A stretch of DNA of 64,000 nucleotides. Source: Fulvia fulva. Lineage: Eukaryota > Ascomycota > Dothideomycetes > Mycosphaerellales > Mycosphaerellaceae. Below the pieces are notes generated by a model. That model had not been told where the DNA came from, did no database searches, and worked only from the letters and a program-made list of their open reading frames with translations. The position numbers and the translations under genes were made by a program. The stretch lies in contig NC_063016.1 of NCBI RefSeq assembly GCF_020509005.1, positions 5,642,001 to 5,706,000 of the forward strand, given 5' to 3'. Positions 1 to 64,000 of this stretch are shown piece by piece; position 1 is the first letter of the stretch; every line of letters starts with the position of its first letter.

Positions 1-2999
1 GTAACCCTAAAGGGTATAGAGACGTAGAAGGTAAGAATAAGCGCGAGTACTATCGACCTATACTTCTTATCGAGGGACGTAGTAATAAGGCTAGTAGAGT
101 ATAGACCTAACCTTACCCTAGAGGTAGGGTTAGACTACATCTCTATTTAGATAACGAAAGCGACGGGGATAGAAGAGGAGCTTCGGGGTAAAAAGTGCCT
201 TAACTAGAAAAAAGCTCCCTAGGAGGTGATCCGGAATCTACTTAAATAGTACCTAAATAACACTAGTATCGGGGAGACGGAAGCCGAGTTAATAGTACGG
301 TAGAACAGATAATAACGACAATATAGTAGGCGGCCGAGGAATATATACTAGAACTAAGGCCCTCGAAGTACTAGAAGCCCTTCTAGACCCTAGAGTACTT
401 AGCTAAAGTTAAGAACGTAAGGAGGGTAAGGCGAAAATAGACGAAAGAGCAAAGCTAAGAAGCGTAGGACGAGTACTAGGAAGCAAGATAGGCAAAGAAG
501 GCCTAAATACGACGAGATAAGCGATAAGACTAGAGGGTAACTATAGGTCTCGCAATAGAGAAGCCGGAGTAGATATAGCGGCTTATAAAGTAGGTAAGGG
601 CCGGAGACGGGGACAGGACACTATACTTCCCCCTAATCTAGGATACGATAGGTATAATATAGATGACGCCGGAAGGGAAGGCGAAGGCGTTCGCCGACTA
701 CTTCTTTACGATATAGTTAACGGCCGACCTAACGGATATAGAGGGAACGATCTACCCGGAGCTACTCGATATATACTAGATAGTAGGCGAGGAGGAGAAA
801 AAGGAGATTATAGGAAAGTTAAAAGGCCGTAAGGCCCCGGGACCCGACGGTATCCCAAACCTCCTCCTTAAAGAATATAAAGAAGAAGTCGCCCTATACC
901 TCGCCGAACTATTTACGGCTTACCTACGTAAGGGGTACTACCTACGGTTATTTAGGCGGTCCCTTATAGTCGTCCTAAAGAAGCTATAGAAGGAAGACTA
1001 TATAAAGCTAAAGTCCTATAGGCCGATCGTACTCCTAAATATAATCGGAAAGATACTAGAGAAGGTCGTAGTAAGAAGAATTATGTAGCTCGTTAAGGAT
1101 AACAACCTACTCCTAGAGATATAGATAGGTAGTAGGAGTAAACGATCTACCCTAACGGCTATAGAGCTTATTACCGAACAGATTTATACTCTCTAGTACT
1201 ATAGACGGAATAGGGTTACATTACTATTGTCTCTTAATATCTTAGGGGTATTCGATAACGTCTCCTATAAGCGACCCCTCTATATCCTACGGTGAAAAGG
1301 AATCCCGTAGTAGGTAATAAGTTTCGTAAACTCCTTCCTTAAGGAGAGAATAATGTAGATTGTCCTTAGAAAGTATAAGGAGGGTAACCTTATATAGATA
1401 TAATAGGGGATCCCCTAGGGCTTAATACTATCCCCGATTCTCTTCTTAATCTTTATAGCGGACCTAATCCTACTACTTACCTTACTATAGACGTCGGCCT
1501 TAGGGTTCGTCGACAATACGAATATCCTAGCCTAGTTAACGACGACCGAAGAAAACTACTAGCTACTTATAGAAAGATACGAGGTATACGAGGAATAGGT
1601 ACGTCGATACGGCGCCCGTTTTACCCCGGAAAATTACTAGCTTATCTACTTTAGTAAGGTAAGAACCTACTATAATAGATAAGTAATAGTAACTATCTAG
1701 GGTTACGTTACGAAGCCCTCTCCCGAATTACGAGTCCTAGGAATCTAGCTAGACCCTAAGCTTAGCTAGAACCCCTAGATTAGGAAAGCCTAGAATAGAG
1801 TCTAGGTCAATAAGGCTATAATAACTAGACTTACAACGTTAATATAGAGAGCTACGTTTACTAAGGTAGGGATTATATATAAGACGATCGTAAAACTAGT
1901 AATACTCTATAGAGCCTAGATATAGGGGACAGGAGGAGTAGGCAAACCGATCTCGAAGCGGATAGAGGGACCTCTAAACCGGACGTAGGCCGCGAACCTT
2001 AGACGGATACTAGGAGCCTATAAGATAACGCTAACGAGAGTAGCGGAGGTAGAGACAGGGTCCCCCCTAATTAAACATTATATTAAGGGAATAAGGATCT
2101 AATACGCTAGGAAGACGGCGGATTATCTAGTATAATAAGCTATTTAGGACTCTACGGAGAAGATTGCTAGGAGGTACGACCGACTACCTAGCCTTAGGGC
2201 ACGTTAAAGCTAAAAGTAAGACGACCTATATACGTTTAAAGTCGTTAAGCGAACCTAGGAGTAGCTAGGGAGGAAGGAGGAGGAGGAAAAGGTACGGAGG
2301 AAAAAGGGTAATAAGGTAAAGACGTAAAGCCTCGTAGAGTAGGTAGCGGGCTACCTTTAGGAATAGGATTAGGAAGAGAATCCCCTACTAAATCGAGGAC
2401 CCCTAGCCTTATGCCCCTTCTAGAGACATAACTACCTACTCTACCGTGACCTAATAAGGGCCGAAGTAAGCATCGCGATATAGATTAGGTCCGAACATAT
2501 CGGGTTAAGGGCCTACCTATATAGAAGGAAAGTCCCGGACGTATAAAGCCTAGTATACTAGTGTAACTACCCGTTATAGAACCCGGAGTATATAATACTA
2601 CGGTACCTATAATAGGTAGAAGGACGAAGCTAGTAGAGAGCTAAGGTAGTAAGACGCGACTACTAGTTAATCGTAACGGACAAGCGAGACGTAAGACGGA
2701 TAGTATAGTAGATACTATAGTAGGGCTTTTTTAAATAGTTCGCGCTAGCTAGCGAGACGGAGGAGTAGATAGAGAAGAGGCGGGAGGTTAAGGGGTTATA
2801 GACAGGGTAGTGATTAGAGTAGGCCTATAACACTAGTATACTCTTAATAAGGAAAATGCGAAAGAAGACAAGGTTAAGAACGTATAGGAGAGGAGAGGGG
2901 GTTTCTACTTTATAATACGAGTTTCTTCTTTATAACTCGAAGTAGGTAGTATAGCTATATAGGCTAATAGGCTCTATAATAGTATAATAAACAATATAT
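1..2999 (+). mobile_element. RIP-degraded Tad-like LINE, ORF2 and 3' end (left end outside window)
   Basis: No frame stays open, but the plus strand aligns by eye along its length with the intact LINE ORF2 at 42979-46176. It starts inside the endonuclease domain (compare 43374 onward), passes through reverse transcriptase motifs (a relic FVDN-type active site near 1506) and the C-terminal Cys/His region near 2560, and ends in an AT-rich tail near 3000. Almost every CA and TG is now TA, as expected of RIP, which also accounts for the many stops. Several readable stretches differ from the 43-kb copy, so it is probably a related subfamily. Its 5' end lies before the window. No product is possible. 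Confidence 0.85.
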
Positions 3000-3151
3000 A
3001 TATATATATATTTTAGATAAATTAGCGGTAGACTAACGCTAAAGTATAATCGACTAATAATTATAGTTAGTATTCGTATATAGCCGTATATATAGGTTAG
3101 CGTTATTTAGCGCCTATAGATTAACCTCTACGTAAAAAATCTTAATCACGA
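3000..3151. other. Unassigned AT-rich spacer
   Basis: About 150 bp between the LINE tail and a young LINE-B insertion. It begins with a TA-repeat tract and has the TpA-rich look of RIP-treated sequence. I recognise no gene or element. Confidence 0.5.
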
Positions 3152-3165
3152 CACTACTATTAATA

Positions 3166-4101
3166 GATAGATAGATTTGTCATTCCCCTGTTCTAGGACC
3201 CTATCCGGCCTATGCAGGTATATATCTATTGTTATGTACAAAGGGAAACCCGAATAGGTGAAAACCCTTCCCGCCCCCGACTACTCCTTGTCTAGATTAG
3301 CTTTCCCTCTGAACGTACGTAGTCCATGTCACTACCCCGTTAGCCCCCGCTCCTAGCCGGTCTCGTCGCGCTGCGTCGTGTCCTCTCTTCCTGCACTGCT
3401 CCTACTAGGCGGTACTGTTCTAGCCAGCCCTTCTCTAGTATCCAGTTCGTAATGCGCCGTAGGTCTTCAGCGTTGTTAAGAAGTGCCCCGATCGTCCGGT
3501 TCCTCGCCTTTGCCATCCACTCCCCCCTTCCTAGCGACCACCTCGGACAGACGAGGAGTGCGTGCCGTACGTTCTGGGAGCGATAGCCGCAGGGGCAGCT
3601 AGTATTCGTGTATCCTGGGACCTTCCTCCATGATAGGTACCCCTGGAGGCCGATGTGTTCGCTTCGCAGTTGGGTTGCTATGCTACTCTGTGCCCTCGTA
3701 AGGCGGTAGTGGATGAGCTTCGGGGGGTGCTTGACCGCGGATTTTGTAGCTGACCATTCCTTAGGTTGTCCCGCTGGCTGAGGGCGTCCACTATGCCCTA
3801 CAACCTGGTTGTTCCACCTCTCTTTCCATAGTTGCTCTACAAACGATTTCTCACCTTCCCATTGTGTTGCTAGCTGTTCGTCCCTTGCCCGGTAGTTCGG
3901 CTCGTTTCCGGGTCGAATGCCCTTATGCGCTGGTACTGACTCGCGGGCCCTTGCGACTGCACTGGCGATGACCTTCTGTACTGGGTACTGTGCCGACTTG
4001 CCTAAGTAGGAGGTCCGTAGTCCCTGGATGTATAGGTCGATCGGCGGTATAGCGGTCTCGTGCTCAAGCATCCTCGTTGGTGTCGACTTATATGCCCCGG
4101 T
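3166..4101 (-). mobile_element. 5'-truncated LINE-B insertion (3' 0.94 kb only) with 14-bp target-site duplication
   Basis: The sequence is nearly identical to the 3' end of the full LINE-B at 31569-36099; I count about four differences. It holds the last roughly 250 codons of ORF2, including the CPCG...H...C cysteine/histidine motif, then the 3' UTR and a GATA-repeat tail. The open frame from 4104 begins with a GTG created at the insertion junction, so it is not a genuine start. The direct repeat CACTACTATTAATA flanks the element at 3152-3165 and 4102-4115. Heavy 5' truncation plus a TSD is the normal outcome of target-primed reverse transcription. Lack of RIP inside RIP-treated surroundings shows it is young. 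Confidence 0.93.
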
Positions 4102-4115
4102 CACTACTATTAATA

Positions 4116-4269
4116 CTATTATAACTCTTTGGTTAACTATTAGAATAACTAGCGCAATGATTATCTAGTAGGTCGTAGAAGGCCCTAATAGTAATAGAGA
4201 GCTTTCTCCGGGTAGAAACAATATAGTCGTAAGTAAATAGCTATAGCCGCTTAGTATATAACTTATATA
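4116..4269. other. Unassigned AT-rich spacer
   Basis: About 150 bp of TpA-rich sequence between the truncated LINE-B and the pogo-like element. It ends in the TA dinucleotide (4268-4269) used as pogo target. No gene seen. Confidence 0.5.
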
Positions 4270-5708
<1,439 letters not shown>

Positions 5709-5943
5709 TGTTAAGATGTAGCATCTCAAAGGGAGTCAACAATCAGGAAGTGATCTGGCAGCCTGAGGCATCCACGATGACTCAGCTTGTAGGGAGATAC
5801 CTTCTCTCCCCTTTAGCTTAGATAGACATCCAACACAATCAACATATTGGTTCCTGATATATTGCTGCATGCTCGTGCTATTAGTCAGTTGAAGATTGAT
5901 CTCTTACTCCACTCCGCTGCCATCCACCCGTACCTGTTCAACA
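5709..5943 (+). repeat. copia-1 5' LTR
   Basis: A 235-bp direct repeat of 11089-11323, starting TGTTAAGATGTAGC and ending CTGTTCAACA. It should carry the promoter and the start of the retroelement transcript; I cannot place a TATA box or transcript start with confidence. It keeps C, C and G at the three positions where the 3' LTR has T, T and A. Confidence 0.95.
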
Positions 5944-5958
5944 GGTTATGAGCCCGGG
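5944..5958 (+). promoter_or_regulatory. Primer-binding site matching the initiator tRNA-Met anticodon arm
   Basis: GGTTATGAGCCCGGG abuts the 5' LTR. Its first 12 bases are the reverse complement of GGGCTCATAACC, the anticodon stem-loop (CAU) of eukaryotic initiator tRNA-Met. Use of an internal tRNA fragment (half-tRNA) instead of the tRNA 3' end is established for Drosophila copia and several fungal copia elements. The RIP-treated copia-2 has the matching site at 15269. I infer the same priming mode from sequence only. Confidence 0.8.
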
Positions 5959-6391
5959 TTTGTGCAGGAATAAGAGCAACCTATATCAGTACAGGTTACT
6001 TGTATCCCTTGCTATCGTAGCAGAAAACATCTGGGAATCAGAAGTCTACCCCGTCTATCCTGTCAAGGAGCTTAGTTCGATACTAAGTGATAGGTAACCC
6101 AGACAAGGACTCTGTGCGGCTTACTTAAAGCCAATACCTTGAAGATACTCTGTAGGCAGAACTGCATCGAGATACTATCAAGAAGGACTTCAAGTAAGTC
6201 ATTTGAAGCTCTGCTAGGAGAGACAGACCTGTGTCCTAGCCCCGAGACCTCACACCGCTCCTTCTTTACTTTACCAAGCAGGCCTTGGTATCCACACCTA
6301 CGAACTTTCCCATTCTACACCAGAAGCCTCAGCAGGATCTGAGCCACCACCTTGGAACATACACACCTTGTTTCATTACATCCAATTTATT

Positions 6392-9300
6392 ATGGATTCA
6401 TACTAAGAGAAGACAGAGGAGAAGGGAGGCAAAATCCCAATTCTTGGGAGGGACAATTGGAAGAGATGGTTCAACCTTCAGAGATACAAGATGGAGAGCC
6501 AATCAGCATTCTTTGCAATTGATGACCTAATGGAAGTGTCTTTTGACAACATCAAGGGCAAGACTCTGAAACTCCAAGAAGAGGCTACAACCAAAGAGAT
6601 CCTCAATACGCCAACATGGACAAGACACAATGCAGTATGCAACTTCAGTATCCTTAGTAGGATCACAGAAGAAGATGAATTTGAGCTTGAGGGCTCATGT
6701 GAATCTGGAAGAGCTGCTGAGAAGTGGGTGTATCTCTGGAACAAGTATAGCCAGGTGCTACCAACCCATGCACATGAGCTCACAAAGCAATTTGTGACCT
6801 TTGAGATGAGTGAAGAGTTCACTATCAGATCTGCATGGACACACCTGGTTTCTCTTGGAAAAAGGATTGCTGATGTTGACCCAGAGGGTCAGCATTACAG
6901 GAAAGCTGATGTGAGGATGACCCAGCTCTTAAGCTCACTGCCACCTGACTACCATGTAGCCAGGGATACTATCATGGCTCAGCCAAAGATGGATCATGAA
7001 AGGACCTTAAAGATCCTTGAAGCTCAAGAAGCCAGGTTGGATCCCTCTAAGGCTGAGTATGGCATGGCAGCCACCTGGGTCAAGCCCTCAGGTCTAGCAA
7101 GACCACTCTCCTGCCTTCTCTGTGAGAAGGATCATCTGATCAAGGACTGCCCTAGTTTGCCTGAGGCAAGAAAGGTCCTTAGATCTCATTCCCAACCACC
7201 ATCTTCCCAGAATACAACACATGTTAAGAAGAAGAGAACTCCACCACCCACTTCAAGGAGGACACCAAGAGAGAAGTCCTCTATGGAAGAACTTAAGAAA
7301 ATGGTGAAGAAACTCAGCTCTGACATGCTGTCACTCCAGAAGAACCAGGCCCAGTCTTATACCTCTAAAGCAAAGAAGACTGGAAAAGGTTTCTCCGCCC
7401 AAGAGTCACCATGCAGCTCATCCCCAGAGACAATGTCTGATGATGATGAGTATGATGAAGTGGCTCACTCAACTGCAGAAGTCCAAGGCAAGTTCCCCTC
7501 GTCAGAGTGGTTACTTGACTCCTGTGCTTCATCCCATATGACTGACCAAAGCTGCCTCTTTAGATCTATGACTCCCTTGACAAGGAAGAAATGGATCAAA
7601 GTGGGAGGTGGGTTTTTATTGGCCACTCATATTGGGAATGCAGAGATGAGTGGGAGAGCTGGCAGAAAAGTTGTTTTGGAAGATGTCCTGCTTGTACCCA
7701 AGCTAGGAGTGAACCTGGTTTCATGGAACCAGTTTAGCAAGCAGTTTGGTGTGCAACCTCCATCATTTTCTCTTGTTTCCCCCTCTGGTGAGACTGTTGT
7801 CCAGACAAAGCTCCTTGGGGGGGTTCCATTCATTGATGAGATTTCTCCTCTCCTACAAGAACGGGCACATTACTCATCATGTGCACCACCAATGGAGAAT
7901 GCCTTTGTGACTGCTCAATCAGAGACCGACCTGAAGCAGTGGGAGCTTTGGCATAGAAGATTTGCACACTTTGGGAAGAATTTGCTCCAGAATCTTCACA
8001 AGGTAACAGACTTGAAAGAACCCATTCCTATCCCTAAGGATGGCTTTCACCAGTGCAGAGTATGCTTAATAGCAAAGATGAAGAAGTACAAAGGCAAAGT
8101 TACAGAGAGAAGACCTGAAAGACTTGCCCTTGTATCTATTGACATATGTGGCCCACTACCAATCTCAAGACTAGGATTCAAATACTGGCTTGAGATTGTT
8201 GACAACTTCTCTAGGAAGAAGTGGACCTTTCCTCTTAGGAAAAGAGAAGATGCTCCAGTTGCTCTCCAGAACTGGAAGATCAAAGCAGAGAGGAAATCAT
8301 CAGCGCAGCTGAAAGCAGTAAGACTTGACAATGCAAAAGAACTTATTGCATTAGTGAAGCAGTGGGAGAAGGATTTGGGGATTGGGCTCGAGCCGACTGA
8401 GGCATACAACTCTCTACAGAATGGACCAGTTGAGAGGTCAATACAAACCTCAGAGGACTCTATAAGGGCAATGCTTGAAGAGGCTAAAATGCCGGTTGAA
8501 TTTTGGCCTGAAGCACTAGAGGCCCAAACTTATATGAGGAACAAACTGCCAAATGGCCCAGATTACGATGGGTTCAAGGTTTCACCAGATGAGGCTTTTG
8601 ATGGTATCAAACCGACCATCAACCATTTGAAAGTTTGGGGATGCAAAGCTGTTGTCTATATGGACACAAGATCCCAACCTCAATGGGCAAGAAGTGACAA
8701 GCTAATGAATAGGGGTAAAGAAGCAGTGTTTATTGGGTATGTTGAAAACACAGCTAAAGCCTGGCTCTTTTGGGAACCAGACATGAGAGCTGTTAAACAA
8801 CACACACATGCAGACTTCTTTGAGGACCAGCCTGGAGGTGATATGGGTCTCAATGTTCCAACATTGAATCTACCAAGCAGTGCACCAGCTAGGAAGCCCT
8901 TAGGAAGGCCGAGGAAGAACGTATCCTTAGGACAATCTACCTACCATTCAGGCGTCCATCAGAGCCCCCCCGAAATAGATCAGCCAATTGAGAGCCCTAA
9001 AGTCGCTCAGCCGAGAAAGCTGTTTGTGCAACTTCCCCAGCCTCCGGAGAACGTAGGGGAATTTCAGAAAATCGATCAGCCAATTGAGAGAAGCTCCCTA
9101 GATCCCCAGGAAATAGACGTTACTAGGTCACAAGTGACGGTCCCTAAATCATCCCTTGGAAAGAGAAAGGCTGACTATGATGTTGAGGGCTATGACATGA
9201 AACAGAAAGCCCCAAGATCCATGGTCCCTAAGCCCGAACTAACCACTGAAGTGGGAGAAGCAATGGACCTCTCAGAGAACCTTGCTGCTTTTCACCAAGC

Positions 9301-11023
9301 TTTCTTTGCAGCCATGCAATCAGTGGACAGTTCAATACCATGGGATAGCGAATTCCTGGAAGAAGTTGAGGAAATGGCCTTTGCAGCAACTGTAGAAGCC
9401 ATTGCATACAAGCAAGAGGTCCCAATTCCAAAATCCTACAAGGATGCTGTGAATGACAAGAAATGGGGACATCTTTGGAAGGAAGCAATCCAAAAGGAAC
9501 TAGATGCTCTAAAGAGTAACAACACCTGGGAAAATTCTGTTCCACCAAAAGGAGCAAATCTGGTTACATCAAGATGGGTCTTTGATATTAAGAGAAGCAT
9601 TAGTGGAGCTATTGAAAAGTTCAAGGCTAGACTAGTTGCAAGGGGCTTCTCACAGAAGTTTGGTGTTGACTTTATGGAGACATTTGCACCTACAGTAAGA
9701 CAGGACACCCTTAGGGTGTTTATGGCTATTGTGTGTAAGAAGGATCTTCATCTTCACCAAGTGGATGTGAACAATGCATTCACAGAAAGCACCCTCCATG
9801 AAGACATCTTCATGTTACCACCACTAGGAGTTGAGCTTCCACCAAACATGGTGTTCAAAATCCTCAAAAGCTTGTATGGACTTAAGCAAGCAGCTAGAGA
9901 TTGGAATCAACTCTGTGTGTCAAAGCTCAGAGAGATTGGATTCACATAGTCAGAAGTGGATCCATGCCTACTTATCCATAAGAAGAGGGAGATCATAATC
10001 CTTATACATGTGGATGACATTCCAATTGCTGCACCAAAGTTGACAGATGTTCTCTGGTTCAAAAGAGAACTTGGCAAGATCTTCAAGATCAAAGATCTAG
10101 GTGAACCTGAAAAGATCCTTGGCATGAGAGTCATAAGGGACAGGAAGAGAGGAATCCTGAAACTTGACCAAGGACACTTTGTTAGGGACAGCCTAGCCAA
10201 GATGGGAATGAACCATGAGAAGGCAGCACCTACACACTCACCTATGGACAGCTATGAGGCCCTCAAACCTTCAAGCCACATAGATGAGAGGTGTGACAAG
10301 GCAGAGTACCAGAGTATTAATGGTACTTGGATGTGGCCAGCAACAATCACAAGGCCAGACATTGCTTTTGCCCTAGGAAGGATGAGCTCATTTGTGAGTG
10401 ACCCATCCACCTACCACATGAAGGCTTTGAAGAAGATCACTAGGTACCTAAGATCATACCCTGATCTAGGACTTCAGTTCTCAAAGTCTGGAAAAGGACA
10501 CCTTATTGGATACTGTGATTCTGATTATGCAATGGACAAAGCAGACAGAGTCTCAATCCTTGGGTATGTCTTCTTCCTCTGTGGGGCACCAGTTTCTTGG
10601 ATGAGCAAGAAGCAAAAGTCTGTAGCAACATCCACAATGAAGGCTGAATACATGGCTATGAATGCATGTGCGAAGCAGTCCCAATTCCTAGCTTCACTGC
10701 TAAGGGAAATGGATTGTCCAGAGTTAGTGGGAGACTGTTCCCATCAACCAAGAATCACTGGAAACCAGGAGACTGTATCAAATTTGAGACCAGTCCAATT
10801 AAGAGGTGACAATCAAGCTGCCCTCACCCTAGTGAAAGATGCACATGTTCATGACAAGTCGAAGCACATTGACATTGCCTATAACGCTGTTAGGAAACTT
10901 TGGTGGAGGAGGCTTATTGCTGTTGAGTACACCCCAACCTCTGAGATGGTTGCAGACGGGTTTACAAAACCAAAGACTGGTCCACACTTCAAGAGGTTTG
11001 TAAGCCAGCTGAACCTGTCATAA
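6392..11023 (+). pseudogene. copia-1 gag-pol polyprotein, two premature stops
   Basis: One reading frame encodes the polyprotein. The likely start is ATG 6392, followed by an in-frame TAA at 6404; the frame then stays open to a TAG at 9947-9949 and on to 11023. Numbering from Met 6491: gag about 1-300 with a zinc knuckle CLLCEKDHLIKDC near 206-219 (CX2CX3HX4C, one residue shorter than usual); protease motif DSCASSHMT near 342; GAG-pre-integrase Cys/His cluster; integrase DDE residues in SIDICGP, VRLDNAKE and NGPVERS; reverse transcriptase from about 975 with KARLVARG and, beyond the TAG, HVDDI; RNase H with KAEYMA and the terminal ADGFTKP motif. Both stops fit CAA or CAG altered at CpA, as RIP does. 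With a stop in RT the copy is probably not autonomous, unless the TAG is read through. Confidence 0.9.
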
Positions 11024-11079
11024 AAAGGTCCAAGTACTATTGACAGGAGGTGAGCAGACTGTAACCTCCCATACGAGAT

Positions 11080-11088
11080 GAGTGGGAG
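11080..11088 (+). promoter_or_regulatory. copia-1 polypurine tract
   Basis: GAGTGGGAG sits directly before the 3' LTR, where the plus-strand DNA primer is expected. It is purine-rich with a single T. Assigned by position and composition. Confidence 0.55.
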
Positions 11089-15033
<3,945 letters not shown>

Positions 15034-18000
15034 TATTAAGATATAGTATCTTAAAGGGAGTTAACAATTAGGAAGTGATCTAGTAGCCTAAGGTATCTAC
15101 GATAACTTAGCTTATAGGGAGATACCTTCTCTCCCCTCTAGCTTAGATAGACATCTAATATAATTAACACATTAGTTCCTAATATATTGCTTTATACTCG
15201 TACTATTAGTTAGTTAAAGATTGATCTCTTACTCCAATCCGCTAATATCTACCCGTACCTATTTAATAGGTTATAAGCCCGGGTTTATAAAGGAATAAGA
15301 GTAACCTATATTAGTATAGGTTACTTATATCCCTTACTATCGTAGTAGAAAATATCTAGGAATCAGAAGTCTAACCCGTCTATCCTATTAAGGAGCTTAG
15401 TTCGATACTAAGTAATAGGTAACCTAGACAAGGACTCTATACGGCTTACTTAAAGCTAATACCTTAAAGATACTCTATAGGTAGAACTGTATCGAGATAC
15501 TATTAAGAAGGACTTTAAGTAAGTCATTTGAAGCTCTACTAGAAGAGACAGACCTATGTCCTAGCCCCGAGACCTTATACCGCTCCTTCTTTACTTTCCT
15601 AAGTAGGCCTTAGTATCTATACCTACGAACTTTCCTATTCTATACTAGAAGCCTTAGCAGGATCTAAGCCACTACTTTAGAATATACACACCTTGTTTCA
15701 TCATATCTAATCTATTATAGATTTATACTAAGAGAAGATAGAGGAGAAGGGAGGCAAAATCCTAATTCTTAGGAGGGATAATTAGAAGAGATAGTTCAAC
15801 CTTTAGAGATATAAGATAGAGAGCTAATTAGCATTCTTTACAATTAATGACCTAATAGAAGTGTCTTTTAACAACATTAAGGGTAAGATTCTAAAACTCT
15901 AAGAAGAGGCTTTAACTAAAGAGATCCTTAATACGCTAATATAGACAAGACATAATATAGTATATAACTTCAGTATCCTTAGTAGGATTATAGAAGAAGA
16001 TGAATTTGAGCTTAAGAGCTTATATAAATCTAGAAGAGCTACTAAGAAGTAGGTATATCTCTAGAACAAGTATAGCTAGGTACTATTAACCTATATATAT
16101 AAGCTTATAAAGCAATTTGTGACCTTTAAGATAAGTGAAGAGTTCACTATTAGATCTGTATAGACACACCTAGTTTCTCTTAGAAAAAGGATTACTAATG
16201 TTGACCTAGAGGGTTAGTGTTATAGGAAAGCTGATATAAGGATGACCTAGCTCTTAAGCTTACTGCTACCTAACTACTATATAGCTAGGGATACTATTAT
16301 AGCTTAGCTAAAGATAGATTATAAAAGGACCTTAAAGATCCTTAAAGCTTAAGAAGCTAGGTTAGATACCTCTAATGCTAAGTTTAGTATAGTAGCCACC
16401 TAGGTCAAGCCCTTAGGTCTAGTAAGACTACTCTCCTACCTTCTCTATAAGAAGGATCATCTGATTAAGGACTGCCCTAGTCTACCTAAGGCAAGAAAGG
16501 TCCTTAGATCTTATTTCTAACTACCATCTTCCTAGAATATATTATATATTAAGAAGAAGAGAGCTCTACTACCTACTTTAAGGAGGACACTAAGAGAGAA
16601 GTCCTCTATAGAAGAACTTAAGAAAATAGTGAAGAAACTTAGCTCTAACATGCTATCGCTCTAGAAGAACTAGGCCTAGTCTTATACCTCTAAAGTAAAG
16701 AAGACTAGAAAAGGTTTTTCCGCCTAAGAGTCACGTGACTTATGTAGCTCATCCCTAGAGACAATGTCTAATAATAATAAGTATGATAAAGTGGCTTACT
16801 TAACTATAGAAGTCTAAGGCAAGTTCCCCTCGTTAGAGTAGTTACTTAACTCCTATACTTTATCCTATATAACTAACTCAAGCTACCTCTTAAGATCTAT
16901 AACTCCCTTAATAAAGAGGAAATGGATCGAAGTAGGAGGTGGGTTTTAATTAGCCACTTATATTAGGAATATAGAGATAAGTAGGAGAGCTAGTAGAAAA
17001 GTTGTTTTAGAAGATGTCCTACTTATACCTAAGCTAGGAGTAAACCTAGTTTTATAGAACTAGTTTAGTAAGTAGTTTAGTGTTCAACCTCTATTATTTT
17101 CTCTTGTTTCCCTCTCTAGTAAGACTGTTGTCTAGACAAAGCTCCTTAGGGGGGTTCTATTTATTAATAAGATTTCTCCTCTCCTATAAGAACGTGCATA
17201 TTACTTATTATATGCACTACTAATAGAGAATGCCTTTGTGACTGCTTAATTAGAGACCGACCTAAAGCAGTAGGAGCTTTAGTATAGAAGATTTGTACAC
17301 TTTAGGAAGAATTTGCTCTAGAATCTTTATAAGGTAATAGACTTAAAAGAACCTATTCCTATCCCTAAGGATAGCTTTCACCAGTGCAGAGTATGCTCAA
17401 TAGCAAAGATAAAGAAGTACAAAGGCAAAGTTATAGAGAGAAGACCTAAAAGACTTGCCCTTGTATCTATTGACATATGTGGCCCACTACCAATCTCAAG
17501 ACTAGGATTCAAATACTGGCTTAAGATTGTTAACAACTTCTCTGAAAGAAGTAGACCTTTCCTCTTAGGAAAAGAGAAGATGCTCCAGTTGCTCTCTAGA
17601 ACTAGAAGATCAAAGTAGAGAGGAAATCATTAGCGTAGCTAAAAGCAGTAAGGCTTAATAATACAAAAGAACTTATTATATTAGTGAAGTTGTAGAAGAA
17701 GGATTTCGGGATTAGGCTCGAGCCGACTACGGTATACAACTCTCTATAGAATAGACTAGTCAAGAGGTCAATATAAACCTTAGAGGACTCTATAAGGGCA
17801 ATGCTTAAAGAGGCTAAAATGCCGGTTGAATTTTGGCCTAAAGCACTAGAGGCCTAAACTTATATAAGGAACAAACTACTAAATAGCCTAGATTACGATA
17901 GGTTTAAGGTTTTACTAGATAAGGCTTTTGATAGTATCAAACCGACTATTAACTATTTGAAAGTTTAGGGATGTAAAGCTATTGTCTATATAGACACAAG

Positions 18001-21000
18001 ATCCTAACCTTAATAGGCAAGAAGTGACAAGCTAATAAATAGGGGTAAAGAAGTAGTGTTTATTAGGTATATTAAAAACATAGCTAAAGCCTAGCTCTTT
18101 TAGGAACTAGATATAAGAGCTGTTGAACAACATATATATATAGACTTCTTTAAGGACTAGCCTAGAGGTGATATAGGTCTTAATGATCTAACATTGAATC
18201 TACTAAGTAGTATACTAGCTAGGAAGCCCTTAGGAAGGCCGAGGAAGAACGTATCCTTAGGACAATCTACCTACTATTTAGGCGTCTATTAAAGCACCCT
18301 CGAAATAGATTAGCTAATTAAGAGCCCTAAAGTCGCTTAGCCGAGAAAGCTGTTTGTATAACTTCCCTAACCTCCGGAGAACGTAGGGGAATTTCAGAAA
18401 ATCGATCAGCTAATTAAGAGAAGCTCCCTAGATCCCTAGGAAATAGACGTTACTAGGTCATAAGTAACGGTCCCTAAATCATCCCTTAGAAAGAGAAAGG
18501 CTGACTATAATGTTAAGGGCTATGACATAAAACAGAAAGCCCTAAAATCTATAGTCCCTAAGCTAACTACTAAAGTAGGAGAAGTAATAGACCTCTTAGA
18601 GAACCTTACTACTTTTTACTAAGCTTTCTTTGTAGCTATACAATTAGTAGACAGTTCAATACTATAGGATAGCGAATTCCTAGAAGAAGTTAAGGAAATG
18701 GCCTTTATAGTAACTATAGAAGCTATTATATATAAGTAAGAGGTCCTAATTCCAAAATCCTATAAGAATGCTATAAATAACAAGAAATAGGGACATCTTT
18801 AGAAGGAAGCAATCCAAAAGGAACTAGATGCTCTATAGAGTAACAACACCTAGGAAAATTCAGTTCTACTAAAAGGAGTAAATATAGTTATATCAAGATA
18901 GGTCTTTAATATTAAGAGAAGCATTAGTAGAGCTATTGAAAAGTTCAAGGCTAGACTAGTTATAAGGGGTTTCTTATAGAAGTTTAGTGTTGACTTTATA
19001 GAGACATTTATACCTATAGTAAGACAGGACACCCTTAGGGTGTTTATAGCTATTGTGTGTAAGAAGGATCTTTATCTTTACTAAGTGGATATAAACAATA
19101 CATTTATAGAAAGCACCCTCTATAAAGACATCTTTATGTTACTACTACTAGGAGTTAAGCTTCTACTAAACATAGTGTTCAAAATCCTTAAAAGCTTATA
19201 TAGACTTAAGTAAGTAGCTAGAGATTAGAATTAACTCTATATATCAAAGCTTAGAGAGATTAGATTCATATAGTCAGAAGTAGATCTATGCCTACTTATC
19301 TATAAGAAGAGGGAGATTATAATCCTTATATATATAGATGACATTCTAATTACTATACTAAAGTTAATAACGTGCTTTACTACCGAGCGGGCTATACTAC
19401 CGAGCGGGCCACTTTTGCTAAGAACTGTACCACTTCTACTTTAATTACGACGGTATCTTAACACGACGACATCCTATAGAATCGTTACTAGGAGGACAAT
19501 TCCTCTTTAGATTCTTCGCTATCTAGTAAGTCTACTTGACAGGTGCGTACGTTATGCCCCGACTCGCTATATCGCTTATAGCGTCGTAGCCTTAGTACTA
19601 GCCGAACACTATCTAGCGACTCTCTACTCACTTCCTACCTCCTAGTATCCTCTAGAGGTATTAATTACGACACCTTATCGAAGGTTAGAGACCCTCTAGA
19701 CTGAATATACTTGCGCTTTTATGCTTTTCGCTATATAAGGGCCTCGTTAGACTTACGTAGCTTACTAATCTCGCTTCGTATAAGAGCTATCTAATACGCT
19801 ATCTCTCTACTCCCTCTCTATTACCCTATTGAACGACCTTCCTCTTTCTACTACGCCTTTCTGAACCCGTAACGACGCTCTGAGACGTAATGACACCTAT
19901 TATAAACCCTGTCTCGTCGAAGTTGTAGGTGTCCTAGTTAAGGATGCTATACTTCTCCTTTATATTACGTATAAGTAAGAACTACCTCTCGATAACGTCT
20001 AGATCTTCTATTAGGGCTCGCTAACGATCGTATCTACGTGTTATACGAACCTTTAGCTCACGATGCCGCCTAATAAACCTGTCTGTCTAATTAAGACTAG
20101 CGGGCTTAAGACCCTTCTCTTATAGTAATAAATCGGCTATTACTCGTACACTAGCCTTTAATAGCGGGAAACCTCTAAGATCTAGCTCGAGTATATACTC
20201 AAGTATCACCCTCTCTTCTAGCTCTATAAGCTTCTTCGAATTAGGCTCGTAGTCACCCCGAGGAGGTCGTCTATTCAATCGATACCCTAGTATAGTTCGA
20301 GACGCGTTATATACCTTTATAGCAAGTCGATTCGTAATTATCGCGTCGCGTTTCGTGGCCTAGACAGCTAAGGTCATTTTGGCCTCGTTTGAAGACAATA
20401 TACGCTATAATAGTGGTTGTATAGCTATATCTGTAGAAGTGGTACAGTTCTTAGTAAGAGTGGCCCGCTCGGTAGTATAGCCCGCTCGGTAGTATAGCCC
20501 GCTCGGTAGTAAAGTACGTTAGATATTCTCTAGTTTAAAAGAGAACTTGGCAAGATCTTTAAGATTAAAGATCTAGGTGAACCTAAAAAGATCCTTAGCA
20601 TAAGAGTTATAAGGGATAGGAAGAGAGGAATCCTAAAACTTGACTAAGGATACTTTATTAGGGACAGCCTAGCTAAGATAGGAATGAACTATAAGAAGGC
20701 AGCACCTATATACTTACCTATAGACGGCTATAAGGCCCTCAAACCTTCAAGCTATATAGATAAGAGGTGTGATAGGGCAGAGTACTAGAGTATTAATAGT
20801 ACTTAGATATAGCTAGCAACAATTATAAGGCTAGACATTGCTTTTACCCTAGGAAGGATAAGCTCATTTATAAGTGACCTATCCACCTACTATATAAAGG
20901 CTTTAAAGAAGATCACTAGGTACCTAAGATCATACCCTAATCTAGGACTTTAGTTCTTAAAGTCTAGAAAAGGACACCTTATTAGATACTGTAATTCTAA

Positions 21001-21799
21001 TTATATAATAGACAAAGTAGACAGAGTTTCAATCCTTATATATGTCTTCTTCCTCTAGAGGGCACCAGTTTCTTGGATAAGTAAGAAGCAAAAGTCTGTA
21101 GCAACATCTATAATAGAGGCTAAATATATAGCTATAAATATATATACGAAGCAGTCCTAATTCCTAGCTTTACTACTAAGAGAAATGGATTGTCTAGAGT
21201 TAGTAGGAGACTGTTCCTATTAACTAAGAATCATTAGAAATTAGGAGACTATATCAAATTTGAGACTAGTCTAATTAAGAGGTAACAATCAAGCTGCCCT
21301 CACCCTAGTAAAAGATATATATATTCATAACAAGTCGAAGTATATTAATATTGCCTATAACGCTATTGGGCAACTTTAGTAGGGGAGGCTTATTGCTATT
21401 AAGTACACCCTAACCTCTAAGATAGTTATAGATAGGTTTATAAAACCAAAGACTAGTCTACACTTCTAGAGGTTTATAAGCTAGCTTAACCTATTATAAA
21501 AAGGTCCAAGTACTATTAATAGGAAGTGAGCAGACTATAACCTCCTATACGAGATGAGTAGGAGTGTTAAGATATAGCATCTCAAAGGGAGTTAACAATT
21601 AGGAAGTGATCTAGTAGCCTAAGGTATCTATAATAACTTAGCTTATAGGGAGATACCTTCTCTCCCCTTTAGCTTAGATAGACATCTAATATAATCAACA
21701 CATTAGTTCCTAATATATTGCTATATACTCGTACTATTAGTTAGTTAAAGATTGATATCTTATTCTACTCCGCTACTATTAATCCGTACCTATTTAATA
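15034..21799 (+). mobile_element. RIP-degraded Ty1/copia element (copia-2), interrupted by a pogo derivative
   Basis: Collinear with copia-1: LTRs of 235 bp at 15034-15268 and 21565-21799, a RIP-altered primer site at 15269, and a gag-pol frame destroyed by numerous CpA/TpG to TpA changes. A 1150-bp pogo derivative (19370-20519) splits the reverse transcriptase; removing it restores collinearity with copia-1 around 10,046. The 5-bp flanks (AATAC on the left, CTAAT on the right) do not match, and the flanking gypsy relics belong to different families, so the locus may have been rearranged after insertion. Confidence 0.9.
19370..20519 (-). mobile_element. pogo/Fot1-like internally deleted derivative (copy 2) nested in copia-2
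   Basis: A 1150-bp element flanked by TA at 19368-19369 and 20520-20521, same length and structure as 4270-5419. The minus strand, read with its stops, shows a helix-turn-helix region (IADLLL, then RRHRELKVRITRRYDR), the first catalytic motif YNFDETGF, then VVTGSERRSRKRKVVQ, a stop and GNRE, after which the sequence jumps to a C-terminal segment. About half of a full transposase is absent. It keeps more CA and TG than copy 1 and than the copia-2 around it, so it inserted after most RIP of copia-2. Confidence 0.87.
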
Positions 21800-23958
21800 C
21801 TAATAGTACTTAAAGATCTTATTACGTATATACTATAAGAGCCCGGGCTATATAAAATCCCTTGTAATTAGCTCGTACGTCTTAGCGCGCCCTAGATAAC
21901 CGGCTAATAGTATAGCGTAATAAGCTTAGAATACCTTAAAGCGTAGATCGGGCTTCTCGGGTACGAATACGTTATAGCCGCCGTACCTATTCTTAATATA
22001 GATTAGACCTCCTATTGCTACTACGTTATTATCGTCTATTCGATATTAGCGAAGTAGCGCGTAGGGCTCTCCTATATCGAGCTACCGTATTACTTACTAT
22101 ATTTCGGTAGTATCGTATACTATACGGATCTCTATTATAAGGTCGTTATCCTACCGGCCTAGGCGGATTTCTAATAGGGAGATACTTAGGAAACGATCTT
22201 CCGGTAGTAGGGTCTGTTCCTAATATAGTCTTCGTAGATTGTCGTCGGTAGTAGGAACGTCTTAGGGCCGACGAGTAAGCGTATCGGGTTTAATATTTAT
22301 CTTACTAGGGATATAGATAATCTTAAAGTAGAACTACAATAAGAACTCGGACTAGCGTACCTACCTTCTATTAAGGATCTTTATACTTACGAACTACTCG
22401 AGGTTCTTATAATCTAAATATACTAGAATAGGCTTACCGCTCTTATCCCAAAGGTACTCGAAGTCCGTATTATTGTCGGTATAATCGACATCTCCTACTA
22501 TAAGCTCTAGCTTCTATTCCTTAAACGCCTTTACTATAGCTAGGAGTTCCTTATCGTAGATGTCGTAATTATACTCCTATAGAGACATATTCTTAGACAT
22601 AAACACTACGGGCCGCTATACGCCGTCTTTACCCTTCTACGATAGGACTACGGCTATAACGTAGTCCGAGGCGTTAGTCTCGAGCTTCGTTTCTCGTTTA
22701 GCGACGAAGTAAGTAAGGACTACCTTGTCTTCTATAAATGCCTACTTTATACTATCGAACGCTCGCTAGTTAATATCGTCCTATACCTACGGTACGTCCT
22801 TCTTTATAAGCTATATAAGTAGGTATATAATGCCTAAGTAATTGCGAATAAAGCGCCGGTAGAAGTTATAGAATCTAAGGAACGATAAGATATCCGTAGG
22901 GTTACGAGGTGTCTCCTACTCTTAAATAGCTATAATCTTTTCCTTATCTATTTTGATGCCGTCGGCTCTAGTAATACGTCCGAGGTACTATATTTACTAT
23001 ATATAGAATTCGTACTTATTAATATCGAGTTAGAGCCCGGCTACTTAGAGCCTAGCTATTACCTTATCTATATAGGTAATATACTCCTTAAGCATATCGC
23101 TAGAAATCAGGGCGTCGTCTAGATATACGGAAGTGAAGTCGTCTAGATACTTACGTAACGCGTCGTTAATATATAACTAGAAGCTTCTAGGAGCGTTATA
23201 TAACCCGAAGGGCATAACTAAACATTCGGATTGTCTATAACGAGTCGTAAATACGGGTTTCTATTTGTCGCCTTCCGCGACCCTTAGTCGGTTAAAGGCT
23301 ATAATTATATCTAGCTTTATAAAGTACTTCTTACCGCTTATTCGGTTAAGCGTGTTCTATATAAGTAGAATTAGGTATCGAGATTTCACGGTGATTACGT
23401 TAAGCCCTCGATAGTCGATATAGATACGTAAGCTACCTCCTAGCTTACGGATAATAACAACTAGTACTATAAACGGTAAGTTACTTCGCTAGATATTACC
23501 TTTCTCTAGTTAGTTATCTACCTATACCTTTATAACTTCCGCTTCCTTATTCGATATCGGATACGGACGTTTAAATAGTAGCTTATAGTCTTTCTTAAGC
23601 TTAATCTTATAATCTAGCCTAGGTCGGTACGGAGGTAGCTTTTCTAAGTCTACCTTAGAAAATAGAGCTTTCCGATATTAGTACTCTACCGGTAGCTTAG
23701 ATAGATCAGCCGGCTTCTCCTTACGATATAGCTTCTCTATAAACATATCGTAGTCTATAGCGTTTATCGCGTACACCTCCGCTTAGTACTCCTATCGACG
23801 TTAGAGGGCGCGATAGTAGTCCTTTTTAACGTATATCGTATAAGCGAAAGCGAAGTTGCTAGCTATAACTTTACGAGCCGTTATAGCGTATAGGCCGAGT
23901 ACTTAGGCCGTGACCGGGTCCGCTATACTCTTTATAGCGTAAGTTTCTTACGGGTTAA
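21800..23958 (-). mobile_element. RIP-degraded Ty3/gypsy fragment (gypsy-2)
   Basis: The minus strand read through stops gives a second, distinct gypsy pol: reverse transcriptase with MPFGLYNAPRSF and active site VYLDDALISS near 23,090-23,230, then RNase H (YDKELLAIVKAF near 22,520), then the start of the integrase zinc region (GYLGRAKTYELI near 21,880). It is cut at 21800 by the end of copia-2. At the other end it meets the LINE-A insertion; its upstream part would continue at 29217-29590. No intact frame remains. Confidence 0.75.
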
Positions 23959-23974
23959 TATATATTATATAGAC

Positions 23975-26900
23975 AACTCCTATACTTTATCCTATATAAC
24001 TAACCGAATAAAGAGAGTACGTCGACGCGCTATCTATCGCTACTATCAACGAGGACTATCTATTTGACAGTCCTTATTAAGACGAGCAATATACTTAAGT
24101 AGTAGCGACCCGCCTACGCTAGCGGCGGCGTAATTGTAGTATAAAGAACCCTAAAACTAAGGTCCCTTTCCCCTAAAGACAGACCCTAGAATTACGGAGT
24201 TACGGAGGACAACTACCTAATTAGGAAGCGCGACCTCACCCCGAATAGTAGTAAAGGATAGTAACTAACGAGAGCTATAGCCTTACGAACATTCTATACT
24301 AAGAGCTAAACCGGGGAACAAACTAAGAAAAAACCTAGGACATAAGCTAAGGCCTACTATATAGAAAGTAGAGGCTAAAGACAAATAATATAGCGTAAAC
24401 GACCCTATATACGGAGGCGGAAAACTTGCTAGGGGATAACGAATACCTAGCCCGGGTATATAAGATCACTATAGTATAGCTACTAGGAGCGCTAAAAGCG
24501 CTATTATACTAAATCCCGAAGATAATCTAATAAGTAATGTAGAAGGTAGCCTAGAGACTAACTATATAGGTAATAGTAGTAGTAGGTAAGAATTAACCCT
24601 CTACGAGGGCAAGTAATACGGTACGCCTATTCATTACTAATCCGGCGGAGAAACAAGAAATCGTAGCCCTAATAAGTAAGGAGATTGTTAATAGAATCGG
24701 CTAAAAGGAGGTAGTCGGAGCGAAGGTAGAGACGATAAGCGTAGTAAGACTCTTTACCGTATAAGAGTCTAATAGACGAAAGCTAGAGACCTATAAGGAG
24801 TGGACTACTAAAGTCGCGAAGTCGGTACGAGTCTCCTACTAATAGTATACCGTTATCGCCTACGGGGTCCCTAGGATATTCAAGGTCGAAGACCTTCCCT
24901 ACCTCTAAGTATAGAACTAGAACACCTCTCTAGGAGTACGACTAACAAAGGCGGTATAGCTATATAAGACAGTAGACCGAGAGAAGACGTATTTATCGCT
25001 TATTATCTAGGTAGAGATAGCGGAACAAGCTAACTAGATACTAGATAATAGGCTATTCTAGAACTACGAGAGAATAGACACGGAGATCTATTAGAGTAGC
25101 TATAGGGTACTATAATACTTCTAATGCTAATAGTACGGTTATATAGCCCTAAAATATAGGGAGAAGACGCTAAGGTGTCCTTACTACGTAGGCCTATACT
25201 AGGGAAGGGAATGCCTAAAAAAGGAGAGTAGGTATATATACTACGGTAGAAGGTACCTAGCGTACTTAAACTAATACCTAGCTAGAATAGTAGTATAAGA
25301 ACGAGCGAGATAAGTAAGGATCTCTATACTAGCTAGGTACTCCTAACGATAGTAGGAGAGTCCTACCGTATATAAGGGCTTCGAGCCGAGTAAGAGGAAG
25401 AGGGTAGAAGAGATAAATAAGGAAACCTAACCGTAAACGTATCTACCTCCCGGTAGGCCTCGACACCTTAACCGGGCCGCTAACGAACTAGGCCAAATAC
25501 GAATCTTTAGGGCGCCCTAGCGGCCCTAGGGCTAGCCGGATAGCGGGATATAGACTTAGGAGATATAGTAGGTTAGTACGGAAATGGACCTTACGGATAA
25601 CGAATAATACTATACGACGACATTACTATCGTATAGTATAACGTAAACAAAAGTAGGGATAAGGTCTAGCGCTACTTTCTATAAGAGCTAGACCCGCTAC
25701 GGTACTACGTTATTACGGTATAGGAACTATAGATCAACCCCTACGTAGGACTCCTAGTTACTTATATTAACCGGAGATACTATACCGTAATCGCGGGCTA
25801 ACGAGGCGTTATCCTAAGGATATATATATACGTAAGTAAGACTATAGACCTTAAGTCGTAGAAGGTTATACTGCCGTAGTAGGGTAACCTAGGAGACATA
25901 ATATTAATCTAGATCGATACGACATAAGGCTCTATCTAGATCTATAACATTTAAAACCCGCTACCGCGGGGTCGGACGAGTAGGGAACTAGGAACCCTCG
26001 CCTACCTAGAGCGGACTCTAAGCTAAGATACGAAGTAAGTACTCCTCGGCGACTTTAACCTCTACTACCTATAGTAGGAAATCGAATTCACTCCCCCGTA
26101 CGCGTCTCTAGGGGGAAAGCTACTAGATATAACCGTACGCTACGGAACGGTCTTAGTAATACTAAATAGAACAGAGACGTAGAAGGCCCGTATAAGTATA
26201 AGTACAATCGACCTATACTTTCTATTACGAGAACTTAAAGAGAGATTAGTCTAATGCCGACCGAACTACGCGCTAGAGGCCTCCTTAGACTATATACCTA
26301 TTTAAACGACGCTAGGGGTGAAGGTAATAGAGGAACTAATAAGCGAACTACGCCGTAACTAGAAGAAGGTACGCTAGGACGATATAAGAGACTTCCTAAT
26401 AGTAAACCTACCGTAGTATAGGGAACTCGAGACGACAGCTTAGCTAGATCAAGTAGCGGAACAGATTACCTCGGTTATATAGTAAGTAGCGGAACAATAT
26501 ACGCCGTTACTCCGGCCCTTAACGTAGTAGAAGGCCTTCTAGACCCCTAAATACTCTACGAAGGTAAAGGAGGCTAGAAGGGCAAGGCGATAGTAGACGA
26601 AGGAGTATACCTAAGAGACGTAGGAGCAATACTATCGCGCGACGTAAGAGAAGAAGGTATAGATAAGACGCGAAAAGCTATAGGACTAGAGACCGACGAT
26701 CGGGCTAGTTATAGAAACACCGGAATAGATATAGAGACTAGCTAAATAGGCACGACTACCTAAAGAGTAACGAACCCCTTACTTCCCTCTAACCGTAGAC
26801 CGCGAAGGGATTGCCTAGACTACGCCCGGGGACAAGGCAAAAGTATTAGCCGACCATTTCTTTTCTACGTAAGTAGAGGTAGACCTTACGGATATCGACC

Positions 26901-29200
26901 CGAGTATATACCCGGAACCCCTAGATATAGATTAGGCGGTTAGCTCTAATATAGTAATAGGAGTTATAAGTAAGCTAAAAGGACGAAAAGCCCTAGGCCT
27001 AGATAGGATACTAAATCTACTACTAAAAGAGTATAGAGAAGAGATCGCGCCGAGCCTTATAAACCTATTTACCGCGTACCTACGGCTAGGGTATCACCCG
27101 AAGCCGTATAGAAAGTCTATAACAGCAGTACTACGTAAGCTATAGAAGGAGGACTATACTTAGCCTAAATCGTATAGACTAATTGTACTTCTAAACACGA
27201 TAGGGAAGGTCCTAGAAAAGATAGTAGCCTAGAGACTTACGTAGCTAGCCGAGGATAACTACGTACTCCTAGTAATATAGATAGGGGGAAGAAGCTAGCG
27301 ATCGATACTAATAGTAATAGAGCTAATTACGGAGTAAATTTAGACACTCTAGTACTATAGTAGGAACCGAGCGGCGTCCTTACTATCCCTCGACATCGTA
27401 GGAGCCTTCGACAACGTCTTATACTAAAGGCTAATATATATCCTATAACAGAAAGGCATTCCCTAGTAGGTAATGAAGTTCATCTACTCCTTTCTCTAGA
27501 AACGGACGACATACCTAGTCCTAGGGAGGTATACGTCCGACCCGGTAAAGGTAGAGGCTAGAATACCTTAGGGATCTACTCTCTCCCCTATCCTGTTTCT
27601 AATATTTATGTCCGATCTAATCCCCCTACTCACCTCTCCGTAAACCTTAGTATCGGGGTTCGTAGACGATATAAACATCCTAGCCTAGTTAGACTCGATA
27701 GAAGAGAACTATCGCCTCCTTAAAGATAGGCATAAGAAATACGAGGAGTAGACAAAGAAGTATAGTACCCGGTTCGCCCCTAAAAAGTACTAACTTATAC
27801 ACTTTAGTAAAGCGAGAACATACTATAATATAAAGGCGGCGGTAAGAATCTAAGGCTACGAGACTAAGCTATTAGCGGAGCTACGAGTACTAGGGATCTA
27901 GCTCGACCCGAAGCTAAGCTAGAATATATAGATTAAGAAAGCCTAGAGTCGAGCGCAAGTTAACAAAGCCTTAATAAAGAGGCTTACGGCGTCTATATAG
28001 GGAGTAACATTCGATAAGGTAAGAGTAATATATAAGGCGATCGTTAGACTAGCTATATTATACGGGGTATAGATTTCGGGAATAGGAGGCGTAGGCAAGC
28101 CGATCCCGAAACGGATAGAGTAACCCCTAAATAGGATATAGGTAGGCAACCTACGTAGGATACTAGGCGTATATAAGATAACGTTAATAAGTACGGTAGA
28201 AATAGAGACGGGAATACTACTAATCGGCTAGTACATCCGGGGAATAAGAATTTAATACGCGGTAAAGACGACAGGTCACCTAGTACAAACTACGATCTAG
28301 GAGGCAAAGAATAAGATAGAAAGACGCTACCGGAGAGGGGCCGGACATAGGACAAGCTAAAAAGAGGATGACCTTACTACCTTTACGGCCGTATAGACAA
28401 GTACCGAATAGCTAGTACAAAAAGAGGAGGAGCGTAGGACTCGCTAGGCCGGCGGGAGCAAGGCTAAGACCTAAAGCCTAGCGGAACAGATAGCGAGCTA
28501 CCTATAGGAGTAGGACTAGAAAAGGAAGCCCCCTAAGACAATAGGCCCGATAGCGCTCCGAGCCTTCTAGAGACATAATTACTAGCTATATAGGGACCTA
28601 ACAAGGGCCGAAGCAAGTATAGCAATCCAAATTAGGTCCGAACATATTAGATTAAGGGCCTACCTATTTAGGAGACGCGTACTAGACATCTAAAGCCTAG
28701 CCTACTAGTATAGCTACCTATTGTAAAACCTAGAACATATACTACTACGATACCCGTAGTAAGCGAGAGGTAGGAGAAATTAGAGGTACTAAGCGGGAAG
28801 GAGAGACTATAAGTTAATTATTAGGGACAAAGGTAATATTCGCCGAGTCTCTTAGTAGATACTATAGTAGGAATACCTCTAGTAGTTTAGCCTCGCTAGC
28901 GAGACGGAGGAGTAGATAGATAAGAGGCGGAAGCTAGGGGGGTTATAGATAGGGTAGTCATTAGGGCAGGCCTATAACACTAGCGTACCCCTAACAAGGG
29001 AAATTTAAGACGATAACGAGGAGGAAAAGACAGGCGGGAAGGAGGAGGGGTTTTTACTAATACGGTTTCCCCTCTATATATACGGAAATAAGATAGTATA
29101 GCTATATAGGCTAAAGGGTACTATAATAGCTTAAAAAATATCTATCTATATAGGCTAAAGGGCACTATAATAGCTTAAAGAAAATATCTATCTATCTGAT
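23975..29200 (+). mobile_element. RIP-degraded full-length LINE-A (Tad-like) with 16-bp TSD
   Basis: A 5.2-kb element flanked by the direct repeat TATATATTATATAGAC at 23959-23974 and 29201-29216. The plus strand reads, through stops, an ORF1 with a C-terminal CCHC zinc-knuckle cluster (near 25,110-25,270), an ORF2 with an APE-type endonuclease starting near 25,620 (VQYNVNKSRDK-like, later LLGDFNLYYP), reverse transcriptase with GFVDD near 27,660, the C-terminal Cys/His region near 28,690, and a CTAT-type tail. From 25,780 on it matches the intact ORF2 at 42,979-46,176. The first 30 bp match copia protease sequence and are probably not LINE (see findings). Confidence 0.88.
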
Positions 29201-29216
29201 TATATATTATATAGAC

Positions 29217-29590
29217 CTCTATACCGCGTATACGACACTCCCTACGTAGCTAGTAGATATTAATCTACTTAATATCGGGCTCTCCTCCCCGACTAATATC
29301 TCTAAGACCGACTTCCGCGATAGCTAAGGGGACCGGTATATTAGTAACGTCTAGTCGCCCTAGCGTATCGTAGTCGGGTATTAGGAAGGAGTTAGTAATA
29401 CGTAGGGAGACGACTAGTAGTATAATACCTTCGTATAGGGAGTACTCGCTATAGTCAGAGTCATTAAAAGTAATTCTAGACCTCCGCTAATCTTTATAGG
29501 GTATATACTTAGCGTACTATATAAGGCCTAGTAGTATAATATATATAGTATTAGGTACGAAGTATTAAATACATTCTATATAACCGCTAA
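29217..29590. other. RIP-treated sequence, probably upstream continuation of gypsy-2
   Basis: TpA-rich sequence after the LINE-A TSD. By position it should continue gypsy-2 (protease or gag side), but I could not recognise a motif in translation. It ends where module X begins. Confidence 0.4.
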
Positions 29591-30641
29591 GGTCGACGAC
29601 GAGAATTATCTATACGTAGTATCGGCTACGAACCTCTCGTCTTACTATAAGAGAGCCAAGTATCCTTACGCTAGAGCGTCGTAGGCGCGACGAGCGCGTA
29701 ACGTAGGCGAAGCCGCGGCGAATAGAGGACTACTAGTAAAACGGGTATAAAAACTATCCGACGAGCGTATACTCGTATCGGGAGCGAGTACCTCTTCTTT
29801 CTACGTATAAGAAGGGCGCGGAACCGTAGCCTATACGCTCGATAGGACACCTCTAGTATAAGTATAGAATTTTCACCTCTAGAGACCGTAAACCGAGCGG
29901 ACTATAGAACAATAACTAAGCGGACTATACGACGGCGTCGAGCGGAGTACGAAACAATCTAGTGTTTACTAGCGGGCAATACGGTAGGTAGGTAGATATA
30001 CGACGAAGCCTATAAGAGCCTATTAAGTACCCGGTATAGGAACGAGGGTTTTACTTAACGCTCTACCTATCCCGCTATATAACGTACCTAGTCTAATATA
30101 GTAGATTACGACGAGGAAAAGACGATAGCCTAAGTAAGGAAAAGACGGCTATTAGGACGGGGAAAAGACGTATAATATAAGTAGATTAGTTCTATAATCG
30201 GGGAGGATCGAGGGTAGGGTAATAAGGAACTTTATATTAGTTAGTAGGTAGAAACGTAAGGAGTACGCTACCCGATGTAGTATATACCCCGAGTAAACCT
30301 ATAAGGTATAGACGGCCGCTTTCTAAAATTAGGCTACGGTAACGTAAAGGGCGTTAAAACCTAGGGCGTAGTAGATACTAGTAGCGACGGCTAATACTAT
30401 CTATATAGCCCGAGAGGACGGATACGTATATCGGTCAATAGAGAGTACTAAAGGGCTTAGGCCTATAGAGGTAGATATTAGCTTAAGGAGTAAATAGGGA
30501 GGGAGGGCGTAGAGAGAAGCTTTTACTCCGGGCTAACCTCTCGAAACGAGGCTATACGGTAGTACTAGATAAGTAGGAAAGCGCGGTTAAGACTTATTAC
30601 CTTATCTCGTAGCTAGCTTACTAAATACGATTCCTTCCTTA
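29591..30641 (+). repeat. Module X, RIP-mutated copy (5' part of a chimeric retroelement)
   Basis: Collinear over about 1.05 kb with 41900-42978, differing mainly by CA/TG to TA changes plus one deletion of about 27 bp within the GAGCGGACTA repeats. Both copies begin GGTCGACGACGAG and lose similarity right after CGATTCCTTCCTT. No protein-coding frame is supported in either copy. Here it is joined to LINE sequence inside the reverse transcriptase. Confidence 0.88.
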
Positions 30642-31510
30642 CCTAGATATCTCCGGAGTATTCGATAATGTCTCCTACAAAAGACTACTCTATATACTCC
30701 GATAAAAGGGAGTCCCCGTATAGGCTACGAAATTTATATACTCCTTCCTTAAAGAGAGGACTACGAGAATAGTCCTCGGGAGGTATAAATCCGAAAGGGT
30801 ATACGTAGAGACCGGAATCTCCTAAGAATCTACGCTATCCCCGATCCTATTCCTAATCTTTATAGCTAACCTCATCCCCTTACTTACGTCCCCTTAGACT
30901 TTGGCTTTAGGCTTCGTAGACGATATAAATATCCTCGCCTAGTCTACGATAACGGAGGAAAACTATAGACTACTTATAAAGAGATATAGAGTATACGGGG
31001 ACTAGGCTAGACGCTACGGCGTCCGTTTTGCCCTAGAGAAATACTAGCTAATCCACTTTAGTAAAGCGAGGCCCTACTATAATATATAAGTAACTATAAT
31101 AATCTAGGGATATAAGACGAAGCCCTCCCCCGAACTCCGAGTACTAGGGATCTAGCTAGACCTAAAGCTAAGCTAGAACCTATAGATTAAGAAGGCCTAG
31201 AATAGGGTATAAGTAAACGAGGCATTAATAACACGTCTTACTAAGTTAACGTAGGGGGCGACCCTCGACAAAGTAAGAATAATATATAAAGTAATCGTTC
31301 GACTAGCGATACTTTACGGGGTACAAATCTAGGGTACGGGAAGAGTCGATAAGCTAGTACCGCGACGGATCGAATACCCTCTTAATCGAACCTAAGTAAG
31401 CGACTTAAGGAGAATTCTCGGAGCGTATAAGACTATACCGACGAGAGTAGCCGAGATAGAGACCGGGACACTACCTATCCCTTACTATATCTAAGGGATA
31501 AGGATCTAAT
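30642..31510 (+). mobile_element. RIP-degraded LINE 3' segment fused to module X
   Basis: Starts at the LDIS-GVFDNVS reverse transcriptase motif and continues through the FVDD-type active site near 30,920 (now D-I) to a region equivalent to codons for ETGTLPIPYYI near 31,460. It is then interrupted by the 3' tail of a minus-strand LINE-B. It is related to but distinct from the other LINE families in the window. Together with 29591-30641 it forms an X-LINE chimera whose fusion point differs from the one at 42978. Confidence 0.8.
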
Positions 31511-31568
31511 ATAGATAGATAGATAGATTTGTCATTCCCCTATTCTAGGACCCTATCCGGCCTATATA
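31511..31568 (-). mobile_element. 3' tail of the RIP-treated LINE-B host copy
   Basis: GATA-repeat tail plus about 45 bp of LINE-B 3' end. It belongs to the older LINE-B at 36114-40593, separated from it by insertion of the younger LINE-B. Positions 31555-31568 are the left copy of that insertion's TSD. Confidence 0.85.
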
Positions 31569-31742
31569 GATAGATAGATTTGTCATTCCCCTGTTCTAGG
31601 ACCCTATCCGGCCTATGCAGGTATATATCTATTGTTATGTACAAAGGGAAACCCGAATAGGTGAAAACCCTTCCCGCCCCCGACTACTCCTTGTCTAGAT
31701 TAGCTTTCCCTCTGAACGTACGTAGTCCATGTCACTACCCCG

Positions 31743-34700
31743 TTAGCCCCCGCTCCTAGCCGGTCTCGTCGCGCTGCGTCGTGTCCTCTCTTCCTGCACT
31801 GCTCCTACTAGGCGGTACTGTTCTAGCCAGCCCTTCTCTAGTATCCAGTTCGTAATGCGCCGTAGGTCTTCAGCGTTGTTAAGAAGTGCCCCAATCGTCC
31901 GGTTCCTCGCCTTTGCCATCCACTCCCCCCTTCCTAGCGACCACCTCGGACAGACGAGGAGTGCGTGCCGTACGTTCTGGGAGCGATAGCCGCAGGGGCA
32001 GCTAGTATTCGTGTATCCTGGAACCTTCCTCCATGATAGGTACCCCTGGAGGCCGATGTGTTCGCTTCGCAGTTGGGTTGCTATGCTACTCTGTGCCCTC
32101 GTAAGGCGGTAGTGGATGAGCTTCGGGGGGTGCTTGACCGCGGATTTTGTAGCTGACCATTCCTTAGGTTGTCCCGCTGGCTGAGGGCGTCCACTATGCC
32201 CTACAACCTGGTTGTTCCACCTCTCTTTCCATAGTTGCTCTACAAACGATTTCTCACCTTCCCATTGTGTTGCTAGCTGTTCGTCCCTTGCCCGGTAGTT
32301 CGGCTCGTTTCCGGGTCGAATGCCCTTGTGCGCTGGTACTGATTCGCGGGCCCTTGCGACTGCACTGGCGATGACCTTCTGTACTGGGTACTGTGCCGAC
32401 TTGCCTAAGTAGGAGGTCCGTAGTCCCTGGATGTATAGGTCGATCGGCGGTATAGCGGTCTCGTGCTCAAGCATCCTCGTTGGTGTCGACTTATATGCCC
32501 CGGTGACCTTCCTTAGGCATTGGTTTTGGATCTTCGCTAGCGGCGCGACGAGTCCCTTCGATGGGCAGGCCCTCTCGCCTAAGGACCACACTTGGCTGCC
32601 ATAGGTAAGGACTGGCCGTACAATAGCCGTATATAGAAGTCGTGACTGCCGGAAGTCCGCCCCCCATGTGGACGCAGTGAGCCTCTGGCATGATGCCATA
32701 TTCTGTTCAGCTTTCCGTAATATTGCCTGTACGTGCTTCCTCCACCGTAGCGCCGGGTCCACCCATAGTCCGAGGATCCTGAGCTGATTTGCCGGGTTAG
32801 TCGTGTGCCCCTGTATCTGGATAGAAGCTTGCATATTGTGGAACCGTGGCCGGCGCGTAAAGTGTATCAGATTGTACTTTTCTGGGGCAAACCGAGCCCC
32901 GTGCCTCCTAGCCCAGTCCTCGCAGATCTTGTGCTTCTCTTCTAGTAGCCTACAGTTCTCCTCAGTCGAGGAAGACCACGCTAGGATGTTTGTGTCGTCT
33001 ACGAAGCCGCTCGCAGCGGTGTTCTGGGATTCTAGGGCTGGGAGCAGCGTCGCCATAAAGAAGAGGAACAGAATAGGTGCTAGCGTTGAGCCTTGCGGGA
33101 TTCCAGTGTGGACTGCTTGAAATGGGCTTCTGTACTGGCCGACCAGGATCGACGTACTGCGGTTTTGGAGGTAGGACCGTACGAAGTTGACAAGCCACTC
33201 AGGGAGTCCTTTCGACCTTAGGATGTAGAGAAGCCGCGGGTGTGACACGTAGTCGAAGGCTCCCGATATGTCTAGGCTAAGTAAGGAAGCCACCTTGTCC
33301 CTATTCTTATACCAGATGGCCTTTACCTGAGAGGTGATAAGTTCCATCGCGGATAGCGTCGATCGCTGTGGGCGCGCACCCATCTGGGTGTCCGGGAGTA
33401 GGGAGTGTTCCTCTGCCGCCTCGGAGAGTCTCGTTGCAACCAGCTTCTCAAGCGCCTTCCCAAGAGTGTTAAGGAGCGCAATTGGGCGGTACGACTTCAC
33501 CTGCGTATAGTCTTCCTTCTGCGGCTTGCGTAGGACCACTGTCGTCGATTGCTTAAAAGCTATCGGGTGGTATCCGGTCTGTAGGCAGGCGTTGAAGATC
33601 GCTGCAACTGCTGGGGCTAGTTGATCTCTACACTTCTTTAGTAGCTCGTTTGGGATCCCATCCGGCCCCGGGGCTTTCTTCGCCGGCAACTTCCTTAGCA
33701 CAGCGGTAACTTCTCCCTCGGACACCTCCTGTTGGACCGCGATGCTAGGGGCTAGGGGAGTAGAGCTGTTTATGTCGCTTAGATCAGCCTCGACTGGGGG
33801 TGGGAAGAACTTGCTAGCCAGTAGACGCGCCTTGGCCTCGGGGTCGCTAACCGGGCCACTAGGCGATTGTAGCGCTGGGATAGAGAAGGAGGGGCCCTGT
33901 GTAGGGTCCTGTCGGGCCCATTTCGCTAGCTTCCACATCCTCTCTGGCTTGCCGGCGATTTCTTCCACTGTGGCCCTCCAGCCGACTGCTTTCTCCCTCC
34001 GTATTATGGCTTTCTTCTGTTGGCATGCCTCCCTGTATACGTTCCAGGCCTCCTCGCTATGGCTGCTCGTCCACACCCGGCGGGCTCTCCTTGCTTCTCT
34101 TACTACCGCAGTGCACTCCGGCGTCCAGTATGGTTTGGACCATGTCGTTGGTTGGGCAAGCGGAACGTGAAGTGAGGTCGCTTTTCTTATTTCGTCTGTC
34201 AACCCCTGGACTGCTTCGTCTATCTCGTCTTTACTGTTGTATTGCTGCTGCGCGATCTGGACTAGCCTCTTGGAGTCATCGAGGTACGCCTGGATGTTGG
34301 CCCAGTGGGCCTTTCCCCAGTTTGGCTTAGGGGTTCTCGCTGGTGTGCGTTGTATCTGTGTCGCAATAGAGGTCCTGACTGGCATGTGGTCTGACGACGC
34401 CTCGAGTTCATGTTCGATCCCACAGTAGGTTACCGTGTGGTAGTGGCTATCTGAGATCCAGGAGAGGTCGATCGTGCCTTGGAGTCCCCCTCTCTTCCAG
34501 GTGCCCAGGTCCTTCGGGGTATTGAGGGCAATTGCGTTGCTCGCCATCAAGTCGAGTACTTCGTCGGCTATAGGGTGCGGCTGCATAAGGCTTTCCCAGG
34601 AAGGGTGGTGTATGTTGAAGTCTCCTACTACGATGTGGCACCCTTGTCTCTTGAGCGCACTGTCTAGGTGTCTGCAGACCCCTAGGTCGCGGCTAGACCT

Positions 34701-35060
34701 CGAGGCTGGCGGTTGCATGTATAGGTTGTGTATCCAGGTGCTACCCACGTGGAGGGAGGTAATATCGCCCCCGCCTTCTTCGTCTGCGTAGTACACTACC
34801 TCCCAGTCGGATTCTAGTATGTCCTTGCTGACATAGAAGCACGTGCGGGGTCTGCCGTCGCCTCGTAGGCATGTCGTGTAGCCTGGTGACTTGCAGGTCG
34901 TTGGTCTCTTATGGTGCGGGTTAATCCATGGCTCCTGGATTGCAAGGACGTGGTGGACGCGCGGGTCCGCCTCGTGTAGGAAATGGTTCTGGACTATATC
35001 CTTGCTATGGTTGACGTTATACTGGATGATGCTAAGCGTGTCGAGGCTAGTCATCGGCAT
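31743..35060 (-). CDS. LINE-B ORF2: endonuclease and reverse transcriptase
   Basis: About 1105 residues, intact. It would nick target DNA and copy the element RNA in place. The N-terminal ~225 residues form an APE/EEP endonuclease (IIQYNVNHS at the start, QEPW, VGDFNIHHP, SSDHMPV). A linker precedes the reverse transcriptase (RKPQKEDYTQ, SYRPIALLN, then the active site GFVDDTNILAW at about 685-695). Near the C-terminus is CPCGYRSQNVRHALLVCP, the Cys/His motif common in Tad-like ORF2. I see no RNase H domain. The first ATG codons are at 35060 and 35054; both overlap the ORF1 stop (35049-35047), which suggests translation by termination-reinitiation. The truncated copy at 3340-4104 encodes the same C-terminus. 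Confidence 0.93.
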   Translation of the reverse strand: MPMTSLDTLSIIQYNVNHSKDIVQNHFLHEADPRVHHVLAIQEPWINPHHKRPTTCKSPGYTTCLRGDGRPRTCFYVSKDILESDWEVVYYADEEGGGDITSLHVGSTWIHNLYMQPPASRSSRDLGVCRHLDSALKRQGCHIVVGDFNIHHPSWESLMQPHPIADEVLDLMASNAIALNTPKDLGTWKRGGLQGTIDLSWISDSHYHTVTYCGIEHELEASSDHMPVRTSIATQIQRTPARTPKPNWGKAHWANIQAYLDDSKRLVQIAQQQYNSKDEIDEAVQGLTDEIRKATSLHVPLAQPTTWSKPYWTPECTAVVREARRARRVWTSSHSEEAWNVYREACQQKKAIIRREKAVGWRATVEEIAGKPERMWKLAKWARQDPTQGPSFSIPALQSPSGPVSDPEAKARLLASKFFPPPVEADLSDINSSTPLAPSIAVQQEVSEGEVTAVLRKLPAKKAPGPDGIPNELLKKCRDQLAPAVAAIFNACLQTGYHPIAFKQSTTVVLRKPQKEDYTQVKSYRPIALLNTLGKALEKLVATRLSEAAEEHSLLPDTQMGARPQRSTLSAMELITSQVKAIWYKNRDKVASLLSLDISGAFDYVSHPRLLYILRSKGLPEWLVNFVRSYLQNRSTSILVGQYRSPFQAVHTGIPQGSTLAPILFLFFMATLLPALESQNTAASGFVDDTNILAWSSSTEENCRLLEEKHKICEDWARRHGARFAPEKYNLIHFTRRPRFHNMQASIQIQGHTTNPANQLRILGLWVDPALRWRKHVQAILRKAEQNMASCQRLTASTWGADFRQSRLLYTAIVRPVLTYGSQVWSLGERACPSKGLVAPLAKIQNQCLRKVTGAYKSTPTRMLEHETAIPPIDLYIQGLRTSYLGKSAQYPVQKVIASAVARARESVPAHKGIRPGNEPNYRARDEQLATQWEGEKSFVEQLWKERWNNQVVGHSGRPQPAGQPKEWSATKSAVKHPPKLIHYRLTRAQSSIATQLRSEHIGLQGYLSWRKVPGYTNTSCPCGYRSQNVRHALLVCPRWSLGRGEWMAKARNRTIGALLNNAEDLRRITNWILEKGWLEQYRLVGAVQEERTRRSATRPARSGG

Positions 35061-36099
35061 CGACAATCATTTCCTCTGTATCGTCCTGTGTCCTACTGCC
35101 CTGTGCGTCCTGGTCTACGCCTATCGGCTGTGTACTAAAGGGGAGCCGGGCCTGGTTAGATTCCCTCGCCGCAGCTAGCAGAGCACGTGGCCTCCCGTAC
35201 GCCCTAGGCTGCGCATCCTTTACATCGTTCTCGGCCCTAGGGCGCTTGTGCCCGACCGCCGCTAGTTGGTTCCGGTGTGGGCTAGCCTCACGGTCGCCGT
35301 AGAATCTTGGGGCGACGGTTCTGTTTGTGATTGCCTTGTTTTTCGCTAGTTTCCGCTGTGGGCATTCCGCACTATACGATGGGTGGTGCCCCGGACAGTT
35401 CGCGCACCGTCTCGTAGTCGATGTACAGTCCCTAGACATATGGTCTCCTGCACAGTTCGAGCAGGCCTGCTTGTTTGTGCACGTGTAGGTTTGGTGTCCA
35501 TACTGTTGGCATTTGAAGCATTGGAGGACACGAAAGGATGAGGAGTGCTTTTATACTGTCTTGAGGCTGTATTGCCAGACCAGGCCTTGTTCTATCGCTA
35601 GATCCGCCGCTTTCGCGTCTTGTAGCCATACTATTAGCGCCGAGGCCTTCTTGCCTTCTGGCCATTTCCTATGGAGCCAAGTCGCCTTCTGGATTGGAGA
35701 GTTAAGAGTGACCGGGTTGTCCTCTTGGAGAGCGCGTAGGTGACCCTGGTTGGTTGGGTCAAACTCCTTAGGCATGTCGTGGACTAGGATCGTGAATTGT
35801 TTCGTTGAGACCTTCGCTGATGCCGCAACCTTAGATGCCCACTGTGGCTGTGCCTCTAGGTGCCTCCTAGTAGTAGCAGAGCTAGTATAGATCTGTAGAG
35901 TGCCGTTGGACTGTTGGTTCACTGCGACCACCCCTGGTTGGTTGATTCGTTGGGCGAGCTCCTTGTTCGATAGCTTCGCAACTTCGGCCTGGTCTTCCTT
36001 TGCTGCAATGCGGATCGTAACTGCATCGTGCGTTGGGCGGGGGCCTGGTATCGATGCCGCGACCGATGCCCAGCTATGGGGGTGTTGATTCCGGGTGGC
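35047..36099 (-). pseudogene. LINE-B ORF1 (gag-like, CCHC zinc knuckles), interrupted by one stop
   Basis: The frame is open from the first base of the element to a TAA at 35551-35553, then continues in the same frame to 35047. The first part is a gag-like RNA-binding region; after the stop come CCHC knuckles beginning CFKCQQYGHQTYTC and two more Cys/His sets, then a basic tail. At the position of the stop the older LINE-B copy (near 40,050) reads GAG, so the stop is specific to this copy. No ATG lies in frame near the 5' end; the in-frame Met upstream of 36099 belongs to flanking DNA. A non-AUG start or a lost start codon are both possible. Confidence 0.82.
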
Positions 36100-36113
36100 A
36101 TCCGGCCTATATA

Positions 36114-39100
36114 GGTATATATCTATTATTATGTACAAAGGGAAACCCGAATAGGTGAAAACCCTTCCCGCCCCCGACTACTCCTTATCTAGATTAGCTT
36201 TCCCTCTGAACGTACGTAGTCTATGTCACTACCCCGTTAGCCCCCGCTCCTAGCCGGTCTCGTCGCGCTACGTCGTGTCCTCTCTTCCTATACTACTCCT
36301 ACTAGGCGGTACTGTTCTAGCCAGCCCTTCTCTAGTATCTAGTTCGTAATGCGCCGTAGGTCCTTAGCGTTGTTAAGAAGTGCCCTAATCGTCCGGTTCC
36401 GCGCCTTTGCTATCCACTCTCCCCTTTCTAGCGACTACCTCGGACAGATGAGGAGTGCGTACTGTACGTTCTAGGAGCGATAGCCGTAGGGGTAGCTAGT
36501 ATTCGTGTATCCTAGAACCTTCCTCTATAATAGGTACCCCTAGAGGCCGATATGTTCGCTTCGTAGTTAGGTTACTATGCTACTCTATACCCTCGTAAGG
36601 CGGTAGTAGATAAGCTTCGGGGGGTGCTTAACCGCGGATTTTATAGCTAACTATTCCTTAGGTTGTCCCGCTAGCTAAGGGCGTCCACTATGCCCTACAA
36701 CCTAGTTGTTCTACCTCTCTTTCTATAGTTGCTCTATAAACGATTTCTTACCTTCCTATTATATTACTAGCTGTTCGTCCCTTACCCTATAGTTCGGCTC
36801 GTTTCCGGGTCGAATGCCCTTATACGCTAGTACTAATTCGCGGGCCCTTCCGACTACACTAGCGATGACCTTCTATACTAGGTACTGTGCCGACTTGCCT
36901 AAGTAGGAGGTCCGTAGTCCCTAGATATATAGGTCGATCGGCGGTATAGCGGTCTCGTACTTAAGTATTCTCGTTAGTGTCGACTTATATACCCCGGTGA
37001 CCTTCCTTAGGCATTAGTTTTAGATCTTCGCTAGCGGCGCGACGAGTCCCTTCGATAGGCAGGCCCTCTCGCCTAAGGACCATACTTAGCTACTATAGGT
37101 AAGGACTGGCCGTATAATAGCCGTATATAGAAGTCGTGACTACCGGAAGTCCGCCCCCTATATAGACGTAGTAAGTCTCTAGCATAACGCTATATTCTGT
37201 TTAGCTTTCCGTAATATTGCCTATACGTGCTTCCTCTACCGTAGCGCCGGGTCTACCTATAGTCCGAGGATCCTAAGCTAATTTGCCGGGTTAGTCGTAT
37301 ACCCCTATATCTAGATAGAAGCTTATATATTATAGAACCGTGGCCGGCGCGTAAAGTGTATTAGATTGTACTTTTCTAGGGTAAACCGAGCCCCGTACCT
37401 CCTAGCCTAGTCCTCGTAGATCTTATGCTTCTCTTCTAGTAGCCTATAGTTCTCCTTAGTCGAGGAAGACTACGCTAGGATGTTTGTGTCGTCTACGAAG
37501 CCGCTCGTAGCGGTGTTCTAGGATTCTAGGGCTAGGAGTAGCGTCGCTATAAAGAAGAGGAATAGAATAGGTACTAGCGTTAAGCCTTACGGGATTCTAG
37601 TATAGACTACTTAAAATAGGCTTTTATACTAGCCGACTAGGATCGACGTGCTACGGTTTTAGAGGTAGGACCGTACGAAGTTAACAAGCCACTTAGGGAG
37701 TCCTTTCGACCTTAGGATATAGAGTAGCCGCGGGTGTGACACGTAGTCAAAGGCTCCCGATATGTCTAGGCTAAGTAAGGAAGCCACCTTGTCCCTATTC
37801 TTATACTAGTTAGCCTTTACCTAAGAGGTAATAAGTTCTATCGCGGATAGCGTCGATCGCTATAGGCGCGTACCTATCTAGGTGTCCGGGAGTAGGGAGT
37901 ATTCCTCTACCGCCTCGGAGAGTCTCGTTATAACTAGCTTCTTAAGCGCCTTCCTAAGAGTGTTAAGGAGCGTAATTAGGCGGTACGACTTTACCTACGT
38001 ATAGTCTTCCTTCTACGGCTTACGTAGGACCACTATCGTCGATTGTTTAAATACTATCGGGTAGTATCCGGTCTATAGGTAGGCGTTAAAGATCGCTACG
38101 ACTACTAGGGCTAGTTGATCTCTATACTTCTTTAGTAGCTCGTTTGGGATCCTATCCGGCCCCGGGGCTTTCTTCGCCGGTAATTTCCTAAGTATAGCGG
38201 TAACTTCTCCCTCGGACACCTCCTATTAGACCGCGATACTAGGAGCTAGGGGAGTAGAGCTATTTATGTCGCTTAGATTAGCCTCGACTAGGGGCGGGAA
38301 GAACTTACTAGCTAGTAGACGCGCCTTAGCCTCGGGGTCGCTAACCGGGCTACTAGGCGATTATAGCGCTAGGATAGAGAAGGAGGGGCCCTAGATAGGG
38401 TCCTATCGGGCCCATTTCGCTAGCTTCTACATCCTCTCTAGCTTGCCGGCGATTTCTTCTACTATAGCCCTCTAGCCGACTACTTTCTCCCTCCGTATTA
38501 TAGCTTTCTTCTATTAGTATGCCTCCCTATATACGTTCTAGGCCTCCTCGCTATAGCTGCTCGTCTATACCCGGCGGGCTCTCCTTGCTTCTCTTACTAC
38601 CGTAGTGTACTCCGGCGTCTAGTATAGTTTGGACTATATCGTTAGTTAGGTAAGCGGAACGTGAAGTAAGGTCGCTTTTCTTATTTCGTCTATCAACCCC
38701 TAGACTGCTTCGTCTATCTCGTCTTTACTGTTGTATTACTACTACGTAATCTAGACTAGCCTCTTAGAGTTATCGAGGTACGCCTAGATGTTAGCCTAGT
38801 AGGCCTTTCCCTAGTTTAGCTTAGGGGTTCTTACTAGTATACGTTGTATCTATATCGTAATAGAGGTCCTGACTAGTATATAGTCTAACGACGCCTCGAG
38901 TTCATGTTCGATCCTATAGTAGGTTACCGTATAGTAGTAGCTATCTAAGATCTAGGAGAGGTCGATCGTGCCTTAGAGTCCCCCTCTCTTCTAGGTGCCT
39001 AGGTCCTTCGGGGTATTAAGGGCAATTACGTTGCTCGCTATCAAGTCGAGTACTTCGTCGGCTATAGGGTACGGCTATATAAGGCTTTCCTAGGAAGGGT

Positions 39101-40593
39101 AGTATATGTTGAAGTCTCCTACTACGATATAGCACCCTTGTCTCTTCAGCGTACTGTCTAGGTGTCTATAGACCCCTAGGTCGCGGCTAGACCTCGAGAC
39201 TAGCGGTTGTATATATAAGTTGTGTATCTAGGTACTACCTACGTAGAGGGAGGTAATATCGCCCCCGCCTTCTTCGTCTACGTAGTACACTACCTCCTAG
39301 TCGGATTCTAGTATGTCCTTGCTAATATAGAAGCACGTACGGGGTCTGCCGTCGCCTCGTAGGCATGTCGTATAGCCTAGTACTTTATAGGTCGTTAGTC
39401 TCTTATAGTACGGGTTAATCTATAGCTCCTAGATTACTAGGACGTAGTAGAAGTACGGGTCCGCCTCGTATAGGAAATAGTTCTAGACTATATCCTTCCT
39501 ATAGTTAACGTTATACTAGATAATACTAAGTATATCGAGGCTACTTATCGGTATCGATAATTATCTCCTCTACAATATCCTATATCCTACTACCTTATAC
39601 GTCCTAGTCTACGCCTATCGGCTATATACTAAAGGGGAGCCGGGCCTAGTTAGATTCCCTCGCCGTAGCTAGTAGAGTACGTAGCCTCCCGTACGCCCTA
39701 GGTTACGTATCCTTTATATTATTCTCGGCCCTAGGGCGCTTATACCTAACCGCTACTAGCTAGTTCCGGTATAGACTAGCCTTACGGTCGCCGTAGAATC
39801 TTAGGGCGACGGTTCTGTTTATAATTGCCTTGTTTTTTGCTAGTTTCCGCTATAGGCATTCCGCGCTATACGATAGGTAGTACCCCGGACAGTTTACGTA
39901 CCGTCTCGTAGCCGATATATAGTCCCTAGATATATAGTCTCCTATATAGTTCGAGTAGGCCTACATGTTTATATACGTATAGGTTTGGTGTCTAGACTAT
40001 TAGTATTTAAAGTATTAGAGGACACGAAAGGATAAGGAGTGCTTCTCTACTATCTTAAGGCTATATTACTAGATTAGGTCTTGTTCTATCGCTAGATCCG
40101 CCGCTTTCGCGTCTTATAGCTATACTATTAGCGCCGAGGCCTTCTTACCTTCTAGCCATTTCCTATAGAGCCAAGTCGCCTTCTAGATTAGAGAGCTAAG
40201 AGTGACCGGGTTGTCCTCTTAGAGAGTACGTAGGTGACCTTAGTTAGTTAGGTCGAACTCCTTAGGTATATCGTAGACTAGGATCGTAAATTACTTCGTT
40301 AAGACCTTCGCTAATACCGTAACCTTAGATGCCTACTATAGCTATGCCTCTAGGTGCCTCCTAGTAGTAGTAGAGCTAGTATAGATCTATAGAGTACCGT
40401 TAGACTATTAGTTCACTACGACTACCCCTAGTTAGTTAATTCGTTAGGCGAGCTCCTTATTCGATAGCTTCGTAACTTCGGCCTAGTCTTCCTTTACTAT
40501 AATACGGATCGTAACTATATCGTACGTTAGGCGGGGGCCTAGTATCAATATTGCGACCGATACCTAGCTATAGGGGTGTTAATTCCGGGTGGC
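36114..40593 (-). mobile_element. RIP-degraded full-length LINE-B copy
   Basis: Collinear with 31626-36099 over its entire length but with CA and TG mostly changed to TA, on both strands. ORF1 and ORF2 are destroyed. Its 3' tail lies at 31511-31568, displaced by the younger insertion. Its 5' end (CCGGGTGGC, ending 40593) is the same as in the younger copy. I could not find a convincing TSD for this older copy. Confidence 0.9.
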
Positions 40594-41040
40594 CTTACTA
40601 ATCGCCTAAGACGTCGTCCTTATTTCTTATTGCCCTCGGTAATACGATAGTATAAGCGCCGTACGTAGCTAAGTAATCATTACCTATAGAGACCGGTTTA
40701 GGAGCTAATCGTTAGTTTCTATACTTTTTACGTCCTCTATAAGTTGCTACTAGTTGTCTTAGGGGAGCTTCGCCTATAGAGCCGTAGGCGCCGGTAGTGC
40801 CGTAGCCTAGGCTACTATTGCCTAGGAGTTGCCTAATGTAGCTAGGCACCTCCGCGGCGTTAAGAGCTAAAGAAATAGGGTAAAGAGAACTTTAAGCTAT
40901 CTAAATTAAATAAGGTAGAACTCCCTCAATTCTAGGGGTAGTGGCCTACTTTATAGATCGTTAGAATGGCCTTAATAAGAGCTTTCGAATGTGTCGTATT
41001 TAGCGATATTGATATATCCGGGTTTAAATTCCGGGTACGG
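40594..41040. other. Unassigned RIP-treated sequence
   Basis: About 450 bp, TpA-rich, no recognisable gene. The minus strand can be read for short stretches as if it were once coding, but I see no family motif. Confidence 0.4.
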
Positions 41041-41044
41041 TTTT

Positions 41045-41285
41045 TAATTCTAGCTCTAGTAGTTAACTAGTCTTTCCTTAAGTTCCTATAATAGGAAGTA
41101 TAGGTCGATTATACTTATACTTATACGTGCCTTCTACGTCTCTATTTATACGTACCTTCTACGTCTCTATTCCCTTTAGGGTTACTAGAGCCATTCCGTA
41201 TCGTATAGTTATATCGAGTAGCTATCCTCCTAGGAACGTATATAGGGTATTACGATATATACTCTTATAGCTAGCTATCTAAATA
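41045..41285 (-). mobile_element. Short RIP-degraded LINE-A fragment
   Basis: The minus strand matches the endonuclease region around 43,330-43,510 (ACGGAATGGC, then AAAGGGAATAGAGACGTAG). It contains a tandem duplication of about 24 bp (TAGAGACGTAGAAGGCACGT unit, near 41,130-41,175) absent from the other copies. Confidence 0.75.
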
Positions 41286-41899
41286 TTTAATACCTAGCGT
41301 CTTATTCTATTAGTATATTCTTAGATAAAGGCTATAAGAAGGTAGTATAGATACTAATAGATAGGCGAGTAGATTTCTTAGCCCGATTAAGAAGATATAG
41401 TATACTACTCTCTATATCTTTAAGACGTTAATAGAGCTATATATTAGTCTTTATAAAGTAATTATATTAATAGGTAGGATACCTATCTTAAATAAGGTAC
41501 TAGGACGACCCCGTAAACTAATTAGGGATTCTATAGTAGATAGAATAGACAAATTACGGCAATTCTAATTTTATAAATAAATAGTAACTTAACTAACGAA
41601 CGTTCTTCTATCTCTGATTTCTTCGCGCAATTAGCCACTTCGCTATTCGCGTAGTCGACTTAGTTAAGCCGTTCTTTCGGGCAAGTTTACTCTTATCTTA
41701 GCGTAGTTTACTCGGCGAGTACTTCCGTATAATAAATTGATATATATTGTTCCGCAACTCGTCCCGTAATATCGAGAGAGGTACGATATAAAGCTTAGGT
41801 TCCGATCTAAGTATCTTAGAAACCCTATTAAGAACTTTAGTAGACGTTATTGTTCGAGACGAATCCCCGAGAGTAGTACTACGCGTATATATCCTTGTC

Positions 41900-42978
41900 G
41901 GTCGACGACGAGAATCACCTGTACGTGGTGTCGGCTACGAACCTCTCGTCTAGCTACGAGAGAGCCAAGTATTCTCACGCTGGAGCGTCGTGGGCGCGAC
42001 GGGCGCGTAGCGTAGGCGAAGCCGCGGCGAACAGAGGACTACCAGCAAAACGGGTATGAAAACCATCCGACGAGCGTGTACTCGTGTCGGGAGCGAGTCC
42101 CTCTTCTTTCTACGTGTAAGAAGGGCGCGGAACCGTGGCCTATACGCTCGACAGGACACCTCTGGTATGAGTGCAGAATTTTCACCTCCGGAGACCGCAA
42201 ACCGAGCGGGCTAAGCGACGAACATTGGACGAGCGGACTACAGAACAACAACTGAGCGGACTATGCAACGGCGTCGAGCGGACTACGAAACAATCTGGTG
42301 TTTGCCAGCGGGCAATGCGGTGGGTAGGTGGACACGCGACGAAGCCTGTAAGGGCCTGTTGAACACCCGGTATGGGAACGAGGGTTTTGCCTGAGGCACT
42401 GCCTGTCCCGCTACACAACGCACCTAGTCTGACATGGTAGATTGCGACGAGGAAAAGACGATAGCCTGAGCAAGGAAAAGACGGCTGTTAGGACGGGGAA
42501 AAGACGTACAATGCAAGTGGATTAGTTCTGTGATCGGGGAGGATCGAGGGCAGGGTGATAAGGAACTTCATATTGGTTAGTAGGTGGAAACGCAAGGAGT
42601 ACGCTGCCCGGCGTGGTGTGTGCCCCGAGCAGACCTGCGAGGCATGGACGGCCGCTTTCTAGAGATAGGCTGCGGTAACGCGAAGGGCGTCAAAACCTGG
42701 GGCGTGGTGTACACTGGCAGCGACGGCTGACACTGTCTGTACAGCCCGAGAGGACGGATGCGCATGTCGGTCAATAGAGAGCACTAAAGGGCTCAGGCCT
42801 ATGGAGGTGGATATTGGCTTAAGGAGCAAACAGGGAGGGAGGGCGTAGAGGGAAGCTTTTGCTCCGGGCTAACCTCTCGAAACGAGGCTACACGGTGGTG
42901 CTAGATGAGTGGGAAAGCGCGGTTAAGACTTGTCACCTTATCTCGTAGCTAGCTTGCTAAATACGATTCCTTCCTTGC
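41900..42978 (+). repeat. Module X, unmutated copy
   Basis: About 1.08 kb without a credible ORF on either strand. Features seen: a perfect 7-bp hairpin CTCTCGT-CTAGCT-ACGAGAG near 41,953-41,972; four spaced copies of a GAGCGG(A/G)CTA motif at 42,204-42,287; G+C content clearly higher than the RIP-treated surroundings. It lacks LTR or LINE motifs. It may be a non-coding RNA that is captured by LINE reverse transcription, or the 5' region of an undescribed retroelement. Confidence 0.85.
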
Positions 42979-45900
42979 ACTTGTAATGACCGGAGATACC
43001 ACACCGTAATCGCGGGCCAACGAGGCGTCAACCCGAGGACATGTATATACGTAAGCAAGACTATAGACCTTGAGTCGTGGAAGGTTATACTACCGCAGCA
43101 GGGCAACCTAGGAGACATAACATCAATCCAGATCGACACGACACAAGGCCCTATCCAGATCCATAACGTTTACAACCCGCCACCGCGGGGTCGGACGAGT
43201 AGGGAACTAGGAACCCTCGCCCACCTAGAGCGGACCCTAAGCCAAGACACGAAGCAAGTACTCCTCGGCGACTTCAACCTCCACCACCCACAGTGGGGAC
43301 TCGAATTCACTCCCCCGCACGCATTTCTAGGGGGGAAGCTACTGGACATAACCGCACGCTACGGAATGGCCTTAGTAACACCAAAGGGAACAGAGACGTG
43401 GAAGGCCCGTACTAGTGCAAGCACGATCGACCTATGCTTTCTATCACGAGAACTTGAAGAGAGACTAGTCCAATGCCGACCGAACTACGCGCTAGAAGCC
43501 TCCTCAGACCATATCCCTATCCAAACGACGCTAGGGGTGAAGGCGATAGAGGAGCCAGCAAACGAACCACGCCGTAACTGGAAGAAGGCACGCTGGGACG
43601 ACATAAGAGGCTTCCTAATAGCGAACCTACCACAGCATAGAGAACTCGAGACGACAGCTCAGCTAGATCAAGCAGCGGAACAGATTACCTCGGTCATATG
43701 GCAAGCAGCGGAACAATACACGCCGTTACTCCGGCCCTCAACGCAGCAGAAGGCCTTCTGGACCCCTGAATGCTCTACGAAGGTAAGGGAGGCTAGAAGG
43801 GCAAGGCGACAGTGGACGAAGGAGCACACCCAAGAGACGTGGGAGCAATACTGCCACGCGACACAAGAGAAGAAGGCACAGATAAGACGCGATAAGCTGC
43901 AGGACTGGAGAGCGACGATCGGGCTCGTTACAGAAAACCCGGAACAGATGTGGAGACTTGCTAAATGGGCACGACTACCTGAAGAGCAACAAGCCCCTCA
44001 CTTCCCCCCAATCGTAGACCGCGAAGGGATTGCCCAGGCTACGCCCCGGGGCAAGGCAAAAGCGTTAGCCGACCATTTCTTTTCGACGCAAGTAGAGGCA
44101 GACCTTACGGACATCGACCCGAGCACATACCCGGAACCCCTGGACATGGATTGGGCGGTTAGCCCTAACACAGTAACAGGAGTCATAAGTAAGCTAAAGG
44201 GACGAAAAGCCCCAGGCCCAGACAGGATACCAAACGTACTGCTAAAAGAGTGTAGAGAAGAGATCGCGCCGAGCCTTGCAAACCTATTTACCGCGTGCCT
44301 ACGGCTAGGGTATCACCCGAAGCCGTACAGAGAGTCTATGACAGTAGTGCTACGCAAGCCACAGAAGGAAGACTATACTCAGCCCAAGTCGTACAGACCA
44401 ATAGCACTTCTAAATACGATAGGGAAGGTCCTAGAAAAGATAGTAGCCCAGAGACTTACGCAGCTTGCCGAGGACAACCACGTACTCCCAGCAACACATA
44501 TGGGGGGAAGAAGCCAGCGATCGACACTAACAGCAATGGAGCTAATTACGGAGCAAATCCAGACCCTCTGGCACTACGGCAGGAACCGAGCGGCGTCCTT
44601 ACTATCCCTCGACATCGCAGGGGCCTTCGACAACGTCTCACACCAAAGGCTAATACATATCCTACAGCAGAAAGGCATCCCCCAGTGGGCAACGTCGTTC
44701 GTCTTCTCCTTTCTCCAGGAACGGACGACATACCTAGTCCTAGGAAGGTACACGTCCGACCCGGTGAAGGCAGAGACTGGAATACCTCAGGGATCTACTC
44801 TCTCCCCTATCCTGTTTCTAATATTTATGTCGGATCTAATCCCCCTACTCACCTCTCCGCAAACCTCAGCATCGGGGTTCGTAGACGATACAAACATCCT
44901 AGCCTGGTCAGACTCGACAGAAGAGAACTGTCGCCTCCTTGAAGATAGGCACAAGAAATGCGAGGAGTGGGCAAAGAAGCATGGTGCCCGGTTCGCCCCT
45001 GAAAAGTACCAACTTATACACTTCAGTAAAGCGAGAACACACCATAATATGAAGGCGGCGGTAAGAATCCAAGGCTACGAGACCAAGCCATCAGCGGAGC
45101 TACGAGTACTAGGGATCTGGCTCGACCCGAAGCTAAGCTGGAATGTACAGATTAAGAAAGCCCAGAGTCGAGCGCAAGTCAATGAAGCCTCGATAAAGAG
45201 GCTTACGGCATCTACATGGGGAGCAACATTCGACAAGGCAAGAGTAATGTATAAGGCGATCGTCAGACCAGCTATGTTGTACGGGGCACAGATTTGGGGA
45301 ACAGGAGGCGCAGGCAAGCCGATCCCGAAACGGATAGAGCAACCCCTAAACAGGACACAGGCAGGCAACCTACGTAGGGTACTAGGCGCATACAAGACAA
45401 CGTCAACAAGCACGGTAGAAATGGAGACAGGAATACCACCAATCGGCCAGTACATCCGGGGAATGAGAATTCAATACGCGGCAAAGACGACAGGTTACCT
45501 AGCACAAACCACGATCCAGGAGGCAAAGAATAAGATAGAAAGCCGCTACCGGAGAGGGGCAGGATATAGGACAAGCCAAAAAGAGGATGACCTTACGACC
45601 TTTACGGCCGTACAGACAAGCACCGAATGGCTAGCACGAAAGGAGGAGGAGCGTAGGACTCGCCAGGCCGGCGGGAGCAAGGCTAAGACCCGAAACCTAG
45701 CGGAACAGATAGCGAGCTGCCTATGGGAGCAGGACTGGAAAAGGAAGCCCCCTAAGACAACAGGCCCGATAGCGCTCCGAGCCTTCCAGAGACACAATTA
45801 CCAGCTATATAGGGACCTGACAAGGGCCGAAGCAAGCATAGCGATCCAAATCAGGTCCGAACACATTGGATTAAGGGCCTACCTGTTCAGAAGACGCGCA

Positions 45901-46176
45901 CTAGACATCTATAGCCCAGCCTGCCAGTGTGGCTACCCATCGCAAAACCCAGAACATATGCTACTACGATGCCCGCAGTGGGCGAGAGGCAGGGGAAATT
46001 GGAGGCACCAAGCGGGAAGGAGAGACTACAAGTCAATTATTAGGGACAAAGGCAACATTCGCCGAATCTCTCGGTGGATACTACAGCAGGGATACCTCCA
46101 GCAGTTTAGCCTCGCGAGCGAGACGGAGGAGTGGATAGACAAGAGGCGGAAGCGAGGGGGGTTGCAGATAGGGTAG
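42979..46176 (+). pseudogene. LINE-A ORF2, 5'-truncated, otherwise open
   Basis: The frame is open from the X junction to 46176 without a stop. The first Met at 43366 is internal, not the original start. Retained endonuclease motifs include LLGDFNLHHPQW and SSDHIPI; reverse transcriptase has RKPQKEDYTQ, SYRPIALLN, LDIAGAFDNVS and the active site GFVDDTNILAW near 44,880; the C-terminus has CQCGYPSQNPEHMLLRCP. The N-terminal part of the endonuclease and all of ORF1 are missing, so the copy is not autonomous, though the RT could fold. Identity of the 3' UTR and tail with LINE-A indicates mobilisation by LINE-A machinery. Confidence 0.9.
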
Positions 46177-46388
46177 TCATCAGGGCAGGCCCATGACACT
46201 AGCGTACCCCTAACAAGGGAAATTTAAGACGACAACGAGGAGGAAAAGACAGGCGGGAAGGAGGAGGGGTTTTCACCAACACGGTTTCCCCTCTATATAT
46301 ACAAAAACAAGATAGCATAGCTGCATAGGCCAAAGGGCACTACAACAGCTTAATGAAATATCTATCTATCTATCTATATATCCTTGTC

Positions 46389-46928
46389 CGTATAAGATCT
46401 ATTATACTATTTCTTTCTAATAACTCTCTCGGTATAAGCTTTAATATCGTAATCTAACTATTGTTTCCTATCGAACTAGTTCTGATTTCGAACCCTCTAT
46501 ATAGTAGCCTAAACGCTATAAGTATAAGTCTTTCTCCTAGGACAATCGAAATAAGCCGATTCTTAGACGTTTAGAACCGCCGGGGAGAAACCGTCAGCCC
46601 CTTAGCAAGCATCGTTCTTCTTCTATAGATTGAATTGCTAGTAAAGGGCGTCGTAAGAGTAGTAAAAGCCGTAGTAATCGCCGGTAGGTATTCTTAACTA
46701 GTATATCTACTTTAAAGCTACGGCCTTATAGTCGAGGGAGTAAGCTAGCTTAGTTGTATATACTAATATAGATAAAAGAACTAGCTATAGGGTCTTTGCT
46801 AACGACAGTATCGTAGGATGAGATTCCTCTCGAGTTAATATATATATAATCGATAATAGAAGCGGTATTGTCCTATAACGGTAAAGATCGCCTTGTATAT
46901 ATAGTAGCTTGACACTTAGTACATTGAC
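46389..46928. other. RIP-treated relic sequence between the chimera and the right inverted-repeat arm
   Basis: The other half of the relic that received the chimera (the first half is 41573-41885). No motif is recognisable in translation on either strand. Confidence 0.4.
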
Positions 46929-47040
46929 AAAATCAGAACTGCCGTAATTTGTCTGTCCTATCTACTACAGGATGCCTTGTCGGAATGCGGGGTCGCCCTA
47001 GTACCTCATTCAAAATGGAGATATACCGGCGGTAGGAATT

Positions 47041-47341
47041 CCTCGAGGCTTCCCCGAGCCCTAGCTACCCGCTCCAGCCTCATCATTTGCCGCTCAATTT
47101 GATTGAACTTCAATCCATATCGCACCTCGAAGACCCCCTAGCATCTATATATTCCGCGCACTCGAGCCGGCAACGAGTGGGAGGGGGGCCCTCACGAGGT
47201 ATGGGTAGGGGCCCCGCCGATGTGCCCTCCCCGAGGCGCAACGGCGACGTACAAGATATTCGACATTGATAGGATATTGATTAGAATTTGATGGTGAGGT
47301 AGGGCTCGATCGGCCAACTGGGGCTCGGGGAAGCCTCGAGG
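47041..47341. mobile_element. 301-bp MITE with inverted termini and 9-bp TSD (Mutator-like)
   Basis: The termini are inverted repeats of at least 21 bp, beginning CCTCGAGGCTTCCCCGAGCC. The direct repeat GTAGGAATT occurs immediately outside both ends (47032-47040 and 47342-47350). A 9-bp TSD is typical of Mutator-like elements. The interior is G+C-rich and holds no gene; the 60-codon frame in it is fortuitous. No RIP signature is visible, so it is recent or too short for RIP. Confidence 0.85.
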
Positions 47342-47350
47342 GTAGGAATT

Positions 47351-47486
47351 AACTCCCACTTGGTTTTTTCGACTTCCGTAACATCGCGCCCTCCGGACTT
47401 ATGTTTCTCGCGTAGATTTCGAAGGTTCGACCGGCCGCCTTATGTCTTCGCTCGATATTTATAGGCTACTAGTTACCCTAATTTAT
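47351..47486. other. Unassigned sequence
   Basis: About 135 bp between the MITE and the 10-bp repeats; no feature recognised. Confidence 0.4.
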
Positions 47487-47556
47487 GTCGTAAGACGTCG
47501 TAAGATCTCGTAAGACGTCGTAGAATATCGTAAGATGTCGTAAGATATCGTACCTT
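47487..47556. repeat. Seven tandem 10-bp units (GTCGTAAGAC type)
   Basis: Seven consecutive units of consensus GTCGTAAGAT/C, e.g. GTCGTAAGAC, GTCGTAAGAT, CTCGTAAGAC, GTCGTAGAAT. The last unit is partial. No function is evident. Confidence 0.9.
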
Positions 47557-47660
47557 AATATATAAAATGTGCTGCGAGGCAGCGGAGCCAAGCCTCGTAT
47601 AAGTGCGCCGAAGGCTTGCGACACGATCTAATAGAGAATGTACTATGTCTACCTTCTATC
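47557..47660. other. Possible 3' end region of the Helitron (hairpin)
   Basis: Contains a stem CGAGGC/GCCTCG with an 11-nt loop (47575-47597). Helitrons end in a short hairpin followed by CTRR, and the Helitron gene ends just to the right on the minus strand. I could not identify the terminal CTRR, so the boundary is unproven. Confidence 0.3.
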
Positions 47661-47749
47661 GTATCAATCCATCGTATTGATCCATCGCATCAATCCATCG
47701 CATCAATCCATCATATCAATCCATCGCATCACCATCGCATCAACCCATG
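47661..47749. repeat. Tandem 13-bp repeats overlapping the Helitron gene's 3' end
   Basis: About five full units of GCATCAATCCATC (variants GTATCAATCCATC, GTATTGATCCATC, ATATCAATCCATC) followed by two shorter ones. The Helitron reading frame stops inside the array (TGA at 47740-47742, minus strand). Confidence 0.88.
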
Positions 47750-50700
47750 ACTGTGTCATCATCCTCATTCTCATCCTTATTCTCATCGTCTGTATCCATC
47801 ATATCAGCTTCACCAAGCAGACCTCCTTCAGCAAAATTACGTTGCTAATCCATCTGCTGCTGCTGGAATACAGCCCACTCACTGCCTGGAGCAGTCTCAT
47901 CTGAGCCTCGTGGCATGTCTCCTAATGGCAGCTTCGGACTGGAGTATTCAGGTGTCGGATCATTAGTTCGAAGTGCTGGATCACCAAGGTCTGGTTCAGG
48001 CCCATCCGACATCAATGCACCTATACTAGCTGCAATGCCGGCTATGCCATCGCGGCGGCGTGGACCATCTAAGCGCAATCCAGCAGTAACCGGGCTGCTA
48101 GCAGCTAGCTCATCAATGAGATTCTGTATACGGCGGGCAGCGTCACGGTCTCGGCGTTCTCCAACAACGCCAGCGTGAAGTGGCTATAAATGATCAAGCG
48201 TTACTGTCTCCTCGAGCATAAGCCCACGGACATCCTTAACTCTGGAGGTAGCAACATAGCATAGCCCGGGTGTGAACTCCCGCTGATTGAAGTTGACAAC
48301 GATCTTCTCAAGGGTCATGCCTTGACTCATCGACTGCAGGCATAGAAAGCATTGGATGTTGGCCAGGCTGGTGAGGAGGTGGCTTGTTCTCGTCATCGGG
48401 CGTGAAGTCAGGTATCTCGAAGTCAGATCCATACTCGGCTTCAGAGCCATCCTCACTGTCGCTGTCCTGCTGAGCGGCGGTAACAGGTCGACGAGTTGGT
48501 CCTGCATCAGGCTCGTCATCGCGCATGCGATCACCGAGGACCTCAGTGTTGCGCTTCTTGCGGCGACGGTCAAGCCGATACTTCAACTCGTCTATAGCGC
48601 GACGATCTGGGTGCAAGTTCGGCACACCCACATGTTCGTGGAGGTCGTTGTTGCTATCAGCCTAATCGGCAGCAGGGTGATCTAGCTAAGCATCGCCTGG
48701 TCGCATCTATAGCCCCGGCTGCTCTAGGAGGTCGTACGTATCTCCGGTAATCTCATCTAAGACGTCTTCTCCAAGATCAAGGTCATTATCATCCCTAGGA
48801 AGCTAGGAAAGAGCATCTGGATCAATAACAATGTCCGCATATAGTGGGTTGTTCTGCACAAAGAAGTCCAGCCACGCCTTGACTCTGCCACGGCGCACCG
48901 TTATTTCCTTGGCAAATTGCTTCTGCATACGTGGGTCCTCTTCGCCTTCGCGTTGCTTATTACCTTGCTTGCTAGATGGCTTCATAATAACGACATCGGC
49001 GTTCTTCGGCAGGAGAGGCAGTTAGTAATAGATGCGAGTAGTCTGCTTAGGAAAGTTGGCGATATAACTAGTGTAGCGGTGCTGCTCACCACGCACTGTG
49101 TACATTGACATAACGATATGAACACGCGCAGTGATGATCTCTTCCAGCTGCGACATAGGCGGCAAGTCGGGCAACGGGCCTAGGTCTATATTGTTATCAT
49201 TTGAGAACATTGCTAGAGAGCCCATAGGACGGTTATCATCCTTGTTGTGACAGCGAGCACAGATACCTTGCTCATCAAGCATAACCGGGCGGCCAAGAAG
49301 CTTCTCGTCACAGCACTAAGTATATTGCTAGTTATTAGCGTAGACATTAGCAGCAAACTCCTGGCGTAGCGCTTCATCGGTGTCGTTGAGAGCCGGCATC
49401 TCGCGAAGAAGTTCTGGGATGTTAGGGTCGTCCTTGTCTGGCAGAGGAGGATCCTGGTGATTCAAGAGACGATTCAGCTGCGCTTGCTTGTTGCGAGCAG
49501 ACTTAGAGTCTTTGTCAGAGGGCAGACGATTTGGCAGCTGAACGTGCGCCCGCTAAGGACCGAGCTGCTTGCTGTGTACGAGGCATAACTCTGGCATCTC
49601 GTTGCTATTATTGTCGAGGAATGCGGATCGTGGTGCCTTATGCTTGTTCGGTATACACCACTTGATATCGTTGGCAAGCCATACGCCAGTCTCACCATCG
49701 TAGCAGTAGATACAGTGATCTTGGTTGCTCACATCCTGCCGATCTGGGTGTTTGCGTGGGATGCTACATTCTGTGCACCGGAAGAAGAGACGTGGCGCCG
49801 GGGCGAGTGGACGCAGACCCCCCGCAGCAGCTACCTGGCTGCTTTGCGCCAATAAGGATAATGTGGCTGCTGGATTGTCGTCGCTGCGCAATTCGTCCTG
49901 CTGAGAAGGAGGACGAACAGGTAGGAAGGCTCCAGATCTAGCTGGTTGACTGTCGCCTGGCACATACGCAGGAGCACGACCGCCTTGCACAAATGGCCTA
50001 CGGGGCTGCATCGCCAAACCTTGTGGACGAGCTGATTGAGCCGGAGGCTGCCCTTGATTCTTAGGCGGAGGAGACTGCTGTTGCTAATTGCCCGGCGGTG
50101 GATAGTTTTGAGAAGGTTCGTGACCGGAGTGCTGAGACACCTGCTGTGATAGGTGATTCTGTATGCCAGTAAACCGCTCGTGTCGAGCAGCACGCTTCTC
50201 TACTTCCACCTCTCTGCGATGATCCCTAGTTCGAGGGGTCTTTTGGGACAGCGGGTGGTACGTATGAACACTACCCGGCATAACAGGTAGGCCTTGTCCG
50301 CTCGGCGTTGGCGTTACCGCTAGCTGAGTAGTAGGTGGGTTCGTCGGGTATAGCGACTCATATCGCGCAGGGAGAAAGTCTAAGGATCGCGATGTATATA
50401 AACCTGGTGGAGCGAGCGGACCAGCCGGTGGACGCATGAATGGCTGAACTGGCGAAGCAGTAAGGAAGCTCTGTGCTGGACCGACTTGTGTTGGAGCATG
50501 CTGTGTAGGGGTAACTAGTGGAGCCTGAGGAGCATTCGCTGGAGCACCACGGCGAGGCGCAACCACAATGTTGGAGGAAGCGCTCGGAACAGGTGCCGGT
50601 GTGCGCGCTGGCTGCTGGGCATATGGCAGGACGTTGAACTAAGCAGCATGGCGGTCAAATTGTGCGCCTAGTTGTCGAACTGGTGTAGCTGGGGGTGCAA

Positions 50701-51025
50701 GACCTGGTGTTTCTGGCCCTGCACGTCGTGGCTGGATGTTGCGCTAAGGTCGAGGGTTGACCACAGTGGTAGCGACTCGCTTGCTAATAGTCTAGTTGAT
50801 GTAGTCTACAACGAACCCACGACAGTCGGCACAACGGTTCACGTAAGTGTCCTTCTTCCTCACACCCATGAACTCGATGTATGACTTCTTCTTGTAACAC
50901 GAGTCGCATGCCTCGGGCTTCTCGTCGGTAAGAGGGTCGATTGGACGGTCGGTAAAGAGTTTGCGATTGCCGCCGCCGCTAGGCGGCGGTGGTGGTGGTG
51001 CACCGCCGGGAGCAACAGCCCCCAT
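47740..51025 (-). pseudogene. Helitron replication-initiator/helicase gene, core deleted and stop-riddled
   Basis: The minus strand from Met 51025 reads through a proline-rich N-terminus, Cys-rich segments (CDSCYKKK, RCTECSIPRKHP, CARCHN), the domain seen before the Rep in fungal Helitrons (MSQLEEIITARVHIVMSMY near 49,150, then WLDFFVQNNPLYADI) and an acidic linker to MLSMPA near 48,345. At about 48,330-48,340 it jumps, with a frame change, to the last Pif1-family helicase motifs (SQGMTLEKIVV, FTPGLCYVATSRVKDVRGL). The HUH Rep nuclease and most of the helicase are gone. About 14 in-frame stops are all TAG or TAA at plausible Gln codons, as light RIP gives. The element could move only with helper protein. 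Confidence 0.85.
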
Positions 51026-51393
51026 AACTGGTGTTGGTAGGGTGGTGTGTGGGTGTAAGAGGATGTTGTGCAAACAATGCGAGTCGGTAACCGCGATGTG
51101 TACAAGAGTTGGAGTTGATGGAAGAAGGGATGGAAGGAAGAGGAGAGATACTAAGAAAGTGCGAAAACGGCACACAAAGCCGAATGCACAGACAACACTG
51201 AATGAGACACCGCTTCCCGTGCAAATATATGCGGCGTCATGTTTTTGTAGATATCCGTGCCCTTCCACCTGGAAGCTGTGATTGCAGGGTCACATGCAGG
51301 TATCCGGTCCTAGCCCAAGGCAGTGGTTCTGTTAGCCTGTCTCAACACACAAAGAATCTTGATCCGTAGACCTACGCCTTCTTGTCTGGATTG
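51026..51393. other. Upstream region of the Helitron gene
   Basis: The Helitron frame is open upstream to Met 51268, but that extension is a hydrophobic, low-conservation-looking stretch, so the 51025 start is preferred. The Helitron 5' terminus (TC) was not located. No other gene is seen. Confidence 0.4.
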
Positions 51394-51624
51394 CTGGGGG
51401 TCCTGCGGAGCTGTGTCGGCTCCTCCGGAGAGGGCGCAGCGGCAGGCTCGCTCACCATCGCTGTCGCTCGTTCACTCGCCTGCCTAGCTGCGTAGTGGGT
51501 CTTCGACATACTGGGGGTCTTGCGGAGCTGCATGCGTCCTCCGGACAGGGCGCAACGGCAGTGCCCTTCACCATCGCTATCGCTCGTTCAGGACCCTGCC
51601 GCTGCGCGGTGGGTCTTCGACATG
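51394..51624. repeat. Tandem duplication, 117-bp unit
   Basis: Two diverged units starting CTGGGGGTC(C/T)TGCGGAGCTG at 51394 and 51511 and both ending GTGGGTCTTCGACAT. Each contains CCATCGCT(G/A)TCGCTCGTTCA. Not coding as far as I can see. Confidence 0.88.
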
Positions 51625-52296
51625 TGATAGTCCTGCTGACTCAGCGTGGAGTGTCAGTGAATGTTTAGCTTTAAGTGAGGTTCGGGTACCTCTGACCTCA
51701 CTATTCCTCCTCACACGCCCCTTACTCTTACTGAAGCTATACAATAAGTTAATTGTGAGTCCCGTCGTCTCGCGTAGCGGCGATATGGCTAAGTGGTTAT
51801 CTGCAACTGTAGCACGTTGTACGATACATCCTCGGTGTGCTATCATATTAATGCTATCGCGAGACATATGTCCGTGGGGACAAAGGTCCGTTACAGCTTG
51901 CTGCGCTGGGGGTTAAACTCATCGCTTCACTGCGCTCTGTTCATCGAAAGTCCAATCAATTGATGGCAAACCAAACTTATCGTGGCCTATCGAAGCTTTA
52001 AACCTATCTTCTTCTCGTTATTATGTATAGCGGGTATCACCAGTTGTGGCCTCCGTAGGATGCGGTATCCGTTACCTTCCCTATTGTTGCCTAGGTGCGC
52101 CTGCGCCTCGCAGTGTTGTCTTCGGGCGGCTATAGGATGACTCGATTAAAGTTCATAGGTATAAACAGTCGGTAGGTTCGCTCACCGGCGATAATGGGGT
52201 GTTTGGATATGCTGTAATGGTCTCACCTCCGTCGAGGGAAAGTTGCAAAGGCACCATCGGGGTGCCTTACTTTCTGCACTTCAGAAGGTCATCACT
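51625..52296. other. Non-coding sequence with a tRNA-like stretch
   Basis: No gene supported. At 51786-51796 TGGCTAAGTGG is a perfect match to the RNA polymerase III A box, followed by a potential anticodon arm (TGC AACTGTA GCA, 51801-51813). The B box position (near 51,820) reads TACGATACATCC, a poor match to GGTTCGAATCC, and no acceptor stem closes. A decayed tRNA or tRNA-derived SINE head is possible. Confidence 0.3.
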
Positions 52297-52344
52297 ATTG
52301 TCACCACCATTGTCACCACCATTGTCACCACCATTGTCACCACC
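52297..52344. repeat. Minisatellite: four ATTGTCACCACC units
   Basis: Four perfect 12-bp units in tandem. A 71-codon frame runs across it but has no other support. Confidence 0.92.
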
Positions 52345-53754
52345 GTGCAAGGTCACCAGTTCGAGCGTTAGGCCTGTCTATCTCTTTTTGCTAATGCTTC
52401 AAGCAGTGAGGTGACTACTATAAAGTGAGGTGAGTAGGCGTCAAGGTCGCTAGTTCGAGCGTGTTCAACCGCCGCATCGTTATCTCTTTTTGTCGTATAC
52501 GATAGGCATGGTTGCGGCAGAACTGGACGGTGTTTCTCGTGATCGAGTTGGATGTCGCTATCTACGCGCTATGGACGTTGCGACTGCTGCGGACGAGCTT
52601 GTTTCTGCAGTTTGATCGTTGGCCAATAGGACTGCGAGAAACACCTCTCGGTCGTAATGTGTTTCCTGTCGCAATGTGTTCCTGTCGCAATCTGTTTCCT
52701 GTCGCGGCTCGGGCGCAATCTGTTCCCTCTTGCACCAATACTATCTATTATAGTCTAGATCCGTCTCTTTGCTTCCCAGGGGAGACCCCCGGGACCCCCC
52801 CCCCTTGCCTGCGGCGCTGGCGCATAGTGTTGGATGTCGCTCCGCTGGGCTTAATGACCTCCGCTCGAGTACTCGGGTGTTCGCAGGCTTACACGTCGCA
52901 CGTCGCTGTAGTATTGCGCGGTGCTGTCGCGAGGTGTTGGCGTGTGTGGTATTTAGATCCGTCTCTTTGCTTCTCAGGGGAGACCCCCGGGGCCCCCCTT
53001 TGCCTGCGGCGCTGGCGCGAGGTTCCGAATGCTAGCAAGGGCTTTCGATTGCCTCCGGCGGGCTCAATGACCTTCGCTCGAGTGTTCGCAGGCTCACACG
53101 TCGCGCTAGAGAGCCACTAGAGCGTAGCGCTGAGCTTGGCTCGCCAACGCTCACTAGACTAATCAGCGCTTCGCTCTCTTGCGCTCCAGTGCCTCTTATA
53201 ACGCGCCTTCGGCGCAATAACCCTTCACTCTTCGGGAGGCTTTGAGCTTCCACCCACCACCCAATTCTCCTCACCCATAAGGAACCATGTCATACACACA
53301 CCCAGCGTCCAATCTCACACACAATGCAATAAAGAACAACCACCATCGCCATCGGCTGGATAGCTCCTCGACGCCCGCCGCCGCTCCTGCCGATGTTGCC
53401 TTCAGCATCAGAAGGCTCAGCCCCGGCAAGATTGTAGCGTCGAGACGCTTTGGGTCACGCCAGACCACCACGCCATCCAGCCGATGGTGATTGTCAAAAG
53501 AGGCAAGATGGTGTTGATACATAACACCTGCAACAGTGATGAGTCTCTTACGTACTAAGGGAAACTCGTTGACCTTGATTTGGATATCACAATACCATAT
53601 TCCATGTTCCATACCTATTGCCTACAAGCGCACAAAACCTGCACTACACTGCATCCGTAGACGCTACGCTACTAGTGTTCGCTAGCACACACATACAATA
53701 TACAAAAACCTCCCATCTCTTCCGTTCCCATAACGCCCACTCTCACTCACAATG
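52345..53754. other. Non-coding region downstream of DRS2 with a dispersed 198-bp duplication
   Basis: TAGATCCGTCTCTTTGCTTC begins at 52756 and again at 52954, each followed by GGGGAGACCCCCGGG and GCCTGCGGCGCTGGCGC, then further similarity to about 53,100; the copies are diverged. Open frames here (such as 52512-53120) follow the duplication and lack recognisable domains, so I do not call them genes. At 53204-53217 the hairpin GCGCCTTCGGCGC occurs. The last few hundred bases should contain the DRS2 3' UTR. Confidence 0.5.
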
Positions 53755-56700
53755 CTACCGCCTCGAACTCGCCATCTCGCCATACCTCCCTCTCTCCCTC
53801 GTCGTATCATAAGCCTGCAGCACTCTTGCTTGACTCTCATCCGTCTGCGAGAACGCATATCCTCTTTGCTTCCGCATGCGCTGGACTTGTCTGACTTTGC
53901 GGATAGCCTTTTGGAACTGTTCCATTCTGTGGCGAGAATCAGCTCGCTTGTCCTCATCATCACTTGACAGGGAAAGGTCACGAGGGGAAGGACGACATAC
54001 CTAGGCCTATAGTCCTGAATATTATACTTTTGAATCTCCTGAACGTGATGGTACGCCTGCGGGTAATACATGCGTTTCGCATACTTCCACGCGAAGTCAC
54101 GTAGCAGGCAAAGCATTGGGAGGATGACGACACCCATGAGCCAGAATTTCGCGTCCGTGAGGATGACGGGGAGGGTATTGATATACTCTGTCGAGAATCC
54201 CAACTTCGGCGCGACAGTAGCGTAGACGGGCAGGAAGATGAACCAAACTGCCAGACTTCCGGGGATGGCGAGGACGGTGTACTTCGTCCAGATGTTTGTG
54301 ATGAGTGCGGCTTTCAGGAGGACAGTGACGAGGCCGGCAGTGTAGAGGGATGTACCCCAAACCCAATGGCCAGCAATCTTGCCATCAGAGAGGACGCCGT
54401 CGCGCCAGTAGATTGCTTCGCTGACGAAGTAGAGGATGAGGGAGTGGAAGAAACCATTTCCGACCCAGGACCAGAAGTTGTGGGTGCGGAAGAAGATTCC
54501 TTTTTGACTCATTTGGTAGAGTTGTGGGTAGCGATCTAGGAGGCGGGCGTTCACGAACTGGTCGAAGATGCCCAGCACGAAAGGTGGCATGGCCGTGAAG
54601 ATGACGTTGAAGAAGGATAGGGTCCATGATTCGTAGATGACTTGTCCGGAGAAGGCATTTTGGAAGGAGTACCAGAATTGCGTGATGAAGAGTGCGGTGT
54701 TCTTGTAGTAGAAGTACAGGATGACTTTGCTGATGCGTTGGTAGGACCAGGCGCCGTGGACGAGGAGGAGTTTGCGGAGGAAGCGAAATTGTGCGATGGA
54801 GACGTCGGCGGATCGAGCTGCTTGAAGACCTTCCACGCCGGAAATACCGATGCCGATGTGAGCTGCTTGAATCATGGACACGTCGTTGGCTCCATCACCG
54901 ATCGCCAGAAGGATGCTCTTCATGTGGCGTTTGACGAGTTTGACGACCAGAGCCTTCTGCAGTGGCGATACACGACAGCAGATAACTGCCTTGCACATCA
55001 CTGCGAGGTCCAAGAAGAGTCTTTCCAGATCCTTCTCGAGAGCATATGTCAAGCTCTTGCCATCTATCACAAGTGCCAGGGTCTCCATTTCGATGCCACC
55101 GGCACGCTGCGAGTTGATAGCATCAAGCTTCTTCTGGATGTTCGCTCGAGTGTCCGCGGCGTTCTCCTCGTTGATGATGAGTAGAGTCATGTCTTCGCTG
55201 ATGAGCTTGCAAGACATTCCGATGTTGATAGCAGTCTCTTGTCTGTCTCCCGTCAGGACCCATACTTTGATGCCAGCAGTTTGCAGGGTATGAATCGTGT
55301 CTGGCACACCGTCTTGCAGCTTGTCTTCGATAGCAGTGGCTCCAAGTAGGGTCAAATCATGCTCAATGATCTCGGCAGCTTTGTCGAGCTCGTCTGCGCG
55401 GTTACCGCTCACCGTCGTCTGCGCAGTGTTGAACACATCCCACCATTCACGGAACTCTGAATCTGGGATCTCACGCACGGCCAAACACAGTGTTCGCAGA
55501 CCTTCAGCAGCATACTCTTCCAGATGTAGAAGTGTCCTTTCGACCATCTCATCGCGTATAGCCAGTCGTTCGAGAATGACGGTATCGGCGCCCTTTGTAT
55601 AGCACCGTATTTTGCCATCGGGACAACGGTAGATACAACTCATTCGCTTTCTGGTCGAGTTGAACTCACAGACTGCCAACAACTCGTAGTCGTACTCTTG
55701 ACCACCAACCTCAATGGTGACCAGCTTCGGCTTGCGAGCAACGAACTTGTAGCCGAGCTGCACAGCACCATCCACCAGAGCACCTTCATCGGGCGATGCT
55801 GCTTGGTACTTGATTTCGCCAGGCTTCTCCGCTTTCACTTCTGGGATGACGGTGTGACATGTTGACAGTAAGCTCAAGAAGTGGTGTATCGTATCCGTGT
55901 TCTGTCCATCCCTTCTGTGCCTCTCGAGGCCCCTGAAGTCATAGATGCCACTGCCACTGTCGTCGCCTTCGACAACTCTACGATCTTCTGGTACATCGTC
56001 TGCGTACTGGATACCACCGATACTGCACTGCCTGAACTCCATCATATTACAGGTCAGGGTGCCAGTCTTATCGGAGAAGATGTATTCGACTTGACCCAGC
56101 TCTTCGACCAATGAGCTCGTTCGGCAATTCGCTGGCGTGTCTGTTTCTGGGTAGTAGATGTCGAGGTCGCTGCTGATCAAGAAAGCTTGATAGTACTTGA
56201 TGATTTCCACTGTCACGAACAGTGAAATAGGCACCAAGTTGGAGTACAGAATCCAGTATGTGAAGATGTCGCTGAAGAACTGCTGGGCTGGGTTGACAGA
56301 CGAATACTGCAGAAACCAGAGATTCTTGCCAATAGTTTGTCTCACCACAATGTCTCCGACAGAGGAGATGACAGAGAGAATGACCAGGACTCCACCAAGC
56401 ATGAGGATCTGGGTGTTGACTTTGCGCTCAACGTTTGTCCGCTTGATAGGCGTGGCAGTGGCGTTGCGCATAAGCTTCGTCTCGTGCCCGGTGAAGACAA
56501 CAACTCCATGAATCCACGGTGTGTTTCGTAATGTTGCGCCTCGAAGTAGAAGCTGATCGGGTTGCAGCGGCAGCTCCTTCTCTCCTCCACCAGCTTGCAT
56601 GGTGAGTGTGGCTTCGTAAGTGTACAAACTGCTGTTGGGCTGTTCACTTCGTATGCGGCACCCAACTCGCGCCAGCTCAGCAGCAGATACCAGATCTGCA

Positions 56701-57902
56701 GTCTCTGGAATACCTTGCTTGATCTTCAAATTGGTCTCTCCGTCCAGGTTCGCAGTTTCGATGTAGCACAGAGCTTCAGGCTCGGATGATGCCAGTAGGA
56801 CAATGTCCGCGGGAAAGGGCTCCTCGGACTCCACGCGCACAATGTCGCCAACTTTGATATCGATCCACTTGACGTCTTGAAACGTGGTGCCTCGCAACGC
56901 TCGCGCTTTACTCCTGTTCAGCTGACCGTCCTGCGACCTTCGCCTGTTGTCTTCGACAATCTCTTTACCTGCTGATACCAGGAGCACAATACCTAACGGT
57001 ACAATCGTGGTATATCGGTTCGTTGGACTGATGTTCGGGATCTGTTGTAGGATGGCAGTAAACAAGAAGAACAAGTTGGCATATTTGCTGAACTGCTCGA
57101 ACAAGAACTTGGGCACGAAAGTCGCAATGTTGTACTTGGTCGTCGAAACGTGGTTGTCCACGTATTTGTTCTGCGCATTCGCTGGTGGATTGTTTAGGTG
57201 TATGATGCGCGGCCCCAAGGTCGCAGGATCCACCTTGTTTCGCCCAGGCAGGCCAAACTTGAACTTCGACCCGGGCGTCTTCCTGGCCGCGGGGGCATCT
57301 GTCGCATCGTTCAGGGTGTCCACGCCGCCGCTGCCCAGATCTCGATGTCCTCGTTGTTCTGTCAGGGGCAAGTCCATCTCACTGTAGTCCGGCTGCATGC
57401 CCAGCGTGTTCTTTACCCTTCCCATTATGCCGCCTCCTAAGCTCATGATGCTGTTGCGATTTCTGTGCTTGCTGCTTCCATGCTGCATGGGTACCTCGGG
57501 CATGTTATCCTCGTCTATTCCGCCGCCTGCAGCATAGTAGCCTCCCTGTGTTGAGTAGCCGTCATCGTCAATGTCGGAATAGCGCTGGTAGTTGCCCAGT
57601 CCGGAAGTGTGGGAATGGTTGCGCCCTGTCTCTCCAAGCGCAGGAGGCCGTTGGAGGCCATGTTGAAGATTTGAGTATCCCGGTCCACCGGGCAGGGAAG
57701 TGTTCTGAGCCTGTGAGCCGACAAAGTCGTCGTGCGAAGTGCTTATGCGGCCTGCGCTGCTCGAATGTGCAATGTCGTAGTCGTGGAGGATGCGATCGTC
57801 TGAGACGGGCGGAGGGTGTCCGGAGTTGTATATGGGGCCTTCATCGTCGTCCAAGCCTAGTAGATCGTCCTGGCGGTTCGTATGCTGCGGTCTGCCTGCC
57901 AT
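53755..57902 (-). CDS. DRS2: DRS2-type P4-ATPase (aminophospholipid flippase)
   Basis: Two exons: 57902-54001 and 53926-53755, with a 74-bp intron (53927-54000, GTATGT...CACAG). The protein has 1357 residues, normal for fungal Drs2. It flips phosphatidylserine and phosphatidylethanolamine to the cytosolic leaflet of late-Golgi/endosomal membranes. Seen: an acidic, glycine-rich N-terminus of about 230 residues; the actuator DGETNLKIKQ (DGET replaces the TGES of ion pumps, as in all P4-ATPases); PISL in the fourth membrane segment; the phosphorylation motif DKTGTLT with Asp about 611; GDGAND near 1000; about ten membrane segments; and a basic C-terminal tail after the intron (YAFSQTDESQ) where Drs2 is known to be regulated. 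Reading through the intron gives a spurious tail. It normally works with a Cdc50-family subunit. Confidence 0.96.
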
Positions 57903-58490
57903 GCTGGACAGCTGGGCCCGCCAGTCGCTATGACCGTTGTGCTACCATCGACAGCCCGCTCGCTTGCGCCAAGTCTCTTTGTTTCTCTCTAGACTCTGTG
58001 CAAACTCGTAAGATGACTGTAGACTCGTGTCTTGGTGTAGTTGTCGTAGTGCGTCGATGCAGGGTGTTTGGGTGTTTCAGGGCAGGCAGGCAAGCAGGTC
58101 TCTACTTCAGGCTTCAGGGTCGCAATGCGGGATGGGCTAGGAAGTCAAAGAAACGAGTGACAACAACAACCAGCGGGAGTGGGACGTCTGGGGTATGGTC
58201 TTGGTCGCAATCTGGTCGTCTCTCTCGATTGCTGTCTCTTCTCTGGACTGTCGAGGTCTGGGCCTTGAGCTGTGGTGGATGTGCTTACGTTGTGGTAGCT
58301 CGCTGCGCCTCCAATGCGCTGTTGCAGCGCCCAGACATCGTCGTACTCGCGCTGCAGCAGAAACACGTGCAGTACCTACCTACTAACACGAACCGCCCCC
58401 TGCTAAATAGGGCTGCTGTCGGATCTGAGCCGAATCATCCCATCATCGTCCTCTATCCATAAACTCTTTCCACACACAACAGTCAATTCT
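57903..58490. promoter_or_regulatory. Divergent intergenic region between DRS2 and the small ORF
   Basis: About 590 bp between two divergent starts, presumably holding both promoters. Pyrimidine-rich stretches precede the + gene. I cannot identify specific factor sites. Long frames crossing it on the plus strand are antisense shadows of DRS2. Confidence 0.5.
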
Positions 58491-58778
58491 ATGCCTCGAC
58501 CCAACACCATGCCCTTCACTCACTCCCACACCCTCCGCCGAAGCCCTCCACGCTTCCTACCCCACCCTTCACAAAAGCGCACCTTCCTCGGCCTCCAACG
58601 CACCCCTGCCCCTTCCTCACGTATCATGGGCGCGCTCGTAGCGCAAGGACTATTCGTAGTACTTCTCGCAGACTACGGCTTCGCGACTCTTACGAATCAG
58701 CCCACAACAGTGAGGGCTATCGCGCAGAGTGCGGGTTTCTGGAAGGAGAGGCAGTTGGGGGATGTGCATGGGGAGTAG
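58491..58778 (+). CDS. Small hypothetical protein, possibly mitochondrial membrane
   Basis: A 95-residue frame. The first ~45 residues are rich in Arg, Ser and Pro with no acidic residue (RRSPPRFL, QKRTF), like a mitochondrial presequence. One hydrophobic segment follows (MGALVAQGLFVVLLADYGFA), then a short hydrophilic tail (SAGFWKERQLGDVHGE). This resembles small single-span inner-membrane proteins, but I do not recognise a family. An alternative start at the internal Met before the hydrophobic segment is possible. It could also be a chance frame; the charge pattern and lone membrane segment are the reasons I keep it. Confidence 0.55.
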   Translation: MPRPNTMPFTHSHTLRRSPPRFLPHPSQKRTFLGLQRTPAPSSRIMGALVAQGLFVVLLADYGFATLTNQPTTVRAIAQSAGFWKERQLGDVHGE

Positions 58779-58899
58779 AGGGACGTCTATAGGATGCGGT
58801 ATCGCGTTGATGAGCAAAGGAAGAGGACGCGTCGTACCAACCCAACGGCTCAGGGTTCCATCGACACTTTCGTAGGGTCTTCGAAGTTCGCTGCCCACG

Positions 58900-60207
58900 A
58901 TGTCCACCTTGTCGATATCGGCACAGCCTTACCTGGATGGCCTACCTCTAGAAGTCGTCGAGGAGATCGTCACGCTCCTGGACCTTACCGACGTGTGCAA
59001 ATTCCGCTTGACCTCGAAAGAGCTTGCAGCAAAGGCATCCCATGGACGTTTCAAGACCTTCTTCCGCCACAAAGAGATAGACGTGGACGACTTGAAGAAG
59101 ATTGAGAGCTTCATGCGAATGACACAGTCGGGAGGTCTTGGATGCCTCTTGGAGACTTTGTCGCTTGTTCGCTATGATTTCCCCGAGAGCCGAAACGTCC
59201 AAGGTAGCTCGACCATTGCGGCTTTCACAGATTGCTTCAAGAACCTCGAACAACACTCTCGCGCCAAAAGTTTGCGGGAGATCGTTCTGGACATCTGGGC
59301 TAAAGACGACACAGGAGAGCGATGTGCGCCCAACAGAAAGCATTGGAGGCATATATGGCTGCTGGCCGGAGCCCTGTATCGAGATGCAATGGCGGCAGTC
59401 TCGGAGAGTGAGCTGCTGGTAGAGGGACTATGCTTCTTTGCAACAACCGGCAACTGCAGCTTGGGATTCGACGAGTTCGCGTCTTGCCCGACTTTCCTAT
59501 ATACTCCAATTGCTACGTTGAAGAGCTTATCGCTCAGTCTTTCCTCATCTGCATCGCTGATTGCATTGGAAGGTCAGGACACAGAGCTAGCTAGCAACCA
59601 CGTGGAGCAATTCACATCCTTTCTCAAGCTTCTTATTGGACTGGAAAGGCTAGATCTGCACTGATTCAGCATTCCGGCTCCAGGTCAAGAAGCAACGTCC
59701 TCGCTAACTCCCGGCCTCATCGAAGAGCGCCACTTCTTCAATCACATCGCCTCTTCCGCATCACTCCCTCATCTCACCACCCCAACTCTCCGCGGAATAC
59801 AATGCACATCCACATCCACATCCCTACACCAATTTTTGACCAACTGCCCACGCCTCCAGCACCTCGACCTCACCCGCATCCACCTCGCGCACGGCACATA
59901 CCGCCCCATCTTCTCTACTCTCTCCGCTCGCAATCTCCAGTACCTCTATCTCGATGACCTCTTCGAGGTTGAAGGGGAAAGGATTTACTTTGTCGGTGTT
60001 CCCTGCAAAGCTCGATTCCCGAGGAAGACGCGAGAGCGGCTTGGACCGAATGAGTTGACGAGATTAAGAAGGGAGACGAGGATGCGAACGAGAGCGGAAG
60101 CAAGGAATGGGATTGAGTATCGACACTGTCAGGCGCGACAACTTGGGTCGCCTGAGTTTCTGCGGTATGTCAAGACACAGAAACGGCTCTACGGTCCTGT
60201 TTGTTGA
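58900..60207 (+). pseudogene. F-box protein with leucine-rich repeats, interrupted by one TGA
   Basis: Residues about 12-50 form an F-box (LDGLPLEVVEEIVTLLDLTD, then LTSKELA), the docking site for Skp1 in SCF ubiquitin ligases. The following region has leucine-rich helices and repeats (FLKLLIGLERLDLH), which end at a TGA at 59662-59664. The same frame continues for 181 codons to 60207, with further repeats (LTNCPRLQHLDLTRIHL, LSARNLQYLYLDDLFEVE) and a basic C-terminus. The total without the stop is 435 codons, a usual length for fungal F-box/LRR proteins. No GT-AG intron that keeps frame removes the stop. So either this allele is disrupted, the truncated 254-residue F-box protein is still made, or there is a sequencing error. 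The TGA is not of RIP type (CGA to TGA is the simplest origin). Confidence 0.8.
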
Positions 60208-60300
60208 ATAGTGCGGATGTGTGGTGTTGTCAGTGGCACAAATCTCGTAGCATAGCGTAAATGCGGCAATGCATCGAGTTCTACCTTCATGACCTCCACC
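60208..60300. other. Short convergent intergenic spacer
   Basis: 93 bp between the convergent 3' ends of the F-box gene and the PROPPIN gene; 3' UTRs must overlap or be very short. No terminator element recognised. Confidence 0.5.
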
Positions 60301-61845
60301 TCACTCCGCAAACTGCCTTGTAAGATACTTCCTGAACCCTCTATTAACCAAAACCCAACCCCCCACCCCAACCCCATCACTCCCCACAGCAGGCACCAGC
60401 GAGAACATCTCCCACCTCGCATCGCTCCCTCCACCGACCACATAAATAACCGCTCCATCATCATCACTCACCCCTTTCTCCCCCGGCGCAAACGCCATGA
60501 TCCCCTTCGGCGGCCGGCCAGTCGGATCGTTCGGTAACGGCAGCACAGCATTCTTGACTCTCTTCTTCCCCCCATTCGGCGTCACAGTCCAGCTATACGC
60601 CGGTCCGCCTTGCCAATGCGGTGGATCTTCACCAGTGTAGAATGGTGCGGATGCTACGCTACGTTGATCTTTGAAGACTCGGGGGGCGAAAGGACTAGCT
60701 TTTAGTGCGGCGATGGCGGAGACTGCGACGTCTCGTGCGGGTGGTGTGGCGGATGGGGGTGGAGGGCGGAGGCCATAGTATTCTTGAACGCTGCCTTGGT
60801 AGGCTGTGCCTGCGCCGCCTGCGATGGCTGTGGAGCGGGATGGGGAGGAGCGGCCGGCGGAGACGCCGGAGAGGGAGTCGGAGTCGAAGTTTGTGCCCGA
60901 GAGGCGATGGGTTGCGTAGGACTGTGATTTGCGGTGTTGTCGTTGGTCTCGAGGAGCAGGGGCTATCTCGCTGGAATCTGTAGGTCGGAGGTCGAAGACG
61001 TGGAGTGTGCCTTTGTCGCTGGTTGAGGCTACGAATTTGTTTCCAGGGCTGAATGCTAGGCATTGTATGATTGCGTGATCCATGCCGCGTCTGTGTTCTG
61101 CGATTTGGTCGAGTGTTTTGGTGCTGTACACACGGATGAGGGTGCCTTGTTCGCTGGCGGTCGCCAGTAAAGAGGCGTCACTGGATAGCGCTAAGCAGCG
61201 TAGAGACGAGTTATGTGCTCGTACGACTCGTTTCGTGCTGCCGCCACCAGACTTGAGCGATATTAGCTGTACTTGTCCTACGCTCTGCGCGGGTAGTGCC
61301 AGTAGGTCGTTAGCCAAGCTCGCCACAGCGAAAGGATTCGCAGCGGTCCTGTGGAGGGAATGCACTGCATTCGGTGCATCGAGGATGACTTCTTGCAAAC
61401 CTACGTCGGTATCCTGGGAATCCGAGTCATCGGCGGGGGGTGTTGGAGGAGCTTGCGGATGGATCTTCTGGTATTGGAACACAATTGTGCGCTCTTCAAG
61501 CACGACTGCCAACCATCTTGATGATAGTCGCAGACCGAGCACAGGTTCGTGGAAATCGAAGCGTGTGACTTCGCTGTCTGTGATGGTATCCCAGAAGACG
61601 AGGATACCAGGCCCGCCGATAGTACCCTTGTGACTGCACACAAAAGCGTAGTACCGATCATCCAGTGCTTCGGCGACGGCGATGCCACATTCGAAGGGGA
61701 GGTGCGTTGTTGTTAGGCAGTTGTCAGTACGGAATACTCTCAAGCCATCATTCAAGGCAGTGCAGAAGCGCTTTCTCGAGGGTGAGTACGATACAGATAG
61801 AACGTTGGCATTTACCAGAGGCTGTATAGCTTGCCGTGTGTTCAT
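60301..61845 (-). CDS. PROPPIN family WD-repeat protein (Atg18/Hsv2/WIPI-like)
   Basis: A single-exon protein of 514 residues. PROPPINs are seven-bladed propellers that bind PI3P and PI(3,5)P2 and act in autophagosome formation, micronucleophagy and endosome/vacuole trafficking. Seen: N-terminal blade VNANVLSVSYSPSRKRFCTA; the family-typical CLALSSDASLLATASEQGTLIRVYST; and the lipid-binding motif at about 251-254, here HRRG in place of the usual F/LRRG, followed by CLAFSPGNKFVASTSDKGTL. A low-complexity insertion (residues about 290-400, rich in Ser, Arg, Pro) lies in the blade 6 region, where the membrane-inserting loop of PROPPINs lies. The EHRRG-MDHAI context is closer to Hsv2/WIPI3-4 than to Atg18 itself; I leave the symbol blank because the subfamily needs a tree. 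Start chosen as the first Met of the open frame. Confidence 0.88.
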   Translation of the reverse strand: MNTRQAIQPLVNANVLSVSYSPSRKRFCTALNDGLRVFRTDNCLTTTHLPFECGIAVAEALDDRYYAFVCSHKGTIGGPGILVFWDTITDSEVTRFDFHEPVLGLRLSSRWLAVVLEERTIVFQYQKIHPQAPPTPPADDSDSQDTDVGLQEVILDAPNAVHSLHRTAANPFAVASLANDLLALPAQSVGQVQLISLKSGGGSTKRVVRAHNSSLRCLALSSDASLLATASEQGTLIRVYSTKTLDQIAEHRRGMDHAIIQCLAFSPGNKFVASTSDKGTLHVFDLRPTDSSEIAPAPRDQRQHRKSQSYATHRLSGTNFDSDSLSGVSAGRSSPSRSTAIAGGAGTAYQGSVQEYYGLRPPPPSATPPARDVAVSAIAALKASPFAPRVFKDQRSVASAPFYTGEDPPHWQGGPAYSWTVTPNGGKKRVKNAVLPLPNDPTGRPPKGIMAFAPGEKGVSDDDGAVIYVVGGGSDARWEMFSLVPAVGSDGVGVGGWVLVNRGFRKYLTRQFAE

Positions 61846-62682
61846 TGTGCCGAAGAGGAGTGGTTCCTCTTGTGTGCAGAAGGATACGTGGAGCGATCCC
61901 GCAGTCAGAGTTCCAGTCTCGATAGTCCACCTGATACGCTCAACGACCTGACATTATCCTATGACCTCCCAGCCAGACACCGCATGCAAGTTATGATTGT
62001 TGTGGTTGTAGTGGCGCGACTTCTCAGGTCGATGGTGTCTCAAAGTCTTAGGTCTTCATACTTCGATATGAGCAAGATGTCAGACGTGGCTCAGGCAACA
62101 GTTTGTCTGATGGCAAAGCGACAAGAAGATGTTCGTGACCAGAATAGATCACATGCACGTAGCAAGCACGGTCGACAGGCACGAGCCATGTGGCGCTTGC
62201 CCCGGAAGATGCGCACCTTCCGAAACTGCCGAAAGTGCCAAGACACGCTTGATGCCCCTTTGCTCTTGCCAGGGACCAGCATCCAGCAGTCGCGGTCCAC
62301 CCTTCCTCCCGACCTGACCTGCGCGGCTTGCCTTGACCACGACACAACACTCCAACTTCACTCGATACACCCGCACCGCTTCTCGTAACCCACCAACAGC
62401 AAAGTAATCAAGCACCTTGCGGCACTCACGTGAGGAATCAGGTCAGTCATCACCAAATCTTTCGAAGTAATCGCAGAACCATTGGACAGGGGCCTGCCAA
62501 CTGTCCATCCGCAAACCCAATGGCGCTGAATGGCCTACGTGGTCGTCCGCCATTGTCACAGCCATACATTGCGCGATATCGCTAACGAAGTGCCTACAGC
62601 TCACGTTCATCAACTCCTTCCAACCCACGTCAACACAGCGGAACATTCGCCCAGGATAGCATCCTCGCGGCGAGACAGCGCC
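61846..62682. promoter_or_regulatory. Divergent intergenic region between PROPPIN and septin genes
   Basis: About 840 bp separating two divergent starts. Short frames on both strands are not supported by any domain. The frame of the septin first exon is open upstream to 62530, but the Met at 62683 (context GCGCCATGTCT) gives the N-terminus expected of Cdc11-type septins. Specific promoter elements not identified. Confidence 0.5.
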
Positions 62683-63914
62683 ATGTCTTCCTCCCCCGCC
62701 ATCAAGCTCCGCCGCAAGAAGAATGTGAAGAAAGGTATTCAGTTTTGTCTGATGGTCTGCGGTGCCTCAGGTACTGGTCGCACAACCTTCGTCAACACAC
62801 TCTGCGGTCGCCAGGTCTTGACCCCCCTCGACACCGACGACCCGACCACTGCGCATCTCGAGGAAGGTGTCAAGATCAAACCAGTTACCGTCGAGCTGGA
62901 ACTGGATGAGGAGGGCACAAGGGTTTCGTTGACCATCGTGGACACACCCGGCTTCGGTGACAGCATTGACAATGAAGCCTCTTTCGGCGAGATCTCCAGC
63001 TACCTTGAGCGTCAATACGATGACATCTTGGCAGAGGAGAGCAGAATCAAGCGTAACCCGCGATTCAGGGACAACAGAGTCCACGTTCTCCTCTACTTTG
63101 TCCAGCCAACTGGTATGTTCATTCTGCTTCCACTGCATCAGCACGGCAACTCACACATTTCGCAGGTCACGGTCTCCGCGAGCTTGACATCGAACTGATG
63201 CGCCGTCTCAGCCCACGTGTCAACGTCATCCCAGTCATCGGCAAGGCCGACTCCCTCACCCCACTCGAACTCGCCGAGAGCAAAAAGCTCATTATGGAGG
63301 ACATCGAGCACTACCGCATCCCAGTCTACAACTTCCCATACGACATCGAAGAGGACGACGAGGACACTGTCGAGGAGAACGCCGAGCTTCGTGGCCTGAT
63401 GCCGTTCGCCATCGTTGGTTCGGATGACATTCTCGAGCTCGACGGTAAGCGTGTGCGCGCACGCCAATACCCATGGGGTGTTGTCGAGGTCGAGAACCCA
63501 CGACACAGCGACTTCCTTGCAATTCGATCCGCCCTTCTCCACTCCCACTTGGCAGATCTCAAGGAGATCACCCATGACTTCCTCTACGAAAATTACCGCA
63601 CCGAGAAGCTGTCTAAGAGCGTAGCTGGCGTCAACGACTCCACCGGAATGGTCAACCCAGAGAACGACAGCTTGGACCCACAGTCGCTTGCTTCCCAATC
63701 CGTCCGCCTCAAGGAGGAGCAGCTGCGCCGCGAGGAGGAGAAGCTTCGTGAGATTGAGGTCAAGGTCCAGCGTGAGATCAACGAGAAGAGGCAAGAGCTG
63801 TTGGCACGTGAGTCGCAACTCAAGGAGCTCGAGAGCAGAATGGTCCGGGAACAGACACCAAGCCAGCCAGCTCTGACCGAGGATGACGAGAGTGTCGCTG
63901 GTGCGACGCACTAA
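62683..63914 (+). CDS. CDC11: Septin, Cdc11/AspA type
   Basis: Two exons, 62683-63112 and 63166-63914, with a 53-bp intron (GTATGT...CGCAG; branch-like CTCAC). 392 residues. Septins are GTP-binding proteins that polymerise into filaments at septa, hyphal tips and branch sites. Seen in order: polybasic phosphoinositide-binding segment RRKKNVKK (10-17); P-loop GASGTGRT (27-34); DTPG (87-90); the G4 motif GKAD (169-172); the septin-unique element with YPWGVVEVENPRHSDF; and a C-terminal coiled coil rich in Glu, Arg and Lys from about 305 (RLKEEQLRREEEKLREIE). The pattern SALLHSHLADLKEITHDFLY with the coiled coil points to the Cdc11 group (AspA in Aspergillus nomenclature), which usually caps septin octamers. 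Confidence 0.93.
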
Positions 63915-64000
63915 GCACCGAGGAGAGATCGTGGACAAGCAAGATATCAGCGCGGCAACGCCATTACCCGCGAGGCATCGAATATGATGCGGAAATAGCA
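63915..64000 (+). other. 3' flank of the septin gene
   Basis: 86 bp after the stop, presumably 3' UTR; no poly(A) signal identified. Confidence 0.4.

Follow-up and report, generated by a model that had tools for sequence, protein, structure and literature searches.

Module X and the chimera in the window

At position 41900 of the window (the whole stretch of 64,000 nucleotides from Fulvia fulva analyzed here) a LINE insertion begins with about 1.08 kb of sequence that does not belong to a LINE, and the question raised by this locus is how the foreign piece, module X, came to stand in front of the LINE. The original prediction regarded the locus as a chimeric retroelement of the type found in Magnaporthe, formed by repeated capture of one RNA during LINE reverse transcription. 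We suggest that X spreads only as a second template, that is, LINE enzymes jump at the motif R-Y|C from the LINE RNA to a separate X RNA headed by a predicted ribozyme, and we give this reading a probability of roughly three in four.

All features described here lie on the plus strand. X is present at full length (41900–42977) with the constant 5′ end GGTCGACG.. and the constant 3′ end ..CCTTCCTTG. It is non-coding: the longest stop-to-stop stretch has 101 codons and thus there is no long open reading frame. X is joined without filler to a LINE-A fragment (42978–46359) which, as judged from other copies of the same LINE, is 5′-truncated within the endonuclease domain; the C at 42978 is ambiguous and could be assigned to X or to the LINE. 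The LINE-A open frame (42961–46176) carries the endonuclease (PF14529/PF03372) and the reverse transcriptase domain (PF00078) and is followed by the tail (ATCT)n at 46360–46374, which was read directly and is of the same type as in the other loci checked for target site duplications (TSDs). The 14-bp TSD TATATATCCTTGTC was read directly at 41886–41899 and is repeated exactly at 46375–46388, starting 4475 bases past the start of X. The fusion of a non-LINE module to LINE-A in the endonuclease domain and the single TSD around the whole, with the LINE tail at the 3′ end, are therefore as originally described. The same is true of the second X copy (29591–30640), which is followed by the decayed reverse transcriptase region of another LINE (30641–31507, right edge approximate). 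This copy is itself decayed and only 84% identical to the first; the 138 differences include 46 C-to-T and 82 G-to-A changes and are RIP-like.

Copies of X in the genome and their LINE partners

The genome-wide search for copies, with mapping of junctions and TSDs, which had been proposed as a check was carried out. The genome contains 546 exact 3′ 20-mers and 452 exact 5′ 16-mers of X and none of the reversed control patterns, and the best 40 copies by score differ from the window copy at no more than 4 of 1,078 bases, which excludes a chance origin of the repeat. Among 100 X 3′ ends listed on contig C1, 77 have the 5′ marker intact at full-length distance; 20 of the other 23 were inspected, and 9 of these were full length with altered first bases while 11 were truncated, shifted or interrupted. 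On one chromosome, X stands upstream of 20 of 50 intact LINE-A tails. Outside this genome, one exact 19-mer was met in a viral contig and a 17-mer in at least 120 stretches of prokaryote genomes. Since both patterns are short and the longest match of these 121 loci to X comprised just 22 bases among the matches listed, we take them as chance matches.

We read on from 134 of the 546 X 3′ ends. The sequence continues into a LINE reference in sense orientation in 129 cases, into a piece of X in two cases and into a LINE-type ORF1, recognized by eye, in three cases. No solo X was found among these 134 ends of the 14-contig assembly; a solo X gene may exist among the other 412. The partners belong to LINE-A, to LINE-B or to a third LINE family, termed C. 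Five of the LINE references (C16, C17, C24, A5, and B5b) derive from X loci themselves (L016, L017, L024, L065, and L059, respectively) and are self-matching, so that their LINE nature rests on their tails, their TSDs and their similarity to other LINEs. The joints between X and LINE are direct, free of filler and without poly(A). Of 133 ends, 18 had been picked for a base other than C after the terminal TTG; of the 115 ends left after their removal, 111 continue with C, three with T and one with A. The 134th end enters LINE-A at position 1160. Double jumps occur as X-X-LINE in L020 and as X-X in L252. Perfect TSDs of 11–16 bp enclose X together with the LINE in 19 of 21 complete loci, and none was found at L013 and L014. 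In L059 a 12-bp TSD encloses X and a LINE-B of ∼5 kb, of which both ends, but not the middle, were read.

These data also bear on the possibility, named in the original prediction as one that would speak against it, that X is the genuine 5′ UTR or ORF1 region of a third LINE family. The lack of a long open reading frame and the joining of LINE sequence at many internal points argue against this. X adjoins different families internally, in the endonuclease, in the reverse transcriptase and, as judged by eye, in ORF1. In addition, the LINE-B copies L107–L109 share a different start (by eye), and X precedes even the ∼5-kb LINE-B of L059. An origin of X as the 5′ region of a third LINE family is thus already contradicted and we regard it as extremely improbable.

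Break points in the LINE sequences

We obtained 40 distinct LINE break points from the 70 copies whose LINE part was mappable to an independent reference of LINE-A, LINE-B, or LINE-C. For this mapping 62 of 133 rows were dropped because the LINE match was below 96%, the start was offset, upstream reference was lacking, the joint was X to X or the row was unmatched; 42 listed sites became 40 by removal of B5b, which has its own reference, and of one duplicate LINE-B row. The motif R-Y-C is found at the break in 34 of the 40 distinct sites compared to 630 of 9,666 background positions (6.5%). In the list of 42 sites a pyrimidine precedes the break in 41 and a C follows it in 38, and all 38 are preceded by a pyrimidine (binomial p 4e-14). 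Several junctions recur: LINE-A 1160 in eight copies, LINE-A 1628 in five and one LINE-C site in ten; the LINE-A sites 1628 and 1629 share one run of C and may be a single site.

R-Y-C may be a rule for jumps or for all early stops of the LINE enzyme; LINE truncations without X number just three in the available sequence, too few to serve as a control. We also considered whether the motif could reflect RNA cleavage that acts on the X–LINE RNA at the joint too. This is unlikely, as the last base of X is G, whereas no LINE site apart from the self-matching row has G before the break.

Repeated capture of X

The recurrent junctions could mean that a small number of old chimeras, perhaps just one, arose a single time and later spread as intact elements, and the loci L040 and L041, which have the junction and two SNPs in common, fit such a history. 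However, a single ancestral chimera with constant junctions, the other outcome that would have told against the original prediction, is not what is seen, as the 70 mappable copies join X at 40 different positions in several LINE families. The haplotype of the window copy occurs in 12 copies with ten junctions, the haplotype 569A/733A/895T in six exact copies with six junctions in LINE-A and LINE-B, and the haplotype with 518G alone in four copies with four junctions, including an X-to-X joint. Other private SNPs of X include 213G and 314G. Conversely, four different X haplotypes are joined to LINE-A at position 1470 (L021, L023, L026, and L039). Thus, X haplotypes and LINE junctions are uncoupled and X was captured repeatedly, which supports the earlier claim that one RNA was captured again and again by different LINEs at different points. 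Multiplication of complete chimeras is contradicted as the main route and, as a general explanation, very unlikely; for a minority of copies it is possible, and given the recurrent junctions there may be hot spots as well as some re-transposition of finished chimeras.

Comparison with MINE and WEIRD of Magnaporthe

MINE elements are chimeras of the WEIRD sequence (GenBank EF585235–EF585237) and the LINE MGL in Magnaporthe (PMC2104539; Fudal et al. 2005 cited therein). The portions of PMC2104539 used here report 31 MINEs, with one LINE and one SINE as partners, and state that as of 2007 WEIRD had neither a solo gene nor a relative in other genomes; our search of the later literature on a solo gene or relatives of WEIRD gave no answer. 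X–LINE and MINE agree in many respects. In both, the 5′ part is a non-coding, full-length sequence of ∼1.1 kb (1113 nt for WEIRD, 1078 nt for X) and the 3′ part is a 5′-truncated LINE in the same orientation with variable break points. The TSDs around the whole measure 10–20 bp (11–16 bp for X, in 19 of 21 loci), double jumps occur and no solo copy has been found (for X, in the 134 of 546 ends). The published switch rule on the LINE side, GCC*A/U, is of the form R-Y-C, and when we recounted the published table (PMC2104539), R-Y-C stood before the break in 15 of 18 rows if one ambiguous base is allowed, compared to the 34 of 40 sites for X. That both fungi show the same rule suggests that it reflects a property of the LINE reverse transcriptases.

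There are also differences. The 546 exact 3′ ends of X contrast with the 31 MINEs reported, the partners of X come from three or more LINE families whereas those of WEIRD are a single LINE and a single SINE, and X has a predicted HDV-like ribozyme at its 5′ end (see below), which the consulted portions of PMC2104539 do not mention for WEIRD. Three published 20-nt MINE/WEIRD primers, through which alone WEIRD was compared, gave no match to X above shuffled controls. The original interpretation as a template switch of the WEIRD/Mine kind is supported, although the jump itself is inferred; the resemblance to WEIRD lies in architecture and junction rule. Our best reading is that X is WEIRD-like in these two respects and an obligate second-template retroelement. 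It represents a second and far larger system of this kind, in a Dothideomycete, with the same length class and donor rule and in a near-complete assembly, and therefore the question of captured host RNA versus template-jumping mobile RNA has become testable.

A predicted HDV-like ribozyme at the 5′ end of X

Nucleotides 1–51 of X (41900–41950) fit an HDV-like ribozyme without P4 that would start exactly at base 1. This element, which we predict with moderate confidence, is new here and was missed in the first reading of the sequence. Forms of HDV-like ribozymes without P4 exist in silkmoth R2, according to the part of PMC3774820 that we rely on. A nested double pseudoknot can be formed from P1 (7 pairs, 41900–41906/41930–41936), P2 (7 pairs, 41907–41913/41944–41950), and P3 (3 pairs, 41917–41919/41927–41929) with an L3 of 7 nt. 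Between P1′ and P2′ lies C39-G-A-A, whose C at 41938 is the candidate catalytic C at the start of J4/2 required by our descriptor, and weak pairings for P1.1 appear possible by eye. Nucleotides 1–51 are identical in 42 of 45 copies. HDV-like cleavage would explain the exact 5′ end of X; the predicted ribozyme thus offers a physical reason for this end and a simple bench test.

Alternatively, the ribozyme-like fold could have arisen by chance, and X would then begin at the start site of a promoter. We drew up the descriptor once the fold had been noticed by eye, which counts in favor of a coincidence. It gave 4 matches in 611,400 positions of shuffled sequence and 7 in 127,880 positions of the window, two of which are X bases 1 and 2, leaving 5 others with a short junction (18 if the junction may extend to 40 nt). 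This amounts to a chance of ∼0.00004 to 0.00014 at one preset position, and the match falls on the one base that is defined by the junctions. An Rfam scan of 41800–46400 with E up to 5 yielded no match. With E up to 10 the only match at the 5′ region of X is RF02682, with model position 1 on X base 1 and E 2.1; its 13.1 bits are below the gathering score of 44 bits, which is not defining for the wider HDV-like class. The minimum-energy fold of nt 1–70 contains P1 and a shifted P3 of 5 pairs but not P2, with which a strong hairpin of nt 44–63, present in this fold, competes, and the energy fold of the whole X lacks P1; the programs used cannot draw pseudoknots. The descriptor did not match in three decayed X copies, and the search for relatives of X in which covariation might be seen found none. 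Taking the low background and the position of the match together with these points, we consider a coincidence unlikely, and the predicted ribozyme is retained in what follows.

For the 3′ end of X, Rfam gave no credible match to a second known ribozyme. The sole listing there is a bacterial thermometer on the opposite strand with E 2.9. A tandem array of X or a retrozyme as source of monomers was rejected since head-to-tail monomers were not seen: no exact X 5′ end was preceded by an exact X 3′ end at a distance of 30 nt or less.

Proposed mode of propagation

We suggest that the LINE enzyme, in the course of target-primed reverse transcription, would halt on the LINE RNA at R-Y|C and continue on a separate X RNA, which it would enter at the 3′ end. 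The joints without poly(A) suggest that this X RNA exists in free form and has a defined 3′ end; it would comprise ∼1,078 nt and should end at CCUUCCUUG or CCUUCCUUGC, and exact cleavage by the HDV-like ribozyme is predicted for its 5′ end. Finished X–LINE chimeras would be the probable source of this RNA.

In contrast, the published view of WEIRD would make X an ordinary non-coding RNA gene of the host, whose abundant RNA is captured passively and which is itself not mobile. X is indeed non-coding and mostly full length, and for WEIRD the relevant passages of PMC2104539 report a highly expressed RNA and propose a housekeeping RNA. On the other hand, a solo X was absent from the ends read in this assembly, and several haplotypes were each captured repeatedly. 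This pattern is more easily reconciled with a number of source copies than with one gene, although a single evolving gene could also give it. Moreover, a ribozyme head, as predicted here, is typical of mobile elements rather than of host RNA genes. A host gene is a possibility that we take seriously but find somewhat doubtful. Returning to X as a second template, we tentatively propose, at a little less than even odds, that X is the first obligate second-template retroelement: a mobile non-coding RNA with ribozyme-cut 5′ end and self-defined 3′ end, without free gene and made by its own chimeras, which does not itself initiate reverse transcription and would multiply solely because several LINE enzymes jump to it at R-Y-C, and whose fold perhaps provides an efficient 5′ end. 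WEIRD would then be of the same kind in another fungal class.

SINEs start reverse transcription from a LINE-like 3′ tail. X resembles them in being non-autonomous, non-coding and dependent on LINE enzymes, but in the 134 ends read it has no tail of its own and is always a later template. We therefore do not classify X as a SINE, as a 3′ tail that could start target-primed reverse transcription was not encountered and a LINE, X or, by eye, an ORF1 came next. In U6 snRNA-L1 chimeras and other mammalian chimeric retrotranscripts a LINE enzyme likewise jumps to a second full-length RNA (PMC2104539, PMC4476161), and direct repeats surround the whole as they surround X–LINE (PMC2104539). In those chimeras, however, the RNA that accepts the jump belongs to the host and is encoded by genes of its own, whereas no free X gene was present among the ends read here. 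An HDV-like ribozyme at the RNA 5′ end, which for X is predicted, is also a feature of R2, L1Tc, and other LINEs (PMC3774820, PMC4035085). Unlike in R2 and L1Tc, the predicted ribozyme of X is not located on the LINE but on a separate non-coding module joined to foreign LINEs. HDV-like 5′ modules aid the insertion of R2 transgenes and, in the section of PMC11331408 considered, worked best there. By analogy with these modules we speculate that the predicted ribozyme, by its fold at the 5′ terminus of the completed template, might help to form the 5′ junction. Such help would explain why X is found on so many insertions, and in X nature would then have an equivalent of the HDV-like 5′ modules used in R2-based gene insertion.

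The chimera in the window and X copies in the genome

In the window the non-coding module X (41900–42977; GC 56%, longest open reading frame from stop to stop 101 codons) is joined directly, without filler, to a LINE-A part that begins within the endonuclease domain and runs to position 46374, ending in (ATCT)n. By domain match, LINE-A has endonuclease and reverse transcriptase (RT) domains. The original prediction that one 14-bp target-site duplication (TSD) encloses the whole fusion holds, as TATATATCCTTGTC is found on both outer flanks (41886–41899 and 46375–46388). Likewise, the second X copy (29591–30640, 84% identity to the first) is joined at 30641 to RT sequence from another LINE, as had been proposed. 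Judged from its sequence this is an old copy bearing a RIP-like decay mark, because 46 C-to-T and 82 G-to-A changes are found among its 138 differences from the first. By eye, three spaced GGAAAAGACG/GGGAAAAGACG repeats and four GAGCGGRCTA repeats are seen inside X at 42200–42520, which we suggest as possible protein-binding sites.

The Fulvia fulva assembly used has 67,169,167 bases in 14 contigs. For Cladosporium (Fulvia) fulva Race 5, the genome report gives 67.17 Mb, 14 chromosomes, 16.3% LINE Tad1 and RIP (PMC9453070); the clade name Tad1 comes from this source, the LINEs here being placed without a tree of their own. Among the top-ranking relatives of the LINE-A protein, the named ones come from Stemphylium (51%) and Passalora fulva (57%, with 80% of the query covered).

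A whole-genome DNA search with X yielded at least 40 full copies and one partial copy, and each of the 40 best-scoring copies has no more than four base differences from the window copy. Exact counts of terminal words, both with few RIP targets, gave 546 for the 3′ 20-mer and 452 for the 5′ 16-mer (reversed control, 0 matches). Of the 100 3′ ends among the matches listed, all on one contig (C1), 77 have the 5′ marker where a full-length X would have it; 20 of the remaining 23 were inspected, of which nine are full length with changed first bases and 11 are truncated, shifted or interrupted. Most X copies are thus full length, but the LINE joined to them is in most cases truncated. When the intact LINE tails of C1 were paired with X ends among the matches listed that lie in the same orientation no more than 5.6 kb upstream, 20 of 50 LINE-A tails and 10 of 94 LINE-B tails had such a partner; the pairing is by coordinates only, and a few pairs may span neighbouring elements. 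Four same-strand X 3′ ends at C1 8826064–8838760, spaced by ∼4.67, 4.67, and 3.3 kb, are perhaps one chimera duplicated locally.

Linkage of X to several LINE families

As a check of the prediction the genome was searched with X and 3′ junctions and TSDs were mapped, and X proved to be linked to LINEs, with no solo X among the 134 of 546 exact 3′ ends whose flanks were examined (including all 100 C1 ends among the matches listed). A LINE reference is matched by 129 of the 134 flanks; two run into further X (L020 at X 165, L252 at X 297), and three (L066, L247, L253) have no reference match and are LINE ORF1-like by eye. The references include LINE-A, LINE-B, family C (L016, L024), family D (L017) and others, therefore several LINE families partner X. 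Common to these families are an (ATCT)n tail and TSDs starting with TAT, CTAT or TCTAT, hence they seem to follow the same target and tail rules.

Perfect TSDs of 11–16 bp enclose X and LINE at 19 of the 21 complete loci; at the other two (L013, L014) no TSD was found. At locus L059, of which both ends were read and the middle is unread, X lies 5′ of a LINE-B of ∼5 kb, and a 12-bp TSD encloses X, LINE-B and 35 extra LINE-B 5′ nucleotides. Thus, a jump appears possible also after run-off near the LINE 5′ end. The 35 bases are unlike the start common to the LINE-B copies L107–L109 and may have come from a 5′ transduction or mark a LINE-B variant.

Break points and repeated capture

The original prediction of a variable junction on the LINE side is borne out by 40 distinct sites among the copies that could be mapped. 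In the table of 42 listed LINE sites from 71 X copies, a pyrimidine precedes the break at 41 sites and a purine stands one base further upstream at 38; after the break, C occupies the first position at 38 sites and the second at 30. Each of the 38 sites that begin with C has a pyrimidine before the break (LINE background 0.45, p = 4e-14). The combination purine, pyrimidine, break, C (R-Y-C) is found at 34 of 40 sites (the 42 minus one self-matching row and one duplicate) compared to 630 of 9,666 background positions. In the Magnaporthe table of MINE elements (the non-coding sequence WEIRD joined to a 5′-truncated LINE), the authors name the switch motif GCC*A/U, and by our own count R-Y-C lies directly before their break in 15 of 18 rows (PMC2104539); the offset of one base from the X sites might arise because an ambiguous common C would yield such a shift. 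A C follows the X-terminal TTG at 111 of 115 ends, a count that omits 18 rows chosen for absence of C, and may belong to X (one-base pairing) or to the LINE.

Some junctions recur: LINE-A 1160 in eight copies, 1628 in five and 1470 in four, and one LINE-C junction in ten. By eye, LINE-A 1628, LINE-B 2825, the LINE-C site TCACTGGACATATC and the window joint at 30641 fall on the same RT-domain codons, although the LINE families differ.

Among the 40 young X copies the window haplotype is found in 12 (ten junctions, several LINE families), haplotype 569A/733A/895T in six (six junctions, LINE-A and LINE-B), and 518G alone in four (four junctions, one of them X to X); conversely, the four copies at LINE-A 1470 have four different haplotypes. 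X haplotype and LINE junction are uncoupled, which points to an X RNA that serves as a template of its own, in agreement with the prediction that one RNA was captured repeatedly. Four old X copies have A569, A733 and T895, which could also stem from RIP-type decay; on this basis the window type would be derived, and the X source would have changed over time or exist as several copies. Compared to the window copy, the young copies (window, L009–L047) have many A-to-G changes (213, 314, 389, 473, 518, 794, 914, 941) and also T-to-C changes (363, 474, 758), for which RT error and A-to-I editing of X RNA are both possible.

A predicted HDV-like ribozyme

The first 51 bases of X (GGUCGAC-GACGAGA-AUC-ACC-UGUACGU-GGU-GUCGGCU-ACGAACC-UCUCGUC) could fold into an HDV-like ribozyme with predicted P1 (1–7 with 31–37), P2 (8–14 with 45–51) and P3 (18–20 with 28–30, 7-nt loop), and C39 in C39-G-A-A as candidate catalytic C, positioned as in HDV-like ribozymes. 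P4 is absent from the predicted fold, as it is from minimal HDV-like ribozymes (PMC10879173) and the silkmoth R2 ribozyme (PMC3774820).

Within X, a fold descriptor matches only at base 1 and, shifted, at base 2. It matches 4 of 611,400 positions in shuffles, none with a P2 of 7, and 7 of 127,880 on both strands of the whole window, including X bases 1 and 2; with a junction of up to 40 nt there are 20 window matches. Since the descriptor was composed after the fold was seen, these rates are guides. In Rfam the X 5′ stretch has one match, RF02682 (HDV ribozyme), with model position 1 at X base 1; it is weak (13.1 of 44 bits, E 2.1). A hairpin at X 44–63 rivals P2 and is found in the minimum-energy fold of bases 1–70, where P1 also forms and P3 is shifted; the energy fold of the whole X is without P1, and folding programs draw no pseudoknots. 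Covariation is unavailable, because the 51 bases are identical in 42 of the 45 copies with a 5′ end at the loci used. The descriptor fails on three decayed copies and fits the lightly decayed L059.

Proposed mechanism and relation to known chimeras

We suggest that transcripts reading into X, wherever it is inserted, would be trimmed at G1 by the predicted ribozyme, and that an X RNA having a 3′ end of its own at CCTTCCTTG(C) would lie close to a LINE complex. Judged from the joints, LINE reverse transcription would begin at the target on the LINE tail and stop at R-Y-C, whereupon the enzyme would jump to the X 3′ end and copy X up to G1, and the 5′ junction would close exactly there. Poly(A) is absent at the X–LINE joints. 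The chimeras themselves may be the source of X RNA, because no free gene was found among the 134 of 546 ends. X would give truncated LINE copies an HDV-like 5′ end, and, speculatively, this could be a reason for the success of X. The template 5′ modules that perform best in R2-based insertion are stable HDV-like folds (PMC11331408).

Chimeric LINE retrotranscripts and MINE are already known. Among the matches listed in open-licence literature (titles and abstract starts), none described a module of this kind from Fulvia fulva, an HDV-like ribozyme in WEIRD, or WEIRD beyond Magnaporthe. The accessible parts of two Fulvia genome papers have no 'chimer' passage (the second by whole word, which would miss 'chimeric'), and those of the second no WEIRD passage.

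Elsewhere in the window, two LINE-B copies lie head to tail on the minus strand (31561–36099 and 36100–40593). The upstream, decayed one seemingly lacks, by eye, its last 40-odd tail bases, and the pair may be a LINE-to-LINE template jump. Short-period tandem repeats at 5420–5708 and 11320–11641 belong to two related large elements (about 4251–11641 and 15036–21805).
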